From assembly GCF_027409185.1 (NCBI RefSeq), contig NC_084474.1:95573861-95637860 (forward strand): a stretch of 64,000 bases of DNA, given 5' to 3'. Both the position numbers and the translations under genes were made by a program. Source of the DNA: Cynocephalus volans (taxonomy: Eukaryota; Chordata; Mammalia; Dermoptera; Cynocephalidae). The stretch's first letter is position 1. The number at the start of each line of letters is the position of its first letter. This document shows positions 1 through 64,000 of the stretch, in pieces. The notes below the pieces were generated by a model, which did not search any database, was not told the DNA's origin, and saw nothing but the letters and a program-made list of their open reading frames with translations.

Positions 1-5
1 TGCAG

Positions 6-7
<2 letters not shown>

Positions 8-39
<32 letters not shown>

Positions 40-117
40 GTGGCTAGCCAGGCGTTGAACCCTGGACCTCGGTGTCACAAGCACCCGGCTCTAACCACTG
101 AGCTAACCAGCCCGCCC
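8..117 (-). repeat. tRNA-Ile-derived SINE, single unit
   Basis: A long T run (the A-tail seen from the other strand) is followed by a reversed tRNA-like body with recognisable B-box and A-box regions (reverse complement contains GCTCAGTGG and GTTCAACGCC-like motifs). It is one of the SINE family found throughout the window. Confidence 0.8.
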
Positions 118-499
118 AGAGAGGCACTCGTCATTTTTTTATGTCTACACCGATTCTTTTTTCCCCCGACGTTTTCAGAACGGCTTGCACACAGGTGTCT
201 GTAGGCACCATAGCACTCTAGTGTGCATCTCCTCTGCGCGGGGACAGTCTCTTACAAAAGCACAGTCGAGTCACCCAACTCGGGTGACAGGACAGTGACG
301 GATGCGCCAACGAAGCCCAGATCGCAATTCCGTGTCTGCCCCCAACCTCCTCCACGGAACCTTCCCCTCTAGTCCAGCGTCCAGTGCCAGGGCTATGTCT
401 CGCCTCCCTCTGTCGCCATGTCCCCTCAGCATTCTTTGATGCGGGTCGGGTCGGCAGCTTTTCTCTCCCCCGGAGATGACCCATTAGTGGCACGGACGA

Positions 500-1075
500 A
501 AACGACGACCATACGGTGGGAAGCCCAGTGAAGAGCCCACGGACGCAACGTTCCTCCAAACGTGGCGCCCTGACAGCCCCCACTTCTGCAGAGTCCAGCG
601 AGGGGGACAGGGCAGGTACCACGGCAAGACGGCCCGCGGAGGGGCACCCGGCAGAGGCGCCGTGGGGCGAGGCCCGGGACACCGCGGGGCGGCCGCCGAG
701 GCTCTCCGAGCCGCCGAGCGCGCGGTCCTCCCGCGGCCCAGAGCGTCGCCGGAAGTGCCCGTGCCGGGTGGGAGGGAATGGCGGCGCTTCCGGCGCGCGG
801 CCGGCCGGCAGGTGGGCGGCCCTCGGAGGGCGGGCCTGGCGGGCTGTCGCCGGCGGCGGGGCTGGCGGCGGGGAACCGAGGTAGCGCGCCGCCTGGCACG
901 GCCCGGCCGGGCGTGTGGCCGGAAGTCCGGCTGCCTGGGCGGGGCGGCGCCGGCCTCCCCGCGGCCTCGGCTCTCGGCTGCGGCTCCCGCTGCGACGTCC
1001 GCGGCCAGACCCGACCCGGCGCCCGCGGGCCCTCCCCAGGCCTCCCTGTTGCCGCTCTGAGGAATCCGCTTTCAG
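500..1075 (+). promoter_or_regulatory. ZNF696: CpG-island promoter and noncoding first exon of the ZNF696-like gene
   Basis: A very GC- and CpG-rich block with CCGGAAGT ETS-type sites near 749 and 919. A plausible 5' splice site (GAG|GTAGCG) at 880/881 would end a noncoding exon 1 that joins the exon at 1776. The transcription start is not visible. The long overlapping open frames here lack stops because of base composition and are not genes. From 1076 to 1775 I see only AT-rich intron. Confidence 0.7.
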
Positions 1076-1775
1076 AGTAAAAATGGGAGTTTAAATTACG
1101 TTTCTTAATTACAGATGAGGTGGTGCTTTAAAAACATATTGTCTGCTTGTTTATCTTTGGGGAGTTACCTGTCCGTGACTTTTGCCCGTTGTTCCTACGT
1201 TTTCATTAATATGTAGAGGTCTTTATCAATTAAGGGCCTGGGTCTTTGTGTATGTTGTAAATATTGCCCCTCTTTTTGTTTTGTTTTTTTACATAAATTT
1301 TCTTAGGTAGTTAAGTCTGTCAGTCTTTACCTTCGATGTCGGGCTTAGAAAAATCATTCCTCAGTCCAACATTGCACCATTCAGATAATTTGTTCTTGTA
1401 TTTTTATGTTCAAGTCTTTATAAATATCAAAGTTTTAAAATCCATGGAAATTTCCCTAGACGTTTGAGGACTGGTGGGAGGTGCTGGGCATGTTCCCTGT
1501 GGAGCTAAGAAGCCCGCAGCACACAGCTGGCAGATGCCTGTCTGGGCTCTGCATCTGCCCAGGCCAGGGCTGAGGGCCCAGCAGAGCCTGGACCGCAGTC
1601 CCCAGGGTATCCCACGGAACACCAGTTTCTGGGGTGTCTGTGTTGTCGGGACCCTCTTGATTGCTAGTGACAGTGTGGGCCCAGCTGGTCCCCCTGGACC
1701 TATTCTGGCCCTCTCTTCTCTGAAAGCCTTCTGACCTGTCATTTTTTTTTTTTTTCTTCTCCTGTGTCCAAGCAG

Positions 1776-1871
1776 AAATTGTTCCCACTGCAAGGTGGAG
1801 CAAGGAGAAGAGCCCCCAGCCTGGGTCTCCAGACACCACGGAGAGGCATACCCTCATGGAGACCCCCACAG
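1776..1871 (+). CDS. ZNF696: ZNF696-like exon 2 with start codon (coding 1856-1871)
   Basis: A T-rich tract and CAG acceptor end at 1775, and a consensus donor AG|GTGAGG follows 1871. The ATG at 1856 gives only 16 coding bases (M-E-T-P-T plus one base). The phase fits the acceptor at 4674/4675, giving [14 protein letters not shown]. The start is chosen because the next exon carries no convincing start of its own. Confidence 0.75.
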
Positions 1872-3060
1872 GTGAGGGTGCAAGGGGACACCCCCAGCCA
1901 GGCCCAGAGGGGAAGGATCCTGGTGGAGTGCAGGAGATGGGCTCAGCCTAGGAATTTGGGCTCCCCCAAGTCCATCTGCCTGGTCGCTAAGGGGAAGCAG
2001 CTTGGACTCAGGCAGCATCGCCCCCGCCCCCAGCCTCCTTCCCAGTCCCAGCTCTCTGCGCCCTTCCCACTGCCTGTGTCTTCACCTCTTCCTGCTCCAT
2101 TCCTGGGGCCTCTGCAGGCTGCTCTCCTGGCCACACCTCTTGCTCTCTTTCTCTGGTCACCTCCTGCTGGCCTGGAGACTTCTGAAGATGAGTATGTTAA
2201 TACTTGGTTTTGTTTGTTCAGGGTCCAGCTGGCCTGGACTCAGAGGAGGGACCAGGAAGAGCCTAATAAATGAAAGGCCTGGCTACTGTGCCACCTTTTG
2301 GCATCTGCCCTCTCAAGCTCCAGGCTCCCTGTTTTCTGAAGATTTCAGGCCATATTTGAGGGCTCTGAAAACTGAGGACTCATCCTCTATCATTGTTGCT
2401 GTCACTGCACTGTTATATAACTAGCGCTAACAGCAGCGCCCGCTTCCCTTAGCCAAGAAATGTGCAGCGTTTAAAGCATTTCTTGCTCATTCTCTGATGG
2501 TTCTTGTGCAGCAGTGGGAGTCTGGGTAGAATGTAACTGTGCTGCCAGAGCACACACACACCCCGACACACCTGCACCTGTGTCTCCCACAAGTTCAGAG
2601 AAAGCCCTGTGTCCACCCACAGACACCCCTCCCTTCTGGGGGATGTGGGGTGAGGAACTGCGCTTGAAGCCAGGCTCCCTGGCCCTCCCTCCCCAGTCTG
2701 TGTCTGAACTTCACCATTTCCACATCCGGTCCATGTGGGGTTCTTCACAGTCTTGCAACACTGGACAAAGTGATCGTTTTAGCAGGTGCCGATATAACAT
2801 AGAGTAGTGGAGGAAAAACAGATCAGTCACATAAAACCACCCATTCTGAAAAGGAATGCAGGGAGAAGACCACATCTCGGTTGCTGGCGCAAAACGTATA
2901 CCACATCCTCAGAAGCAGGGCAAGGGCGAGGTAGACAACAGGCCCGTCAGATCGCATGGCGTCCGTGTGGTGGCGGCCTCTTTGCCAGGGGGCCAAGTTC
3001 CTTGGTTAGGAAGTCTGGCAGCCCCAGCTTCTGCCTCTGGGAAGATTTCTCTCTGTCAGG

Positions 3061-3255
3061 GTTTCTCAGTCTTGGCACTGTGGATGCTTTTGGGATGGAT
3101 GAGTCTGTCGAGGGGGCAGTTGTGTGCATTGTAGAATGTTCAGTAGCATCCTGGGCTCTGCCTATTAGATGCCAGTAGCACCCCCTTTCCAGTTGTGACA
3201 ACCAAAAATGTCTCCAGACATTGTCAAATGTGCCCTGGGGAAAAAATCCCCCCCA
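3061..3255 (+). repeat. MER5A-type hAT-Charlie DNA transposon remnant
   Basis: The sequence closely follows the MER5A consensus known to me, including the stretch TGACAACCAAAAATGTCTCC. It lies in the intron between the start exon and the finger exon. The rest of that intron (1872-3060 and 3256-4674) shows no other feature I can name. Confidence 0.8.
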
Positions 3256-4674
3256 CCCCATGAAAGCACTGCTTTATGTTTAGGGCCCCTTGGGGCCACC
3301 TGAGAGGTTGTCACTGGGGAGGACCCCCATGTGCAGGGCTGGACAGTACAGGGGCAGCCTTTTGCTGCCTGGGGCTGCCTCAGAGTAAGGAGGTGCTCGG
3401 AGCCTGAGCTCCTGTCCTAGGGACCTGAAGGCCTGGCCTGGTACTCAGCACTTGAGAGATTGGGTGTGGCCCTTCTCATTGTAATTTTACTGATTCTTTT
3501 ACTTCATAACCAATGCCTTTTGGTCAGTTTCTTGAACTTCCATGTCTGTCAAACAACAAGACAGGGTTGGCCTCTGCAGAGGGACTTCTGTTCTGAGTGC
3601 TGGGCTGGGGCCTATCCCTGCCTCCTGCTACTCAGTGTGATGGCTCAGGGCTGGGGCATAGGGAAGACAGGCATGGCAGCCTGGCTGCTCTGATCTGCCC
3701 TGGGATGGTGTCCCTGTCTCCAGCCCCACCCACACGTGGTCTCCATCGCATCTGCACAGCCTGAGCCCTTGCACAGGTGCAGCATAGAATCTAGCCACTT
3801 TGGCTCAGCTGCCGCAAGTGCCATCTGTGGGCAGAAGGGCTTCCCGCAGCCTGGTTGACCTGCGTGCCCTGACAGTCTGCCCAACTGCTGGACTGCCTCG
3901 GGATTGGGCTTTCCCATCTTTTATGAAGTCTGTGGTAAACAGCCAGCATTCTGATATCCCAGTATTTTGCTACCACCTCTTAAAGTTTTTGTCTAAGTGG
4001 CCACATGGCCTGTCCCTATGAGCCAACAGGACCGAGTTTAGCCAGCTGCTTCACTGCCCAACAACAAGGACCACAGGTGCTCAGCCTGGACGGGGCGTGG
4101 ATGGGGCGGCCCCCTGATGGGCTACTGCTAACAGTTCTTAGTGCTAATTTCTGATTGAGTAAGGACTCTCACTTGCCTGTGACAGAAGCCCTTTGGGTTT
4201 GGTGGGTCAGGGAGTCGTTGAGATAGTGTTGTCTTGGGGAATCCCAGGTCAGAGAAATAAGCTGGGACCGGGACACCTGCACTGACGGGGTACTCTTGAG
4301 CCCATGCCTCCTGGCACCTCTGCTTCCCCTTCATGTTGTTTTGCTGCCAGCCAGCTTCCTTTGCTTGTCAGGCTGTGTGGCAGAAGCAGTGCCCAGAGCC
4401 TGTGCTTCTCTCCTCCATTCCTGAGAGTGGGCAGGCTGCTGCCAGAGGTGTAGCCCCATTTCTGGAGTCACAGTGAAGGATTCTGGTCCTTCTTCCGCCT
4501 CTGTAACCACAGTGCTAGAAGGGCAGAGAGGAAAACAGCACCATCTGGATGCCGACTTTATTGTTACTCTGTCATTGCCACAGACTGCCCGTGCCATCTT
4601 CAGTTCATGCAGAGTATATTGTGCAGTACATTTTTCTTGTGTCTTAACTCTCACGTGTCTGATCTCTTTTCCAG

Positions 4675-5801
4675 CTGTGAAAGCTGCTTCTCTAGCCCAG
4701 GCATCAGGTGGCAGCCAGGCTGCCAGGTGTGCCACTTCAGGTGTTGAGCAGGCAGCTCAGAGCACAGGCTTGACGCCAAAGCAGGAGCCTTTAGAAGGAG
4801 AAGGCTGTGGAGACGCTGCACCAGGGCCGGCATGGGGGCCACCCCGGGGGCCACCCCAGGCACTGGTGTCTCTTGACCTTTGTGAAAACGAAGAAGCTGG
4901 GGAGAGGGCCAGAGAGGCCCCTCAGGGACCCATCATCTATGACAGAACTGGAGGGCAGAGTGGCCCTGAGAACGGCATGTCTGGGCCTGACGCCACTGTG
5001 AACGCAGGCTCCGTGACAGATCGGAGACGGCCCTGGAAAGGGCGGCCTTATCAGTGCAGCACCTGCGACCGAAGCTTCAAGTGCTATTCAGATGTGGTGA
5101 AACATCAGAGCATCCATTGCGGGGAGAAGCCCTACGAGTGCAGCGACTGCGGAAAGGCCTTCATCCACAGCTCGCACGTGGTCAGGCACCAGAGGGTGCA
5201 CAACGGCGAGAAGCCCTATGTGTGTAAGGAGTGTGGGAAAGCCTTCAGCCAGAGCTTCAACCTCATCCGACATCAGAGGGTCCACACGGGAGAGAAGCCT
5301 TACGAGTGCACTGAGTGTGGCAAGTCCTTCAGCCAGAGGTCAGATGCTACCAAGCATCAGAGGATTCACACTGGAGAGAGACTGTACGAATGCGGCGAGT
5401 GTGGGAAGACCTTCATCCACAGTTCAAATGTCGTCCGGCACCAGAGATCCCACCATGGAGAGAGTCCCTATGAATGTACAGACTGCGGGCGGGCCTTCAG
5501 CCAGAGCTCCAACCTCATCCAGCACCAGCGGACCCACACCGGGGAGCGGCCCTTCGCATGCCAGGACTGCGGGCGCGCCTTCAGCCGCAGCTCCTTCCTC
5601 AGCGAGCACCGGAGGATCCACACTGGGGAGAAGCCCTATGCGTGCCAGGACTGCGGGCGCGCCTTCCGGGCGCTGTCGGGCTTCTTCCGGCACCAGAGGG
5701 TCCACACGGGCGAGAAGCCCTTCCTCTGCACCGCCTGCGGCAAGGCCTTCCGCCTGAGCTTCCATCTGATCCAGCACCAGCGGGTACACGGCCCAGAGTG
5801 A
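4675..5801 (+). CDS. ZNF696: ZNF696-like C2H2 zinc-finger protein, main exon
   Basis: With the 16 coding bases of exon 2 this gives 380 residues, close to the roughly 374 I recall for human ZNF696. Residues 1-130 are a low-complexity Gly/Pro/Glu-rich leader with no KRAB or SCAN domain. Nine C2H2 fingers run from residue 131 to about 378, each with intact Cys2His2 ligands. Links between fingers are TGEKPY-like, with variants CGEKPY, NGEKPY and HGESPY. The protein is expected to be a nuclear DNA-binding regulator with unknown targets. Fingers 2-3-4 resemble 5-6-7 (FIHSSxVVRHQ in 2 and 5; FSQSxNLI in 3 and 6), suggesting a three-finger block duplication. The single large finger exon is typical of the family. 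Naming rests on the finger-only architecture, the length, and position next to TOP1MT and RHPN1. Confidence 0.9.
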
Positions 5802-5919
5802 GCCTGAGACGGGGTGAAGGTGGAGCAGGACCAGACTGGAGAGGGTGGGGGCAGCAGGCGTTAAAATTTTGCTGAGAGGTGGAGGTTTGTGTGACCATTC
5901 CTTGTGCGGTAAGGAAGAC

Positions 5920-5925
5920 AATAAA
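5920..5925 (+). terminator. ZNF696: Poly(A) signal of the ZNF696-like gene
   Basis: AATAAA lies about 120 bases after the stop codon and is followed by a GT-rich stretch (CTTGGTGGTTTAAG), as expected near a cleavage site. This gives a short 3' UTR. Confidence 0.75.
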
Positions 5926-6249
5926 GCTATCTTGGTGGTTTAAGTTCTGGCCTCTGTGAGAGCCTTGAGAATGTCTGCGCCCTTGCCCCGGGGCAGTCAG
6001 AAGAGAAAGGAGCCTTAGAAAGGCAGCTGTTACAGCAGGGAGACACAGGTTTTCCCAAAGGAAGGAGATGTGAGGCTGCGCGTCTGTCCCGGCCGTTCTG
6101 CCTGCCGCGCCTGGCTTGCCATGGCCTCAGCACAGTCAGCGTCACACGCAGCCCGCTCCAGTGCTCGCTCTCCCGCACCCCTGCCTAAACCGCCCCCCCG
6201 GCAGTCAACTGCGGTGAATTTCTTACCTTTTCCACAGCACTTGGTTGTC

Positions 6250-6600
6250 ATTTTCCCTGAGGTGTAATTTACATGCTGTGAAGTGCACAGGTCTTAAGAG
6301 TTCAGTTATGAGTTTTGACAGATAACTTGTGTTTGACCTTTATAACCACCGTGCTATCAAGATTCAGATGATCTCCATCAGCTTAGTGCAGCCCCTGAAG
6401 CCCGTTCAAGTCACCCCCCACCCCCATTAGCAACCATTGATGGCATTGCTGTCACTTGAATTCATTTTGCTTGTTCTAAAACTTAATGATATATAGAAAA
6501 ATAGACGTTTACATCTAACTTCTTTCCCTCTGCTTATGTTTTTGGGATTTATCTGTGAATCAGTAGTTTTCGTTTTTTAGTTCCATAGCGCTTTTTAAAA
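6250..6600 (+). repeat. Old L1-type LINE fragment
   Basis: Resembles a common mammalian L1 3'-region segment (TTTGACAGATAACTTGTG, then TGCTTGTTCTAAAACTT). It is diverged, and the subfamily is uncertain. Confidence 0.5.
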
Positions 6601-6628
6601 CTCAAAAGAGCATCGATTCTAGGGCTCT

Positions 6629-6725
6629 TGGCTGGCTGGTCAGCTCACTTGGTTAGAGCATGGTGTTGGGAACACCAGGGTCAAGGGTTCAATCCCTGTA
6701 TTGGGCAGATGCATTAAAAAAAAAA
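6629..6725 (+). repeat. tRNA-Ile-derived SINE, single unit
   Basis: Body begins GGCTGGCTGGTCAGCTCACT and ends in an A-tail at about 6725. The A-box-like GGTTAGAGCA and the B-box-like GGTTCAATCCC are both present. Confidence 0.8.
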
Positions 6726-7931
6726 TTAGAGCTCTTGTTGGCACCCATTTCTTAAAAAAAAAGAAAAGTGAGCTTAGGGTTGTGTGGCCTATAGGGGCAG
6801 GGATGACCTCAGAGTGGACTGGGTGGCTCCACAGTTACTACTAAGTTGCTACTGAGTAAGTCTTGGGCCAGCAGTGAGGTGGGAAACAGCCCATAACTCC
6901 CATGTAGAGCCAAGACTCTCAGATGAGCTGAAGGGTCCTAGGTTAATGGTGCCTTCCAGGTGTCAGTAGAAGTCAAAGCGATTGCTCTTTAAAGGAAATC
7001 TTCCCTCCTTAGACACTGCAGCATTCCTAACAATAAGATAAAGCAATCAGTTTACACTCAGAGGTCACTGAGTACACAAGAAGGTGAGTCACACTGATTG
7101 AGAGTCAACAAAAACAGCAAACAGCAGATACAAGCCACAAGGAACTGCAGATATGGAAATCGCCAGACAATATGGGCTGAAGAATAGTTATGTGTGATGT
7201 GTTTATTTATATAAAGCACACAGTCTTGGTGATGAGAAAGCCATAAGACACTATCAGGCATGAATAGGCAGGGCTTTTTAAAGGAGAACTTCTGGAAATG
7301 AAAAATATGATTGTTGAAATAAAACTCAATGGGTAGGTTAAATAGCAGATTAGACACAGTTGGAGAGAGCATTAGCGTACTGGAAGACATATCCAAAGAA
7401 ACCTGGAATACCACACAGACGAGATGGAAAATATAAAGGAAATGTTAGCAGTTGTAAAATAGAACATGAAGGTCTGCTGTGGGTCTGGTAGGAGTCCCAG
7501 GAGGAGAGAGAGAGAATGAGGGAAAGGAAATATAGTACAACCCAGAAATTACAGACCCCATGATTATGCAAATTATCACTTGATTGACAGTTGACTCCCA
7601 TCCTTCACCCAGTCCCTGTTCTCCAACAGCGGTGGGCTTAGGCTCTTATCTTTTTCGTAGGTTTGGGAACAGAGGTGAAGGCAAAGTCAGGCAAGAAAAC
7701 AGCAGGCAGCACATCTGGGAAAGCAGCAACATGTAAGATGACTGTCTGCATGCCCAGTTTCTACCAGGCCCAGAATGCCCATAATAAGGCCAACAAAATA
7801 GTCAACCAAAGGAGAGGTTATTGGAATTGCTATCAATATCCTAGAAGTTTCAGCTATCCTCAAGACCTTCAGTACTTCACCACCTTCAGTACTTCAGCCA
7901 GAATGGACAATTGTAAACAAGTAGTGCCAAA

Positions 7932-8101
7932 GGGCCGGCCTGTGGCTCACTTGGGAGAGTGTGGTGCTGATAACACCAAGGCCAGGGGTTCGGATCCCTA
8001 TATAGAGATGGCCAGTTAGCTCACTTGGAAGAGCGTGGTGCTGACACCACCAAGTCAAGGGTTAAGATCCCCTTAACTGATCAGCTTAAAAAAAAAAAAA
8101 G
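7932..8101 (+). repeat. Dimeric tRNA-Ile-derived SINE
   Basis: Two tRNA-like units in tandem: the left starts GGGCCGGCCTGTGGCTCAC, the right GGCCAGTTAGCTCACTTGG, followed by an A-tail. It is flanked by the 10-base duplication TAGTGCCAAA, so the insertion is relatively young. Confidence 0.9.
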
Positions 8102-8622
8102 CACAATTAGTGCCAAACTTAGGTGCCTGCAGAGATGAGAAGCAGTAACTGGAGATTACAGAAGTATGGTGGGTTCTTCCTGGGAGAAAAGGAACTATCC
8201 TAGAGAAAGGTGTAAATTATTCACATTCGGGATCCCCCAACCTCAAGAGCAACTGCACCCACATGCTCTACAGCAACCAGCCTCACCTGTGCACACAAGG
8301 TCCAGTAACCTTCGTCACTCTTCTGTGAGGATGGAAAGCCAAAGTCACCAGACATTTGAAGAGTGCTTCTAATAGGAAAGTGAGAAAGCAAACCAAAGAA
8401 ACAGAATTTTTTATAAACTCAAAGGAAATAGAGCAGGAAATGAAAAAAAAAGAGGAACACAATTGTAATCAGTAACTTCAAAGAGACTAAGAAGGGACTA
8501 TAAGTAAGAGCAGGATATTGTCTTTAAGGAAAAATTCAAAGATAAGAAAGGGGTCTTAGAAATGGAAATGTGAAGCCAAAATTAAACAAATTAGAGAGTG
8601 TAGGAAGGTTGAGAAAATCTTT

Positions 8623-8757
8623 TTTTTTTTTTAAGGCAGGATTTTATTTATTCATTTATTTATTTGGTGGCTGGCCACTATGAGCATATGAACCCTTGAC
8701 CTTGGTGCTACAACACTGTTCTCCAACCAACTGAGCTAACCATCCAGCCCTGAGAAA
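8623..8757 (-). repeat. tRNA-Ile-derived SINE, single unit
   Basis: Reversed SINE with a T run at its left edge. The flanking target duplication GAGAAAATC appears on both sides, proving insertion into the L1. Confidence 0.85.
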
Positions 8758-8955
8758 ATCTTTTTAAAAGAATAAAAAGACAAGGAGGTGGATGACAGGA
8801 TAGAAAGATTAACATGGGAGTTTCAGGGGAAGAGAAAACAGAAAATGGTGGAAATGAAATTATCAGAGAAATAATTTTAATTTCACCCCAGAACTGAGAG
8901 ACATGAATCTCTAGAGTGTTATAGGCGTCAGGAGAAAATCACCCTTGGAGACTGA

Positions 8956-9196
8956 TATAAAAAAGAGAAAAAGATTTTTATTTCCAGCGGCCGGGACTGC
9001 ACCAGCCAATTCAAGGTGCGGCCCCGAACTGTCTTTGTTCTCGGTTTTTAAAGCTACAAGCACGGCAACTCAGTCGCCTGATCACCGCACCAAGAGGTAT
9101 TAGCCAATGCAAGCAAGCCAGCAGTACATGAGCTAATTTTGCAGTTAGTGGAGCTCCTCCCGTCCCACCCCCACTTTCCCGCCTAACTTTCACACA
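8956..9196 (-). mobile_element. LTR-like block, probably a solo LTR
   Basis: Read on the minus strand it starts TGTGTGAAAG. It has a TTTAAAA TATA-like box and an AATAAA signal about 25 bases before an end in CA, the layout of a retroviral LTR. It interrupts the old L1. I see no polypurine tract, primer-binding site or viral gene beside it, so it is either a solo LTR or a misread. It is unusually CpG-rich for a repeat. The family is unknown. Confidence 0.4.
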
Positions 9197-9700
9197 ATGG
9201 AGGGGCTATCTTAAGTGGCATCAGTCCTGCTCTTAGAAAAGAGGGCATTACTTCAAGAGTAAAAGCACCTGCCGAAATGCTGCACAAAAAATGAAGAAAA
9301 GACCTACATCCAGGCCTGATGTTATGAAATATCAGATGATCAGTGACACAGATGATCAGAGAGAGAAGGCCGATCACGCACACAGGGTCGGGAATACAGG
9401 TCCTCGCGGGAACCTCTCAGTTGTTGGAAGACAGTGGGACAATGCTTTGAAAGCTACAAGTGGAAATAATTTGCCACCTAGGATTTTACACCTGCCCAAA
9501 TGACCAAGTGTGGTGATAGCATAACCATATTTTCAGATATGCAAACTCACCAAATTGTTTTCCTGAGACTTTTTTTCAGTAGCTACTTAACGAGGAGCAA
9601 CCAAATGAGGGAGTGACCTAGGAAGAGGAAGAAATGGTGTCGTGAACACGGAATCTGACACAAAAAAAGTGATGTGGCCAATCCCCACAGTGGCAGCAAA

Positions 9701-10360
9701 GGGAAGCCTGGCACGGGCAGGTAAACTCCACTTACTGATGGGAGAAGTTCCCCGCGGTCCGCTCCGTGCCACAGTCTTTACCTTCCCGCCACACAGGGCA
9801 TATGCTGACCCTTTTAAGGCACCCAAAAGCCCCATCCGTTATGTGTCAAGCTCAAAGGCTGTCTCATGATTTTCATCTGGCGCAGATGTGGATGAGATGC
9901 CCCTTGAGCCAGGGACCTATAAACAAAAAGTAAATTTTCTGCTCCTCCCCCAACGTAGAGTTTTGGGACGGGCCAGGATAAGAACAGTAAACTCTCTCAT
10001 GTGCAAAAGGGGGCGGGAGGCGCAGGGCGGACGCGGACCAGCTCCTGGAGGTTTTATAATTCAGGCAATAGCACGTTGCTGATCTCCTTTTGTGGGGAGC
10101 GTTTGTGCCTTTTTTAGGGCCCCATTTTTCCTGGGAGTAACATTCTTGCCCATTTTTTCTTTTGTCTCAGATCTTGGCTCTACCCCTGAGCTCTTTTCTC
10201 TATCTCTGTATTTTGAGACATCAAATGACCCGTATTTGCAATTGAGTCGCTTTCTCAGGCTGCTTACTTGGCCTGTAGAAATTTGGGAACCCAAACGCCT
10301 CCTTTTCATTTTGAACTGACTTAGTCCTGCTTCATTTGAACTCCCTGAAAAATCCTGTGG
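9701..10360. other. Unassigned CpG-containing stretch, possibly repeat-derived
   Basis: No convincing gene. A minus-strand frame (10061-10309, 82 residues, basic) has no recognisable domain. The mix of GC-rich and A-rich blocks inside a repeat field suggests an unrecognised LTR or transposon, but I cannot name it. Confidence 0.3.
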
Positions 10361-10364
10361 GTTT

Positions 10365-10465
10365 AGTGCGGCCAGTTAGCTCAGTCTGGTTGGAGAGTGG
10401 CGTTATAACACCCAGATCGAGGGCTCCGATCCCCATACCGGCCAGCAGCATAAAAAACAAACGAA
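10365..10465 (+). repeat. tRNA-Ile-derived SINE, single unit
   Basis: Body GCGGCCAGTTAGCTCAGTCT, with B-box-like GGCTCCGATCCCCATACC and an A-rich tail. From 10466 to 11160 I see no further feature. Confidence 0.75.
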
Positions 10466-11161
10466 AAAACCTCACGGGTTTCCTATGCAGAAGACTACAG
10501 TCCCCTTCGTGAGACAAAAACAAATTTTTTTTTTCAAATCAGTATATTCTCTGTTTTGTGTGGTGTGTGTTAGGGTGCTGTAGGACAGGATCCTTTAGAT
10601 CCTTAGAAACCCTTTTGTCTAGCTGAGAGGGTTTGTACTAGATACTATTGTAAATTTTTCTGAGGCCTTAACAAAGGGTATTATGACCACGACCTTGATT
10701 TTATCTTTACCCTGAGGGCAATTATTACTTTAAGATTCTTCTGCTGACTGGAGAGACAAGATGTGAAACGGGTTCATTTCTCAAACCAGTACAAGCTCCA
10801 GCTGTTCGTATTTGCTCTAAAGTTCGCTTGCAAATGGGACATCTCCGTCTGGCTTGTGTCACTCTTGCAGACCTTATCTGTGCAATTAGAAGCATTCAAC
10901 TGATGTTTTCAACACTGTCTGGAGCTCTTCTTAGCCACATTTGTTTTCTAATTGCCCCCTTAACTGAAGGCAGTGTTCCTTCACTCCTGCCTGACATGGA
11001 CGTCTCCCCCAGGCTCTGCTGGCGGTTTTCTTACAATTCCCAGCCCCCACCCCGCACTGCCTGGGCTCAGAGTCAGCATGTGCGTCTCCCTCAGCACTGC
11101 CTTAGCCCAGGCTGTGGGAACAAAACCCCAGACTGAGTTGTTGAATAGCTGATGTTGACGA

Positions 11162-12472
11162 GGGGTCTTCAAAAAGTTCATGGAAAATGCATATTATGAA
11201 AAAACTGGGCACAGATAGCAAGATTTTTTCGCACCAAAATAAACTCATACTAAGTTGTTATCGCATGTGTGAGCAGGATAGGATGCTCACTGGAGCAAGA
11301 ACAAGCAGCAAATTTATGGTGAGGCTTGGGTGGAAGTATGGTGAAATCACTGATGATTACGAGAAGTTTATGGGGACAGTGCCCCAGAGTAATCAGCGCT
11401 TTACAAATGGACAGCTCGTGTCAAGCAGGAACGAGACGGCGTTGACGACGAAGCCCACAGCGGCAGCCCAGCCACGTCGGCTTCTGAGGAAACACGAGTC
11501 CTGTCCGTGTCCTAGTTGCAGAGGACTGACGAGTAAGAGCAGAAGCAACGGCCACCACCACAAACATCTCAGTGGGTTCAGCTGTCACGATTCTGACTGA
11601 AACATTACAGTTGAGCAAACTTTCTGCTCCACAGGTGCCCAGACTGCTGCACCCAGACCCCCTGCAGACGAGCGCGGAGCTGTCAGTGGGACCCGTACAC
11701 GAGGGGGGCCGCGATCCTGAGCATGATTGTGAAGAACTGTGACGGGAGATGACACAGGGCTTGCCAGCACGATGCTGAAGACAAAGCACAGTCAGAGCCG
11801 CGGCCACCAGCAGGTGGAAGTGATCCAGTCAAAGAGAAGCGGACGGTCAAGAGCGCAGGTCACGGCAGCAGTTTTCTGGGATGCTCAAGGCATTTTGCTT
11901 GCTGACTTCCTGGAGGGCCGAGGATGGTAACGTGCTGATGTGAGAGTGTCGTGAGAAAGTTAGCCCAAGCCTCAGCCGCAGAACCCCTGAGGAAGCTTCT
12001 CCAGAGTCTTCCCACACCGTGCTCCTGCTCACGCCTCTCACCAAGCGAGGGCCATGTTTGGAGAGTTTCGATGGGAAATCACTAGGCATCCCCCTTACGG
12101 TCCTGATCTGGCTCCTTCTGGCGTTTTTGTTCCCTAATCTTAAAAATCTTTAAAAGGCACCCGTTTTTCTTCAGTTAATAATGTAAAAAAGACTGCGTTG
12201 ACATGGTTAAGTGCCCAGGACCTTGAGTTCTTTAAGGATGGACTGAATAGCTGATATTGCTTACAGAAGTGTCTTGAACTTGATGGAGCTTATGCTCAGA
12301 ACTAAAGTTTACATTTTTTATTTTTATACTGTGATTCCATTTCTCCACTTTTTTTTTTTTTTTTTAAAGATGACCCGTAAGGGGATCCTAACCCTTGACT
12401 TGGTGATGTCAGCACCACGCTGTCCCAAGTGAGCCACAGGCCGGCCCTTCTCACTAACTTTTTGACGTCCCC
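11162..12472 (+). mobile_element. Mariner-family DNA transposon, copy 1 (defective)
   Basis: The left terminal repeat has CAAAAAGTTCATGGAAAA and the right end a degenerate inverted copy. Six-frame fragments match mariner transposase in order: VTGDDTGLAS, then VFWDAQGILLADFL, then YGPDLAPSG. They are split by stops and frameshifts, so no transposase can be made. A SINE sits at its right end (12345-12446). An almost identical inverted copy lies at 34613-35926. It abuts the MaLR-type LTR at 12473. Confidence 0.85.
12345..12446 (-). repeat. tRNA-Ile-derived SINE inside mariner copy 1
   Basis: Reversed SINE whose body ends in AGGCCGGCCC, with a T run at its left. The flanks carry a near-match duplication (AGTGAGAA / AGTGGAGAA on the minus strand), so it inserted after the mariner. 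Confidence 0.85.
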
Positions 12473-12790
12473 GCATATGTCTTACAGTTCCGGAGGCTGG
12501 GAAGTCCGATATGAAGGTGCTGGCAGATGCAGTTCCCCGTGAAGGCCCGTCTGTGGACAGCTGTGTGCTCACGTGGCCTTTCCTTGGTGAAGAAAAGGAA
12601 GCTCTGGTGTCTCTTCCTCTTTTTATGTGGGCATTAATCCCATCGTGGGGACTGCACTCTCATGATTCCTCTAAGCCCAATGACCTCCCAAAGGCACCAC
12701 CTCCAAATGCCATCACTGGTGATTAGGACTTCAGTCCATGAATTTGGAAGTCCATAGCAGCACCCACTTTTGGAACCAATTTCTAAATTA
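12473..12790 (-). mobile_element. MaLR-type LTR fragment
   Basis: Reversed LTR with the phrase CAGTTCCGGAGGCTGGGAAG, then ATCACTGGTGATTAGGACTT, familiar from MLT1/MST-like LTRs. Its start is missing where it meets the mariner. No viral genes. Confidence 0.6.
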
Positions 12791-12869
12791 GCATTTGCTG
12801 AGTAACAACCCACCCCACAAGCTAGTGGCTTAAAATGATACAGTGTTCCTAAGATCCTTAGGTATTAGT

Positions 12870-13050
12870 ATTCCACTGCAAGAATATTCACAGATTGTTT
12901 ATCCGTTGTACTGTTAGAGGACACCTGGGTTACTTCCAGCCTGGGCTACCTGAATCCAGCCGCCGTAAGTATTCCTTCATTTCTCTTTGCTGTGCACCTA
13001 GGAGTGGACTTGCTGAGTCGTGGAGTAAGTGTGTATTTGGCTCGAGGAGA
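12870..13050 (+). repeat. Old L1-type fragment
   Basis: Contains CACCTAGGAGTGGACTTGCT, matching a common L1 3'-UTR segment. From 13050 to 14740 I see no gene or clear repeat; the overlapping open frames are not conserved-looking. Confidence 0.5.
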
Positions 13051-14761
13051 AACTGAGATTATGGCATTTTTAGTCAAAGAAATATTTTATGTCAGCAAAT
13101 AGTTATCTTTCCCATTATTGTTTCCCTCCTTGATATATTTACATAGTTTTTCTCTGCCCAAAATGTGGTAAGTTTTCACCTGTAGACTGTACTTTTTGTA
13201 CATTGTGTGTTCACGTTTTTATTCAGATAGTTCACCAGTCTGAAAAGGCCTTTTACAATCTGTAGAGACTGTCAGTCCAGAGAATTAGTTCAAAGAGTTT
13301 AAGTTGTCGCCTGTGAGAAGGGGCACTGAAACAGCGAAGTGAGCCAGGTCACAGCCTCAAGCCTCAAAGGACAGAAGCACGCGTGTGCGGGAGGGGATGG
13401 GAGGCTCTGCTCAGCGGACCTGAGACCGGGCAGGTAGTGTCCTTACAAGCTCTCCAGTGAATTATATTCAGCTGCATGAGCATGCAGGTGTGGATGGTGG
13501 GACCCAGGGCCCTGGAGAGGGGCACCCTGGCACAAGAGTCCCCAGAGCCCTCCTGCCCCCAGCCCCTCCCTGGGCTGGGCCCAAACCACACAATGTGGAG
13601 AAGGAAGGGGGCAAATATGGCCCTGGGAATTCCTGGGTTTAATTTCCAGGCATGAAGTAGTCCCTCGTCTGTATGGTAAGGGAAGGCCCGCCTTGTCCAT
13701 CTCCGCGAGGACAGACTCGAGGCGGCAGCCAGGCCTGCGTGCACACTGGTGCCCTTCCTGGGGGCAGGCCCCACAGCTGATGCCCTCACTGCCTCCCCGA
13801 CCCATGATTTCACTTTTCTACAGATCTTGTCTGTGTACAAGCACAGGAAAGCCTTGCTGGGATTGGGTGGGGACGGGAGAGCCTTGGGGTCCCTGGAATC
13901 ATTCTCAGTTACTGTGATGTGAGCCCAGGGCCTCGTTGATGGGAATCAGCTGGGCCCTGTGACCGGAGAGGAGCAGCTGGACTCTGCTGAGTCCTGGGGG
14001 GCAGCCGGCCCCAGCTCATGGCTGGTGGTAGCAACACCCCAGCCACAGTCCCCCATAGCAGGAGCACCTTAGGCCTGGTGGGTCCACAGAGGGCCCTCTC
14101 ACACATGAACTGAGGTCCTTTGGGCTGAGCAGACCTTGCACAGAGAGCCACCTTGCAGGAGCCATGGGGTGGGTGGGAGCCCCAGGGAGAGTGCCAGTGT
14201 GAGGGAGCAGACAGCCACAGAGGTGGCTCGGGGGAGCAGAAAACTGAACGGCAGGACAGCAGCTGGACCCAGAGTTGCAAAGGAGACAGAGGACAGCCCA
14301 AGAGGTACCAGGAGAGCTGCAAGAACATAGGCTGGGAAACTGAGGCAGGAGGACATTGTAGGAAAAGAGCTTGGCATAGCTGCGGTGAGCTGGGAACCAC
14401 AAAGTGGCTGCTGGGTTGAGTGACGAGGCAGGCACTGGTGGCCTTGCAGAGAAACTCGGGAGGGGCTGAAGGACTCTGCGAGGAAGCCAGGCCCCCTGCG
14501 GAGAGAAGAGAGGCAGGAGGGCCCTAAGGAGACATGGAACCCTCCTACCCCAGGGCCCCCAGCCTCAGAGCACATGGGAAAACGCTTTCCTCTCTCTTCC
14601 CAAAGCAGGATTTGGTGCGAGGGCTGGCCTGGGGTGCTACTGGGATGTGAGGGCCGAGGACATCATGCGAGGACAGGGCTTGGTCATGGCCTTTCTTCTA
14701 TAAGATGACACAACAAACGCTTGTGCAAAACGTTTCATTGTACAAAATTCTCCAATATTGC

Positions 14762-14767
14762 TTTAAT
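14762..14767 (-). terminator. TOP1MT: Poly(A) signal candidate of TOP1MT
   Basis: ATTAAA on the minus strand, about 55 bases past the stop codon. It implies a very short 3' UTR ending near 14740. No AATAAA is closer. Confidence 0.55.
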
Positions 14768-14822
14768 AGTGAAAAAACACAAAAGAAGTTTTAACGGATA
14801 AATGGCAGACAGACATAACCAT

Positions 14823-14925
14823 TTAGAATTCAAAGTCTTCGTCTGCCATGGCGAGGGCCCAGGCGAACTTCTCCCTCTGCGTTTTGTTGTAGATCTTCTC
14901 CACGGGCACCCCGAACCTCTTACAC
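14823..14925 (-). CDS. TOP1MT: TOP1MT exon 14 (C-terminal, stop TAA)
   Basis: Encodes [18 protein letters not shown] and onward to the end ADEDFEF, the conserved type IB C-terminus just after the active-site tyrosine. Acceptor CTCCACAG lies at 14926-14933, phase 2 in. Confidence 0.95.
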
Positions 14926-17900
14926 CTGTGGAGAGGATGGCACAGCCTGAGAAGCCAGCACCTGCCCCTCCAACACCAAGGTGCTCGGAAGAGAGTGTTA
15001 GCTTCAGCACAGCAGGGAGACCAGAGAGGCCATGCACGGCCTGGACCTGCTCCTCCCAGGCCCCCACCACATGCGTGCCCCCCCCATCCTGAGGGTGTCG
15101 GGGAGGCGAACACTGCACCTGCTGTGACCCAGGTGTCCCCCAAATGGGTACTCAGAGGACACCCAGACCTAGCTACCTCCCGTTCCCAGGTGTGGGCTGG
15201 GCACAGCCTTGTGACTCCGTGTCCCAGGCCCCCACCAAGCCCTGCACTGGCTTCAGGCTGTGTGTCCCAAAGCTCCAGGGAAGAAGGACAGATGACACAG
15301 GACTCAGCAGCAGAGACAGATAGGTCACAGGAAGGACCGGATGACCACAAGGGGCACATGGGACAGGGGTACAGAAGACAGGGCACTGATGGGACAGAAG
15401 CAGAGCCTCCTCTCAGGCCCCTCCCAGGCTGCACGTGGGAAGGGCAGGCCCAGGCCCACGCACCAGGCGATGCTGATCCTGGGGTCCAGGTAGTTGAGCT
15501 TGGACGTGCCCAGGGCCACCTGCTTGTTCTCCTCCTTCTCTGTGGCCTGTGTGTGCAGCCTCACCAGCTGCTCCTCCAGCTTCTCCAGCAGCCGCTGCTT
15601 CTTTTCCAGGAAACTGGCAAAAGAAGAGAACTTGAATTGCTGCGCTGGACCATGGAGGGGAGGAGCACGTGGGCCGAGCGCCCAGGAGACCTGCACTTCC
15701 TGCTGGAGACCTGGGGCTCAGGGTGGGGACAGCCCTAGTCCCCCAGTACCCTGTGGTCTAATGCCTCAACACCTCTCTCTCTCACATACATGCACATGCA
15801 CACACACCACTATTAAAAACATACCTATGCACCTCAGGACACTTGTCATGAAGAGAAAACTTTTACCCTTTAAGAACCACAGCCATAGCAATCAAGTGTG
15901 AAAGAGGAGACATCACTTCAGAAACAAATATGGGAATACTGTGAATAACTGCACACCAACAAATCAGATAACCTAGATTAAATAGACAAATTCCTAGAAA
16001 GACACAAACTACCAAAACTGACTCAAGAAGAAACAGAAAATCTGAACAGACCTATAACAAGCAAAGTGACTGAACCAGCAATTTTAAAACTTCTCTGAAA
16101 GAAAAACCCAGGCCCAGATGTCTTCACTAGTGTAGAATTAATTCTATCAAACATTTAAAGAAGAATTAACACCAATTCCTCACCAACTTTCACAAAACAC
16201 TTCCTAACTCATTCTCTGAGGCCACCATTACCCTGATACCAAAACCAAAGACATCATAAGAAAACTATAGAATATCCCCATGAATATAAATGCAAAAAAT
16301 CCTCAACAAAATACAAGCAAACTGAATCCAGCAATACATGAAAGAGATTATACAACTAACCAAGAAGGATTTATACCAGGAATGCAAGGATGGTTTAACA
16401 TCCAAAAATTAGGGTAATAACCAAATCAATATTAAGAAAGGACAAAAACCATGATCATCTCAATAGATGCAGAAAAAGGATTTGATAAAATCCAACATCC
16501 TTCATGATATAAAACACTCAAAAGTTAGTAATAGAATTGAACCTTGTTAACTCAATGAAGTTTTTTAACATCTAAAAAACCCACAGTTTACATCAATAAT
16601 ATTCAGTGGTGAAAGAGTTTAAGTTTTGCCCCTAAGATCAGAAACAAGAATATCCGATCATGTAACTTGTACTTAACATTGTACTGGAAGTTCTAGCCAG
16701 GGCAATAAGGCAAGAAAAATATAAAAAAGGCATTCAGGTTGGAAAGGAAGAAGTAAAATGATCTCTATTTGCTACAGTATGACCTGGTATACGTAAAATC
16801 ATAAGGAATCCACTAAAAAACAATTAGCACTAATAAATGAGTTTATTGGGGTTGTAGAATACAATATAAATATACAAGCATCAATTGTATTTCTACATAT
16901 TAGTGTGGAAGAAAGCACAGCAGGTCTGACCATCCCTAGAAAAGCTCACAAGGCGGGCCCTCGGCTGGTATCTGGAACTTGGATTTCAGGAGGGTCCCCA
17001 CCACTCTAACTCATAAGAGTTTGCCAACTGAAATTAAGAAAACAATTCCATTCACAATAGCATTAAAAAATAAAATACCTAAGAATAAAATAAAATTTAA
17101 ACAAAAAAAGGGTAAAAACTTTACACTAAAAACTAAAAACTTTGTTGAGAGAAATTAAAAACCTAAGTTGTTCAAAGACATTGTGTTTACAGACTTAACA
17201 TCGTCAAGATGGCAATACTCCTCAAAGTCATCTACAGAGTCAATGCAGAATCCCAGCTGGCTTTTTTGCAGATATTAACAAGTGGATCTTAAAATTCATG
17301 TGGAATTTCAAAGGACCCTGAATAGCCAAAACAATCTTTATAGAGAAAAACACCTCCTAATTGCAAAACTTACAGTAATAATGACTGAGTGGTCCTGGCA
17401 TGAGGATAGACACAAATGAACGTGAATAGAATTCTTTTTTTTTTTTTTTTTTTAAAAAAAAGATGACCGGTAAGGGGATCTTAACCCTTGACTTGGTGTT
17501 GTCAGCACCAGGCTCACCCAGTGAGCTAACCGGCCATCCCTATATGGGATCCAAACCCGTGGCCTTGGTGTTATCAGCACCACACTCTCCCGAGTGAGCC
17601 ACAGGCCGGCCCAACGTGAATAGAATTCTAAGTCCAGAAATAAACCTACACATCTACAATCAACTGATTTTCAGCAAAGGGGCCAAGACCACTCAGTGAG
17701 GAAAGAATTGTCTCTTCAGCAAACATACTGAGACTAATCTGGCTACCCACATGCAAAGAATGAGGTTGGACCTTTACCTCAGGCTACAAACACAAATCAA
17801 CTCAGAATGAATCAATGACCTAAATTCAAGAGCTAAAACTATAAACATTTTAGGACAAAACTTAGAAATTTATCTTCATGACCCTGGGTCAGACAAAGCC

Positions 17901-20900
17901 TTCTCAGAAACACCACCAAAAGGGCAAGCAACAAAAGAGATAAAAATAAACTGGACTCATCAAAATTTTACAACGTGCTTCAAAGAACACCAGCAAGAAA
18001 GTAAAAAGACAACACTCAGAACAAGAGAAAACAGTTGCAAACCACATTTGATAAGGGATTTGTATCCAGAAAATAATGAGTTCCTGTAACTAAACAATAA
18101 AAAGACAAACCACCCAACTGAAAGATGGACAAAGGACTGGAACAGACATTTCTCCAAAGATACACAAATGGCCAACAAGCACCCAAAAAGATTCTCAGCA
18201 TCGTCAGTCATCAGGGAAATGCAAATCAAAGCCAGAGATGCCCCTTCATACCCACTAGTGTGGGATCAAGAAAAGGGAGGGTGACCAAAGGTTGTGGAGA
18301 GATCGGAGCCCTCAGCGTCTGCTGCGGCGACGGGAGTCGGTGCAGCTGCTGTGAGAAATCCGGCGCTTTCTTAAGATGTTGAACGTGGAGTTACCAAATG
18401 ACCCAGCAATTCTACTCTTAGGTATATGCCAAAGGGAAACAAAAACATGCGAAAGACTTATCGACAGATGTTGACGGCAGCGCCATATTGAGTCAAAAAG
18501 TGGAGACAACCCGAAGTCGTGTGTTCAATCCATATGATGAAACGTTATCTGGTCATAAAAGGGAATGAAGTTCTGACACGCACTACTACGTGGGTGAACG
18601 TGGAAGACATCGCGCTCAGTGGAAGAAGCCAGACACAAAAGACCGCACACTGTATGAGTCCATTTCTCTGGAGAGTCCACAGCAGACAAACGTACAGAGA
18701 CAGAAAGTACATCGCCAGGGGCTGGGGGAGGGCATGGGGAGCAGCTGCTGGTGGCTTCAGGGTTTCTTTCTGGGGTAATGGAAATGTTCTAAAATTGATT
18801 GTGGCGATGGTTGCACCCCTCTGAATATGCTAAAAAAACAAACACAAAAACCCACCGAAATGTATATTTTAAATGGGTGAAATGTGTTATGGGGCCCAAC
18901 AGCCCTGAGCCATGTGGCATGCTAACCCGGTGGCTGACGGGCCACACTGAGGCCAGGGCTTCCCTTTGGGTGGCTCTGTTTGTCTCTCCTTTGTCCAAAA
19001 ATTGTAGAGTTTGTACTTTTAAAAGTCACAAAATAACAACTGAAAACAAAAACAAGGGAAAGCTAAGTCCAGGACTACCATGCCCAAGTCCAGACAGGGA
19101 GGTCCCTGGACACTCACCTTCTGGACGCGCCGTCCCCCTTGGTTTTGAAGTCAGCTGTCGCCTTCTTCAGCTCCACCTTGGCCTCGGCCACCTGCTCCTT
19201 CTTCATCTCGATCTGCAAAGGGAAAGGGGCCCAGGCAGGACTGCTCCTGTCCCCACCTGTTCCTGCCCCCGGGACTACCCTGGGAGAAGGCCCTGCTGAG
19301 GAGCACAGCTGAGCCAGCCCTAATCTGGTCTGTGACTAAACAGCAGAATACAGCCAAGAGGGCTCCAGGCCCAAAGATGCCACCTGCTGCAGCTGCAGAA
19401 CCTGAAGCACCCCCCGCCCAGGGCCCCTGCCCCACTGACTCCTTCCTGGACCAGAACACACAGACTGGGTCCCGCCAGGAAGACCAGGGGCAGCGCCGGG
19501 CTGGCCCCCAGCCTGAGCCGAGCTGGTCTCTGCTGGGGGGCAGGCTCTCCCTCAGGGCAGCTGCCTCCTGACTAGGGCAGCCCGGGGCAGCCCTGACTCA
19601 CCCGGCACCACCCCAACGACTGCACCCTCACGTCCACCCATAGGGGGCTCACCCAGCCTGTGAGCGAGCACCAGGGGAGCAGTGGAGGAAGAGGAGCCAC
19701 GCGAGCCTGGCCCGGCTCCCGTGAGGGGCTCCCTGCGGAAAGCCATCGCCGTCTGCTGCATACCTTCGCCTGCAAATTCTTCATTGACTTCTCAAAGGTC
19801 TTGGGAGTTGCTCGCTGATGGTTGCAGAGAATGGCCACGGCCCGGTTGGCCCGACTGTAGGACAAGATCTTCGCAGCCGTGCTGTCTTCAGCTGAACAGA
19901 GACACTCCGTGAGCAGCAGCCGCTGAGGACAGCTGTCCCACTGTACCCGCGCTGAGCAGCCTTACTCGACCAGCACCACACAGAGCCCTTCCACTGACAC
20001 AGATCCTCGTGGGATGGAGACCAGGGCTGAGGGGTCAATGACCCGTCCAAGGCAGCCCCACAGACTGGGGCCAAGCAGGCAGAACCACAGTAACAGCGCC
20101 ACGGCAGATGTGGTAGGCAGGTGCCCAGGAGTCACACAAGGGGCTGGCAGGGGGCCCAGGGGACACTTCCATCCTGCAGGCAATACTACAGGGCCAGCTT
20201 GGGCCCCCCAGGCTCCCAGGGAAGGAAGCAGCCCAGAGTCAGAGAAGGCACAGGCTCAGGGGTCCTCCCCAGTCAGCAGCCTCCATACAACGCAGAGATC
20301 TGTTTCCAGGACAGTGTGCAGTGTCTGGCCTCAGTGGACGATGTCCCAACAAGGTACTGTCATTATTCCCACTGTCCACTCATGAGACTACGGCTTGGGG
20401 TTTTTAAGTACTGGCCTGAGTCACCGTGCAAGCAGCCCAACATCCTCCTGCCGCTGTCTCCACACCCCTCCTGCACCTGCTGAGTCCCATGTCCCGATGC
20501 TTCCACATCAGGGTCCATCTGTCCTAGGCCTGCCTCAGGTGGCCTCACCAGGTTGTTCTGGACAACCCCAGGATCTCCCTGGTTTCTTCTGCAAGGGGCT
20601 CCCCACGTGTTCTCCTCTGCGTCCCCACCTCCAAGCCCTTCTCTTTGGCACCTGCCCCAACACTTCCCTAGCTCCCTGACACCATGCTCAGAGCTGCACA
20701 GGCCCCTCTAGCTCGGGATGGGGGCACACAGGCTTGGATTCGGCAGCACAGGGTCCACACTACAGCCTGACCAGACCCCAAAAGGCACCAGGTTTCAAGC
20801 CTCCTGAGGAAGCCCTGCTTGGGGGCCTGGGTAGGCGGGGGTCAGGCCATGGGCCCTGGCCAGGGCTGAGCATAGGAAGCAGCATGGATGGGGCCAGGAG

Positions 20901-23900
20901 GGCGTTATGGGCACATCCCGCCCCCATCACGTCTGACTGGAGGAGGGCAGCCGAGGGTTGCCGAGGGTTGGCTCAGAGGTGCCCTGTGCCAGAGATCTGT
21001 GTCCCCTCTGCTCCCTAAAGTCACCAGGCGGACGCATTGTCAAGGGCAGAGGGAGGAAAACCCCACACAAAGCCTGAAGAGCATCCCCAGGAGCATGGCA
21101 GAGAGGCAGGAATGGAGAGGCCCAGAGGCCGAGCAGGGGAAGAATGTTCAAGCACTCAAGGGGAGAGAGCAGAGGGCTGAGAGGTGCCTTCGAGAACTGA
21201 TCAGAGGAGCAGAGACCGAGGCCAGGACCGGGCGAGAAGGGAGCTGCATGGGGAGCCGGCCCTGCGGGGAACACACAGCTGGGGATGCCCGGGGCCCACG
21301 AGCAGATGGGCTCCTTTCTGTGCTGGAAGCCAGCGCCTCCCTCCTCCTCTGCTGGACTCCGGCCACACAGCACCCTTCCACCAATGGCACAGCACCCTTC
21401 AACCAATGGCACAGCCCTGCGTCAGCCCACCATGCATGTCCCCAGAACAGGGCCCTGCACCTGCCAAGGCACAATCGTCAGGCAGCTCCTGCCTGAGAGC
21501 CCTGCTTGGGGCAGTGGGCACGCTGGCCACTGCTCAGTGTATGGGCGTGGGGACGTGGTCAGCACGGGGGGACATGGTCCACAGTCCGCGCCGGGGGTGG
21601 GGCCTACTCACCGCTGGTCAGCTCCCGCAGCTGCTCCTGCAGAGTGATGGAGGCATTGTAGGTCCGGAACACCTTGGCCGTCAGCCCGCACATGAGGTCC
21701 TGCAGGTGCTTGTTGAGGGTGGCCGTCTGAGCACAGTAGAAGGAAACAGGTCTCTATGAATGTGGTCCCTGGGGAGAGCAGTTTCACTGTGCCATCCCAG
21801 CCTCCGAAAGGACAGAGGGCAGGGGATTTCAGCAGGGAGGGGCAGAACAAAGACAGCCCCGGGCCTTCTCTAAAGAGCACAGTGAGTTCGGCTCATGCTC
21901 TCCTGGCCCGCGTCAAGACGGCGTTTGGAAATAGAAAGAGACTTACGGTCAGCCTGTCAAAAAGGTCATCCCCAGGGTCCTTGTTCTCCATGAACAGCTG
22001 TAAATTCTTGTACACCTGAAAGAAAGAATCTCAACCCTAGAGCTTTGCTCAGACAAGATTCATAAGATGAAGGCAAATGGGAGAGAGAAGCAGCCTCTTG
22101 TGAGACAGAGCACCCAGGAGCTAAAGGAGGGGCTGAAAGGGCATCTGCACGTCCAACTCGCCGCCTGCGGGAGCCCCAGGTGTCACCAGGGAGGTGAACC
22201 CAGTGCAGCCACCTCCTCGTTCACAGCTGACCCCTGAACTCATGTTTCCCGCAGGAGGGCACAGAGGGGAAAGGGCTCTGCTGCACACTGGCTGAGCTGC
22301 AGAGCACGCGGGCGCTCCAGCAGGCAGGGCTCAGCGAGCAGGCTGCACGCTCCACCACGCCTCTCCCCAGCTTGGAAGAGAGCACCCAGAGTTAGCGCAC
22401 CCCATGAGGACAGGGACAGGGCAGCCAGACCCGAGGCCACGGCGCGCCGGCACTCACAGGCTTCTCCACGGGTACCCTGTTGTAGTAGCGAATGGAGTCC
22501 TTGCCCAGGAAGTCCAGTTCCACAACGTGCTTGCAGCCACCGGCCTCCGGGTGCAGCCGGACGTGCTCCACGCGCAGTGAGCAGCAGCCCACTGTGTCCG
22601 CCGTCTCGCCACCCTCCTTCTCGTTCCCGGCTCTCAGCGCCAGCTGGCGAGGGCGGAAACCTGTCAGGGCGTGCAGAGTGCACACGCACACCCGTGCACA
22701 TGCACACCCCTCTCCCAGGCACAGCCAACGTCCCTGCACCAACGCCACCAGCAGGCCGTGGTTCTGAGACCACCGTGATGAGTGGCAGCAGAAGGTGACT
22801 TGGAACAGTGGCCCACACCTTGTCAATGAAGTAAAGGGCCACCGCCTGCTGCCGCCTCTTCATTTCCCGCGACTTCCAGTCAGCCCGATACTGAGAGCGG
22901 ATCTCCTCGACAACACCTTTCAAGCGTCGAGCTGTTTCATACTTTTGCCAATCTTTCTCCCCCTAAATAAAGAAAATAAGCAGTAAAGGAAACTCTTCGC
23001 AGTCCTGTGGAATAGAGGAGAAAGCCGTCCACTCTCCACCACGCGTCTACGCTCCTGGCACGGTGGGGTCAGAGGCTGTGGCAGCAAGGCCCAGCCTCAG
23101 TGAAATCTGAACTAGTTGTGAATGTCTCTTCCTGATTTTAAGATGTTTGGCCACTGGGCACAACATGACCTCAGCAGCAGCTGGAGGGGCCCACGGGCTT
23201 CTCCACCCGCCACTCTCCCATCTGCTCTGCACTTCTGAGCTGCCTCCGGGCTCTTGCAATGGGGGTCCCAGCCGCACCTTCAGCTTTGAGCTCGGGTTCA
23301 GCATGATGTATTTGATGGAGTTCTGGATGTTCTCCGTCCACGCTGCAAGCCACGTGACGGTGTTGTCCGAGCGCACCTCTCTCCACTGGTGGCCTGCTGG
23401 GGGCTCGGGGATCTTTGAGTCCCTGCAGCAAAACATAATCTCAAGGCCTTGTGCTATGAGATATGAGCACAATGAGCATCACTGCATGACTGTCCCATAC
23501 GGTGGCCCATGGTGGGCTCCTGGCCAAGTCTGGCTTCAGGAGCGGCCTGCCAGACTGCCTAGACCAAAGCAGCTACCCAACCCACCTCCCGTATACATGA
23601 AGATCAGGGTGGGACCAAATGCTGAGGGCCACCCTGGCAAGGCTGAGTGCTTGCATGAGCCTTGCAGGTCTGACCTGTAGGTTCCTGCTGCCCGAGTCCC
23701 CAGGGCTGCTGGCACCTGGCACACTGGTCCCATGACGCAGGATTACTCAGCACCACCAAACCTTTCCACGCCCCACTGCTCACAACTTTCTGCTAATAAG
23801 TTCAAAACACTGATGTGCTACTAGACTGACCAATCCAGAGTATTCTGAAAAAACATATGTTTAAAACATGCAGGAAACTTTCTTGGTTGGGAAACGTGTC

Positions 23901-26900
23901 ACGTGACCAGCATTTCTGATCTGTGCAGAGAGGTGTCCCATAAGCTGTGTCCCTGCTCCTCTTGAGGCCAGGTGCTGCCAGCTGCACATTTTGGACATGC
24001 CTCACTCTCCCAGGAGGGGCTGAAGCCCAAAGACAACCCTGCCTGGCAGTCAGTCCTAGCCCACCGTCCCCATACCTGCTGCAATTGATGACCACGTCCT
24101 CGGGCATGACCCTCCTCTTCAACATCCCCATCTTGGGGTGGTCGCCGCGGCCGCGGAACAGCCCAGGCGGCTCGGTCTTGAAATTGCCTATTTTTTCTCG
24201 GTGACCATCTAAAATACAGTAGCCAAACTCTTGCTGAAGTTTTTCTGCCTCTTCTTTTAGCTTCTGAGTTGAGGAGAAGGCACATGTACAGCAACATGGA
24301 GAGAAGAGAACACGCGTAAGTCCCCACAGCTTGCCCAGGGCATGCCCCACCTCGGCTGATGGGGCTGGAGCAGCGCAGGCCTGCAGGGGACATCACGGCC
24401 CAACCCCACCCCTGCACATGGCCTCAGACCCCAACAGCCACGCCAGATGAGGGGAGCGTGGTAGCCCCACGCGTAGGAGGAAAACTAAGGCGGGATGGGT
24501 TGGAGAATAAACCCTAACCCACTGTAACTGCCGGCTGAGGAGAGGGATCCATCACCCTTCCCCAAGCCCTGAGAAGCAGATGCTCGAGCAGCGGCAGCAT
24601 GGCGGCCTGGTGGCTTCTGCTGCGCTCAGGCAGAGGAACAACCCAAACTAAAGTGAGGCCGCACTGCGCCTCCCACGTCCTGCCCCTGGCCCACACGCCC
24701 GCCCACAGGTCCACTGGCATCGCTGACACTAGCTCACATGTCCTCTCTCTCCAACGGTGGACTTACTTTCCAATGCACTCTGGGTAAACTGAACTACAAT
24801 TTAAACCCACTTAAAGGCATGTAACTTGAGCATGTCTGAGCACTTGAGGCAGCAGCTCCCCAGGCCTTAGCCACCATCTGAGGACCCCCCGTACAAAAGC
24901 CCATGAGGAGCGGCTTTGTGAGGAAGGGCTTTGTGAGGAGGGGCTCTTCTAGGTCGAAGAACGGGGCTGCTGGCCCAGGCTGTAGGCCACTGGGCGAGGG
25001 CGCAGATGCACACGGCAGCCTGACCTGTCTCTCCTGCCAGGGCAGGGCCTTGCGGGCTGCAGCTTTGTCCACAAAGTATCTGTGGATCTCCGTGAAGTCA
25101 CACTTGTCCAGATGCTTGATGACTTCTCTCTCTTCTACTGTCATTTCCTGCACCAAAACCAGAGACACACGTGCTCTCATCACAGCTAATGCCACACGGC
25201 GTGGACGTCCCCCCAAGCTGGGGGCCCTTCTACAAGGACAACATGACACCCTGGAAGCAGGCAGAACAGGCTCTAGGTAGAGTGCCATGGCCACCTGCCT
25301 CCACCAGCCCCCTGCAGCCATCGGGCCAAGAGTGGCCCAGGTGGGCAGGACAGTGGTGGGCGAAGCCTGGGGACCCTGTGTGGAGGGTGAATGTGGAAGC
25401 ACGGGGCTCAGGACTAGTGTCTACTGCTCAGAGAAGAGTGGTTGTCCCAGCACAGCCCCTCAGGACCAAGGCCCCAGACACACCTAGTCTGAGCGCCACT
25501 CTCACCCTTGACATCCCAAATGCCACCCTGCATGGCACCAACAATCACACCCCTCCTCGGGTGAGGGCCCCTGTGCCCCATGCCATGCTCCAGGTGCAAA
25601 AGACCAGTGAGAAGCAATGCCCACTCCCCACTAGGAGAGCCTGCCCCCTGCCCCCAGAACGCCCACCAGTACAGCCCACCTCCCTCCCATTGGCCCCCCC
25701 CAAATAGAGCCCGCCTTCCACCCACAGACCCACCCACTAGAAAGCCCGCCTCCCGCCCACAGATCCTCCACCAGTAGAGCCCACCTCCTGCCCAGGGATC
25801 CCCAAACTAGGACAGCCTGCCTCCTGCCCACACCTCCCCACCAGGAGAGCCCACCTCCCATCCAGAGACCCCCCACTAGGACAACCCCCTCCCAGCCACA
25901 GACCCCCACCAGTACAGCCTGCATCCCACCGTCTCCCCCTCCCCTTTGTGAATGCAAGGGTGGGGCAGGGCACCCGAGGGCACCACTCTCCAAAAGCAAT
26001 TTCACATTTCAATAATAAAAATGGCTAAAACCTTTGATCCAATAATTCCATTTTTGAGATCCTATCCTAAATAAATTACCCACTATTAGTGCGATGATGA
26101 TAATTAACACCATTGGGGACAGTTGGAAATAGGATAAGTAATCCAGAAAGAGCTAAATAAATTACAATGAATTCATTCAGTACAACATTAAGAAACTCAT
26201 AAAGAAACTTGTCTTAGTCTCTGTGTGTTGCTATAACAAAATACCTGAAACTGGGTAATTTATAAGTAATAGAAATTTCTCACAGATCTGGAGACTGGGA
26301 AGTCTAAGATCGAGGTACCAGCATTTGGTGTCTGGTGAAGTCCCAGTCTCTGCTTCCAGGGTGGCGCCTTGAAGGCGTGTCCCTGCATGGGGGAGGGATG
26401 GCAGGCCAGCGCTAGCTCATCTCCTCCAGCCCCGGCGCAAGGCATCAATCGCACCCGTGAGGACGCAGTCTCTTACAGCTGCTGCACGGGGGATTAAGTT
26501 TCAACATGAATTTTGGATGCAAACATTCAAAGCACAGCGGAAAACAGTATGATGATTACACACGAACATGGAAAAATAAAAATTATAAAATGGTAGCTGG
26601 GAAAAAAACCACATTATACACATATGATCACAACTGTGCAGAAACTAACACCCATGAAAGCCAGAGTTTGGGAACACGAGACCCTGACACGAGGGGAGAA
26701 AGGCAGGACCACAGGACACAACCAAGAGCCCACGAAGAGGGGAGTGGATGACTGAAAGCGCACGGTCAACACTGCCAGCACCACCAGGAGCAAGCCGCCA
26801 GGCAAGAGCCAGGGACACAGCCACAGATATCACACCAACAGGGACCCCAGGAAGGAGACTAGGAGTCACACGAGTGTGGATGCAAAGACTAGTCCAGACT

Positions 26901-29900
26901 CATGTGTAACTCAAGTTTTAAAACTGAGAAAAGAAAAAATCTTAATGTAGCACCCTCATCTTCAAAGAGCTTCCCACCAAATGTGTTTTCCTGGGGTCAG
27001 AAAACGCCACCTTGGGCCCCTGCACTCCCGGCTTCTGAGAGCCCTGCCACTGTCCTTCCAGCTGGACCGGCAGTGAGGCCCAGCCCGCTGGGCTCCCCTC
27101 CCTCTGCCTGCCTCTCCACCTCCCGAGGGAAGCCACCAGGCAGGGAGATGTCTAGAGAGCTCCAGGCCATGCTGAGAAAGCAAGGGGGCCACTGAGAGCG
27201 TGAGAGGCCACGCAGACATAGCAGCCTAGTCACACAGCACAGTCCAGCTGCTGTGGCCACCCAGGGCGACATACCTTTCGCCAATCGCTGAAGAAGTTAT
27301 TTTGGAAAACTTCCTTTGTTGTATATTCATGATCCAACATTTTCCCATAAAAAGTGGCAACCTCTTCAGCTGCCAAGCTCAACTTCATGGGCTTTCCTGT
27401 AGACATGAGAAGACACACTGCTTCAGGGAACAGCCACAGGCTCACCCTCCAGCTGACACAAGCCTGTGACCTTAAATTACACTTCAGGATATATGGCCGG
27501 TCGTCTCCACATCTGTGGGCTCTGCATCCGCACATTCAACCAACCACGGAGTAAATATGTTCAAGAAAAGGAACAATAGGATAAAAAATAATATAAATTT
27601 AAAAATATTATAACGACTATTTATTTAATATTCACACTACTTGGGTATCATAAGTAATTCAGATGTGACTTAATGTATATTGGAGGATACATGTAGGTTC
27701 CATGCAGATTATTACCCATCTTATGAAAAGGGCTTGAGCATCCACGGGTTTTGGATCCATCAGGGGTGCTGGAATTAATCCCCCATGTATACTGAGGGAC
27801 GACTGTATTATGGTAAGAGCAAGGTGCTAGGTTTTTGTTTTTTAAATTCAGAAGCACACTCTAAATTGAGATTGATTACAGCGGCCGTGTGGAGTCAGCC
27901 GAGCGTCTCAGGAGGTCAACGACGTGGCAGGGCTCCAGCAGCTGCCGCCCTCACCTCCTCCCTCTGTCCACGCTTTATTTTGCTACTACGTTTGTATTAC
28001 AGGGAAATGCAATGTATGCGATTTTAACACACAAATTTCTACAATTACAAAAGCAAAATAAAAGTTAAAGCTTCAAAGCAGAAAGATGCAAATAACTTAA
28101 GGTGTAACCTTTAAATACCTTCAACTCTTTGCTCAGCTCTTTCCTACGTGTTACGCTAAAATCAGCATGATTTAAGAGACGGCCAAGGGCCAAGTGGGAG
28201 GCCAAGCAGGTGGCGTACAGCGCTAACGGGGGCGTGTGTGTTCCCCACGAAATTACTTCAACTGTATGTCTGAAAGTTTTTCATAACGAAATGTTGGAAA
28301 GATGCATGTGAATTAGTTAATGAGGAAAAAGGCACTCATGATTGGGCCAACCCCGTGGCGCACTCGGGAGAGTGCGGCGCTGGGAGCGCAGCAGCGCTCC
28401 CACCGCGGGTTCGGATCCTATATAGGGATGGCCGGTGCACTCACTGGCTGAGCGCGGTGTGGCCAGTCACAAAAAAAGACAAAAAAAAAAAAAAAAAAAA
28501 GGCATTCATGATAAACAGCAGCAATCCTTCCCCAAACCAGCTTCTCAGAGGGACAGAGGCCACAACATGGGCAGCACAGGCTGAGGTTCAGCTCCCGCAC
28601 CAGCACGCCTCGTGCCTGGGGTCACCTGCACAACGCTGCTCCCCCCAGGACTGTCCACGTGGCCTGCGCCAGCCGCCTGCCCAACCACCGTCAAAGCCCT
28701 GAGAGCCCCTGTAGCAGCTCTTTCTTCAGGAGCCACACAGTGTGGGCAGGCCTAAAAGCCCAGCAAGAAGTCTGTCCTCCAGGAACATACAGTCGAGCTC
28801 AAAGAAACAAGTTTTGAACCAAAAACTACATCAATGGAGTTCAACAATGTGAGTGTGAGCGTGACCCAGCAGGGTCCACAGGGAGGCCCAGAAACCTCCA
28901 GGAGCCCAGGGCTCCAAGAGCCCCAGTGAGAGTAGGGCTGGCAGAAGGCAGAGCGGCGTAGCCATGCGTGGCCATGGAGGCCAGTGAAGGCCTGTGCGTG
29001 TCTGCACGTTTCCACGTGTGCCTGTGAGTTTGTGTGTGCTGGCGTGCGAGCGCACACAAGCACTGCTAATGGCGTGGCCTGACCCTGGAGGAGAAGAGGT
29101 TTGCTTTTTTCAGAAGGATCCCTCCAGCAGAAACAAAGAACAGGTAAATTAGCAGCACAAGAATCAGGGAGACACTCCTGGGCACTGAGGTGGGAGGATG
29201 AGGTGGCTGCGAGGGCCAGGGGCCTGATTCTGGAGGCCGCTCAGTGCTCACTTCAACTACTGGTTCAGCATCTCATTAAGACATGCAAACTGTGACCAGG
29301 TAACCATTCCGTGCATGTGTGTACATACATGTGACACATGCACCACGTACACTCAAAATGCCATGGGAACAGAGAGACTTGACCCCCTCACCCGGAGGTG
29401 TGTCCTGGCTATGAACATGCCCAACTAACACAAACCCAAGAACACCTTGTGCAGGGCACAGCAGGAAGGCAGGGTGACAGGAGCCACCAGACACTGGCTC
29501 ACCCCACCCAGCGGGGCAAGCGTAAGGACAAACTTTACAAAGCCTGAAGGAACAGACGCTTCTGTGGGGACATCAGGTGGACTCCTGCACTGCTACTGCC
29601 CTCTGTGCCATCTGGGTCAGTCAACCAGAAGCCTTTGAATCCCAGACCAGGAAGGTGGGCTCTGCACACGGACCATTCATGTCTAACAATGAGCGTGGCA
29701 GCCACGCTCTGAGGACACCAGGAAGCAGCGGTAGCCCAGACACCAATGAGGGGCGCCCACACCCAGGGGTGAAGACGGAAGAGCTCCTGGACACAGGTCA
29801 CCAGCCCACAGCGAGGAGAGCCCTCGCACCCTCACCGTCGTAGAAGAAATGCACCCCATCAGGAAGGGGCTCATACGGGGGGGCGAAGTAGGGGCCCTTG

Positions 29901-31501
29901 TGCTCCAGCTGGGTCCACTTCACATCTTGGCTCTTCTCCTCCTCCCACCTGGAAAAACACGAGATGAGAGTGTGTCACTCTCACAATGCTGCATGACGCC
30001 ATGTGCCAGGCCTGAGCTGAGTCCTTCCTGCCTTCTCCCTCACTGACCCCTCCCCAAAGCTCCATACAGGTTAGCACCGTGGCCACCACCTTCGAGTCGA
30101 GGAAAACAAGACTGGCTTGAAGAGCAAGGTGAAGCGAAGGCGGGCAGGTGGCCATCCTGCCAGGGCGTGTGCCCACCAGGACTGAACCTGCTGACCTCAA
30201 CACCAGCGCCATGCACCTGGCCCACCTCCCCATCTGAACTGCCATGTGTGCTGCGAGTCACCACCTCGGGGTACAGGGGAGCCAGCTAAGTGGGAAAGGG
30301 CCAGGAAATGGGCCTCTCCTGGGCTGTGCCCCTTCAGCGTTGGCCTAGAATCCTTCGGGAGGTGGTGACAGGGTCTCACAGGACCCCTCCATGCTAAACA
30401 GAAAGCCTGTCTACGCTGGAGGAGCTCAGCAAGGGAGGACAGGTGGCCTGTGGGAAGAGGGGATGGCACAACAGCAGGGGACCGGGTGCATCCCACAGAG
30501 GAGCTGGGCACGTAGTAAAAGTCTGGGGCAGGGGACGGAGTTGCTGCGAGCATGAGGTCCTCAAGAAGGGCTAACTGTGGGTGTGGCTCCCTGCTGAGGT
30601 CCCTGCCCCATCTGCCCCCAATCTTCCTGAGACAGCATGTCATCCCCAGGGCATCCCCTCCCAGGTCTGAACTCTCATCTGTTCCCAGCCTCAGTCTCCA
30701 GGAGGCCTGCCCTGGGCCCATCAGCACACACCGCCCCCCAGCTGTCCCAGCTCCCAGAGACAGGCAGGGCATTTCTGCTGCATTGCCTGAGGCTAAACGG
30801 ATTTACTAACAGCACGTGAAAATACTGGGTTAGCAACAATCGATAACTAGAGAGAACTGACCAGTGGGAACTCCTACAGGACTTCCATGCATGGGAGGTT
30901 GTACACCCTCTAGACTCTTAGGAAACGGCCGACCTCTCATGCACAGACCTCCACCCTTCTGTGGCTATCCCAGCCCTGTACCTGCCACAGGGCTTCTTCC
31001 ACAAGCCCCCAGGAAGGTGCTTGGGAGCACTGATGGCCCCTCAGGTGAGGCTGGCTCCTAGTGCGCGACAAGTGACACTGAGTGCCCTGCATCCAACCAG
31101 GGGAACGGAAGCCGGTCTACAGACCACACACAGCAACGCCAGCTTTTCATAAAGTTCAAACCCAGACACTGCAGCGTGGAGGCCCAGGCACAGCCGCGCA
31201 AATGAAGCTTACCCCCAAATGCGGGAGGCTACCCCCAAGGGAGAGCACCCGGAGGCCGCTCACACACGTGCGCGCACGTCTCCGGCACCGCCCGCCCGAC
31301 TCCACGGAAGGACCAAGGACCGAGGCCGCGCAGGCCGTCCCGGGGCCCGGCCCCTCCCATCCCGGCCTTCCTGCCGCCCCTCGCGCTCCCCACGCCTTAC
31401 CGGGCTCGCAGCGTCGGGGCTCCCCGGGGTCGCGGGCGGGGCGTGTCTCCCAGCAGCGCACGCGCCGCGCCCCGGAGCCGCAGCAGCGGGACCGCGCTCA
31501 T
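14823..31501 (-). CDS. TOP1MT: TOP1MT, mitochondrial DNA topoisomerase I (gene span, mitochondrial isoform)
   Basis: Type IB topoisomerase that nicks one strand through a 3'-phosphotyrosine to relax mitochondrial DNA. Fourteen coding exons (listed separately) total 1782 bases, giving 593 residues; I recall 601 for human. Every junction has GT/AG and matching phase. Residues 1-33 form an Arg-rich presequence without acidic residues except one Asp. The core carries Arg316, Lys360, Arg418 and His460. A coiled linker (about 470-540) precedes catalytic Tyr551 in SKLNYLDPR. The spacings 44, 58, 42 and 91 equal those of nuclear TOP1 residues 488, 532, 590, 632 and 723. Oddities: Cys410 in [10 protein letters not shown] where the family has an acidic residue, and Ser448 in LSYSRANR instead of Asn. 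A second promoter and N-terminus lie upstream (37-43 kb). Confidence 0.95.
15464..15613 (-). CDS. TOP1MT: TOP1MT exon 13 with catalytic tyrosine
   Basis: Encodes the end of the coiled linker ([16 protein letters not shown]) and the active-site block [18 protein letters not shown], with Tyr551 as nucleophile. Donor TG|GTGCGT and acceptor TTGCCAG fit. Confidence 0.95.
15930..18890 (+). repeat. L1 ORF2/3'-UTR remnant in TOP1MT intron 12
   Basis: Long A-rich sequence with familiar L1 ORF2 phrases (CAATAGATGCAGAAAAAGGA near 16461; CAAATGACCCAGCAATTCTA near 18394), ending in an L1M-like 3' UTR (GCCAGGGGCTGGGGGAGGGC near 18714). It is antisense to TOP1MT. Reading frames are broken throughout. It is interrupted by a SINE dimer at 17433 and by a short foreign block near 16905-17010 that may be LTR-derived. 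Confidence 0.8.
17433..17613 (-). repeat. Dimeric tRNA-Ile-derived SINE inside the L1
   Basis: Reversed two-unit SINE with a T/A run at its left. The 17-base flanking duplication AACGTGAATAGAATTCT is perfect, so this is a young insertion. Confidence 0.9.
19118..19212 (-). CDS. TOP1MT: TOP1MT exon 12 (linker)
   Basis: Encodes [18 protein letters not shown] and onward to GDGASR, the charged coiled-coil linker between core and C-terminal domains. Consensus donor AAG|GTGAGT and acceptor TTTGCAG; phase 0 in, 2 out. Confidence 0.93.
19764..19891 (-). CDS. TOP1MT: TOP1MT exon 11 with active-site histidine
   Basis: Encodes [18 protein letters not shown] followed by [14 protein letters not shown]. 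His460 aligns with nuclear His632, which stabilises the transition state. Ser448 replaces the usual Asn of YNRANR. Confidence 0.95.
21612..21726 (-). CDS. TOP1MT: TOP1MT exon 10 with active-site arginine
   Basis: Encodes [18 protein letters not shown] then [15 protein letters not shown]. Arg418 corresponds to nuclear Arg590. Cys410 (LMCG) replaces an acidic residue, unusual for the family. Donor CG|GTGAGT, phase 1 out. Confidence 0.95.
21947..22015 (-). CDS. TOP1MT: TOP1MT exon 9
   Basis: Twenty-three codons, [20 protein letters not shown] followed by RLT, in the core domain. Acceptor TTTCTTTCAG and donor ACC|GTAAGT are both strong; phase 0 on both sides. Confidence 0.95.
22458..22643 (-). 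CDS. TOP1MT: TOP1MT exon 8 (core; Arg316 and Lys360)
   Basis: Encodes [28 protein letters not shown] and [18 protein letters not shown]. Arg316 and Lys360 correspond to nuclear Arg488 and Lys532, two of the catalytic residues. Donor CCT|GTGAGT. Confidence 0.96.
22819..22962 (-). CDS. TOP1MT: TOP1MT exon 7 (core)
   Basis: Encodes [20 protein letters not shown] then [15 protein letters not shown] and AVALYFIDK. Acceptor TTTATTTAG, donor AAG|GTGTGG; phase 0 both sides, 48 codons. Confidence 0.95.
23278..23422 (-). CDS. TOP1MT: TOP1MT exon 6 (core)
   Basis: Encodes [20 protein letters not shown] then [17 protein letters not shown] and [14 protein letters not shown]-contacting core sequence. Donor AAG|GTGCGG. 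Confidence 0.95.
24076..24263 (-). CDS. TOP1MT: TOP1MT exon 5 (core)
   Basis: Encodes [20 protein letters not shown], then [20 protein letters not shown] and [16 protein letters not shown], a hallmark of type IB enzymes. Acceptor CAACTCAG, donor CAG|GTATGG, phase 2 out. Confidence 0.96.
25025..25147 (-). CDS. TOP1MT: TOP1MT exon 4
   Basis: Encodes [20 protein letters not shown] then [17 protein letters not shown]; 41 codons, phase 0 both sides. The end WQERQ differs from the basic residues I recall in human TOP1MT, a surface helix. Confidence 0.95.
25635..25935 (+). repeat. Minisatellite in TOP1MT intron 3
   Basis: About seven imperfect copies of a C-rich unit of roughly 41 bases, built around CCACCAGTAGAGCCCACCTC and ending in CCCACAGACC-like text. 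It explains the stop-free Gly/Val/Trp-rich frames on the minus strand here. Confidence 0.8.
26213..26545 (-). mobile_element. MaLR-type LTR in TOP1MT intron 3
   Basis: Starts TGTCTTAGTCTCTGTGTGTT, then AACAAAATACCTGAAACTGG, and ends TTTCAACATGAATTTTGGAT, a familiar MST/MLT1-like LTR read backwards. It splits AT-rich L1-like sequence (26000-26212 and 26546-26650). Confidence 0.65.
27275..27396 (-). CDS. TOP1MT: TOP1MT exon 3
   Basis: Encodes [20 protein letters not shown] then [20 protein letters not shown], start of the core cap. Acceptor GTCTACAG, donor AAG|GTATGT; phase 1 in, 0 out. Confidence 0.96.
27495..27806 (-). mobile_element. Tigger/MER2-type DNA transposon remnant
   Basis: Its ends resemble the inverted repeat CAGTCGTCCCTCAGTAT (right end, minus strand), with internal CATCCACGGGTTTTGGATCC. 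Noncoding. It sits in TOP1MT intron 2. Confidence 0.7.
28345..28500 (+). repeat. Variant GC-rich tRNA-derived SINE
   Basis: Body GGCCAACCCCGTGGCGCACT, then GCGCTGGGAGCGCAGCAGCG, a different left unit from the other SINEs, followed by CTATATAGGGATGGCCGGTG and an A-tail. The flanks repeat AGGCAYTCATGAT, so it is a young insertion. The variant suggests a separate subfamily. Confidence 0.85.
29836..29948 (-). CDS. TOP1MT: TOP1MT exon 2, shared acceptor of both N-termini
   Basis: Encodes [20 protein letters not shown] then [17 protein letters not shown], start of the conserved core. The acceptor TTTTTCCAG leaves one G that completes the last codon of either upstream exon. Joined to 31401 it gives R-WEEE; joined to 37105 it gives RWRW-WEEE. 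Confidence 0.96.
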
Positions 31502-31700
31502 CCGCTCCGCTGCTCGCCCCCGCGCCGGGCCCCGCCCCGCCCACGGCATGACTCCACCCCGCACCGGCCCTGCCATCACGGGCTCCGCCCCCGCCATGGC
31601 CCCGCCCCGCCCCCGGAAGCGCGAACGGCCTCCCAAGCACAGAGCCCGGGGCTGGGTCAGGCGCCAGCTGCCTGTCCCCAGCGGTGCAGTGGGTGGGCTG
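31250..31700 (-). promoter_or_regulatory. TOP1MT: CpG-island promoter of the mitochondrial TOP1MT isoform
   Basis: GC- and CpG-dense block around the presequence exon, with a CCGGAAGC ETS-like site near 31612. Long frames on both strands are composition artefacts. Confidence 0.75.
31401..31501 (-). CDS. TOP1MT: TOP1MT exon 1, mitochondrial presequence
   Basis: From the ATG at 31499-31501: [20 protein letters not shown] then [13 protein letters not shown], ending CG|GTAAGG with phase 2. Rich in Arg, Ala and Leu with one Asp, as expected for mitochondrial import. The frame stays open upstream with other ATGs (such as MPWAG, better Kozak). The chosen start has C at -3 and A at +4, a weak context, so the true start is uncertain. 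Confidence 0.88.
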
Positions 31701-31701
31701 G

Positions 31702-32950
31702 GCGGCCCCCTGCCCCGCGGCTCTGCTCATGACTACGGCCCAGGGTGTCTTCCAGGTCCTCCCGGTCGATCCCCGGTTTCCCTGCCCTCTTGGTCCAGCG
31801 GTCCTCAGGCTGGAGAAGGCCGCCACATACAGTTCCCACAACCCTTGGGCCCTGAGCTGCCCTCCAGGATGCCCCGCAGGTTACACGCGCAGCCTAAGGA
31901 GCCCCTGCCCTGGGCTTGCACACAGGAGGTGCTCATCATTGCACTGCTCTCCCCCAGAGCCTCCCGAGGGCGGGGCACCCAGCAAGTCCTTCCTGAGTAC
32001 CTGCTCCCCATGCACACCAGGAGAAGACAACCTCAGGTTGCCGGGCGGGGGCAGGGGGGCCTTACCTCATCATACAGCAAGTCAAGCTACCTGAGTAGCA
32101 ATACATATCAAATCCCAGCACTTCCAGGACAGTAACGACAGAAACACCTGCCACCCAGCTCAACACAGCCCCTCTGAGGAGGTGACTGGACAACCATCAC
32201 TACAAGTCCCGAAAAATAATCACAGCTGACCAGCCCCTCACCGCAAGAAGACCAAAGACCCACACGCAAAGAGAAGCCTCCTTCCCCACGCTCACAGTCC
32301 CTGGGACGACGATGCTGGCCCAAGACAGAGCAGAATCCCGGCGTCCTCCCTGAGCAGCGAGGCCAAGCGGCAAAACCTCTAGACCAGCACTGGCCGTAGG
32401 CTCTGAGCCAGCAGCAGTCTGTACCAGCTCCATCTCTTGCAACTGCACAGCCTTGGTCTTCGACTATAAATGGGGATGTCAGGACTCGGGGAAGGAGATA
32501 AGTTCACACGTGTCCTTGCTTTTGCTGTGACCACTTGGTAAGAACACAGTGGAGACAGGCGGGAAAGGGGCCTGGCGACCCTCAGCGGCCCTCCTGGGGC
32601 CAGCAGCATGCTCAGTTTCCAATGACCGCTAGTGGCTGGAAGCGTGCACAGAGATGCACTGCAGTCCAGGATCCAGGACCCAGGCAGGCCTTGTGGGGAC
32701 CTGTCATCTAGAATGAGTGACACAGCTGATCACGGTGGACACACTGGGACGGCAGCAGCTGGCACTCCTAATAGCCGCCTCCTTCCAGGTGTGGTGGAAA
32801 GGTTGCCTGTATTATTTCTTACAATTGTTTCTACAAACCAAGAAGTAAATCCTAACACAGGTACTGTTCCTTCAACAGAGCCTGAGGCCAAGGTGTTTTC
32901 CAATTCAGATTCCTCAAGTTTTATAAAAGGCAATGTGGCAGGACAAAAAC
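31702..32950. other. Intronic stretch of the long TOP1MT transcript, no feature
   Basis: Single-copy-looking sequence between the CpG island and the L1 at 32950. Open frames on both strands have no recognisable domain. I see nothing else supportable. Confidence 0.4.
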
Positions 32951-33623
32951 CCTAAAATCTCTCAGTAGATGCAGAAAAAGCACTGACAAATTCCAACACC
33001 CTTTCCTGATAAACAGCAAAACAAAAGCCACCCAACAAACCAGGAATAGAAGGGAACTTCCACAACCTGATAAAAGACTTCAAAGAAAACCCCACGGCTA
33101 AGTTCATATGCAAATGAGCTCAGGACCTCATATCCTGCAATCAGGACCAAAGTGAGGATGTCCCCTCTCACCATCGCTAAGCAATCTCCTCGTACTGGAG
33201 GCTCTGACCAGGGCAGATCAGAAGGCAGATGCAGTAACGGGAATCCAGGTTGGAAAGGAGGGAAAGCATCTCTGCCAGCAGATGACATAGTCTTGTGTAT
33301 AGAAAATCACAAAGAATCCACAAAAAAACTATTAGAGCTAAGAAATGAATTCAGCAAAGCTGCAGGGTACAAGATCAATACAGAAACATCACCAAAAAGA
33401 AAATTAAGAAAACAATTCCAATTGCAATAGCATAAAAAACAAACAAAAAAATGAGCCATACATTTAACCAAGGTGAAAGACTTGTATGCTGAAAACTGTA
33501 AAACACTGTGGAAGCTGGAGACAACATGAACAAGTGGAAAGTCATGTATCAGAAGACTTCACACCGTTAAGGCAGCAACACTCCCTAAATGCATCTAAAA
33601 ATTCAACGCAACCCCCACTGCCT

Positions 33624-33998
33624 TGGATTGGATGTCCCTCCCAAACGTAATCTCCACTGTAACTTGAGGGTGGGAAATCCTATTATGGTAATCATAAAGG
33701 TGGGGCCTTCAAGAAGTGATTGGATTGTGAGGATCATGCCATGATGAATGGTTTGATGGTGTTCATGGGTGTGGTTCTGAGGGCTTAAGGAGAGTGCAAG
33801 AGTGTGCGCTCTCTCTCTGTGCTCTCTCTCTCTCTCTCTCTCCCCCCCCCCCCACCACCACCAAGGCCTTCACCCAACGTGTTTCCATGGACTTTGGACT
33901 TCTCAGCCTCCAAAACTGTAAGCAATAAATTTCATTTTCTACAAACTACCCAGTTCTGTGTATTTTGTTATAAGCAACATAAACAGACTAATACACCC
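33624..33998 (+). mobile_element. MaLR-type LTR inserted in the L1
   Basis: Begins near TTGGATTGGATGTCCCTCCC and ends AAGCAACATAAACAGACTAA, with an AATAAA-like signal (GCAATAAATTTC) shortly before. It carries a CT/C microsatellite at about 33810-33853. Same family as 48966 and 50083. Confidence 0.7.
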
Positions 33999-34612
33999 AC
34001 CAAAATCCCAGCTGGCATTTTTGCAGAAATTGACAACCTGATCCTAAAATTCATATGGAAATACAAGGGACCCTGAATAGCCAAAACAATCCTGAAAAAG
34101 AACAAAGTTGGAGAATTCACACTTCCTGATTTCAAAACTTCAAAGCTACAGTAATCACAACAGTGTGACACTGTCATAAGGATAAATCAACCAATTAATG
34201 AAGGAGAATGAGTCCAGAAGCAAAACCACATATCTACGGGAAACTGGCTTTGTCAATGGTGTCAGGCCACCCACTAGGGAATGAATGAGTTTTCAGCAAG
34301 TGGTGCTGGGCTACCCACATGCAGAGAATAAAGTCAGACCTCTTCCTCACGTCACATGCAAAAGGCAACTCAAGATGGATCAAAGACCTAAATGTAAGAG
34401 CTAGAAGTATAAAGCTCTTAGAAGAAAAACAGAGGTGTAAATCTTCATGACCCCAGATTAGATAACGGTTTTTAAAATACAACACCACAAGCACAAGCAA
34501 CAAGAAATAAAATAGATAGAATGGACTCCTCAAAGTTAAAATTTGCATGTTTCAAAGGACATCATCAAGAAAGCAAGAAGACAACCCAGGGAGAAAATGT
34601 TTATAAGTCATA

Positions 34613-35926
34613 CAAGGAGATGTCAAAAAGTCCATGGAAAAATGGAATTGAAAGATAAAAATAAAAACAGGGCTGGCCAGTTAGCTCACTTGGGAGAGTG
34701 TGGTGCTGGTAACACCAAGGTCATGGGTTCAGATCCCCATACCAGCCAGCCACAAAAAAAATAAAACATAAACTTTACTTCTCAACATAAGCTCCATCAA
34801 GTTCAAGACACTTCTGTAAGCAATATCAGCTATTCAGTCCATCCTTAAAGAACTCAAGGTCCTGGGCACTTAACCATGTCAACGCAGTCTTTTTTACATT
34901 ATTAACTGAAGAAAAACGGGTGCCTTTTAAAGATTTTTAAGATTAGGGAACAAAAACGTCAGAAGGAGCCAGATCAGGACCGTAAGGGGGATGCCTAGTG
35001 ATTTCCCATCGAAACTCTCCAAACATGGCCCTCGCTTGGTGAGAGGCGTGAGCAGGAGCACGGTGTGGGAAGACTCTGGAGAAGCTTCCTCAGGGGTTCT
35101 GCGGCTGAGGCTTGGGCTAACTTTCTCACGACACTCTCACATCAGCACATGTTACCATCCTCGGCCCTCCAGGAAGTCAGCAAGCAAAATGCCTTGAGCA
35201 TCCCAGAAAACTGCTGCCGTGACCTGCGCTCTTGACCGTCCGCTTCTCTTTGACTGGATCACTTCCACCTGCTGGTGGCCGCGGCTCTGACTGTGCTTTG
35301 TCTTCAGCATCGTGCTGGCAAGCCCTGTGTCATCTCCCGTCACAGTTCTTCACAATCATGCTCAGGATCGCGGCCCCCCTCGTGTACGGGTCCCACTGAC
35401 AGCTCCGCGCTCGTCTGCAGGGGGTCTGGGTGCAGCAGTCTGGGCACCTGTGGAGCAGAAAGTTTGCTCAACTGTAATGTTTCAGTCAGAATCGTGACAG
35501 CTGAACCCACTGAGATGTTTGTGGTGGTGGCCGTTGCTTCTGCTCTTACTCGTCAGTCCTCTGCAACTAGGACACGGACAGGACTCGTGTTTCCTCAGAA
35601 GCCGACGTGGCTGGGCTGCCGCTGTGGGCTTCGTCGTCAACGCCGTCTCGTTCCTGCTTGACACGAGCTGTCCATTTGTAAAGCGCTGATTACTCTGGGG
35701 CACTGTCCCCATAAACTTCTCGTAATCATCAGTGATTTCACCATACTTCCACCCAAGCCTCACCATAAATTTGCTGCTTGTTCTTGCTCCAGTGAGCATC
35801 CTATCCTGCTCACACATGCGATAACAACTTAGTATGAGTTTATTTTGGTGCGAAAAAATTTTGAAATCCATGCACAGTTTTTTCATAATACGCATTTTCC
35901 ATGAACTTTTTGAAGATCCCTCATAT
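34613..35926 (-). mobile_element. Mariner-family DNA transposon, copy 2 (defective)
   Basis: Inverted near-twin of the element at 11162-12472. A 128-residue frame in one (35275-35661, +) is identical to that in the other (11421-11807, -). Both carry the same stops and frame breaks in the transposase. It is flanked by L1 sequence that continues on both sides. A SINE lies near its left end. Confidence 0.85.
34671..34764 (+). repeat. tRNA-Ile-derived SINE inside mariner copy 2
   Basis: Single unit starting GGGCTGGCCAGTTAGCTCAC with a tail of A and ATAAAA. It is a different SINE type and insertion point from the one in mariner copy 1. Confidence 0.85.
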
Positions 35927-36309
35927 CTGATAAGGGTCTAGTACCAGAATGTATAAAGAACTCCTACAACTCAACAATAAAAAAACAAATAACACAACTA
36001 AAAAGTGGACAAAGAATCTGAACAGACAGTTCTCCAAAGACCGTACATAAATGGCCAATAACCCCATAAACAGATGCTCAACATAGTTAGCCATTGGAGA
36101 AATGCAAATCAAACCTACAAGGATATCATGTGGCACCAGTCTGGCTGCAGTTGATGGAGGTTTGGAGAAGCCAATAAGCCCCCTGCTGTGCACGCCAGGG
36201 CCGTGCTTGGGGAGGTCTGGTCATGCAGACTGGGTAGGTTTCAGTGGACCATCTGCCAATATGCATGGAGTTCACAGCAGGGAAGGGGAGCGAGGCTTCA
36301 CACGCATGC

Positions 36310-36475
36310 TCTCAGTCAACAGCAAATCCTCACAGCAAGTAAGCGGATCTCCATTTTGCATACAAGAGAAACTAGGCTTAGAAAATGTAAGTAATTGCCC
36401 CAGAATCAAACAGTTGCTGAATGTGGGAGCTGACCTAAAGCCTACAGCTCCAAGGCTGTGCAGAGACCACTCACA
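36310..36475 (-). repeat. MIR SINE remnant
   Basis: Reverse MIR pattern: CTCCATTTTGCATACAAGAG, then AAGTAATTGCCCCAGAATCA, matching the MIR core in reverse. Confidence 0.65.
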
Positions 36476-36784
36476 GGTGTGAGGCAGCAGTGCCCAGCAG
36501 AAACGTGGTGTGGGCCACAAGTGGACTTGAGACTGTCCAGAGCCACATTTCAAAGGACACAGGTGATTTAATTTCAAGAGTATACTTATTTCAACCAATA
36601 CATCCAAAATACTGTCATGTCAATGTAATAAGCTAATGAGATGGTTCACACCTTTTTTTCTCATTCTGGGTGTGTGTTCACACCTGCAGTTCATCTCCAC
36701 TGGGACATCCGTGGAGCTCCTGCCTGTGCACAGGACAGCACAGGGGTGACAGTTACGATTACAATGTGGCCCGAGTCGAACACT

Positions 36785-36890
36785 TCCTCTTCTACCTAGT
36801 GGCTGTGTGACCTTGGGCAAGTTACTTAACTTCTCTGTACTTCAGTCGCCTCATCTGAAAAATGGAGATACCAGTGCCCACCTCAAAAAG
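36785..36890 (+). repeat. MIR SINE remnant
   Basis: Contains TGTGTGACCTTGGGCAAGTT followed by ACTTAACTTCTCTGTACTTC, the MIR core. Confidence 0.8.
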
Positions 36891-37104
36891 AACCAATCAA
36901 GAGCAAGCCAGGCACACAGCCACAGTGTCACCCATGCTAGCTCGAGCTGGTGCCTTGGAAAACCCACAGCTCAGGAGCTGCCCCCAACCAGGAGCATGTG
37001 GCACTACACTGACAGCCAGCAGGGCAGGCAAGGAAGGCCCAAGCCCAGCTAGACACCAGCCCACCCTGCACCCGCTACAGGAGACGAGGGGCGGGAGGAC
37101 CTAC

Positions 37105-38135
37105 CATCTCCACCGGCTGCCGTCTGTCTTCTGCTGCCCCCTCTCTCTCTCCTGGTCGACTTTCTTCTCGTTCCCACTGGACACCCCAGCTTTGACTGGC
37201 TCCTCTTCCTTCTCCACGTCCTCTCTGCCTCTGGCCCGCTTCACGCCACGCTGATGGCTCTCTTCCCTGGATGTGTGCTGGGTCCCCGCTGGCGCCTGGC
37301 CCTGCACCTGCCACTCCGCGGCCCCCTCGCTGAGCTCACTCCCACGCTGCGCCTCTCTCTCTCTGCTCCGCTCGTCCTTCTGGTCCTGACCTTCTAATTT
37401 TCGTTCCTTTGATTTTCCAGCCCCTTCCTCTGCGGCTCTGAGTACCCTCCTTTTCTTTCCTCTTCTGGAAACCACGCTGCCCGGACCAGACCCCTGGTCA
37501 TACTGGGTCTCCTTGCTCACCCTCGCGCCACCTGCTAATCTTTCGTCGTCGTCTGTCTTCATTTTCACGGCCCACACATCTGTCCCTTCCTTGTCATCGT
37601 GTTGAAGCTGTTTCCTTTCCAGCAGCTCTTCACACTTCCTGGCATCTCTGGGCTTCGTCTTTCTCACTGGGCCTTGCTCAGAGCCGTCCCCTGGCATGGC
37701 TTCTCTGCCATCCTGCGTTCCTTTCTCATGGTGACACTGCCCCTCCTTTCTAGCACGTTCCTCCCCGGGTCCCCTCTCCTTCGACTCCTGCTCCCTGCAG
37801 CTGAGGTCCTCCTGCGTGCTCCTACTGTCCCCGTGGCCCACCTCTGGCCTCGCGGCTTTTGTGTGTATCCCGACAGGTTTCTCCGGAAGCCTTCTCTCTT
37901 CAAGGTTTTCTCCTTTACTTTTTTCCTGCTTGCATTTGCTCTTCTCACGGCTCCCACCCTGGCCATTGAGCTCACGGCCGTCCCCTCCAGGGGCTGCCTT
38001 CCTGCCGGGCGCTGCCTGCAGGACTGTCTCCTTCGCTCTCTTCTCCTGGGTCTTGGAGGGCTGGCCGGAGACGCCGTCAGGTCCGCTGAGGGCCATCTTC
38101 AGCTCATCTGCAGGACCTCCACATGGCCTCGCGAC
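37105..38135 (-). CDS. TOP1MT: TOP1MT upstream exon F: long charged nuclear-type N-terminal domain
   Basis: A 1031-base exon, fully open, between acceptor TCTGTCTGGACAAG and donor GATG|GTAGGT (phase 0 in, 2 out). It encodes about 343 residues dominated by Lys, Arg, Glu, Asp and Gln. Basic clusters include RRGKKRRV and HQRGVKRARGRE. It ends R-W-R-W, and splicing to exon 2 gives RWRWWEEEK. In nuclear TOP1 the matching place reads KWKWWEEE, where Trp203, Trp205 and Trp206 affect strand rotation. The open length, charge bias and exact motif at the junction make chance unlikely. Not proven transcribed. Confidence 0.75.
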
Positions 38136-38648
38136 CTTGTCCAGACAGAGAGAACACACCATAAGTGGGGTCACACATAAGCCATGGGCAGTGCCCACCC
38201 CAGGGACCTGAAAACAGGAGAGAAGCTCCACACAACAGATGCGCCGCAGAGGGGCACACAAGCTGTGGTCACGTGGGTCTGATAAGTGGCCCCTACCAAG
38301 CTTCCGAAAGCAGCTTCTTGGCCTTGGCTCCTGTGGAGCAATAACAAGGGACTGAGCTTGGGGCTATTCCCAGGTCGGGGGCAGGTGCAGGCCACATTGG
38401 TCCACGCAGTGGCACCCACCATACCCGGGCACAGACAGGAACGACTGGGGAGAGAGTGCCATCCCAATGCCACCTCCAGTCCAGGTGCTACCAACTTAAT
38501 TCACAATAAAATCCTACTAGAAAATCAAACATTAAGTTGATGCATTGTCTTCTTATATTTGCAAGAAAAAGCGTCTGCCCAGCATGAGTCCCCATGAAGT
38601 GGCTCATCAGAACCGAGCTTACCACGTACTCCGGTCTGCGGTGCTCAC

Positions 38649-38715
38649 CTGGCCTTTCTTCTTGGACGGCTTCCCGTGGTTATCAGTCTTCACTGGCTTG
38701 GGAATCTGTGCAGAT
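38649..38715 (-). CDS. TOP1MT: TOP1MT upstream exon E (basic)
   Basis: Acceptor TTGTGTTCTAG, donor CAG|GTGAGC, phase 2 in and 0 out. Encodes SAQIPKPVKTDNHGKPSKKK then GQ, a lysine-rich stretch with an NLS-like PSKKK cluster. The phases fit exons D and F. Confidence 0.7.
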
Positions 38716-41104
38716 CTAGAACACAAATTTATACAAATATCCAAATCTGCTGCTCGTTTAGAGAGCCTACCATTTTAAAAACAGGAGAAAAGATTCAAAA
38801 TAATTTCACAGAAACCTCTCATCTTCTTAATGGCCTTTATCCTCCTTTCTAAAAAATATGCTTGGTAAATACGATGGCAAATCTCCCAGCAGGGATGTGA
38901 CTGAGCCTCAGCAAGCTGGTGAGGTGTCCACCAAGTCCAGAAGCCAGGACATGTCTCTCACACGCCTCCCACCCCACAGAAGCCTCCTGGGCCACAGGCA
39001 GAGAGGACAGCAAAGGGCAGCCCCTTGTCACTCACCAGGGCCATCTCTGTCCCCTGTCAACACTATGACAGCTTGGAAATCATCAGTTTAGAAGAACAGT
39101 CCTTCAAAAGTAACTTTTAAAGAAGTAGTAAATCTGAAAGAATATATTCAGAAGCAAACCCCACACTAAATAGAGAGAGGGACATAATCGGCCTAGACAG
39201 GAATGGCACAGGGCACCACCCGGGCTTGCTGGGGCCCAGCAGCTGGGGCAGGCCCTGCCAGGGGAAACCCCACGCAGGGCGGTCTGAGGATGAAGGCCAT
39301 GTGGAAGGGAGCAGAGAGGAGCCCCCGGCCAGCAGCCAGCCAGAGAACAGCGCTCAATCCCACAGGGGCAGGGACTGTTGACAATGCCAAGAGCCTGGTG
39401 CCTCGACATACACTGTCCCCACCAACACCCCTGGATTCCGGCCTGTAATGCCTTGAGCTGAGAATCCTGCCATGTGACCCTCAGACCTGTGCACTAGCGC
39501 TTAGGGCTGTTTCAGCCGCCAGCACGGAACACACAGAACACTGGTGACTCTGTTCCACCACTTGTGCAATGTGATACCCTGCCGTTACTGAAGTCGCCAC
39601 CAAAGAAAGCCTTTGCCAGATGTGTTCTGTGGACTGTGGACTTCCAGCCTCTGAAACTTTGTTTTCCAGTCAGCCTAGAGTTGCAAACTTGCCATGAGAC
39701 AAGTACTATCCAGACCCTGAGAAACCAAAACGACATCAATAAAGACCCTAAGCTAACGTCAAGATGGAAACAGAGAACAGATGGAACCAGACCTTGCACC
39801 CGGCTCCTTGCAGGAACCCCCCACAGCTCACATCCTCCTCCCTTCTGCTTTTCACTTCCTAGGCTCCATTCCTTCAATCTCTTATTTAAAACCTCTCAGT
39901 AAATCCGAGGTTTGGAGATGGCTCTAGTCCAGCCGTTCTCAGGTTTACCAGAGAGGTGGGTTAGCCCAACATCTCTCCACAGGTCACAGTATTCCTGAAT
40001 AAACGTGCACGCGTACGCACACGCACACACACACACACACAAAAAAAACACTGGTGAACTGGGCCAGACGGTGGAGTCCTGGGCTGCAGACCACCAAGGA
40101 ATTCTCCAGGATGCAGAATCTCAGTGCCCGGCCTCACCCACAGCTACCCAGCTGAAATCATCAGGTGGGGCCCAGGAACCTCTGCTGTTTGACATTTGAT
40201 TAGGGAAAACTTCAGACACATACAAAAGCAGAGAGGACAGTGTAATGAACTCCCATAAACCTGTGACTCCAATTTGAAAATTATCTGCTCATGATCAACC
40301 TCTTCTCACACAGCCCCACAGGAAGCCCCTGTATTTTAAGCAACTTACAGGTAACACTCAACAGCTAAGAATTGAAGGGAACTTCCTCACCCTGATAAAA
40401 GACATCTACAAAAACCCCATGGTTAGCTCAAACCAACTGATTCTAACTTAAAATCTATTTGCCATGAACTGACACAAATCCTGCCATCGAGCCATGGATT
40501 CATTTACAGCACTGCACTTTTCAAAAGCAAAACCTAACACGGTTTTTCGCATCAGGTTTTCTTCCTTGTTCTGCTGGACAAAGGGAGCTCTTTACACTAA
40601 CATCTGATACAAGAAAACAGAGCCGAGAGGTAAAGAAAGGTCAGCAACACTTGCATGCCTGATGCCTTTTCCGCTGCTTTTGGTTCTACTCTTTGAAAAA
40701 AACGTGATTATATTGACTGTTAAGAAGTTCACCGTTATTTTTGACAAGGTCATTTATTTAAAACAAAAACAAAAAGCGCCCAAGGCACGTGAGAGAGCCG
40801 CCAGTCCCCTCAGGCCATTAGTGTCACAGCTGGGCTCTGTGCACACAGGAGAGCTGGGTTTCCTCACACTCAGACAGGAGCTCACATTACCCACCCGTCC
40901 CACAGTCCTATGCAGTCTTCTGCTCAAGTGAAAGCAAAGACTGGAATAAACACAGGAGTGCAGGTCCAAATGCCACCACAAAGGCCAGACTGTAGGGACA
41001 AAAGGTGCTCCTGCTCCCAGCCCCTCGCTCCGACTCCCCCTCACCATCCACACCTCACCTCACCTCACTCTGCAAAGGAAAGGGGTAGAAAGAACAAACC
41101 GCAC
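38716..41104. other. Intron of the long TOP1MT form with old L1 pieces and a CA repeat
   Basis: L1-like fragments lie at about 40187-40300 and 40365-40440 (GAAGGGAACTTCCTCACCCT), and a (CA)n microsatellite at 40010-40040. A block near 39560-39660 may be LTR-derived. I see no further exon. Confidence 0.5.
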
Positions 41105-41175
41105 CTGTTAACAGGATCATCCTGTCCTGGATTTTCTCTCGAAACAGAGAATTTATTTTCTTCTTTCAAGCTCTG
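41105..41175 (-). CDS. TOP1MT: TOP1MT upstream exon D
   Basis: Acceptor TTGTGACTTGTAG, donor ACAG|GTGCGG, phase 0 in and 2 out. Encodes QSLKEENKFSVSRENPGQDD then PVN. It is needed to connect exon C (phase 0) to exon E (phase 2); without it the frame breaks. The polypyrimidine tract is modest, so this is the least certain of the set. Confidence 0.6.
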
Positions 41176-41709
41176 CTACAAGTCACAAGATAACAGAGAG
41201 TTACACTGAAAGCATTTCCATGTCACATAAACAGTCAGAAGTTCTGTCAAAACAGTAAGGCCACCACCAACATGTCCTGTCCATGGCCACTAGGAAGACC
41301 AAACATGATGCTTAGGACACGAGGAGACATGAGGCTGGCCTCAGCCAGTGGCTGCTCACGATACTAAAACTCAGCTCACAGCAGCCTCATCAAAGGATTC
41401 CAAGTGGCAAAAGACAGCCCTCCTGGACAGAGCAGGACTGCGGGATCCCCTCCCCAAACCCAGCTCCTTTCAAATTCCAGGCACAACAGGGCAGCAGCAG
41501 GCGGGAGGGAGAGGAGATCCTTCTGAAATCTGAAATAAAGGCACTGCACATGAATGCAAAGTACACATTTCTCAGCTTATCAAAATAAAATGCTAAAAAA
41601 GGTTTTTCATACTCATCAAAAAGGTTCATGAGTAAAAAAAGTGAAGAACACAACATATGGAAGACTGTGAGTTTAAGAATGAAACAGACGGTAAACAGAA
41701 GCTTCAGAC

Positions 41710-41809
41710 CTGTTCTTCCCCACATCTTCCCCGATTCTCTTGGTTTGGCTCCTTCACTTTCTGCTTCTTTGGGTTTTCCAGCTTCGTCCTCTCAGTATTC
41801 TTTCTCTTC
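41710..41809 (-). CDS. TOP1MT: TOP1MT upstream exon C (bipartite NLS-like)
   Basis: Acceptor TTTCTTTGATTAAAG, donor ACAG|GTCTGA, phase 2 in and 0 out. Encodes KRKNTERTKLENPKKQKVKE then PNQENRGRCGEEQ. Two basic clusters, RKRK and PKKQKVK, about ten residues apart look like a bipartite nuclear localization signal. Confidence 0.7.
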
Positions 41810-42126
41810 CTTTAATCAAAGAAACATGTCAATGGGACTCCAAAGGGAAAAATTGCAAAGCTAACGTCAAGATGATGTGTTTGACAGGAAGAAACGTGCA
41901 CTGCCCAGGAAGGTGACAACATCCCTTCCCTCCCTCTCCTCCCCTGATACCAGACTCCCAGCCCAGAGGCTCCGTGCCACGTCTGTGTTCTCTGCTGGTG
42001 TAGTGATGAGGTCAAATTAGACCAGATTGTTGCAAAAGCTGAGTCCGCAGGCAAAGCACCCCCAGTAACAAAAACCATAATTCACAAACAAGCAAAGACC
42101 ACTTCCTCCCAAAAGTATTCTGTTAC

Positions 42127-42225
42127 CTCACAAGGGCAGCCTTATCCTTCACTGAGAACTGCTTGAAATCATGCCCCTGAGCATCTCCCATTGCCTCTTC
42201 TTTATCTGTGACCGGGTATCCCCAG
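42127..42225 (-). CDS. TOP1MT: TOP1MT upstream exon B with likely start codon (coding 42127-42191)
   Basis: Acceptor TTTTCTCACAG, donor GAG|GTAACA, phase 2 out. The ATG at 42189-42191 has G at -3 and G at +4 and gives MGDAQGHDFKQFSVKDKAAL then V. The frame is open back through this exon and into exon A, so an upstream start cannot be ruled out. From 42226 to 43291 I see only intron. Confidence 0.68.
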
Positions 42226-43149
42226 CTGTGAGAAAACATACAGGCCACGATGCATTAGGGAGGCCCTCAGGGGGAGCAGCAGGGCAGTTCTAAAGGAGGT
42301 GAGCCTGGACCCATGTGGCAGGGAAGGACATTCTATGGCCTGTCCTGCCTGTGGCTGACAGACTGAGTCTACATTGGAAACACAGCAACAACTAATATCA
42401 ACCCACATCCAAGAGACCAGCAAAGGCACTCTGTTCATGAAGTCTCCACTGTTTCTGACAATCAATAGATATTTGTTCTTAATTCCGTCACCACATAATT
42501 AGCATTTCTAGGAAGAGTTTCAGTTAACCGGCTCTGAGCATTTTCCAGAGTTTTCATGTCATTATGTTCACATTTTTAAACATTACAACTAATCATTCTG
42601 AATGCAGACAGACTCCACTGAAAATAGCCTGTGTGCTGGTTTTAGCTGAATACTTATGGCTTTAAGAGAAAAATAGCTGTAAACTGGAGGTGTTACAAGG
42701 TGGCTGCTAGCAATGAAAGAGGAGGGAGGCAGATCAGAAGGTCACAACGAAGAGGGCACAGGACGACACCAGCTCCACGATGCACACAACCAGTCCCTAC
42801 GGTTAGCAGAGATGGAGGTTTCAAGTCCAGGCAGGAAGCCCCGAGCGCAGGAGGAAAGGCCCAGGGGCAAGTGCGCCCAGAGCGTCCCCTGCGGCAGGAC
42901 GGAGCAGGATTTCCAGCTGCGGGGGCTGTTCCAGGTCCCACTCCAGGACAGCCGGAGTGTCGCTGCTGGTCAGGAGGCCCCGCAGGCCGTGAAGGTCGTG
43001 GGGGGAGGGGAACACCCCGGGAAGGGGGTACTGTGGGGAGAGGAACATGGAGGAAACGGGGCTACCCAGGGGAGGGCGACAACACGGGAGGGACGAGCCG
43101 GTGAGTCGGGAGCAACACCAGGGGACGGTCGTCACCTAGAGCGTAACCA

Positions 43150-43660
43150 GGGTCGCAAAGGGGAAGAGAATCACCAAGGGCACGCCCGCGCCCCTCCCGC
43201 AGCGCGCTCAGGCCGGGTCCCACCTCCTCTGCAGCTCCTCCAGGGCCCTCCAGACCGCGCAAAGCCACAGCACCAACGCCCAGCCGGCTACCTGCCACTT
43301 CCGACGGCGTCAGTGCCCGCAGGAGCCGGGACACTCCGGCCGCGCGCGTGCGCAACCGCCGCTGCCACGTGCCGCGCCTCGACGCCGCCGCCGGAAGTGG
43401 GCGGGCCCCACGTGCGCGGGGCGGGACGAGCATGCGCAGGGGCGGGGCGCACAGCGCAGGGGCGGGGCCGCGCGGCCGCTCCGTCCGACGTAGCCCCGGG
43501 CGCGGGCCGGGCGGGCTTCGCTCCCAAGACTGAACGGCTGGTGTTGGGGAAGGTGCGCGGGCGCGGGTCACCTGGCCGGCGGGCGGAGGACCTGCCGAGA
43601 GGGAGCGGAGAGGACGCGGCCCGGCGAGGGCGGAGCGAGGGAGCGGACGCGGCTGGCCTT
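43150..43660 (-). promoter_or_regulatory. TOP1MT: Second CpG-island promoter and noncoding exon A of TOP1MT
   Basis: CpG-dense block with CCGGAAGTG at 43391. A donor GGCAG|GTAGCC ends exon A at 43292. If transcription starts above 43433, an upstream ATG (43431-43433) opens a frame that runs into exon B and stops after the main ATG, a possible upstream-ORF brake. The island could also drive a transcript toward RHPN1. Confidence 0.6.
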
Positions 43661-43699
43661 GCGTAGAAGCAGAACCTTCGTGCTTCTGTTTTATTTGGG

Positions 43700-44978
43700 G
43701 GGGGGGGCCAGGAAGCAAGGGAGGGGGAAGCCAGTTTCGGGCATGGGGAAGAGCAGGTTGGTGCTGGCACCTGGGCTCGACCCCCTCGGGGACAGCACAG
43801 AACACACTTCCGCAGTGAGTGCTCTGGTCTCCATCCACCACCTCTTGCGGGTCGTTAGCCACCACCACCCTCACCTCCAGCAGGCCCCGGGCACAGCCCA
43901 GCACCCCTCGGCACTGAGCGAAGCCCTCAGGCGGAAGTCGCAGGTTCCCGCGGCAGGCGTTGGAGCGCACGGAGAGCATCAGCCCACAGAGTGCGCGTGC
44001 GCCCGTGCTGGGCTTGGGCAGGGCCCGGCAGCTGTGCACGTGATGGTGCAGGCACTCAGGAGTATCGTCACGACATGCTCCCATTTGCGTTTGAGAGGGG
44101 TGACCTGGCATCAGTGGGCAGGAAGGCCTGCGAGAAGCCTTGCTCTGTCGGGGGGACGACAGCAGGAGCCCAAACCACGGGCCAACAGAGGATGTGGGAG
44201 GTGCATGACAATTAGCATGGTGTGGAAGTAAGAACAAGGGAAGTCGAGGGTGGTGTCCAGGGTTCCAGTTTGCGTGACTGGGTGGGTGGCGATGTCTTCT
44301 GACCCTAAAACACATACTCAGGAAAACAGAGGCTGTTACAAACACGTTCTCTTAGTTTACAATTGGCTTTTTTATAAGTTTTAGTGCCTTTGTTTGAGGT
44401 TATTGAAAATGTCATTTTCCTGCCTTCTTAACAAATGGACGTTAGGCAAATAGCTGTTTTCCTGTTTTGTTGAATAATGGCCATACAAAGCTGCCTGTCA
44501 TGTAGAAAGCCTCACCCCGCCAGCCTCCTACTCTGCAGAGCATTTGCATAAAGATGGCACCTAATCTACAATTGTGCCTGTATTAGTTAGAGCCATGCGG
44601 AGGCTGAACTCATTTTATTCAGAATGCCACAGGAACAATAGCCAAAAAAGGATACCATGAAGGCAACATATATCATATGCTTCTTAAAAAACCCATTGTC
44701 AGCATCAGTGACAACAGCATTACCGCTCAGTCACTGAGATTAAAAATTAGTCAAACGTGGAAAATAGAAACAGGTTTTCAGGGAATGGAGGCTTTGGTTC
44801 CACTGAATAATGCCCCCTCTTTTGCTTGGTAAATAAATGGTAATATTTCCTGGTGATACATATTTTCGAGGGTAGCTATGTCTAGGTGGTCTCAAGTTTG
44901 GGGTAAAATCCTTGTTAGTTGACTGCCTGGATGGGTGTCAAAAAATATTTTATAAATTGTATCCAAAAATGTGTGGCA
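43700..44978. other. Intergenic stretch, no supported feature
   Basis: Open frames on both strands near 43700-44345 are composition-driven and lack a recognisable domain or clean splice sites. The rest is AT-rich with no named repeat. Confidence 0.4.
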
Positions 44979-45149
44979 AGGGCCGGCCCATGGCTCACTC
45001 AGGAGAGTGTGGTGCTGATAACACCAAGGCCGCAGGGTCGGATCCCTATATAGGGATGGCCGGTTAGTTCACTTGGGAGAGCGTGGTGCTGACAACACCA
45101 AGTCAAGGGTTAAGATCCCCTTACCAGTCATCTTTAAAAAAAAAAAAAA
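44979..45149 (+). repeat. Dimeric tRNA-Ile-derived SINE
   Basis: Left unit GGGCCGGCCCATGGCTCACT, right unit GGCCGGTTAGTTCACTTGGG, A-tail, and flanking duplication AAAAATGTGTGGC on both sides. The cleanest example of the dimer in the window. Confidence 0.92.
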
Positions 45150-47545
45150 TGTGTGGCCACAAGGTATTCAGTAGTGACACCAGAGTCACCTCTATCTGTT
45201 ACTGGATCTTTCGAGATAGGTCACAAATGAATAAGAGTCCTTGCAATTAAGAATTTTTTTTCTGATCCTCCACATGTCCCAGATGAAGATCTGGAGGTCT
45301 GGAAAGGCTTGCTGACTTGCCCAAGATCTGATGGCCATGCAGGTGTGAGATTGGAGTCAAGACTCCTAGCAGCATCCTGATCCTTCCAGTCACACCAGCC
45401 TGTCTCCTGAACTGGATCAACCTCAGGGAGTGCCACCGGTCAACCAGAAATGCAACTGGGAGGATGTGGTCTCGACAGAGAAATCTGGAAAAAGCAGCTG
45501 AGTCCAGAAAGTTCCTGCCTGACCTGTCTCGATCCACTTTGGTAACTGCCACTTCCCCAATGGGTGCTGAAGAATCTGGGTTAGGGGTCTTTGGGTACAA
45601 CCCTAAATGTAGGATGACTTGTTGCAGAGTGGTGGCACTTACTTCAACTTAGCTGACATTGCTGATGCTGTTTATTTACGTTTGCATTTTTTCAAAATGA
45701 GAAGCAGAGGAGGTAGGCTTTGGAGGCACAGGATTGTCTAAAGCCAAAGAATTTAATTAGCCATTTATTTGTCCACTGTTGTGGCATATTAAGAGTTCGG
45801 AGCTTTGGTATGCACCTGTATTTGGAGGGTACACAAAATAACAAAAATTGAAGAATAAGTAACTGTAAAGCATGAAGAGAATGTGACGTACTGCTGTGTG
45901 CACAGTGCTTGTCTGTGATGAATGGAGTGACAGGTAGCACCGGATGGCAAGGAGGCCTTAATCAATGGTGGTAATAGCTGCCGATGCATCATCTGTGCAG
46001 GTGTCACCGAGGGATGCTAGAGCAGAATCAACAGAACGTGAAAAATGAATTGTTTGTAAATACAATCAACAATTTTGTGTTCATAAGAAAGCCATTCATC
46101 ACTTGAAAACCACCTTTAGTAAAAGATGCATCTGGCTTTCTGGTAAGATGGAGCAATCAATCCCACCCAAGACATGGGGCCAGCTCTGGGCTGTCAAAAG
46201 CTCCAGAGAACAGACACACATATTCTTATTCAAAGACAAGTTGAGAGTCATTAAAAAAAAAAGCCACTGAGAGCTTTAGCTTGCAGTGGGTACAATATAA
46301 GAAACCATGGGGGAACTCCTCAAAGCCCCCTTCTTAGGGGTGTCCTGCCCAGGTTTCTGGCAGCAGGGGCTCTTGGCCAAGGAATGCCCACCACACTTGA
46401 ACTTTCCCAGGCCACAGGTGTTCACATCCCTCCTGGACTCTCAGATGCTGAATGTGCCCTGAGGGAGGGAGGGAGGGAGCAGTTTGGCTCAGAGCAAGGA
46501 AGGTGGCTTGCCTGCTGGCTTCTGGGGAACAGCACTTTTCTGGGAAATAAAGGGAAAAGAATATGGGGAGGGGAGACAAATGATTGTCCTTGTAAATTTG
46601 GTAGAGTGACCTGGCATGGGCATTTTTCTGGTCGCCAGTTTCATTCTTAGAAAAGCGTCTTGGCAAGCATGCCCAGGGGCTGGCACAGTGCATTGGGTGT
46701 TATCAGTTGGCATTTACTGGACATAGATCCCAGCAGGCAGCTTGAAGACTGCACATTTCACTCCACTGAGGCTGCCCCTCAGCTTTCTGTGGTCCATCCT
46801 AGTGCCAAAGGATCACCATGGGTGGCCCCCAGGGAGACTGGACAGGGAGCAGTCAGACTGAGAACATGTTTGAAGGTTTGCCGGTGCACTGTGGGAGAAA
46901 GAGGTATAAAGGATCAACCCACAGTTTTGGCCTTCGCAACTCGGAGAAGGGTGGCATATCACCACCTGGGGAAGATTCAGGGAGGAACACACTTGGGGCA
47001 GACGGAGAACGGAGTTTTGGAATGTGGAGCCAGAGCTGTCTGTCAGACAGCTCAGGGGAGACATCCAGTTGGAGCTCTGGCCAGGCTGGAGGCAAAGATC
47101 CACATTTTGGACGTCTTCACTGTTCAGCCACTGGGGGCAGAGTGCCAGGACAGTTCACGAAAGTGGTCTGGAAAAAGAGGGGCAGCCTGGAGCAGCAGGG
47201 ACAGGGACAGGTAGTACCAGAAGCCCAAGGAGGCTAAGTTTCTTCCCAACTCAGAAATCTGTGTGTCATCAAGAGCCTACCAGGCTTGCACCTGCAAAGT
47301 ACTGATCTGTATAAAAGTACAAGACAGCCCATCAGGACTTACCATCTCCCATCTGCAAAAAGCCTGGTGCCTACCAACGTCCCTCTCCAGCTACTGTCCC
47401 ATTTCTCTGCCTTTTCACACCAAAATTCCCCTTCACCTCCTTGCCTCCCATTCTCTCATTTTTCCCTCTAATATTTTTGAAATTCAAAAGCACAGTAACA
47501 CTTTCTTGTTCTGATGAGTTCAGTAATACAGATATAAAGAAAAAG
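45150..47545. other. Intergenic stretch with one MIR remnant
   Basis: A reverse MIR-like core lies at about 45275-45370 (GACTTGCCCAAGATCTGATG). I see no gene in the rest. Confidence 0.4.
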
Positions 47546-47546
47546 T

Positions 47547-47585
47547 CAGTTTCGATCCCTGTACTGGCCAGCCACCAAAAAAAAG
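47547..47585 (+). repeat. Truncated 3' end of a SINE
   Basis: Only the B-box end and tail remain: TTTCGATCCCTGTACTGGCC, then AGCCACC and A-run. A similar stub (CAGGCCAGCCAC plus A-run) is at 49915-49942. Confidence 0.7.
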
Positions 47586-47756
47586 AAGTCAGTAATCCCC
47601 CAACCCAGGGGCTGAGGAAGCCGGGGGAAACAGGGACGCTGCGGCGAACTCGGTCTGTGCTTCTGTAAATGTACACAGTCGTGCATCTGGAGTGTTTTTC
47701 CTTGTCTTTCCTTTTTTAAATATCAACATGTAATTTCTTCCATTCATACAAGAGTA

Positions 47757-47835
47757 CTTTAAAAAGTTCATGGAAAGATTCGTATTATCTTTTCATTCTA
47801 TTTTTCCATGAACTTTTTGAAGTATCCTTGTTTGT
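47757..47835. mobile_element. Palindromic mariner-type MITE
   Basis: About 80 bases made of two facing copies of the mariner end: TTTAAAAAGTTCATGGAAAG on the left and TTTCCATGAACTTTTTGAAG on the right. It shares its ends with the two large mariners, so it was probably moved by the same transposase. Confidence 0.8.
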
Positions 47836-47949
47836 TATTCTGCAGTTTTATTCACTTACTATGACATGGGTTTCATTTTAGATCATTACACATAGCTCTA
47901 GTTTTCAAAAAAGTGTCACATCCCACAGCATGGAAATGCCAGTACGGTC

Positions 47950-48474
47950 CAACATCACTTAGCGACAGGGATACATTCTGAGAAACGCGTTGTTAGGTGA
48001 TTTCGTCCTGGTGGGGACATTAGAGTGTGCTCACACAAACCTGCATGGTACAGCCTAGTACCCACCCAGGCCACACACCTGTGTACCATGTGACTGTATT
48101 GAGTACTGTAGGCAATTCTAACACATGGTAAATATGTATATCTGAACATAGAAAAGTTACACTAAAAATACAGTATAAAAGATAACACACCTGTCTAGGG
48201 CACTTACCGTGAATGCAGCTTGCAGGACTGGAAGTTGCTCTGGTGAGTCAGTGAGTGAGTGTGAAAGTCTAGGACGTTACTGCATGCACTGTAGATTATG
48301 GACACCACACACTTGGGCCGTACTAAATTCATAAAAAATAAGTTGCACAGCAACATTGCTGTGGCTACATCATCACTGGGCAATAGTGATTTTTCAGCTC
48401 CATTGTGATCCTATGAGGCCACTGTTGTATAAATGGCTTGTCATTGATCAAAATGTCGTTATGCAGTGCATGAC
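47950..48474 (-). mobile_element. Nonautonomous DNA transposon remnant
   Basis: Ends are inverted and related: ATCACTTAGCGACAGGGATA on the left and GTCGTTATGCAGTGCATGAC on the right. It matches a known interspersed mammalian DNA element whose family name I do not recall with certainty. Noncoding. Confidence 0.6.
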
Positions 48475-48965
48475 TTGAGTATATGTGTCTCTGCCTCTGT
48501 TAAAGAACATCGGGGTTGTATGCAGGCTTTTGTTTTAGGTTTGCTCTCAGTTGTGATATTTTTACTTCAGGAGGGTTGGTTTCTAAAGGTAGGGCCACCA
48601 ACCAAAGGGTGTGTGTATTTTAACAGCTTCTTCCAGATTCCCTGAAGGGCTTTATCTCTCACAGCATCCAAGCAGGAGTTCAGGCCGCCTGCGTTCCTGC
48701 ATCATCAGCACTGCATGTTATCAGTCCTTCAAATTTTTGAAGATCTGATGACTTAGAAAAGGCATCTCATCGTCACCTCATCTGCCTTTCCCTGCTGCTC
48801 GTGCAGCAGCAGACGTAGTTGTGTGTGTCGGTGACCTGCACTTTTCTCTACATGAATTGCTTGTTTACATCCCGGGTGGACACTATCAGCTCTTAGTCCC
48901 CAGCTGGACACCTGCGCTTCTGTCTACCACCTTATGGCAGAGAGGCGGGAAGCCTGAAAACGACC

Positions 48966-49388
48966 TGTAGTGGATTGAATTATGTCCCCCCAAACTCCCT
49001 GAAGCTTGAATTGTGTCCAAGTTTTATGTCTTAGAAACTTTTATGTATTAGAAACTGAGACTGTTAAGAGGGTGGGAAATCCTGTTGTGGTAACTGCAAG
49101 GTGGAGCCTTGAAGAGGTGATTGGATTGTAGGACCGTGCAGTAGTGAATGGATTAAAAATGGTGGTCAGGGGCGTGGTTCTGAGGGCTTTAAAAGAAGAG
49201 AAGAATCTGTCTTTCTGCTCTCTGCTTCCACCATCTTGCAATGTGAGACCCCTGGGTCACTGCCACCACCACCAGATGGACTCTGGACTTCCCAGCCTCA
49301 GAAACTGTAAGCAATAAATTTCATTTTCTTTATAAATCACCCGATTTCAGGTATTTTGTTATAAGCAATAAAAATGGATTAATACACG
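48966..49388 (+). mobile_element. MaLR-type LTR, sense copy of an inverted pair
   Basis: Starts TGTAGTGGATTGAATTATGT and ends CAATAAAAATGGATTAATAC, with GCAATAAATTTCATTTTC before the end. No internal viral sequence joins it to the opposite-facing copy at 50083. Confidence 0.75.
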
Positions 49389-50082
49389 ATCTTTCCCAGA
49401 CTCCCTTGCCAGCTGGGTTCCAGTCAGGTCTGTCAACGGGTGGCGCTGGTGGGAGAGTCGCAGGGGGTGATGAGTCACTGGCTTCTGGCAGCAGCAGTGT
49501 CTACAGAGTGTGGACTCCTGGATTCTGCAGCATTGCCTAGAGCACAGCCTGGTAGGCTCTGGGCCATCCCACCCTCCCCTCTGCTCCTCCAGCCCTTCCC
49601 ATATACATAAATATATAATTATATATATTTTTTATATATGTATGTACTTTTTACCAATTACTTGTATTCAGTGCCCTCTTTTTGAAATATCTGAGGTGGT
49701 GTCTGCTTTCCTGGCAGGACACAGACTGATATGTTTCTTTTACTCATTTTTTCTAATATTTCCTTTGACTGTTATAAAATTCATTTTAATGAGCTCTTTT
49801 ATTTGGGATATTAACTCCTGGTTTGTCACATATGTTGCAGAATTTTTTCTCTCCTTTGTCTTTTGACTTTTATTCTGATGTCTTTTGCTAAATAGAAATA
49901 TTACATGTTTGTTACAGGCCAGCCACAAAAAAAAAAAAAAAAACTCCATTTTTATATGGTAAAGTTTTCAAATCTTTTCCTTTATAGTATCTGCATTTTC
50001 TGTCTTGATATCAAACATTCGTTTAACTCCGAGGTTATAAAAATTATCTTCTATTTCTTCTAACATTTTTAATAGCTGTGTA

Positions 50083-50460
50083 TTAGTCCGTTTCTGTTAC
50101 TTATAACAAGTACCTGAAACTGGATGATGTATAAAGAAAACAAAATTTATTGCTTACAGTTTCTGAGGCTGGGAAGTCCAAAGTCCAAGGAACACATCTG
50201 GTGGTGGCAGCAGTGACCCCTCACATTGCAAGATGGTGGAAGCAGAGAGAGCAGAGAGAGAGACAGACAGACTCTTCTTTTAAAGCCCTCAGAACCACAC
50301 CCCTGACCACCATTATTAATCCATTCACTCCTGCACGGTCCTACAGTCCACCTCTTCAAGGCTCCACCTTGCAATTACCACAACAGGATTTCCCACCCTC
50401 CTAACAGTCACAGTGGGGATTAAGCTTCAATGAGTTTGGGGGCATCCAGTCTACAGCAAA
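50083..50460 (-). mobile_element. MaLR-type LTR, reversed copy of the pair
   Basis: Begins GTATTAGTCCGTTTCTGTTA and contains CAAAATTTATTGCTTACAGT, the reverse complement of the 48966 element's end. The gap between them (49389-50082) is AT-rich, with a TA microsatellite near 49604-49640. Confidence 0.75.
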
Positions 50461-50741
50461 TTGTTTACACCAAAATCTTTAAGCCACCTTTAGGGAGAGT
50501 TGGCATTTTTATATTACATATTTTCACCAAGATGCATGGTATATCCCACTATTATTCAAGTATAGTTTTAAGTTGATCAATAAAATTATATTCGTTTCAT
50601 AGATCATGTGTATTTCTTATTCAGTGTCTTCCCAGACATCTTATAGTCATATTTGTGAATGAAAATGTCTCAATTTTTGTTTCTAGTTGTTTGGGTTTTG
50701 TTGTTGTTTTTTTAATTTAAGCAAGTGATCTTTACATAGTG

Positions 50742-51085
50742 TCTTAGTCTACTTAGACTGCTAACAAAATACCACGGACTGGGTGGCTTAAACAAGAGAA
50801 ATTTATTTCCTCAGTTCTGGAGGCTGGAAGTCCTACCTGTGATTTGGTTCCTGATGAGGGCGCCCTTGGCCACCTTCTCACTGTGTCCTCACGTGGTGAG
50901 GGAAGAGAGATCGCGAGCTCTCTATTGTCCTTTCTTATAAGGGCACTGATCCTATTGTAGCAGGGCCCCACCCTCCTGACCTCATCTAACCCTAACTGCC
51001 CCCCAAAGGCCTCATCTCCAAATACCATCACATTGGGGGTTACGAGTTCAACATATGGATATGGGGGGGAGGACACAAACATTTA
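50742..51085 (-). mobile_element. MaLR-type LTR, MLT1/MST-like
   Basis: Begins TGTCTTAGTCTACTTAGACT, then GGTGGCTTAAACAAGAGAAA, and ends CACATTGGGGGTTACGAGTT. Solo; from 51086 to 51850 I see nothing further. Confidence 0.7.
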
Positions 51086-51849
51086 TCTATAACATATAGT
51101 TAGCTTAAAACTAGCTACCTTACCAAATTCTCTAATTAGTTCTACTAGTTTTTTGGTTGAATTTCTTGGGTCTGTGTGCTGGTATAGGATCGGGGCAGAC
51201 ATGCAAGACGGCCCATGTGGAAGTCCCCACAAAAGTGCACTCACTGTGAACTTGGGAAGCATTGGCCCACTCTCAGCCTCCACAGGTAGGATGATGAGAG
51301 CCCCTGCACTTGTGGAAACTTGAGCCATGGACCGACAGTGGAGGGTGGGTGGGCGAGGGCCTCATGTGGCCTGTGCAATTGGGGCAGAGTGAGAAGGACA
51401 GATGGGATCCACCAGGCAAATGAAAAGCTGAAGGGTCTCCTGCGGAGCAGACACCCAGAGGGCCCCAAAGGCCACTAGAGGACAAGTCCTGGCCAGGAGG
51501 TTTGGAGCGGCAGTCGGGGAGCTGATGAGAGGAGTATTGCTAGGAGGGGCCCACTGCAGATGGCAGGGGCAGGCCGAGGAGCTTAGCTTACAGGATCTAG
51601 GTCTGAGACCACAGGGTCAGGTGTGCTGGGTGGCGGTGAGTGAGCCCAGGGCTCGGCGGCGGGGACACGGCCGGAGCTGTGGGGAGCTCGACACAGAGGA
51701 GCCGCGGTTACCGCCTACGCCCCGGTCTTCCTGCCCTGCAACGGGTGGTTCTTAAGCGAAGTGGGCCCCACGTGAAATCCGAGCGTGCCCAAAGTCACCG
51801 GAAACCTGGCGGAGTAACGAGAGGAGGCGAATCGCTGGGAACGGGCGTT

Positions 51850-52600
51850 GTTCCCCGGCTCGCAGGGCGCTTATCGCGAGCGGAACCGCCCACGCACCCC
51901 GTTGTGAGCACTTTGGCGCAGCGCTCCCGGACGGTCGCGTCGCCGGGGTGCCGAGGTGACACGCGCGGCCGGGCCAGCTACCCGCGTTCCCGCTGTCTCC
52001 CTCTCTCTCTCAACTTCTCCGCACGGGGCGCGGACGCCGCTACGCATGCGCAGGGCTAGGGCGGCGGTTGCCAGGGTTACCGCATTCCCAGGACACCGCG
52101 TGGGGCGGGGCGGGCCGCTGGAGCCCGCCTCTCTCGCGCTCTGGTTGGCCGCAGTTGCTGTCCGTCGGGGCGGCCGCCGCCGCCGAATGGGCCCCGGCGA
52201 GTTTCTCCCGCGGGGCTCGCGCTCTGCCCAGCCCGGGATCGCCCCCAGCCCCGGGAGCGCACAGTCGCGAGCGCCGCGGGCGGCCGAGGACCCGCTGCCC
52301 GGGGGCGGGCGGCCTGGCGGGCGGCGATGATCCTCGAGGAGAGGCCGGACGGCCAGGGCGCCGACGAGGACAGCGCTCGGCTGCAGGCGGCCGGCAGCGT
52401 CCGCAAGGTGGGGCGCCGGGCGACGGGGGCCGGCGGGCGGGGGGCGCCGGGATGCAGGTCCCGGACTCCGGCCCTTTCCTGCCCTCCGCTCAGAGGCGCG
52501 TCCCGGGCCCTTCAGGGACTCCCCGGCGGCTTCCCTCCCATATTCCACTCGCTCCCAGGGGCTTTAGCACTGGGAAACTGAGGCCCCCGTGGAAGGGCCA
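51850..52600 (+). promoter_or_regulatory. RHPN1: CpG-island promoter of RHPN1
   Basis: Dense CpG with the RHPN1 start codon near its middle. Several long stop-free frames on both strands come from the base composition. Confidence 0.8.
52327..52407 (+). CDS. RHPN1: RHPN1 exon 1 (start)
   Basis: ATG at 52327 with G at -3, encoding [20 protein letters not shown] then AAGSVRK, matching the rhophilin-1 N-terminus I recall (MILEERPDG). Donor AAG|GTGGGG, phase 0. Confidence 0.92.
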
Positions 52601-55600
52601 GAGCCTGCGCGCCCCCCTTCCCGGCTCCTCTCCCGCCCCTGATTGGGGTCAGTGGGGGAGAGGAGGAGGCTTCCGGGCCACTCCTGTGCCGCCCGGGAAT
52701 CGGTGGGAGCCAGAGTCCGGGTCCTCATTCCCGAGGCTAGGGCGCCCCCTCCCTCGTGGCCCCCTCCTTTGGCAGGTGACAGCCCCCGCCCTATCCCTGG
52801 CGCTCTTGTTCGTTTCTGGCTCCTGTACTGCCTCCTTTGCCAGCTTCGCCCTCCCTCTGTACCCTCGGGACGGGGTGTCCGTGTGATGTCCCTTTGTACC
52901 TTCAGCGACAGGCAGCTGAGGCCTCCCGGTGCAGGGAGTGCTGGGGGACTTCAAGCGGGCAGTTTGTCCTCTGCTCACTTCCCCTCTGAAGTCCCTGGCC
53001 GCGGGGTGCTGAAGGATCAGGTGTTCCCTGGAGGACCTAACCCGCCAGGCTGCCCCAGTGTTTATGCCAGGTGCTGTGCGCCCGTGCCCCCCAGGGCTTT
53101 TAGGTGGGGGCTGCTAAGCAGAGGTGTCTCCTGCTCCTAGTCCCAGGTGAGTCTGCAGTGGTGCTCTGCCCTCTTCCCTTGTGGACGTCAGGCTGCACAC
53201 TGTCCCTTGGCTGTCCTGTTCTGCTCTTGTGTGGAGGGGGAGGGAGGCCTCAGCCAGGGCTTCTGCTGCAGGCAATTGGCCAGGTGATGCTGACCAGACC
53301 CCTCGAGGCTCGCTCCCTGCACACCCCCAGGCATGCCAGGCACTACAGCAACTAGCAGGCATTGGAGAGAGACATGCTTGTCCGCTTGTCCGCTGCCCTC
53401 TGTGAACCACTCCCTCACAGGGAAGCCGTGCCCCCAGGTGGCCTTTGGAGTGAGCACGTGTTGTTTTGGGTGGAATGTTTGGGAGGTTGCACAACAGGAT
53501 GTCCTGGAGGGCTCAGTGGACAGTTTTCAGGCTGTGGGCTGTGGCAGCCTCTGTCCTGGCCCTCTGTTGACTGGAAAGGGAGAGAGAAACTCTCCAGCCA
53601 GCTGTTTGGGTTGCTGCCTCTCACACACTGGGAGAGTCAGGGTACTGGGGGTGGGGGTGGGAACCTGTGGGAGGTGGTGTGGGACCCCAGCCCTGCTCAG
53701 GCAGGCCCTAAGTGTACAGCTCAGACTGTCCCTGCCACCCGAAAAATCTTCCCTGAGGACTGCCCGAGGCTGGGGTGAGGCTGTGTTCCCCCACCCCACC
53801 CTGCACCACCGTAAACCAGCCATAATGCTCAGAGTTGGGCGGGGCAGGACTGGTAGCTGTTCACATAGAAGCCATGCTGGGGTCTGAGGCCCCTGTGGAC
53901 AGGTCTGGGTGACTTGTAACTTGCCTCAAGAGCTGGGGCCCTGCGAGCACTTCTCTGGCACTGGTGCTGGCCCTGGCAAGCGCTGTGTGTTCCTTAGCTG
54001 AGTCCTCACCTCAGTGGGTGCGGGTGCCCGGTTAACCCGTCTGAGGCTCAGGTTGAGTAAGTGGCCGAGGTTGCTCAGCAGGGAAGTAGGGGAGCCTGGT
54101 CACAACCCTGGCAGCTGGCCCAGCCGGTGCTCCTGCAAGGGCTGCTGGGGCTCTGCAGCCCCCACCCTTAGCACGAGCCTCCCAGGGAGGACACAGTGGA
54201 GCAGTCTCGCTGTATGAGGAGGTGTGATCTTGACTGAGCCCGTGGTTTTGTGGGAAGGGGTCAAGGGGCTGAGGGGTCAGGAATGGCAGTGGGCAAGGCA
54301 GGAGACAGGTGGAGGAGGGGAGAGTATTGGAGCAACAGGCAGGGAGTGTGTCTGTGCCCTCATCTGGGCTCCGGCACAGAGATGGGTCATCTCAAGGTTC
54401 CCAACCTGGCTGGGCACCAACACTCTAGGTGCTTATTACACAGATTCTTGGGCCTGACCCAGTTGGATTGGGCTCTAGGAGTGGGGCCTGCCTAGCAGGG
54501 AGGTGCTCAAGTGGACATCAGAAGAGGCTGGAGTCCCAGGGGACATCTGCCCTAACTGGCCTGAGTGGCCAATCTGTGGCCTGTAGCCACTGTGTCCTGG
54601 GAGACCCCTTGTGGCAATGTCTACTGGACTCTGATCCCCCAACAGTGTTCAGGGGGCAGAGGTGGTGGGTTGGGTGGTTGTTGGGCTTCCACCCCCCCGG
54701 GGCTTCCAGTTCCTCTGTGTTCAGGGGAGACCTCAGCGGGGGGAAGGGAGAGGGGTCCCTGTGATGGGGATGCCAGCAGGCAGGGTGCCCAGGCCAGGCC
54801 TCCAAGAAGTGGGAGCTGGCCTGCTGGGGCTGGGGAGCCTGGAAGACGATGTAGGGCTGCCCTGCCCTGATGGTTTTGCTGTTCACAGGCCCACACTGGG
54901 ATAACTTTCTTCCCCCCTTTTGCCAGTCGCAGGATGACCCAGTTCCAACCACTGCCCACACCATTTCCTCCTGGGCTTCTGGGGACTCCAGGCCTGGCAC
55001 TTCCTGGGCAGCAGGAGCCACTGTCCTGTGCCACTGCGAGGGGGTGGTGCTGTTTGCTCCTCTGTTCTCCATTCGCCCAAGTGGAGCTGGCCTGCCCCTG
55101 TCGAGACACCCAAAGACTGCAGCATGTTTGCTCTGTCCTAGTACAAGTCAGAAATCGTCACGGGGGCATCAGGGTACAAGGGAGAGGCCTAAGTCACCTT
55201 TGTTTCCAGAGGGTGGGGGGGGTTGTACCAGCAGTGAGGGGGCCAATTACCTAAGGTCTGCTGGGTACATCCCTGAACCCGGTGTGGAAAATGGGGAGGG
55301 GGCTGCCGGCCTCTGGCATCCACCCAGCCCTGAAGGACCAGCTCTGGTCCACTAATTCCTGGACCCCCCTCACAGCCAGCTTCCGGGTCCCCTGGAAGGA
55401 GTACTAAGGGCAGGGAGGCCAAGGAAGGGCCCAGGGCATGGGTGGCGCCTGCAGGGCTCTGAGTGGCTCTCAAGGAGGGAGCCCTGCTGCGCTGGGTGGC
55501 CACTGCCCAGCACAGGGAGCTGCCCGCTACAGGCCACAGCCACTCACCAGAACCTTTAGAACCTGTTGGAGCTTTGCAGTGGGACCTTTGGAAGGACAGG

Positions 55601-58600
55601 AGGTGTATAGCTGAAGCCAGGGCCCACTGTCCCTCCTGGAACTCTCAGTCGTGGAGGGGAGGCCACCTGGCTTCTCCTTTCCTGTAGTCACCATGGGGGT
55701 GCCGCAGAAGAGAGGCGCAGGCAGCCGGGGGGACAGACGCTCAGCCAGCCGAGTGGAGGGGTGGCCACGTTTTGCTTTGTTCCTCCTTGTGCCACCCAAG
55801 TCCTGCTCCTCCTCCCATCTGCGGACGAGGGGGCTGCCAGGGTCCCCTGACAGGAGTTGCTCGGAATCCACTGCTGTCTCTCCTGTTGTTTGGCTGAGAT
55901 GCGTGTCCTCTCCCCAGTGGCCCAGGACCACTAGAGGCCTCTTGCCCTTCCAATCCCAGCCCAAATGCCCTCCTCTGGGAAGTCTTCCCTGAGAAGCTGG
56001 CTCTGGGGGAGGAGGTCTTGGGCCACCATCCAAGGTGGCCATGGGCCAGGAGCCTCCTCCACACCAGGGTGTGAGGCTTGCCTTGGGGTGCCCCCTATGA
56101 GGGCTGGTACGAGCGAGAGCCCCGGAGAGTCTGGAACTGTCCTGGCAAAGTGAGTGTGCCACCATGCAGGCACCCCCAGTCTGTGGTTTGGGGTTTACTC
56201 TGAGGGACCACGCAAACAACGGGCAGCTGGGATGGGCCGCCTCAGGTGGGGGCCGAGCGCACAGGCGTGGTGTATGTGGTGGGCAGCCTGGCCACCCCAA
56301 TGCAGCCAGTCCTGGCCTGCCACCTCGCCCCTGCCCTGCTCCCCGGCAGGCCATGACCAGCTCGGGCTGGAGAGGGAGGACGACAGGCACAGGCCCACCC
56401 CTGCCTTCCCATTGCCTGTAAGGAGCCTGAGTCCCACCAGGGCTGGCAAAGGCACTCAGGGCTGGCATCACCTGACCAGGCAGGTCCGGGCGACTGGTAC
56501 CCTGTGTCAGGGCGCTGGAGCCTGTGGCCATGCTGACTGCAGGCCCTGGGGGCAGAGCCCTGCAGCCGACCCAGCCCAGGCCCCTGTGCAGCAGGAGTCA
56601 GGCCTCTTGGTGGAGGGTCTTGCCCTGGGCTTTGGTGGTGGCATGTTGGAAGGGTCGTCCAGCCTCCAAGATGGGCTATATTCATGACACAGATAGGCTG
56701 GGGGTCCCCAGAGAGGGAGAGGTCAGGCCCAGCAGGGGCAGGTTAGGGAAGGTGACCTGGCAGACCCACACCCATCTTGAAGGGGAACCATGGGGGGGCC
56801 CATGTGAGGAATGAGGGGGCGGGGGACCTGGTGTGAGGGGCAGGGAGCTGGTGGGAGGAGTGGGGGGCCAGTGTGAAGAGCAGGGATGGGGAGGAGGCTG
56901 AGTGTTGCTTTGCCTCACACAGATTTGTCACCTCTCTCCCTCTGGGTGACAGAGCCGCAAAAAGGATTACTCAAAGCCCATCTCTTACAAGCAGTGAGAG
57001 ACCCCAAAGGGTTAATCTCTAAGAACCCTTAAGAGCGAGGCATTCCTTCCTTTGGAAATTAACCACGAACTGGGGTTCTCTCCCCACATTTATTCTCCAG
57101 ACTGAGAAGTTACAGGAAAAGAACATGGGTGGGGTTTTAGCTAAGTATAGTTTACAATATAGGCTGGTAACATCACTCAAACAAGCAAAGTGACATTCCA
57201 TAATGCAATTTGCAAAAGGTTAAGTCGATCCACCAACAAAAGCTTGATCTTAGCAAACACTTTTTTCCCTATGGCAATTTCCCCAGCATTTTTACATATC
57301 AGTCGAGTAACTTGTCTGTCCTTGAGTCAGCAACCTTGCTGCGTTACAATTCTTTATCTTATGACAGAGCATGTAGCCTGGGGAAAGTTTCCTATCGTTT
57401 GCAAGATTAACATTTTTATACATAATTTTTAAAAGTTAGGCTAAACCTGAGACTACAGGGCTTTGGAGGCCTGTGAAATACATTTGCTTTATAATACACT
57501 CCACACAAGAGCAGTGAGAGGTGTGCTTCTGGGAGCAGGTGGGGGGTGCAGCGTGCCAGCTCCAGACCCGTGTGTCACCTCTCTACTCCTACACCAGTGG
57601 GCAGGGTCCCCTTTCTGCTAGTACTGTGGCCTGTGTCCCCACTCCCATTTGAGACCAGTGGGGAGACGTGCCCTTGCCCCTGTCCCCAGTCCCACACCCC
57701 ACCTTCCCTTGTGGAAGAACCAGGGTGACATGGCCCTGGGCCCACAGGGGGGAGCAGAGAGCCCACTACCCTCCATCTCCTAGCCTCAAGCCAACTGAGC
57801 CCACCAGGAAGCCTGGCAGAGCCCTAGAACTCAATCACCAGAGGGGCCTGGGGGACTATTTAGTTCAGGAACACTGAGGTCCAGACAAGGGAAGTGGTGT
57901 CCCCAAGACCCAGGCCTGGTCTGCAGAGTAGAGCCAGAGCCCAGGTCTCAGGATTCCTGGGCCAGTGATTGGGGCTCAGTGGGACCGAGCTTGGGCTCTG
58001 AGCTCCTGCAGGCTGGACCCCCATTCACTGGGTGGCTTTGGCCAAGGCTGGCACCCCTGTTGAGCCTGGGATTTCTCACCATGGAGTGGGCCCTGCAGGG
58101 TCACCAAGAGGCTGGGAAGCACACCCGGCCCGGTGCTGCCCAAGAGAGGAGGGCTCTCTTAGGTGCTGAGCAGAGGCCCCAGGGGTGGGTAGCACCTGCG
58201 CCAAGGGTGGAGGTGAGGGGGTGGGCCCTGGTAGGGGAAGGGCCTCAGATATGAAGTGCCCCTGCCTCACTCCCCACTGTGGGTCTCCTGCCACCTCTCC
58301 AGCCCCACACCCCCCACAGGAGTCCCCAACCCACATTGCATGAAGCTCCCACAGCCCCAGCAGCAGCCCTGACAGGATTTTCTTTTCTTGGGGAGGCAGG
58401 GGCGGGAAACCAAAGCATGTTGAGGGTTTTCAAATGCAAGTCTGGACCCATCCCCTGCTTAGAGCCCTTTGTGGCAGTCTGCAGGGCTCAGAAAGAGGCC
58501 CAGGTCCTTGGCCACCCCTGCCCCAGGGCCAGGCTCCCCTGCCCAGCACCTTGCAGGAGGCTGCCGGTATGTGTTGAGTGGACAGTGTGAGTGTCCCAGG

Positions 58601-61600
58601 GCTGCTGTAACAAGTCACCACAAACTGGTACCTGAAAACAACAGAAACTCCTTTTGTCTCAGTTCTGGAGGCCAGAAGTTTATCAAGGCAGGGCCAGGCT
58701 CCCTCCGAAGGCTCCAGGGGAGGCTCCTTGCTGCCTCTTCCACTTCTGGTGGCTCCTAGCAATTCTTGGCTTGTGGCTGCATCGCTCCAGTCTGTGCCTC
58801 TGTCTTCATGTGGCCTCCTTGGGATGTGTCCACATCCCCCTCTTCTTGAAAAGACATTTATCGGTGGATTAGGGGCCCTCCCACTCATCTTAACTAATCA
58901 CATCTGCAAAGACCCTATTTCCAAATAAAGTCGCATTCACAAGTACCGGGGGTTGGGACTTGAACATATCTTTTTAGGAGATACAATTCAACCGACAGTA
59001 GGTAGTCACCCCCATGCTGTAAGCTCTGAGAGTGGGACCACAGGCCTGTTCTACACACGGTCCATCATTCCCATACAGTAGGAATGAACAGTACATAAAA
59101 GGTGGAAAAGGATCCCCCTGACATTAACAAAAAGAATTATATATAGCATCTGGGGGGTGGGGAGACTCAATAAAATATGTGTGAGCTTCTGTGGACAACA
59201 TTGTTGGGCCTTATTGAAAGGCCTGAGAGGTGTGAGTGGGTGGAGAGGGGGTCTGTGTTCATGATGGGGAACCCCATCCTGCTGTGAATCTGTAACTTCT
59301 TGCAGTGGTGGCTCAGTTTGGGGTCACTCTCCCCTGGTTACAAGAGGCCTTCAGACAGGAAAATAACCTGGGAAAGAAGGAGCCCAGAGTCCCCTGGTCA
59401 CACACCTGGCAGCCCCCTGCAGAGTGCTGGGTGGGGCCTGGCCCCAGGGCAGGGGGCAGGGAGCAGGGAGGTTGTCCCTGAGCTGAGAGAGACGCAGGTG
59501 CTCATCAGGTGCGGATGGGAGGGACACTGGTCCCCTGTGAGTAGGGGCCGGGGGGCATGGTTGACCGGATTCAGAAGGGCCTGCCCTGAGCTGGGGAGGG
59601 GGCCACTGGGGAACTGCCCTGGGAGACACCACACATGGCTGCAAAGAGCCGTGTCAGGGGCGTTCCTGCAGCACCCCACCAATGGAGAACCAGTGACTAC
59701 CAGATGACCATCGGGGGGCGCAGCAAGGGAGGTGCAGAGCTGTGAGCCACACCCCAGGTGGAGGGAGGGACTTGCGACCCCAGCATGCCACAGGGGAGTC
59801 TGAGGGGCGGGCTGAGGCTTGAGACCAGATTACACGGAAGTCAACTTTGAAGCCACCCCGTGTTGTTAGCTATTTAAGAATGCACACAAGCCGTGCAGGC
59901 CTGAACCGGGACCTGTAGAGCACACCCCAAACTCATGCCGTGGTTGGTACCAGGCGGGAGGATCACAGGGGTCTCTAGTCTGTGGGGGTCAGGGTCAAGG
60001 TCTAGGTCATGTCTCTTGTGGATGGTGAGCTCACAGGTGTGAGTTCTCTTCAAGAGCCATTTCCAAAGTCAACAGTGCGCTGGCCCACGGCTGCCTGGTG
60101 GGGAGGCGACAGCCCGCAGGGCTTTTCCTTTAGCGCCTGGGCGGGAGCAGGGCTGGATTGCCCTGTCCTCACCTACACGTGTACTAGAATCAGTGGGGGG
60201 TTGTGGCAGGACCTGGAAGTATGATGAGGAATGGCTGCCTCCTACCCAGGCTCCCAGAGGCCACTGCGTGCCCAGGCTGCCTGGTGAGGCCTGAGCACCT
60301 GGCACCCTTGGCAGGTGCCAACCTCATCCAGAGCCCCATCACGGAACGGCCTCATCACAGCGGCATCCCCCACGGCCCCCTCCTTCCGGCATCACCTGCT
60401 CTGGCCAGGCACCCACCACATTCATGGCCAGGCCTGCCCAGCTGCTCCTTGTGAGGCTGGGTGTGACTCCAGCCCATAGTGACCACCACCTATCCCGCGG
60501 TGGGCCCGGTGGCCTGGTGGGTTTCTGTGGGGTTGGGGCCACCACCACCTGTGGCCTCCTTACAGTGCTGTGACCCCCTGGTGCAGACGCAGCATGGCCG
60601 GCTACAGAGCCACAGGGCCCGGATCCACCAGCAGATCAACAAGGAACTGCAGATGCGGACAGGTGCAGAGAACCTCTACAGGTGAGGGCCCCATCCCACC
60701 CCGGGAGTGGTGCCTGCCTCGGAGGGTGGTGATGGGGCCCCACACTGGGGGCGGGGGCAGGGTTGGGATCCAGGCAGGTGTCTGCCCTGTGGGCTGGTCG
60801 GGGAGATGGATGTGTGAGCAGGTGGCCATGACACAGGCTCCCACCCAGGTCCCAGTGCCCACAGAATACACTTCAATGCTCAGCTGCAGCCCTCACAGAC
60901 ATAGCAGGCCAGGCCCCCGCCTCCAGGGGCCTCCTTGTGTCGGGCTGGAGGGGCCCAGGAATTGGTCCCCCCTACACTGTGTGTGCAGAGTTTGGGAGCC
61001 TCCAACAGTGCGTGTGGTGGCTAGCAGGGCTTCTCAGAAGAGGCGCTTGAGGCTGAGCTGTGGCAGGTGGCCAGGTATCCCAAGGCTGGGGACCTGGGAA
61101 AGGGTCTTCCAGACCAAGGGGCAGCCTCTTCCTTAGAGCATGTTAACCACGAGTTGTGCGTGTGCTTGGACCTGCCTGCATGCCTTGCATGAGCCCACAC
61201 TGCAGGCAAGGGCCTGGGCTTGGGATGTGACCCCCCTGTCCCAGTGACAGCCAGGGAGAGGCAAAGCCTGCTGGTGAACTCCAGGACCAGGGGCCCCTCA
61301 TCTCCCTTAGCACCCTCTGCCGCTCTGCACCCAGCCAACCTTACTTGGGGACCCCCTGGTCCCTCTGTCTAGCCCCTGCGTACAGGCACAGAGAGGGGTC
61401 TGGCTGTCCCCCACCACCCAAGCAGTCATTTGAGTTGCTGTCTGTGTGGCGTGTGTGTGAGCCTGGGAGGAGCCCTGCCTCTGAGAGAGGCACCTCAGGC
61501 CACAGCCAGGACTTGTCTGCACTAGGGGGAGGGGTCGAGAGGGAGGATTTGGAGGGGAGGGGCAGTCACCTTGTGGGCCCTCAGGCCCCAGTGCTGCCCC

Positions 61601-62033
61601 CGCCCCACCAATGGAGGGCTGGTTCCAGAAGCAAGCATCCCTCTGGGGAGTGGGCTCCAGAGGTCCTACAGGGCAGGAGGGCTGCCTGCAGCAGGCATGG
61701 GGCATTGGGTCTGCCTTGGGGCTGGGGCTTCTGAGCTCCCTGGCCTCCCCCAGAGCCACCAGCAACAACCGGGTCAGAGAGACGGTTGCCCTGGAGCTGA
61801 GCTACGTCAACTCCAACCTGCAGCTGCTGAAGGAAGAGCTGGAGGAGCTCGGCAGCAGCGTGGATGCCTCCCAGCACAACAGGTGCGTGTGCATGGCGTG
61901 ATCCAGGGCGGCGTGTGTGTGCAAGGACATGACCCAGCACATCTCGTGTGTGCATGTATGCGAGGATGGGATCCAGGACGGTGTGTGTGCGCATGTGTGC
62001 ACCTCTGTGTGAGGACACCATCCAGGATGGCGC

Positions 62034-62075
<42 letters not shown>

Positions 62076-64000
62076 GGACGTGACTCAGGACGGTGCACGT
62101 GTGGGTGAGCATATGCAAGGACATGGGTCGGGACACGTTCACGCATGGGGAGATGATGCACCCGTGTCGTGGGTGTAGTGGGGTGGCTCCAGCCACAGGC
62201 AGCTGCTCCAGCCCTGGTCTGCAGTCCGTGCTTCTGCTCTAGTGACGCTGTCGCTGTCCCTATGGTGCCCCTGGGTCTGAAGGAGACCAAGGAGCTGGAC
62301 TGGTCCACGCCCCTGAAGGTGAGCACAGGTCTGGGGACTCTGAGAATCTCGGAGGCTCCCTGGTCCAGCTGTCTCATTGAACAAATGAGGAAACAGGCGC
62401 AGAGGGAGGAAGGGCTGACCTGGGACCACCCGGGGACCTGGCAGAGACGGCAGGGACCCCGTGTCCTGCCCTCTTCCTCCTTGGTTCAAGGCCAACAGTG
62501 GTTGCCATGCCCTGGGGGGTAAAGTGGTCTGATTGGGTGGGTTTGGGTACATGCCCTGCCCTAGGAAAGGTGTGACAGAGCCTGGTCATCCTGCTGGAAG
62601 CCCCAGAATGACCATAGGGTCCCAACTCTTCCTATAAGGGTCCCCTTGAGGGTCCTGCTGGCTGGGTAGACAGCTCAGGGCTGCTGCCCACCCAGCAAGA
62701 GCCTGTGCTGTGAGGACTGCTGGCTCATGAGTGCCCTGGAAAGAGCTTGGAGCCCAGAACAGGGCCCTGTCCCATCTGCCACTGCCTGGCAGGGCCCCAT
62801 GGAAAAGCGACTTGACTCTGCCTTGGTGTCCAAGTCTGCTTCTCAGGGCTTCCATGGGGATTAATGAGGGAATGCGTGTAAAAATAGCACCAATGAGTCT
62901 CCTGGGCCCAGTTCTGTGTTGGGGTGGGGGTCCCCCAGGGCCAGAGGGGGCAGGACCCACATTAACACCCAGCCCTGACACCTGCCAGGACCCTCCGTAC
63001 ACACCAGCCTTCAGCCCTTCTTTGGGGCTTTTACCAAGGGCCGCCAGGGCCCAACCCCACATGGGCATCTGGCCTGCTCTGTGGCACAGACCCTCCCCTC
63101 TGCTATGGGTCTTCCTGCACAGTGGGCTGGCAGACCCCAGGGAAGGCGGCCAGACGCCGGGGTGCCATGGAGGCCAACACCTACCCCCTCCATCAGGAGC
63201 TGATCTCGGGACACTTTGGAGAGGACGGAGCATCCTACGAGGCAGAGATCAGGGAGCTGGAGGGTCTGCGGCAGGTGTGTGGCTCCTCCTCCCCCAGCCC
63301 CTCCCCGCCCTCCTGCAGCACCAGGAGACGGATGAGGAAGCTGAGGTTTAAGTCAGGAAGGGAAAGGTCAAACTTGGTGTGGACATTCACACGGCAGGAA
63401 TCCCCACATCTTGGGGATGCTGGTCTGGGGAGGACGTGGGGGAGGCAGGCATGCCTGGGGGTCCCCGTACCTGCAGATGCACCCAATGTGTGCAGAGGCC
63501 TCGCGGGGGCTCTGTGCAGGCCCCACACTGCCAGCCTGTGGGAAAGGCTGCCCTGTGCCTGCCCCCCACAATCTCTGGGGTCCCAGGATGTGCGCGAGTG
63601 GGGTGGGTGGAGCAGTGGGGCCCAGTGGCTCCTGCCCTGCAGGCCATGCGGACCCCCAGCCGGGACGAGGCAGGCCTGCAGCTGCTTACAGCCTACTACA
63701 ACCAGCTCTGCTTCCTGGACGCCCGCTTCTCTGCCCCCACCAGGAGCCTGGGGCTGTTCTTCCACTGGTAGGGGGAACGGGGGCAGGTGGGATGCCCGGG
63801 GAGGGAGGCCTGGTTGCTGTGAGACCTCTGCCCAGCCCGACCCACCCCCGCAGGTACGACTCGCTCACAGGGGTCCCAGCCCAGCAGCGGGTCCTGGCCT
63901 TTGAGAAAGGCAGCGTGCTCTTCAACATCGGCGCCCTCCACACGCAGATCGGGGCATGCCAGGACCGCTCCTGTGCAGAGGGCACCCGCCGCGCCACAGA
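52327..64000 (+). CDS. RHPN1: RHPN1, rhophilin-1 (gene span, 5' part)
   Basis: Rho-GTPase effector scaffold, cytoplasmic. Seven exons (listed separately) give about 250 residues before the window ends; the full protein is about 670 in human as I recall. Residues 28-105 form the HR1 Rho-binding coiled coil ([20 protein letters not shown], then [20 protein letters not shown]). From about 110 the BRO1 domain begins ([20 protein letters not shown]). The PDZ domain should lie beyond the window. Exon phases all match. Intron 1 is 8.2 kb. The transcript runs away from TOP1MT. Confidence 0.95.
56950..57505 (-). mobile_element. LTR-like block in RHPN1 intron 1
   Basis: An AT-rich island in GC-rich DNA. 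On the minus strand it starts TGTGGAGTGTATTATAAAGC. Five bases AGAGC flank it on both sides, as a target duplication would. The other end reads CG instead of CA, so the assignment is tentative. Confidence 0.35.
58587..59000 (-). mobile_element. MaLR-type LTR in RHPN1 intron 1
   Basis: Contains CAGGGCTGCTGTAACAAGTC, then CATCTGCAAAGACCCTATTT, familiar MLT1-like LTR text read backwards. Solo element. Confidence 0.7.
60566..60681 (+). CDS. RHPN1: RHPN1 exon 2 (HR1 first half)
   Basis: Encodes [20 protein letters not shown] then [18 protein letters not shown], the first helix of the HR1 domain. Acceptor TCCTTACAG, donor AG|GTGAGG, phase 2 out. Confidence 0.93.
61754..61882 (+). CDS. RHPN1: RHPN1 exon 3 (HR1 second half)
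   Basis: Encodes [20 protein letters not shown] then [17 protein letters not shown], the second HR1 helix. Acceptor CCTCCCCCAG, donor ACAG|GTGCGT. A minisatellite starts directly at this donor. Confidence 0.94.
61883..62150 (+). repeat. GT-rich minisatellite at the exon 3 donor of RHPN1
   Basis: Four to five diverged units combining GTGTGTGC runs with AAGGACATGACCCAGCAC / GATGGGATCCAGGACGGT-like cores, with a pure (TG)n tract at about 62038-62072. It begins within the first bases of the intron. Confidence 0.8.
62243..62318 (+). CDS. RHPN1: RHPN1 exon 4 (start of BRO1)
   Basis: Encodes [20 protein letters not shown] then WSTPLK. Acceptor CTTCTGCTCTAG, donor AAG|GTGAGC, phase 2 in and 0 out. 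Confidence 0.94.
63197..63274 (+). CDS. RHPN1: RHPN1 exon 5 (BRO1)
   Basis: Twenty-six codons, [20 protein letters not shown] then LEGLRQ. Acceptor CTCCATCAG, donor CAG|GTGTGT, phase 0 both sides. Confidence 0.94.
63643..63767 (+). CDS. RHPN1: RHPN1 exon 6 (BRO1)
   Basis: Encodes [20 protein letters not shown] then [20 protein letters not shown] and H. Acceptor TGCCCTGCAG, donor CTG|GTAGGG, phase 2 out. Confidence 0.94.
63854..64000 (+). CDS. RHPN1: RHPN1 exon 7 (BRO1), cut by window end
   Basis: Encodes [20 protein letters not shown] then [18 protein letters not shown] and onward. Its donor lies beyond base 64000. Confidence 0.93.

Follow-up and report, generated by a model that had tools for sequence, protein, structure and literature searches.

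The TOP1MT gene of Cynocephalus volans appears to have two alternative starts, an internal one for the mitochondrial enzyme and an upstream, older one for a long form that is most likely nuclear, a reading to which we assign a probability of roughly 0.7. In the window (the whole stretch of DNA analysed, 64,000 nt of contig NC_084474.1) the gene lies on the minus strand. Since matching long forms are annotated from frogs to mammals, a second enzyme, which may be nuclear, is a probable product of this gene.

Exon structure of the long and mitochondrial forms

The initial annotation described five minus-strand exons with GT/AG borders and one open frame, and a product of 1004 residues compared with 593. 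The coordinates, the AG before and the GT after each exon, and all phases were verified, and the 1004-residue product was reproduced by joining the five exons to the 13 mapped core exons. Exon A (42127–42225) was assigned by its AG/GT borders and frame, and is collinear with the predicted isoform X2 of Galeopterus variegatus (P0001). The long form starts at the ATG at 42191; the 34 bases of exon A that precede it (42225–42192) are probably untranslated. Exon B (41710–41809), which carries the basic stretch KKQKVK, and exon C (41105–41175), which has a tandem TAG/CAG acceptor, were assigned by frame and by matches to a green-monkey-like contig. Exon D (38649–38715) keeps the frame and has aligned counterparts in the long forms compared from placentals and marsupials. 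Exon F (37105–38135), encoding a long charged region, was identified by its open frame relative to simulations and by its resemblance, above shuffled controls, to long forms from placentals and marsupials. It ends in RWRW, directly before WEEEK of exon 2, leaving 442 residues ahead of the W-x-WW junction.

The first exon of the 593-residue mitochondrial form is the presequence exon (31401–31501, minus strand), recognised by a weak match to a human TOP1MT probe (E 0.16) together with its donor and phase; import of its product is predicted. Exon 2 (29948) is entered in the same phase from exon F and from the presequence exon. The in-phase presequence-bearing first exon places the gene with TOP1MT, and the pair of alternative first exons feeding one common exon is the arrangement of a gene that may serve two compartments. 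Exons 2–14, the 13 core exons (14823–29948, minus strand), were mapped by tblastn, AG/GT borders, frame and Pfam, and run from the topoisomerase IB core to the C-terminus. The core, catalytic and C-terminal topoisomerase I domains (PF02919, PF01028 and PF14370) all exceed their cut-offs in the core product, identifying it as a eukaryotic topoisomerase IB.

Each of the two first exons has a separate CpG island, as judged by CpG measure: one at 43000–43999, a candidate upstream promoter, and one at the presequence exon (31000–31749), which may drive the mitochondrial form. Within the upstream island, what may be the end of an untranslated exon was noted by eye only, at 43292 (CAG/GTAGCC).

In the mechanism we propose, transcription from the upstream CpG-island promoter would yield an RNA in which exons A–D and F are spliced onto exon 2. 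Its product, a topoisomerase IB of 1004 residues, would lack the mitochondrial presequence and carry a long, charged N-terminus that is probably disordered. This long form would most likely be nuclear and work much like nuclear TOP1. A second, internal promoter at the presequence exon would supply the mitochondrial enzyme of 593 residues. Of the two starts, the long one would be the more ancient and would persist in many tetrapods, and the presequence would have been gained as an alternative first exon that did not replace it. Promoter use, disorder, nuclear location and function, and the order of evolution are what we infer here.

Conservation of the upstream exons and their state in placentals

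A 1031-base open exon had been considered improbable by chance. Exon F contains no stop in its own frame, and its other two frames hold 8 and 14; among 5000 simulated sequences matched to it in dinucleotide content, the numbers open in the three frames were 0, 2 and 2. Length by itself nevertheless carries little weight, since GC-rich DNA at 43062–44351 also holds an open frame of 429 aa that has no support. Cross-species evidence, rather than open length, is the deciding argument for the upstream exons.

For Galeopterus variegatus, NCBI predicts a long isoform (X2) that is collinear through every junction and represents the same form as the Cynocephalus long TOP1MT, with 411/445 identical residues in the N-terminus and 554/558 in the core. 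Long TOP1MT forms are also annotated by NCBI, automatically, in other placentals, marsupials, monotremes, turtles, crocodilians, birds, lizards and frogs. The long form is already known as a database prediction across tetrapods and is not peculiar to Cynocephalus. A literature search, in the portions of papers it returned, found no discussion of it. Protein searches with residues 1–445 (the Galeopterus protein only, with candidates capped at 7999) and with donkey residues 1–112 (4 proteins, query included) were nearly empty, so the species list rests on 120 listed of 314 protein matches.

Against shuffled sequences, exons A–D of the window gave z-scores of 35.8 with Equus, 28.1 with Tamandua, 24.4 with Sus, 17.1 with Sarcophilus and 7.8 with Diceros; the corresponding values for exon F were 12.2, 15.5, 5.3, 4.6 and 12.1. 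The chain of similarity extends from Sarcophilus to platypus (z 19.4) and to turtle (z 5.0). Compared directly with platypus, sauropsid and frog N-termini, the window N-terminus did not rise above shuffles, except for a weak z of 2.5 with Pogona. A deep motif, KPLQEN.IS.SSLKQE in its sauropsid form, occurs in 23 of 120 listed proteins (of 314 matches) and in 2 of 1500 shuffled N-termini; the end of exon C, RENPGQDDPVN, is a degenerate copy of it. Judged by these sequence comparisons, TOP1MT has conserved its upstream exons as coding sequence, and the resulting long form lacks the mitochondrial presequence. This upholds their earlier assignment to TOP1MT and their in-frame entry into exon 2.

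Exon borders were also recovered in spliced, cDNA-sized contigs. In those of a green-monkey-like primate, exons B and C are joined to exon 2: residues 5–36 of contig P0007 match 41805–41710 in exon B (E 1.8e-8) and residues 37–60 match 41175–41104, exon C (E 2.5e-8). In contig P0034, visual reading in a different frame gave exon D joined to exon 2; tblastn gave no match for exon D in this contig. The mammalian spliced contigs, which are primate-like, skip exon F; a junction of the F–2 type, with an exon-F-like end joined to exon 2, was found in a lizard-like contig. In our scheme, an Old World monkey would still transcribe the upstream exons and join them to exon 2 without exon F.

A chance open frame was ruled out by the similarity above shuffles, the shared motif and the recurrence of exon borders in these contigs. 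The wider proposal, that GC-rich intron sequence produced the exon chain by chance or that a prediction artefact recurs from species to species, could draw on the unsupported frame nearby and on the NCBI long models being predictions, but it faces the same observations and the W-x-WWEEE junction, and we consider it extremely improbable.

The upstream exons could instead be real and transcribed but a decaying relic in placentals, the long protein being rarely or never made and the exons acting as a leader or in regulation. Between the two colugos, 34/445 residues differ in the N-terminus and 4/559 in the core, a rate about 10 times faster per residue in the N-terminus, as a relic would predict. 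The omission of exon F from the primate-like contigs, the degenerate deep motif of the window, unmatched in the horse, anteater, rhino and pig long forms, and the lack of exons B–C in the Diceros (rhino) model point the same way. Against such decay, five placental genera have open frames of 378–503 N-terminal residues leading up to W-x-WW, with the reservation that databases are biased toward intact models, and exons A–D are 55–70% identical to other placentals (29–34% for exon F). Moreover, around 6% of amino acid-changing point mutations in the N-terminal stretch would create a stop, and none was seen relative to Galeopterus. We consider a relic unlikely.

Relation to nuclear TOP1 and cellular location

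In a tree of the core (27 rows), TOP1 rows separate from all TOP1MT rows (split 99/96), while long and short forms interleave by species and both same-species long/short pairs (2/2) are identical. Long and short forms come from the same gene, which is TOP1MT and not TOP1. The N-terminus had been called TOP1-like. This holds at the junction, where RWRWWEEEK in the window and KWKWWEEER in human TOP1 have the W-x-WWEEE core entry in common; W[KR]WW[EQ]E is present in 37 of 120 listed proteins (of 314 matches), one of them Trichinella TOP1. It does not hold for the remainder, which did not exceed local shuffles when compared with TOP1 of human and of Trichinella (z -0.6 to 1.1). For the window, descent of the whole N-terminus from that of TOP1 was not supported, kinship being visible solely at W-x-WWEEE. 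Other long forms compared with human TOP1 gave mixed z-scores of 4.0 (alligator), 2.2 (Sarcophilus), 1.3 (Ascaphus) and -1.5 (turtle).

No enrichment of basic motifs was found in the window, with 4 K[KR]x[KR] motifs vs 2.6 expected from composition; in a comparison of 13 species, p for this motif was 0.01 or lower in alligator, turkey and Pogona. Such counts, no higher than composition predicts, would suit a long form that is made but cytosolic or still mitochondrial. We find this location improbable, since the long form lacks the presequence exon and has 5 acidic residues in its first 34, vs 1 in the presequence form, and since long charged TOP1 N-termini bear nuclear signals, according to the sections consulted of PMC10081982. 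The published TOP1MT, the short form, is reported not to interact with nuclear chromatin in the part of PMC3834834 available to us.

The motif counts, the fast N-terminal change between colugos, the low exon F identity, the mostly shuffle-level direct similarity to platypus, sauropsid and frog N-termini, the recovery of an F–2 type of junction in the lizard-like contig but in no mammalian one, and the chromatin result for the short form all weigh against the two-start reading.

Comparison with known systems

In the passages seen, TOP1 and TOP1MT serve to illustrate duplication with later relocation to mitochondria (PMC2790464, PMC12718117) and TOP1MT is described as exclusively mitochondrial (PMC9410902, PMC8455175). 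Should the long form prove to be produced and nuclear, many tetrapods would possess a second nuclear topoisomerase IB, and the mitochondrial signal would have arisen by an added first exon with the older start retained. Studies in human and mouse cells might have overlooked such a form. We put at even odds that TOP1MT has served two compartments since early vertebrates, with a second nuclear topoisomerase IB in many tetrapods, lost or shortened in Old World primates and perhaps rodents. The route of TOP1MT to mitochondria becomes a question answerable by RNA reads and one tagged protein.

Like nuclear TOP1, the long form has a long charged N-terminus entering the core via W-x-WWEEE, but it belongs to a separate gene by the core tree and its N-terminus is unalignable to that of TOP1 beyond the junction. 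With described vertebrate TOP1MT the Cynocephalus gene shares core exons, domains and a presequence first exon; to the N-terminal domain of 49 residues with presequence given in the consulted part of PMC10081982, Cynocephalus adds a start encoding 442 residues before W-x-WW. In the excerpts seen, TOP3A (PMC9638942, PMC8455175) likewise produces nuclear and mitochondrial forms from one gene by choice of start, as DUT is reported to do (PMC10181998). TOP3A does so through two translation starts, whereas TOP1MT would use two first exons, in a gene with an existing nuclear paralogue.

Two starts of TOP1MT in one frame

The 13 core exons of TOP1MT (exons 2–14; minus strand, 29948 to 14823) have AG/GT borders and a single frame, and Pfam comparison places three topoisomerase I domains in the product. 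As shown by splice and frame mapping of the window, both starts of the gene enter exon 2 in one phase. The first is a presequence exon (31501–31401, minus strand), which gives a short form of 593 aa. The second is a chain of five minus-strand exons spanning 42225–37105 (A, 42127–42225; B, 41710–41809; C, 41105–41175; D, 38649–38715; F, 37105–38135), which gives a long form of 1004 aa with its ATG at 42191, confirming the in-frame upstream chain proposed in the initial annotation. CpG islands lie near the presequence exon (31000–31749) and the start of the upstream chain (43000–43999). The 1031 nt of exon F carry no stop in their own frame and 8 and 14 stops in the other two; 0, 2 and 2 of 5000 sequences simulated with its dinucleotide composition were open in the three frames.

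Several other features were observed. At 31856–31993 (minus strand), directly upstream of the presequence exon, lies a match to the beginning of a macaque TOP1MT protein (P0052; 54%, E 8.6e-10), possibly a further alternative first exon. A 429-aa open frame at 43062–44351 (minus strand) overlaps the upstream CpG island in a GC-rich stretch; it is without support and probably due to chance. A TOP1MT intron contains a minisatellite with a 35-bp unit (25624–25930). A segment at 46023–46211 (plus strand) resembles a portion of a hypothetical Scotinomys protein (P0118; 52%, E 1.4e-16) and has one stop in the window; it is perhaps a repeat or decayed gene. From assumed gene order, the zinc-finger open frame at 4425–5801 (plus strand) is perhaps ZNF696, and a third CpG island, 51500–52749, perhaps the RHPN1 start.

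Relationship and splicing of the two forms

In a tree of 27 core sequences (midpoint-rooted for drawing only), human and Trichinella TOP1 separated from every TOP1MT row with support 99/96, and long and short forms interleaved by species. Cores were identical in both species entered with both forms, platypus and Pogoniulus. The junction motif W[KR]WW[EQ]E, where the long N-terminus enters the core, occurs in 37 of the best 120 of 314 proteins, one being Trichinella TOP1; no primate or rodent was found among these 37 in the matches listed.

Nine listed rows stem solely from the source 'lgn', whose longest contigs (1.8–2.8 kb) are far shorter than the gene and therefore appear to be spliced. In four of them (P0007, P0008, P0009 and P0023), exon B or C runs directly into exon 2. 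P0007 shares 99.8% identity with Chlorocebus models across 561 residues; the beginning of P0007 aligns with window positions 41805–41710 and 41175–41104, recovering the borders first proposed for exons B and C. These rows indicate that, in a primate, the upstream exons are transcribed and joined by splicing to exon 2, with exon F left out. A Cercocebus protein (P0021) also joins exon C to exon 2. In the macaque-like P0034, exon D is apparently read in another frame, and the annotated macaque proteins P0025 and P0027 share this start; three of the nine rows have presequence-type starts. In P0102, which is closest to lizards and one amphisbaenian, exon 2 directly follows an exon-F-like end (HKWKWWEEEK). 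Among the nine 'lgn' rows in the matches listed, no mammalian row contained the junction of exons F and 2.

Conservation of the long N-terminus

Since charged low-complexity sequence inflates similarity scores, each window comparison was set against 200 local shuffles after removal of the W-x-WW motif. For residues 1–103 (exons A–D), z was 39.6 with Galeopterus, 35.8 with Equus, 28.1 with Tamandua, 24.4 with Sus, 17.1 with Sarcophilus and 7.8 with Diceros. For the remainder (exon F), z was 71.5 (Galeopterus), 15.5 (Tamandua), 12.2 (Equus), 12.1 (Diceros), 5.3 (Sus) and 4.6 (Sarcophilus). No shuffle equalled the real score for either part. Nothing clear was seen between the window and platypus, turtle, alligator, two birds, two lizards, two frogs, Trichinella TOP1 or human TOP1, with z from -1.3 to 2.5.

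Between other long-form N-termini (100 shuffles each), z reached 19.4 for Sarcophilus–platypus, 5.0 for Sarcophilus–turtle, 26.5 for turtle–alligator, 8.4 for alligator–turkey, 4.2 for turtle–turkey and 3.0 for turtle–Pogona; turtle–frog (1.7 and 1.2) and frog–frog (1.2) gave unclear signals. The deeper link of the window N-terminus is indirect, through this chain of pairs. Against human TOP1, long forms scored 4.0 (alligator), 2.2 (Sarcophilus), 1.3 (Ascaphus) and -1.5 (turtle); the turtle form gave 1.7 with Trichinella TOP1.

At the joint of exons C and D, the long forms have a motif in common: KPLQEN(I/V/T)IS(R)SSLKQE, with small changes, in turtles, alligator and birds; KPLQENTIS(R)SS in squamates; KPIQENVIT(R)SSLKQKE in monotremes; K(P/L)(V/I)Q(E/K)(N/H)xITRNSL in marsupials; KLGQENVVTS and KLIQDNIVS in frogs; and RENPGQDDPVNRSAQ in the window. 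Two patterns, composed after inspection of the sequences and applied to N-terminal parts of at least 80 residues, matched in one or the other 23 of the best 120 of 314 proteins plus the window, compared with 2 matches among 1500 shuffled N-termini; neither pattern occurred in the long forms of donkey, anteater, rhino and pig. The optional R of reptile isoforms falls at the window's exon C/D joint, as would be expected if the intron position were shared.

The best protein match among those listed is Galeopterus variegatus TOP1MT isoform X2 (1003 aa), with identity at 411 of the 445 aligned positions in the N-terminus and at 554 of the 558 in the core. The window therefore most probably comes from a colugo, either Galeopterus or Cynocephalus, which make up the family. 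The sole gap, one Q, is explicable by splicing alone because it lies at the TAG/CAG tandem acceptor of exon C. The two colugos differ at 34 of 445 N-terminal versus 4 of 559 core residues, a roughly tenfold higher rate of change per residue in the N-terminus. Exon F is 29–34% identical to four other placentals and exons A–D 55–70% (the rhino value for A–D covers 44 aligned residues only). Both the fast change and the lower identity of exon F count against the bold reading of an old, kept nuclear form.

Location and relation to known TOP1MT

We favour a mechanism in which two promoters of one TOP1MT gene would produce two topoisomerase IB forms, the long one putatively nuclear and the short one mitochondrial. 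Two further points speak against the bold reading. Basic motifs in the window N-terminus did not exceed the level given by composition. Localisation reports deal with the short form, and one states that TOP1MT is unable to interact with nuclear chromatin (PMC3834834). The passages considered (PMC10081982, PMC9638942, PMC2790464, PMC3834834, PMC12718117, PMC8455175, PMC9410902, PMC3401127) treat the start, where they do so, as the presequence only and do not mention the long form. It is apparently undiscussed in these parts of the open PMC literature; others, such as a 2007 paper on human TOP1mt splicing, may treat it. The sequence claim of the initial annotation is correct, and the long form is already present in automatic annotation. 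TOP1MT with two starts thus throws new light on a known gene and is not a new type of system.
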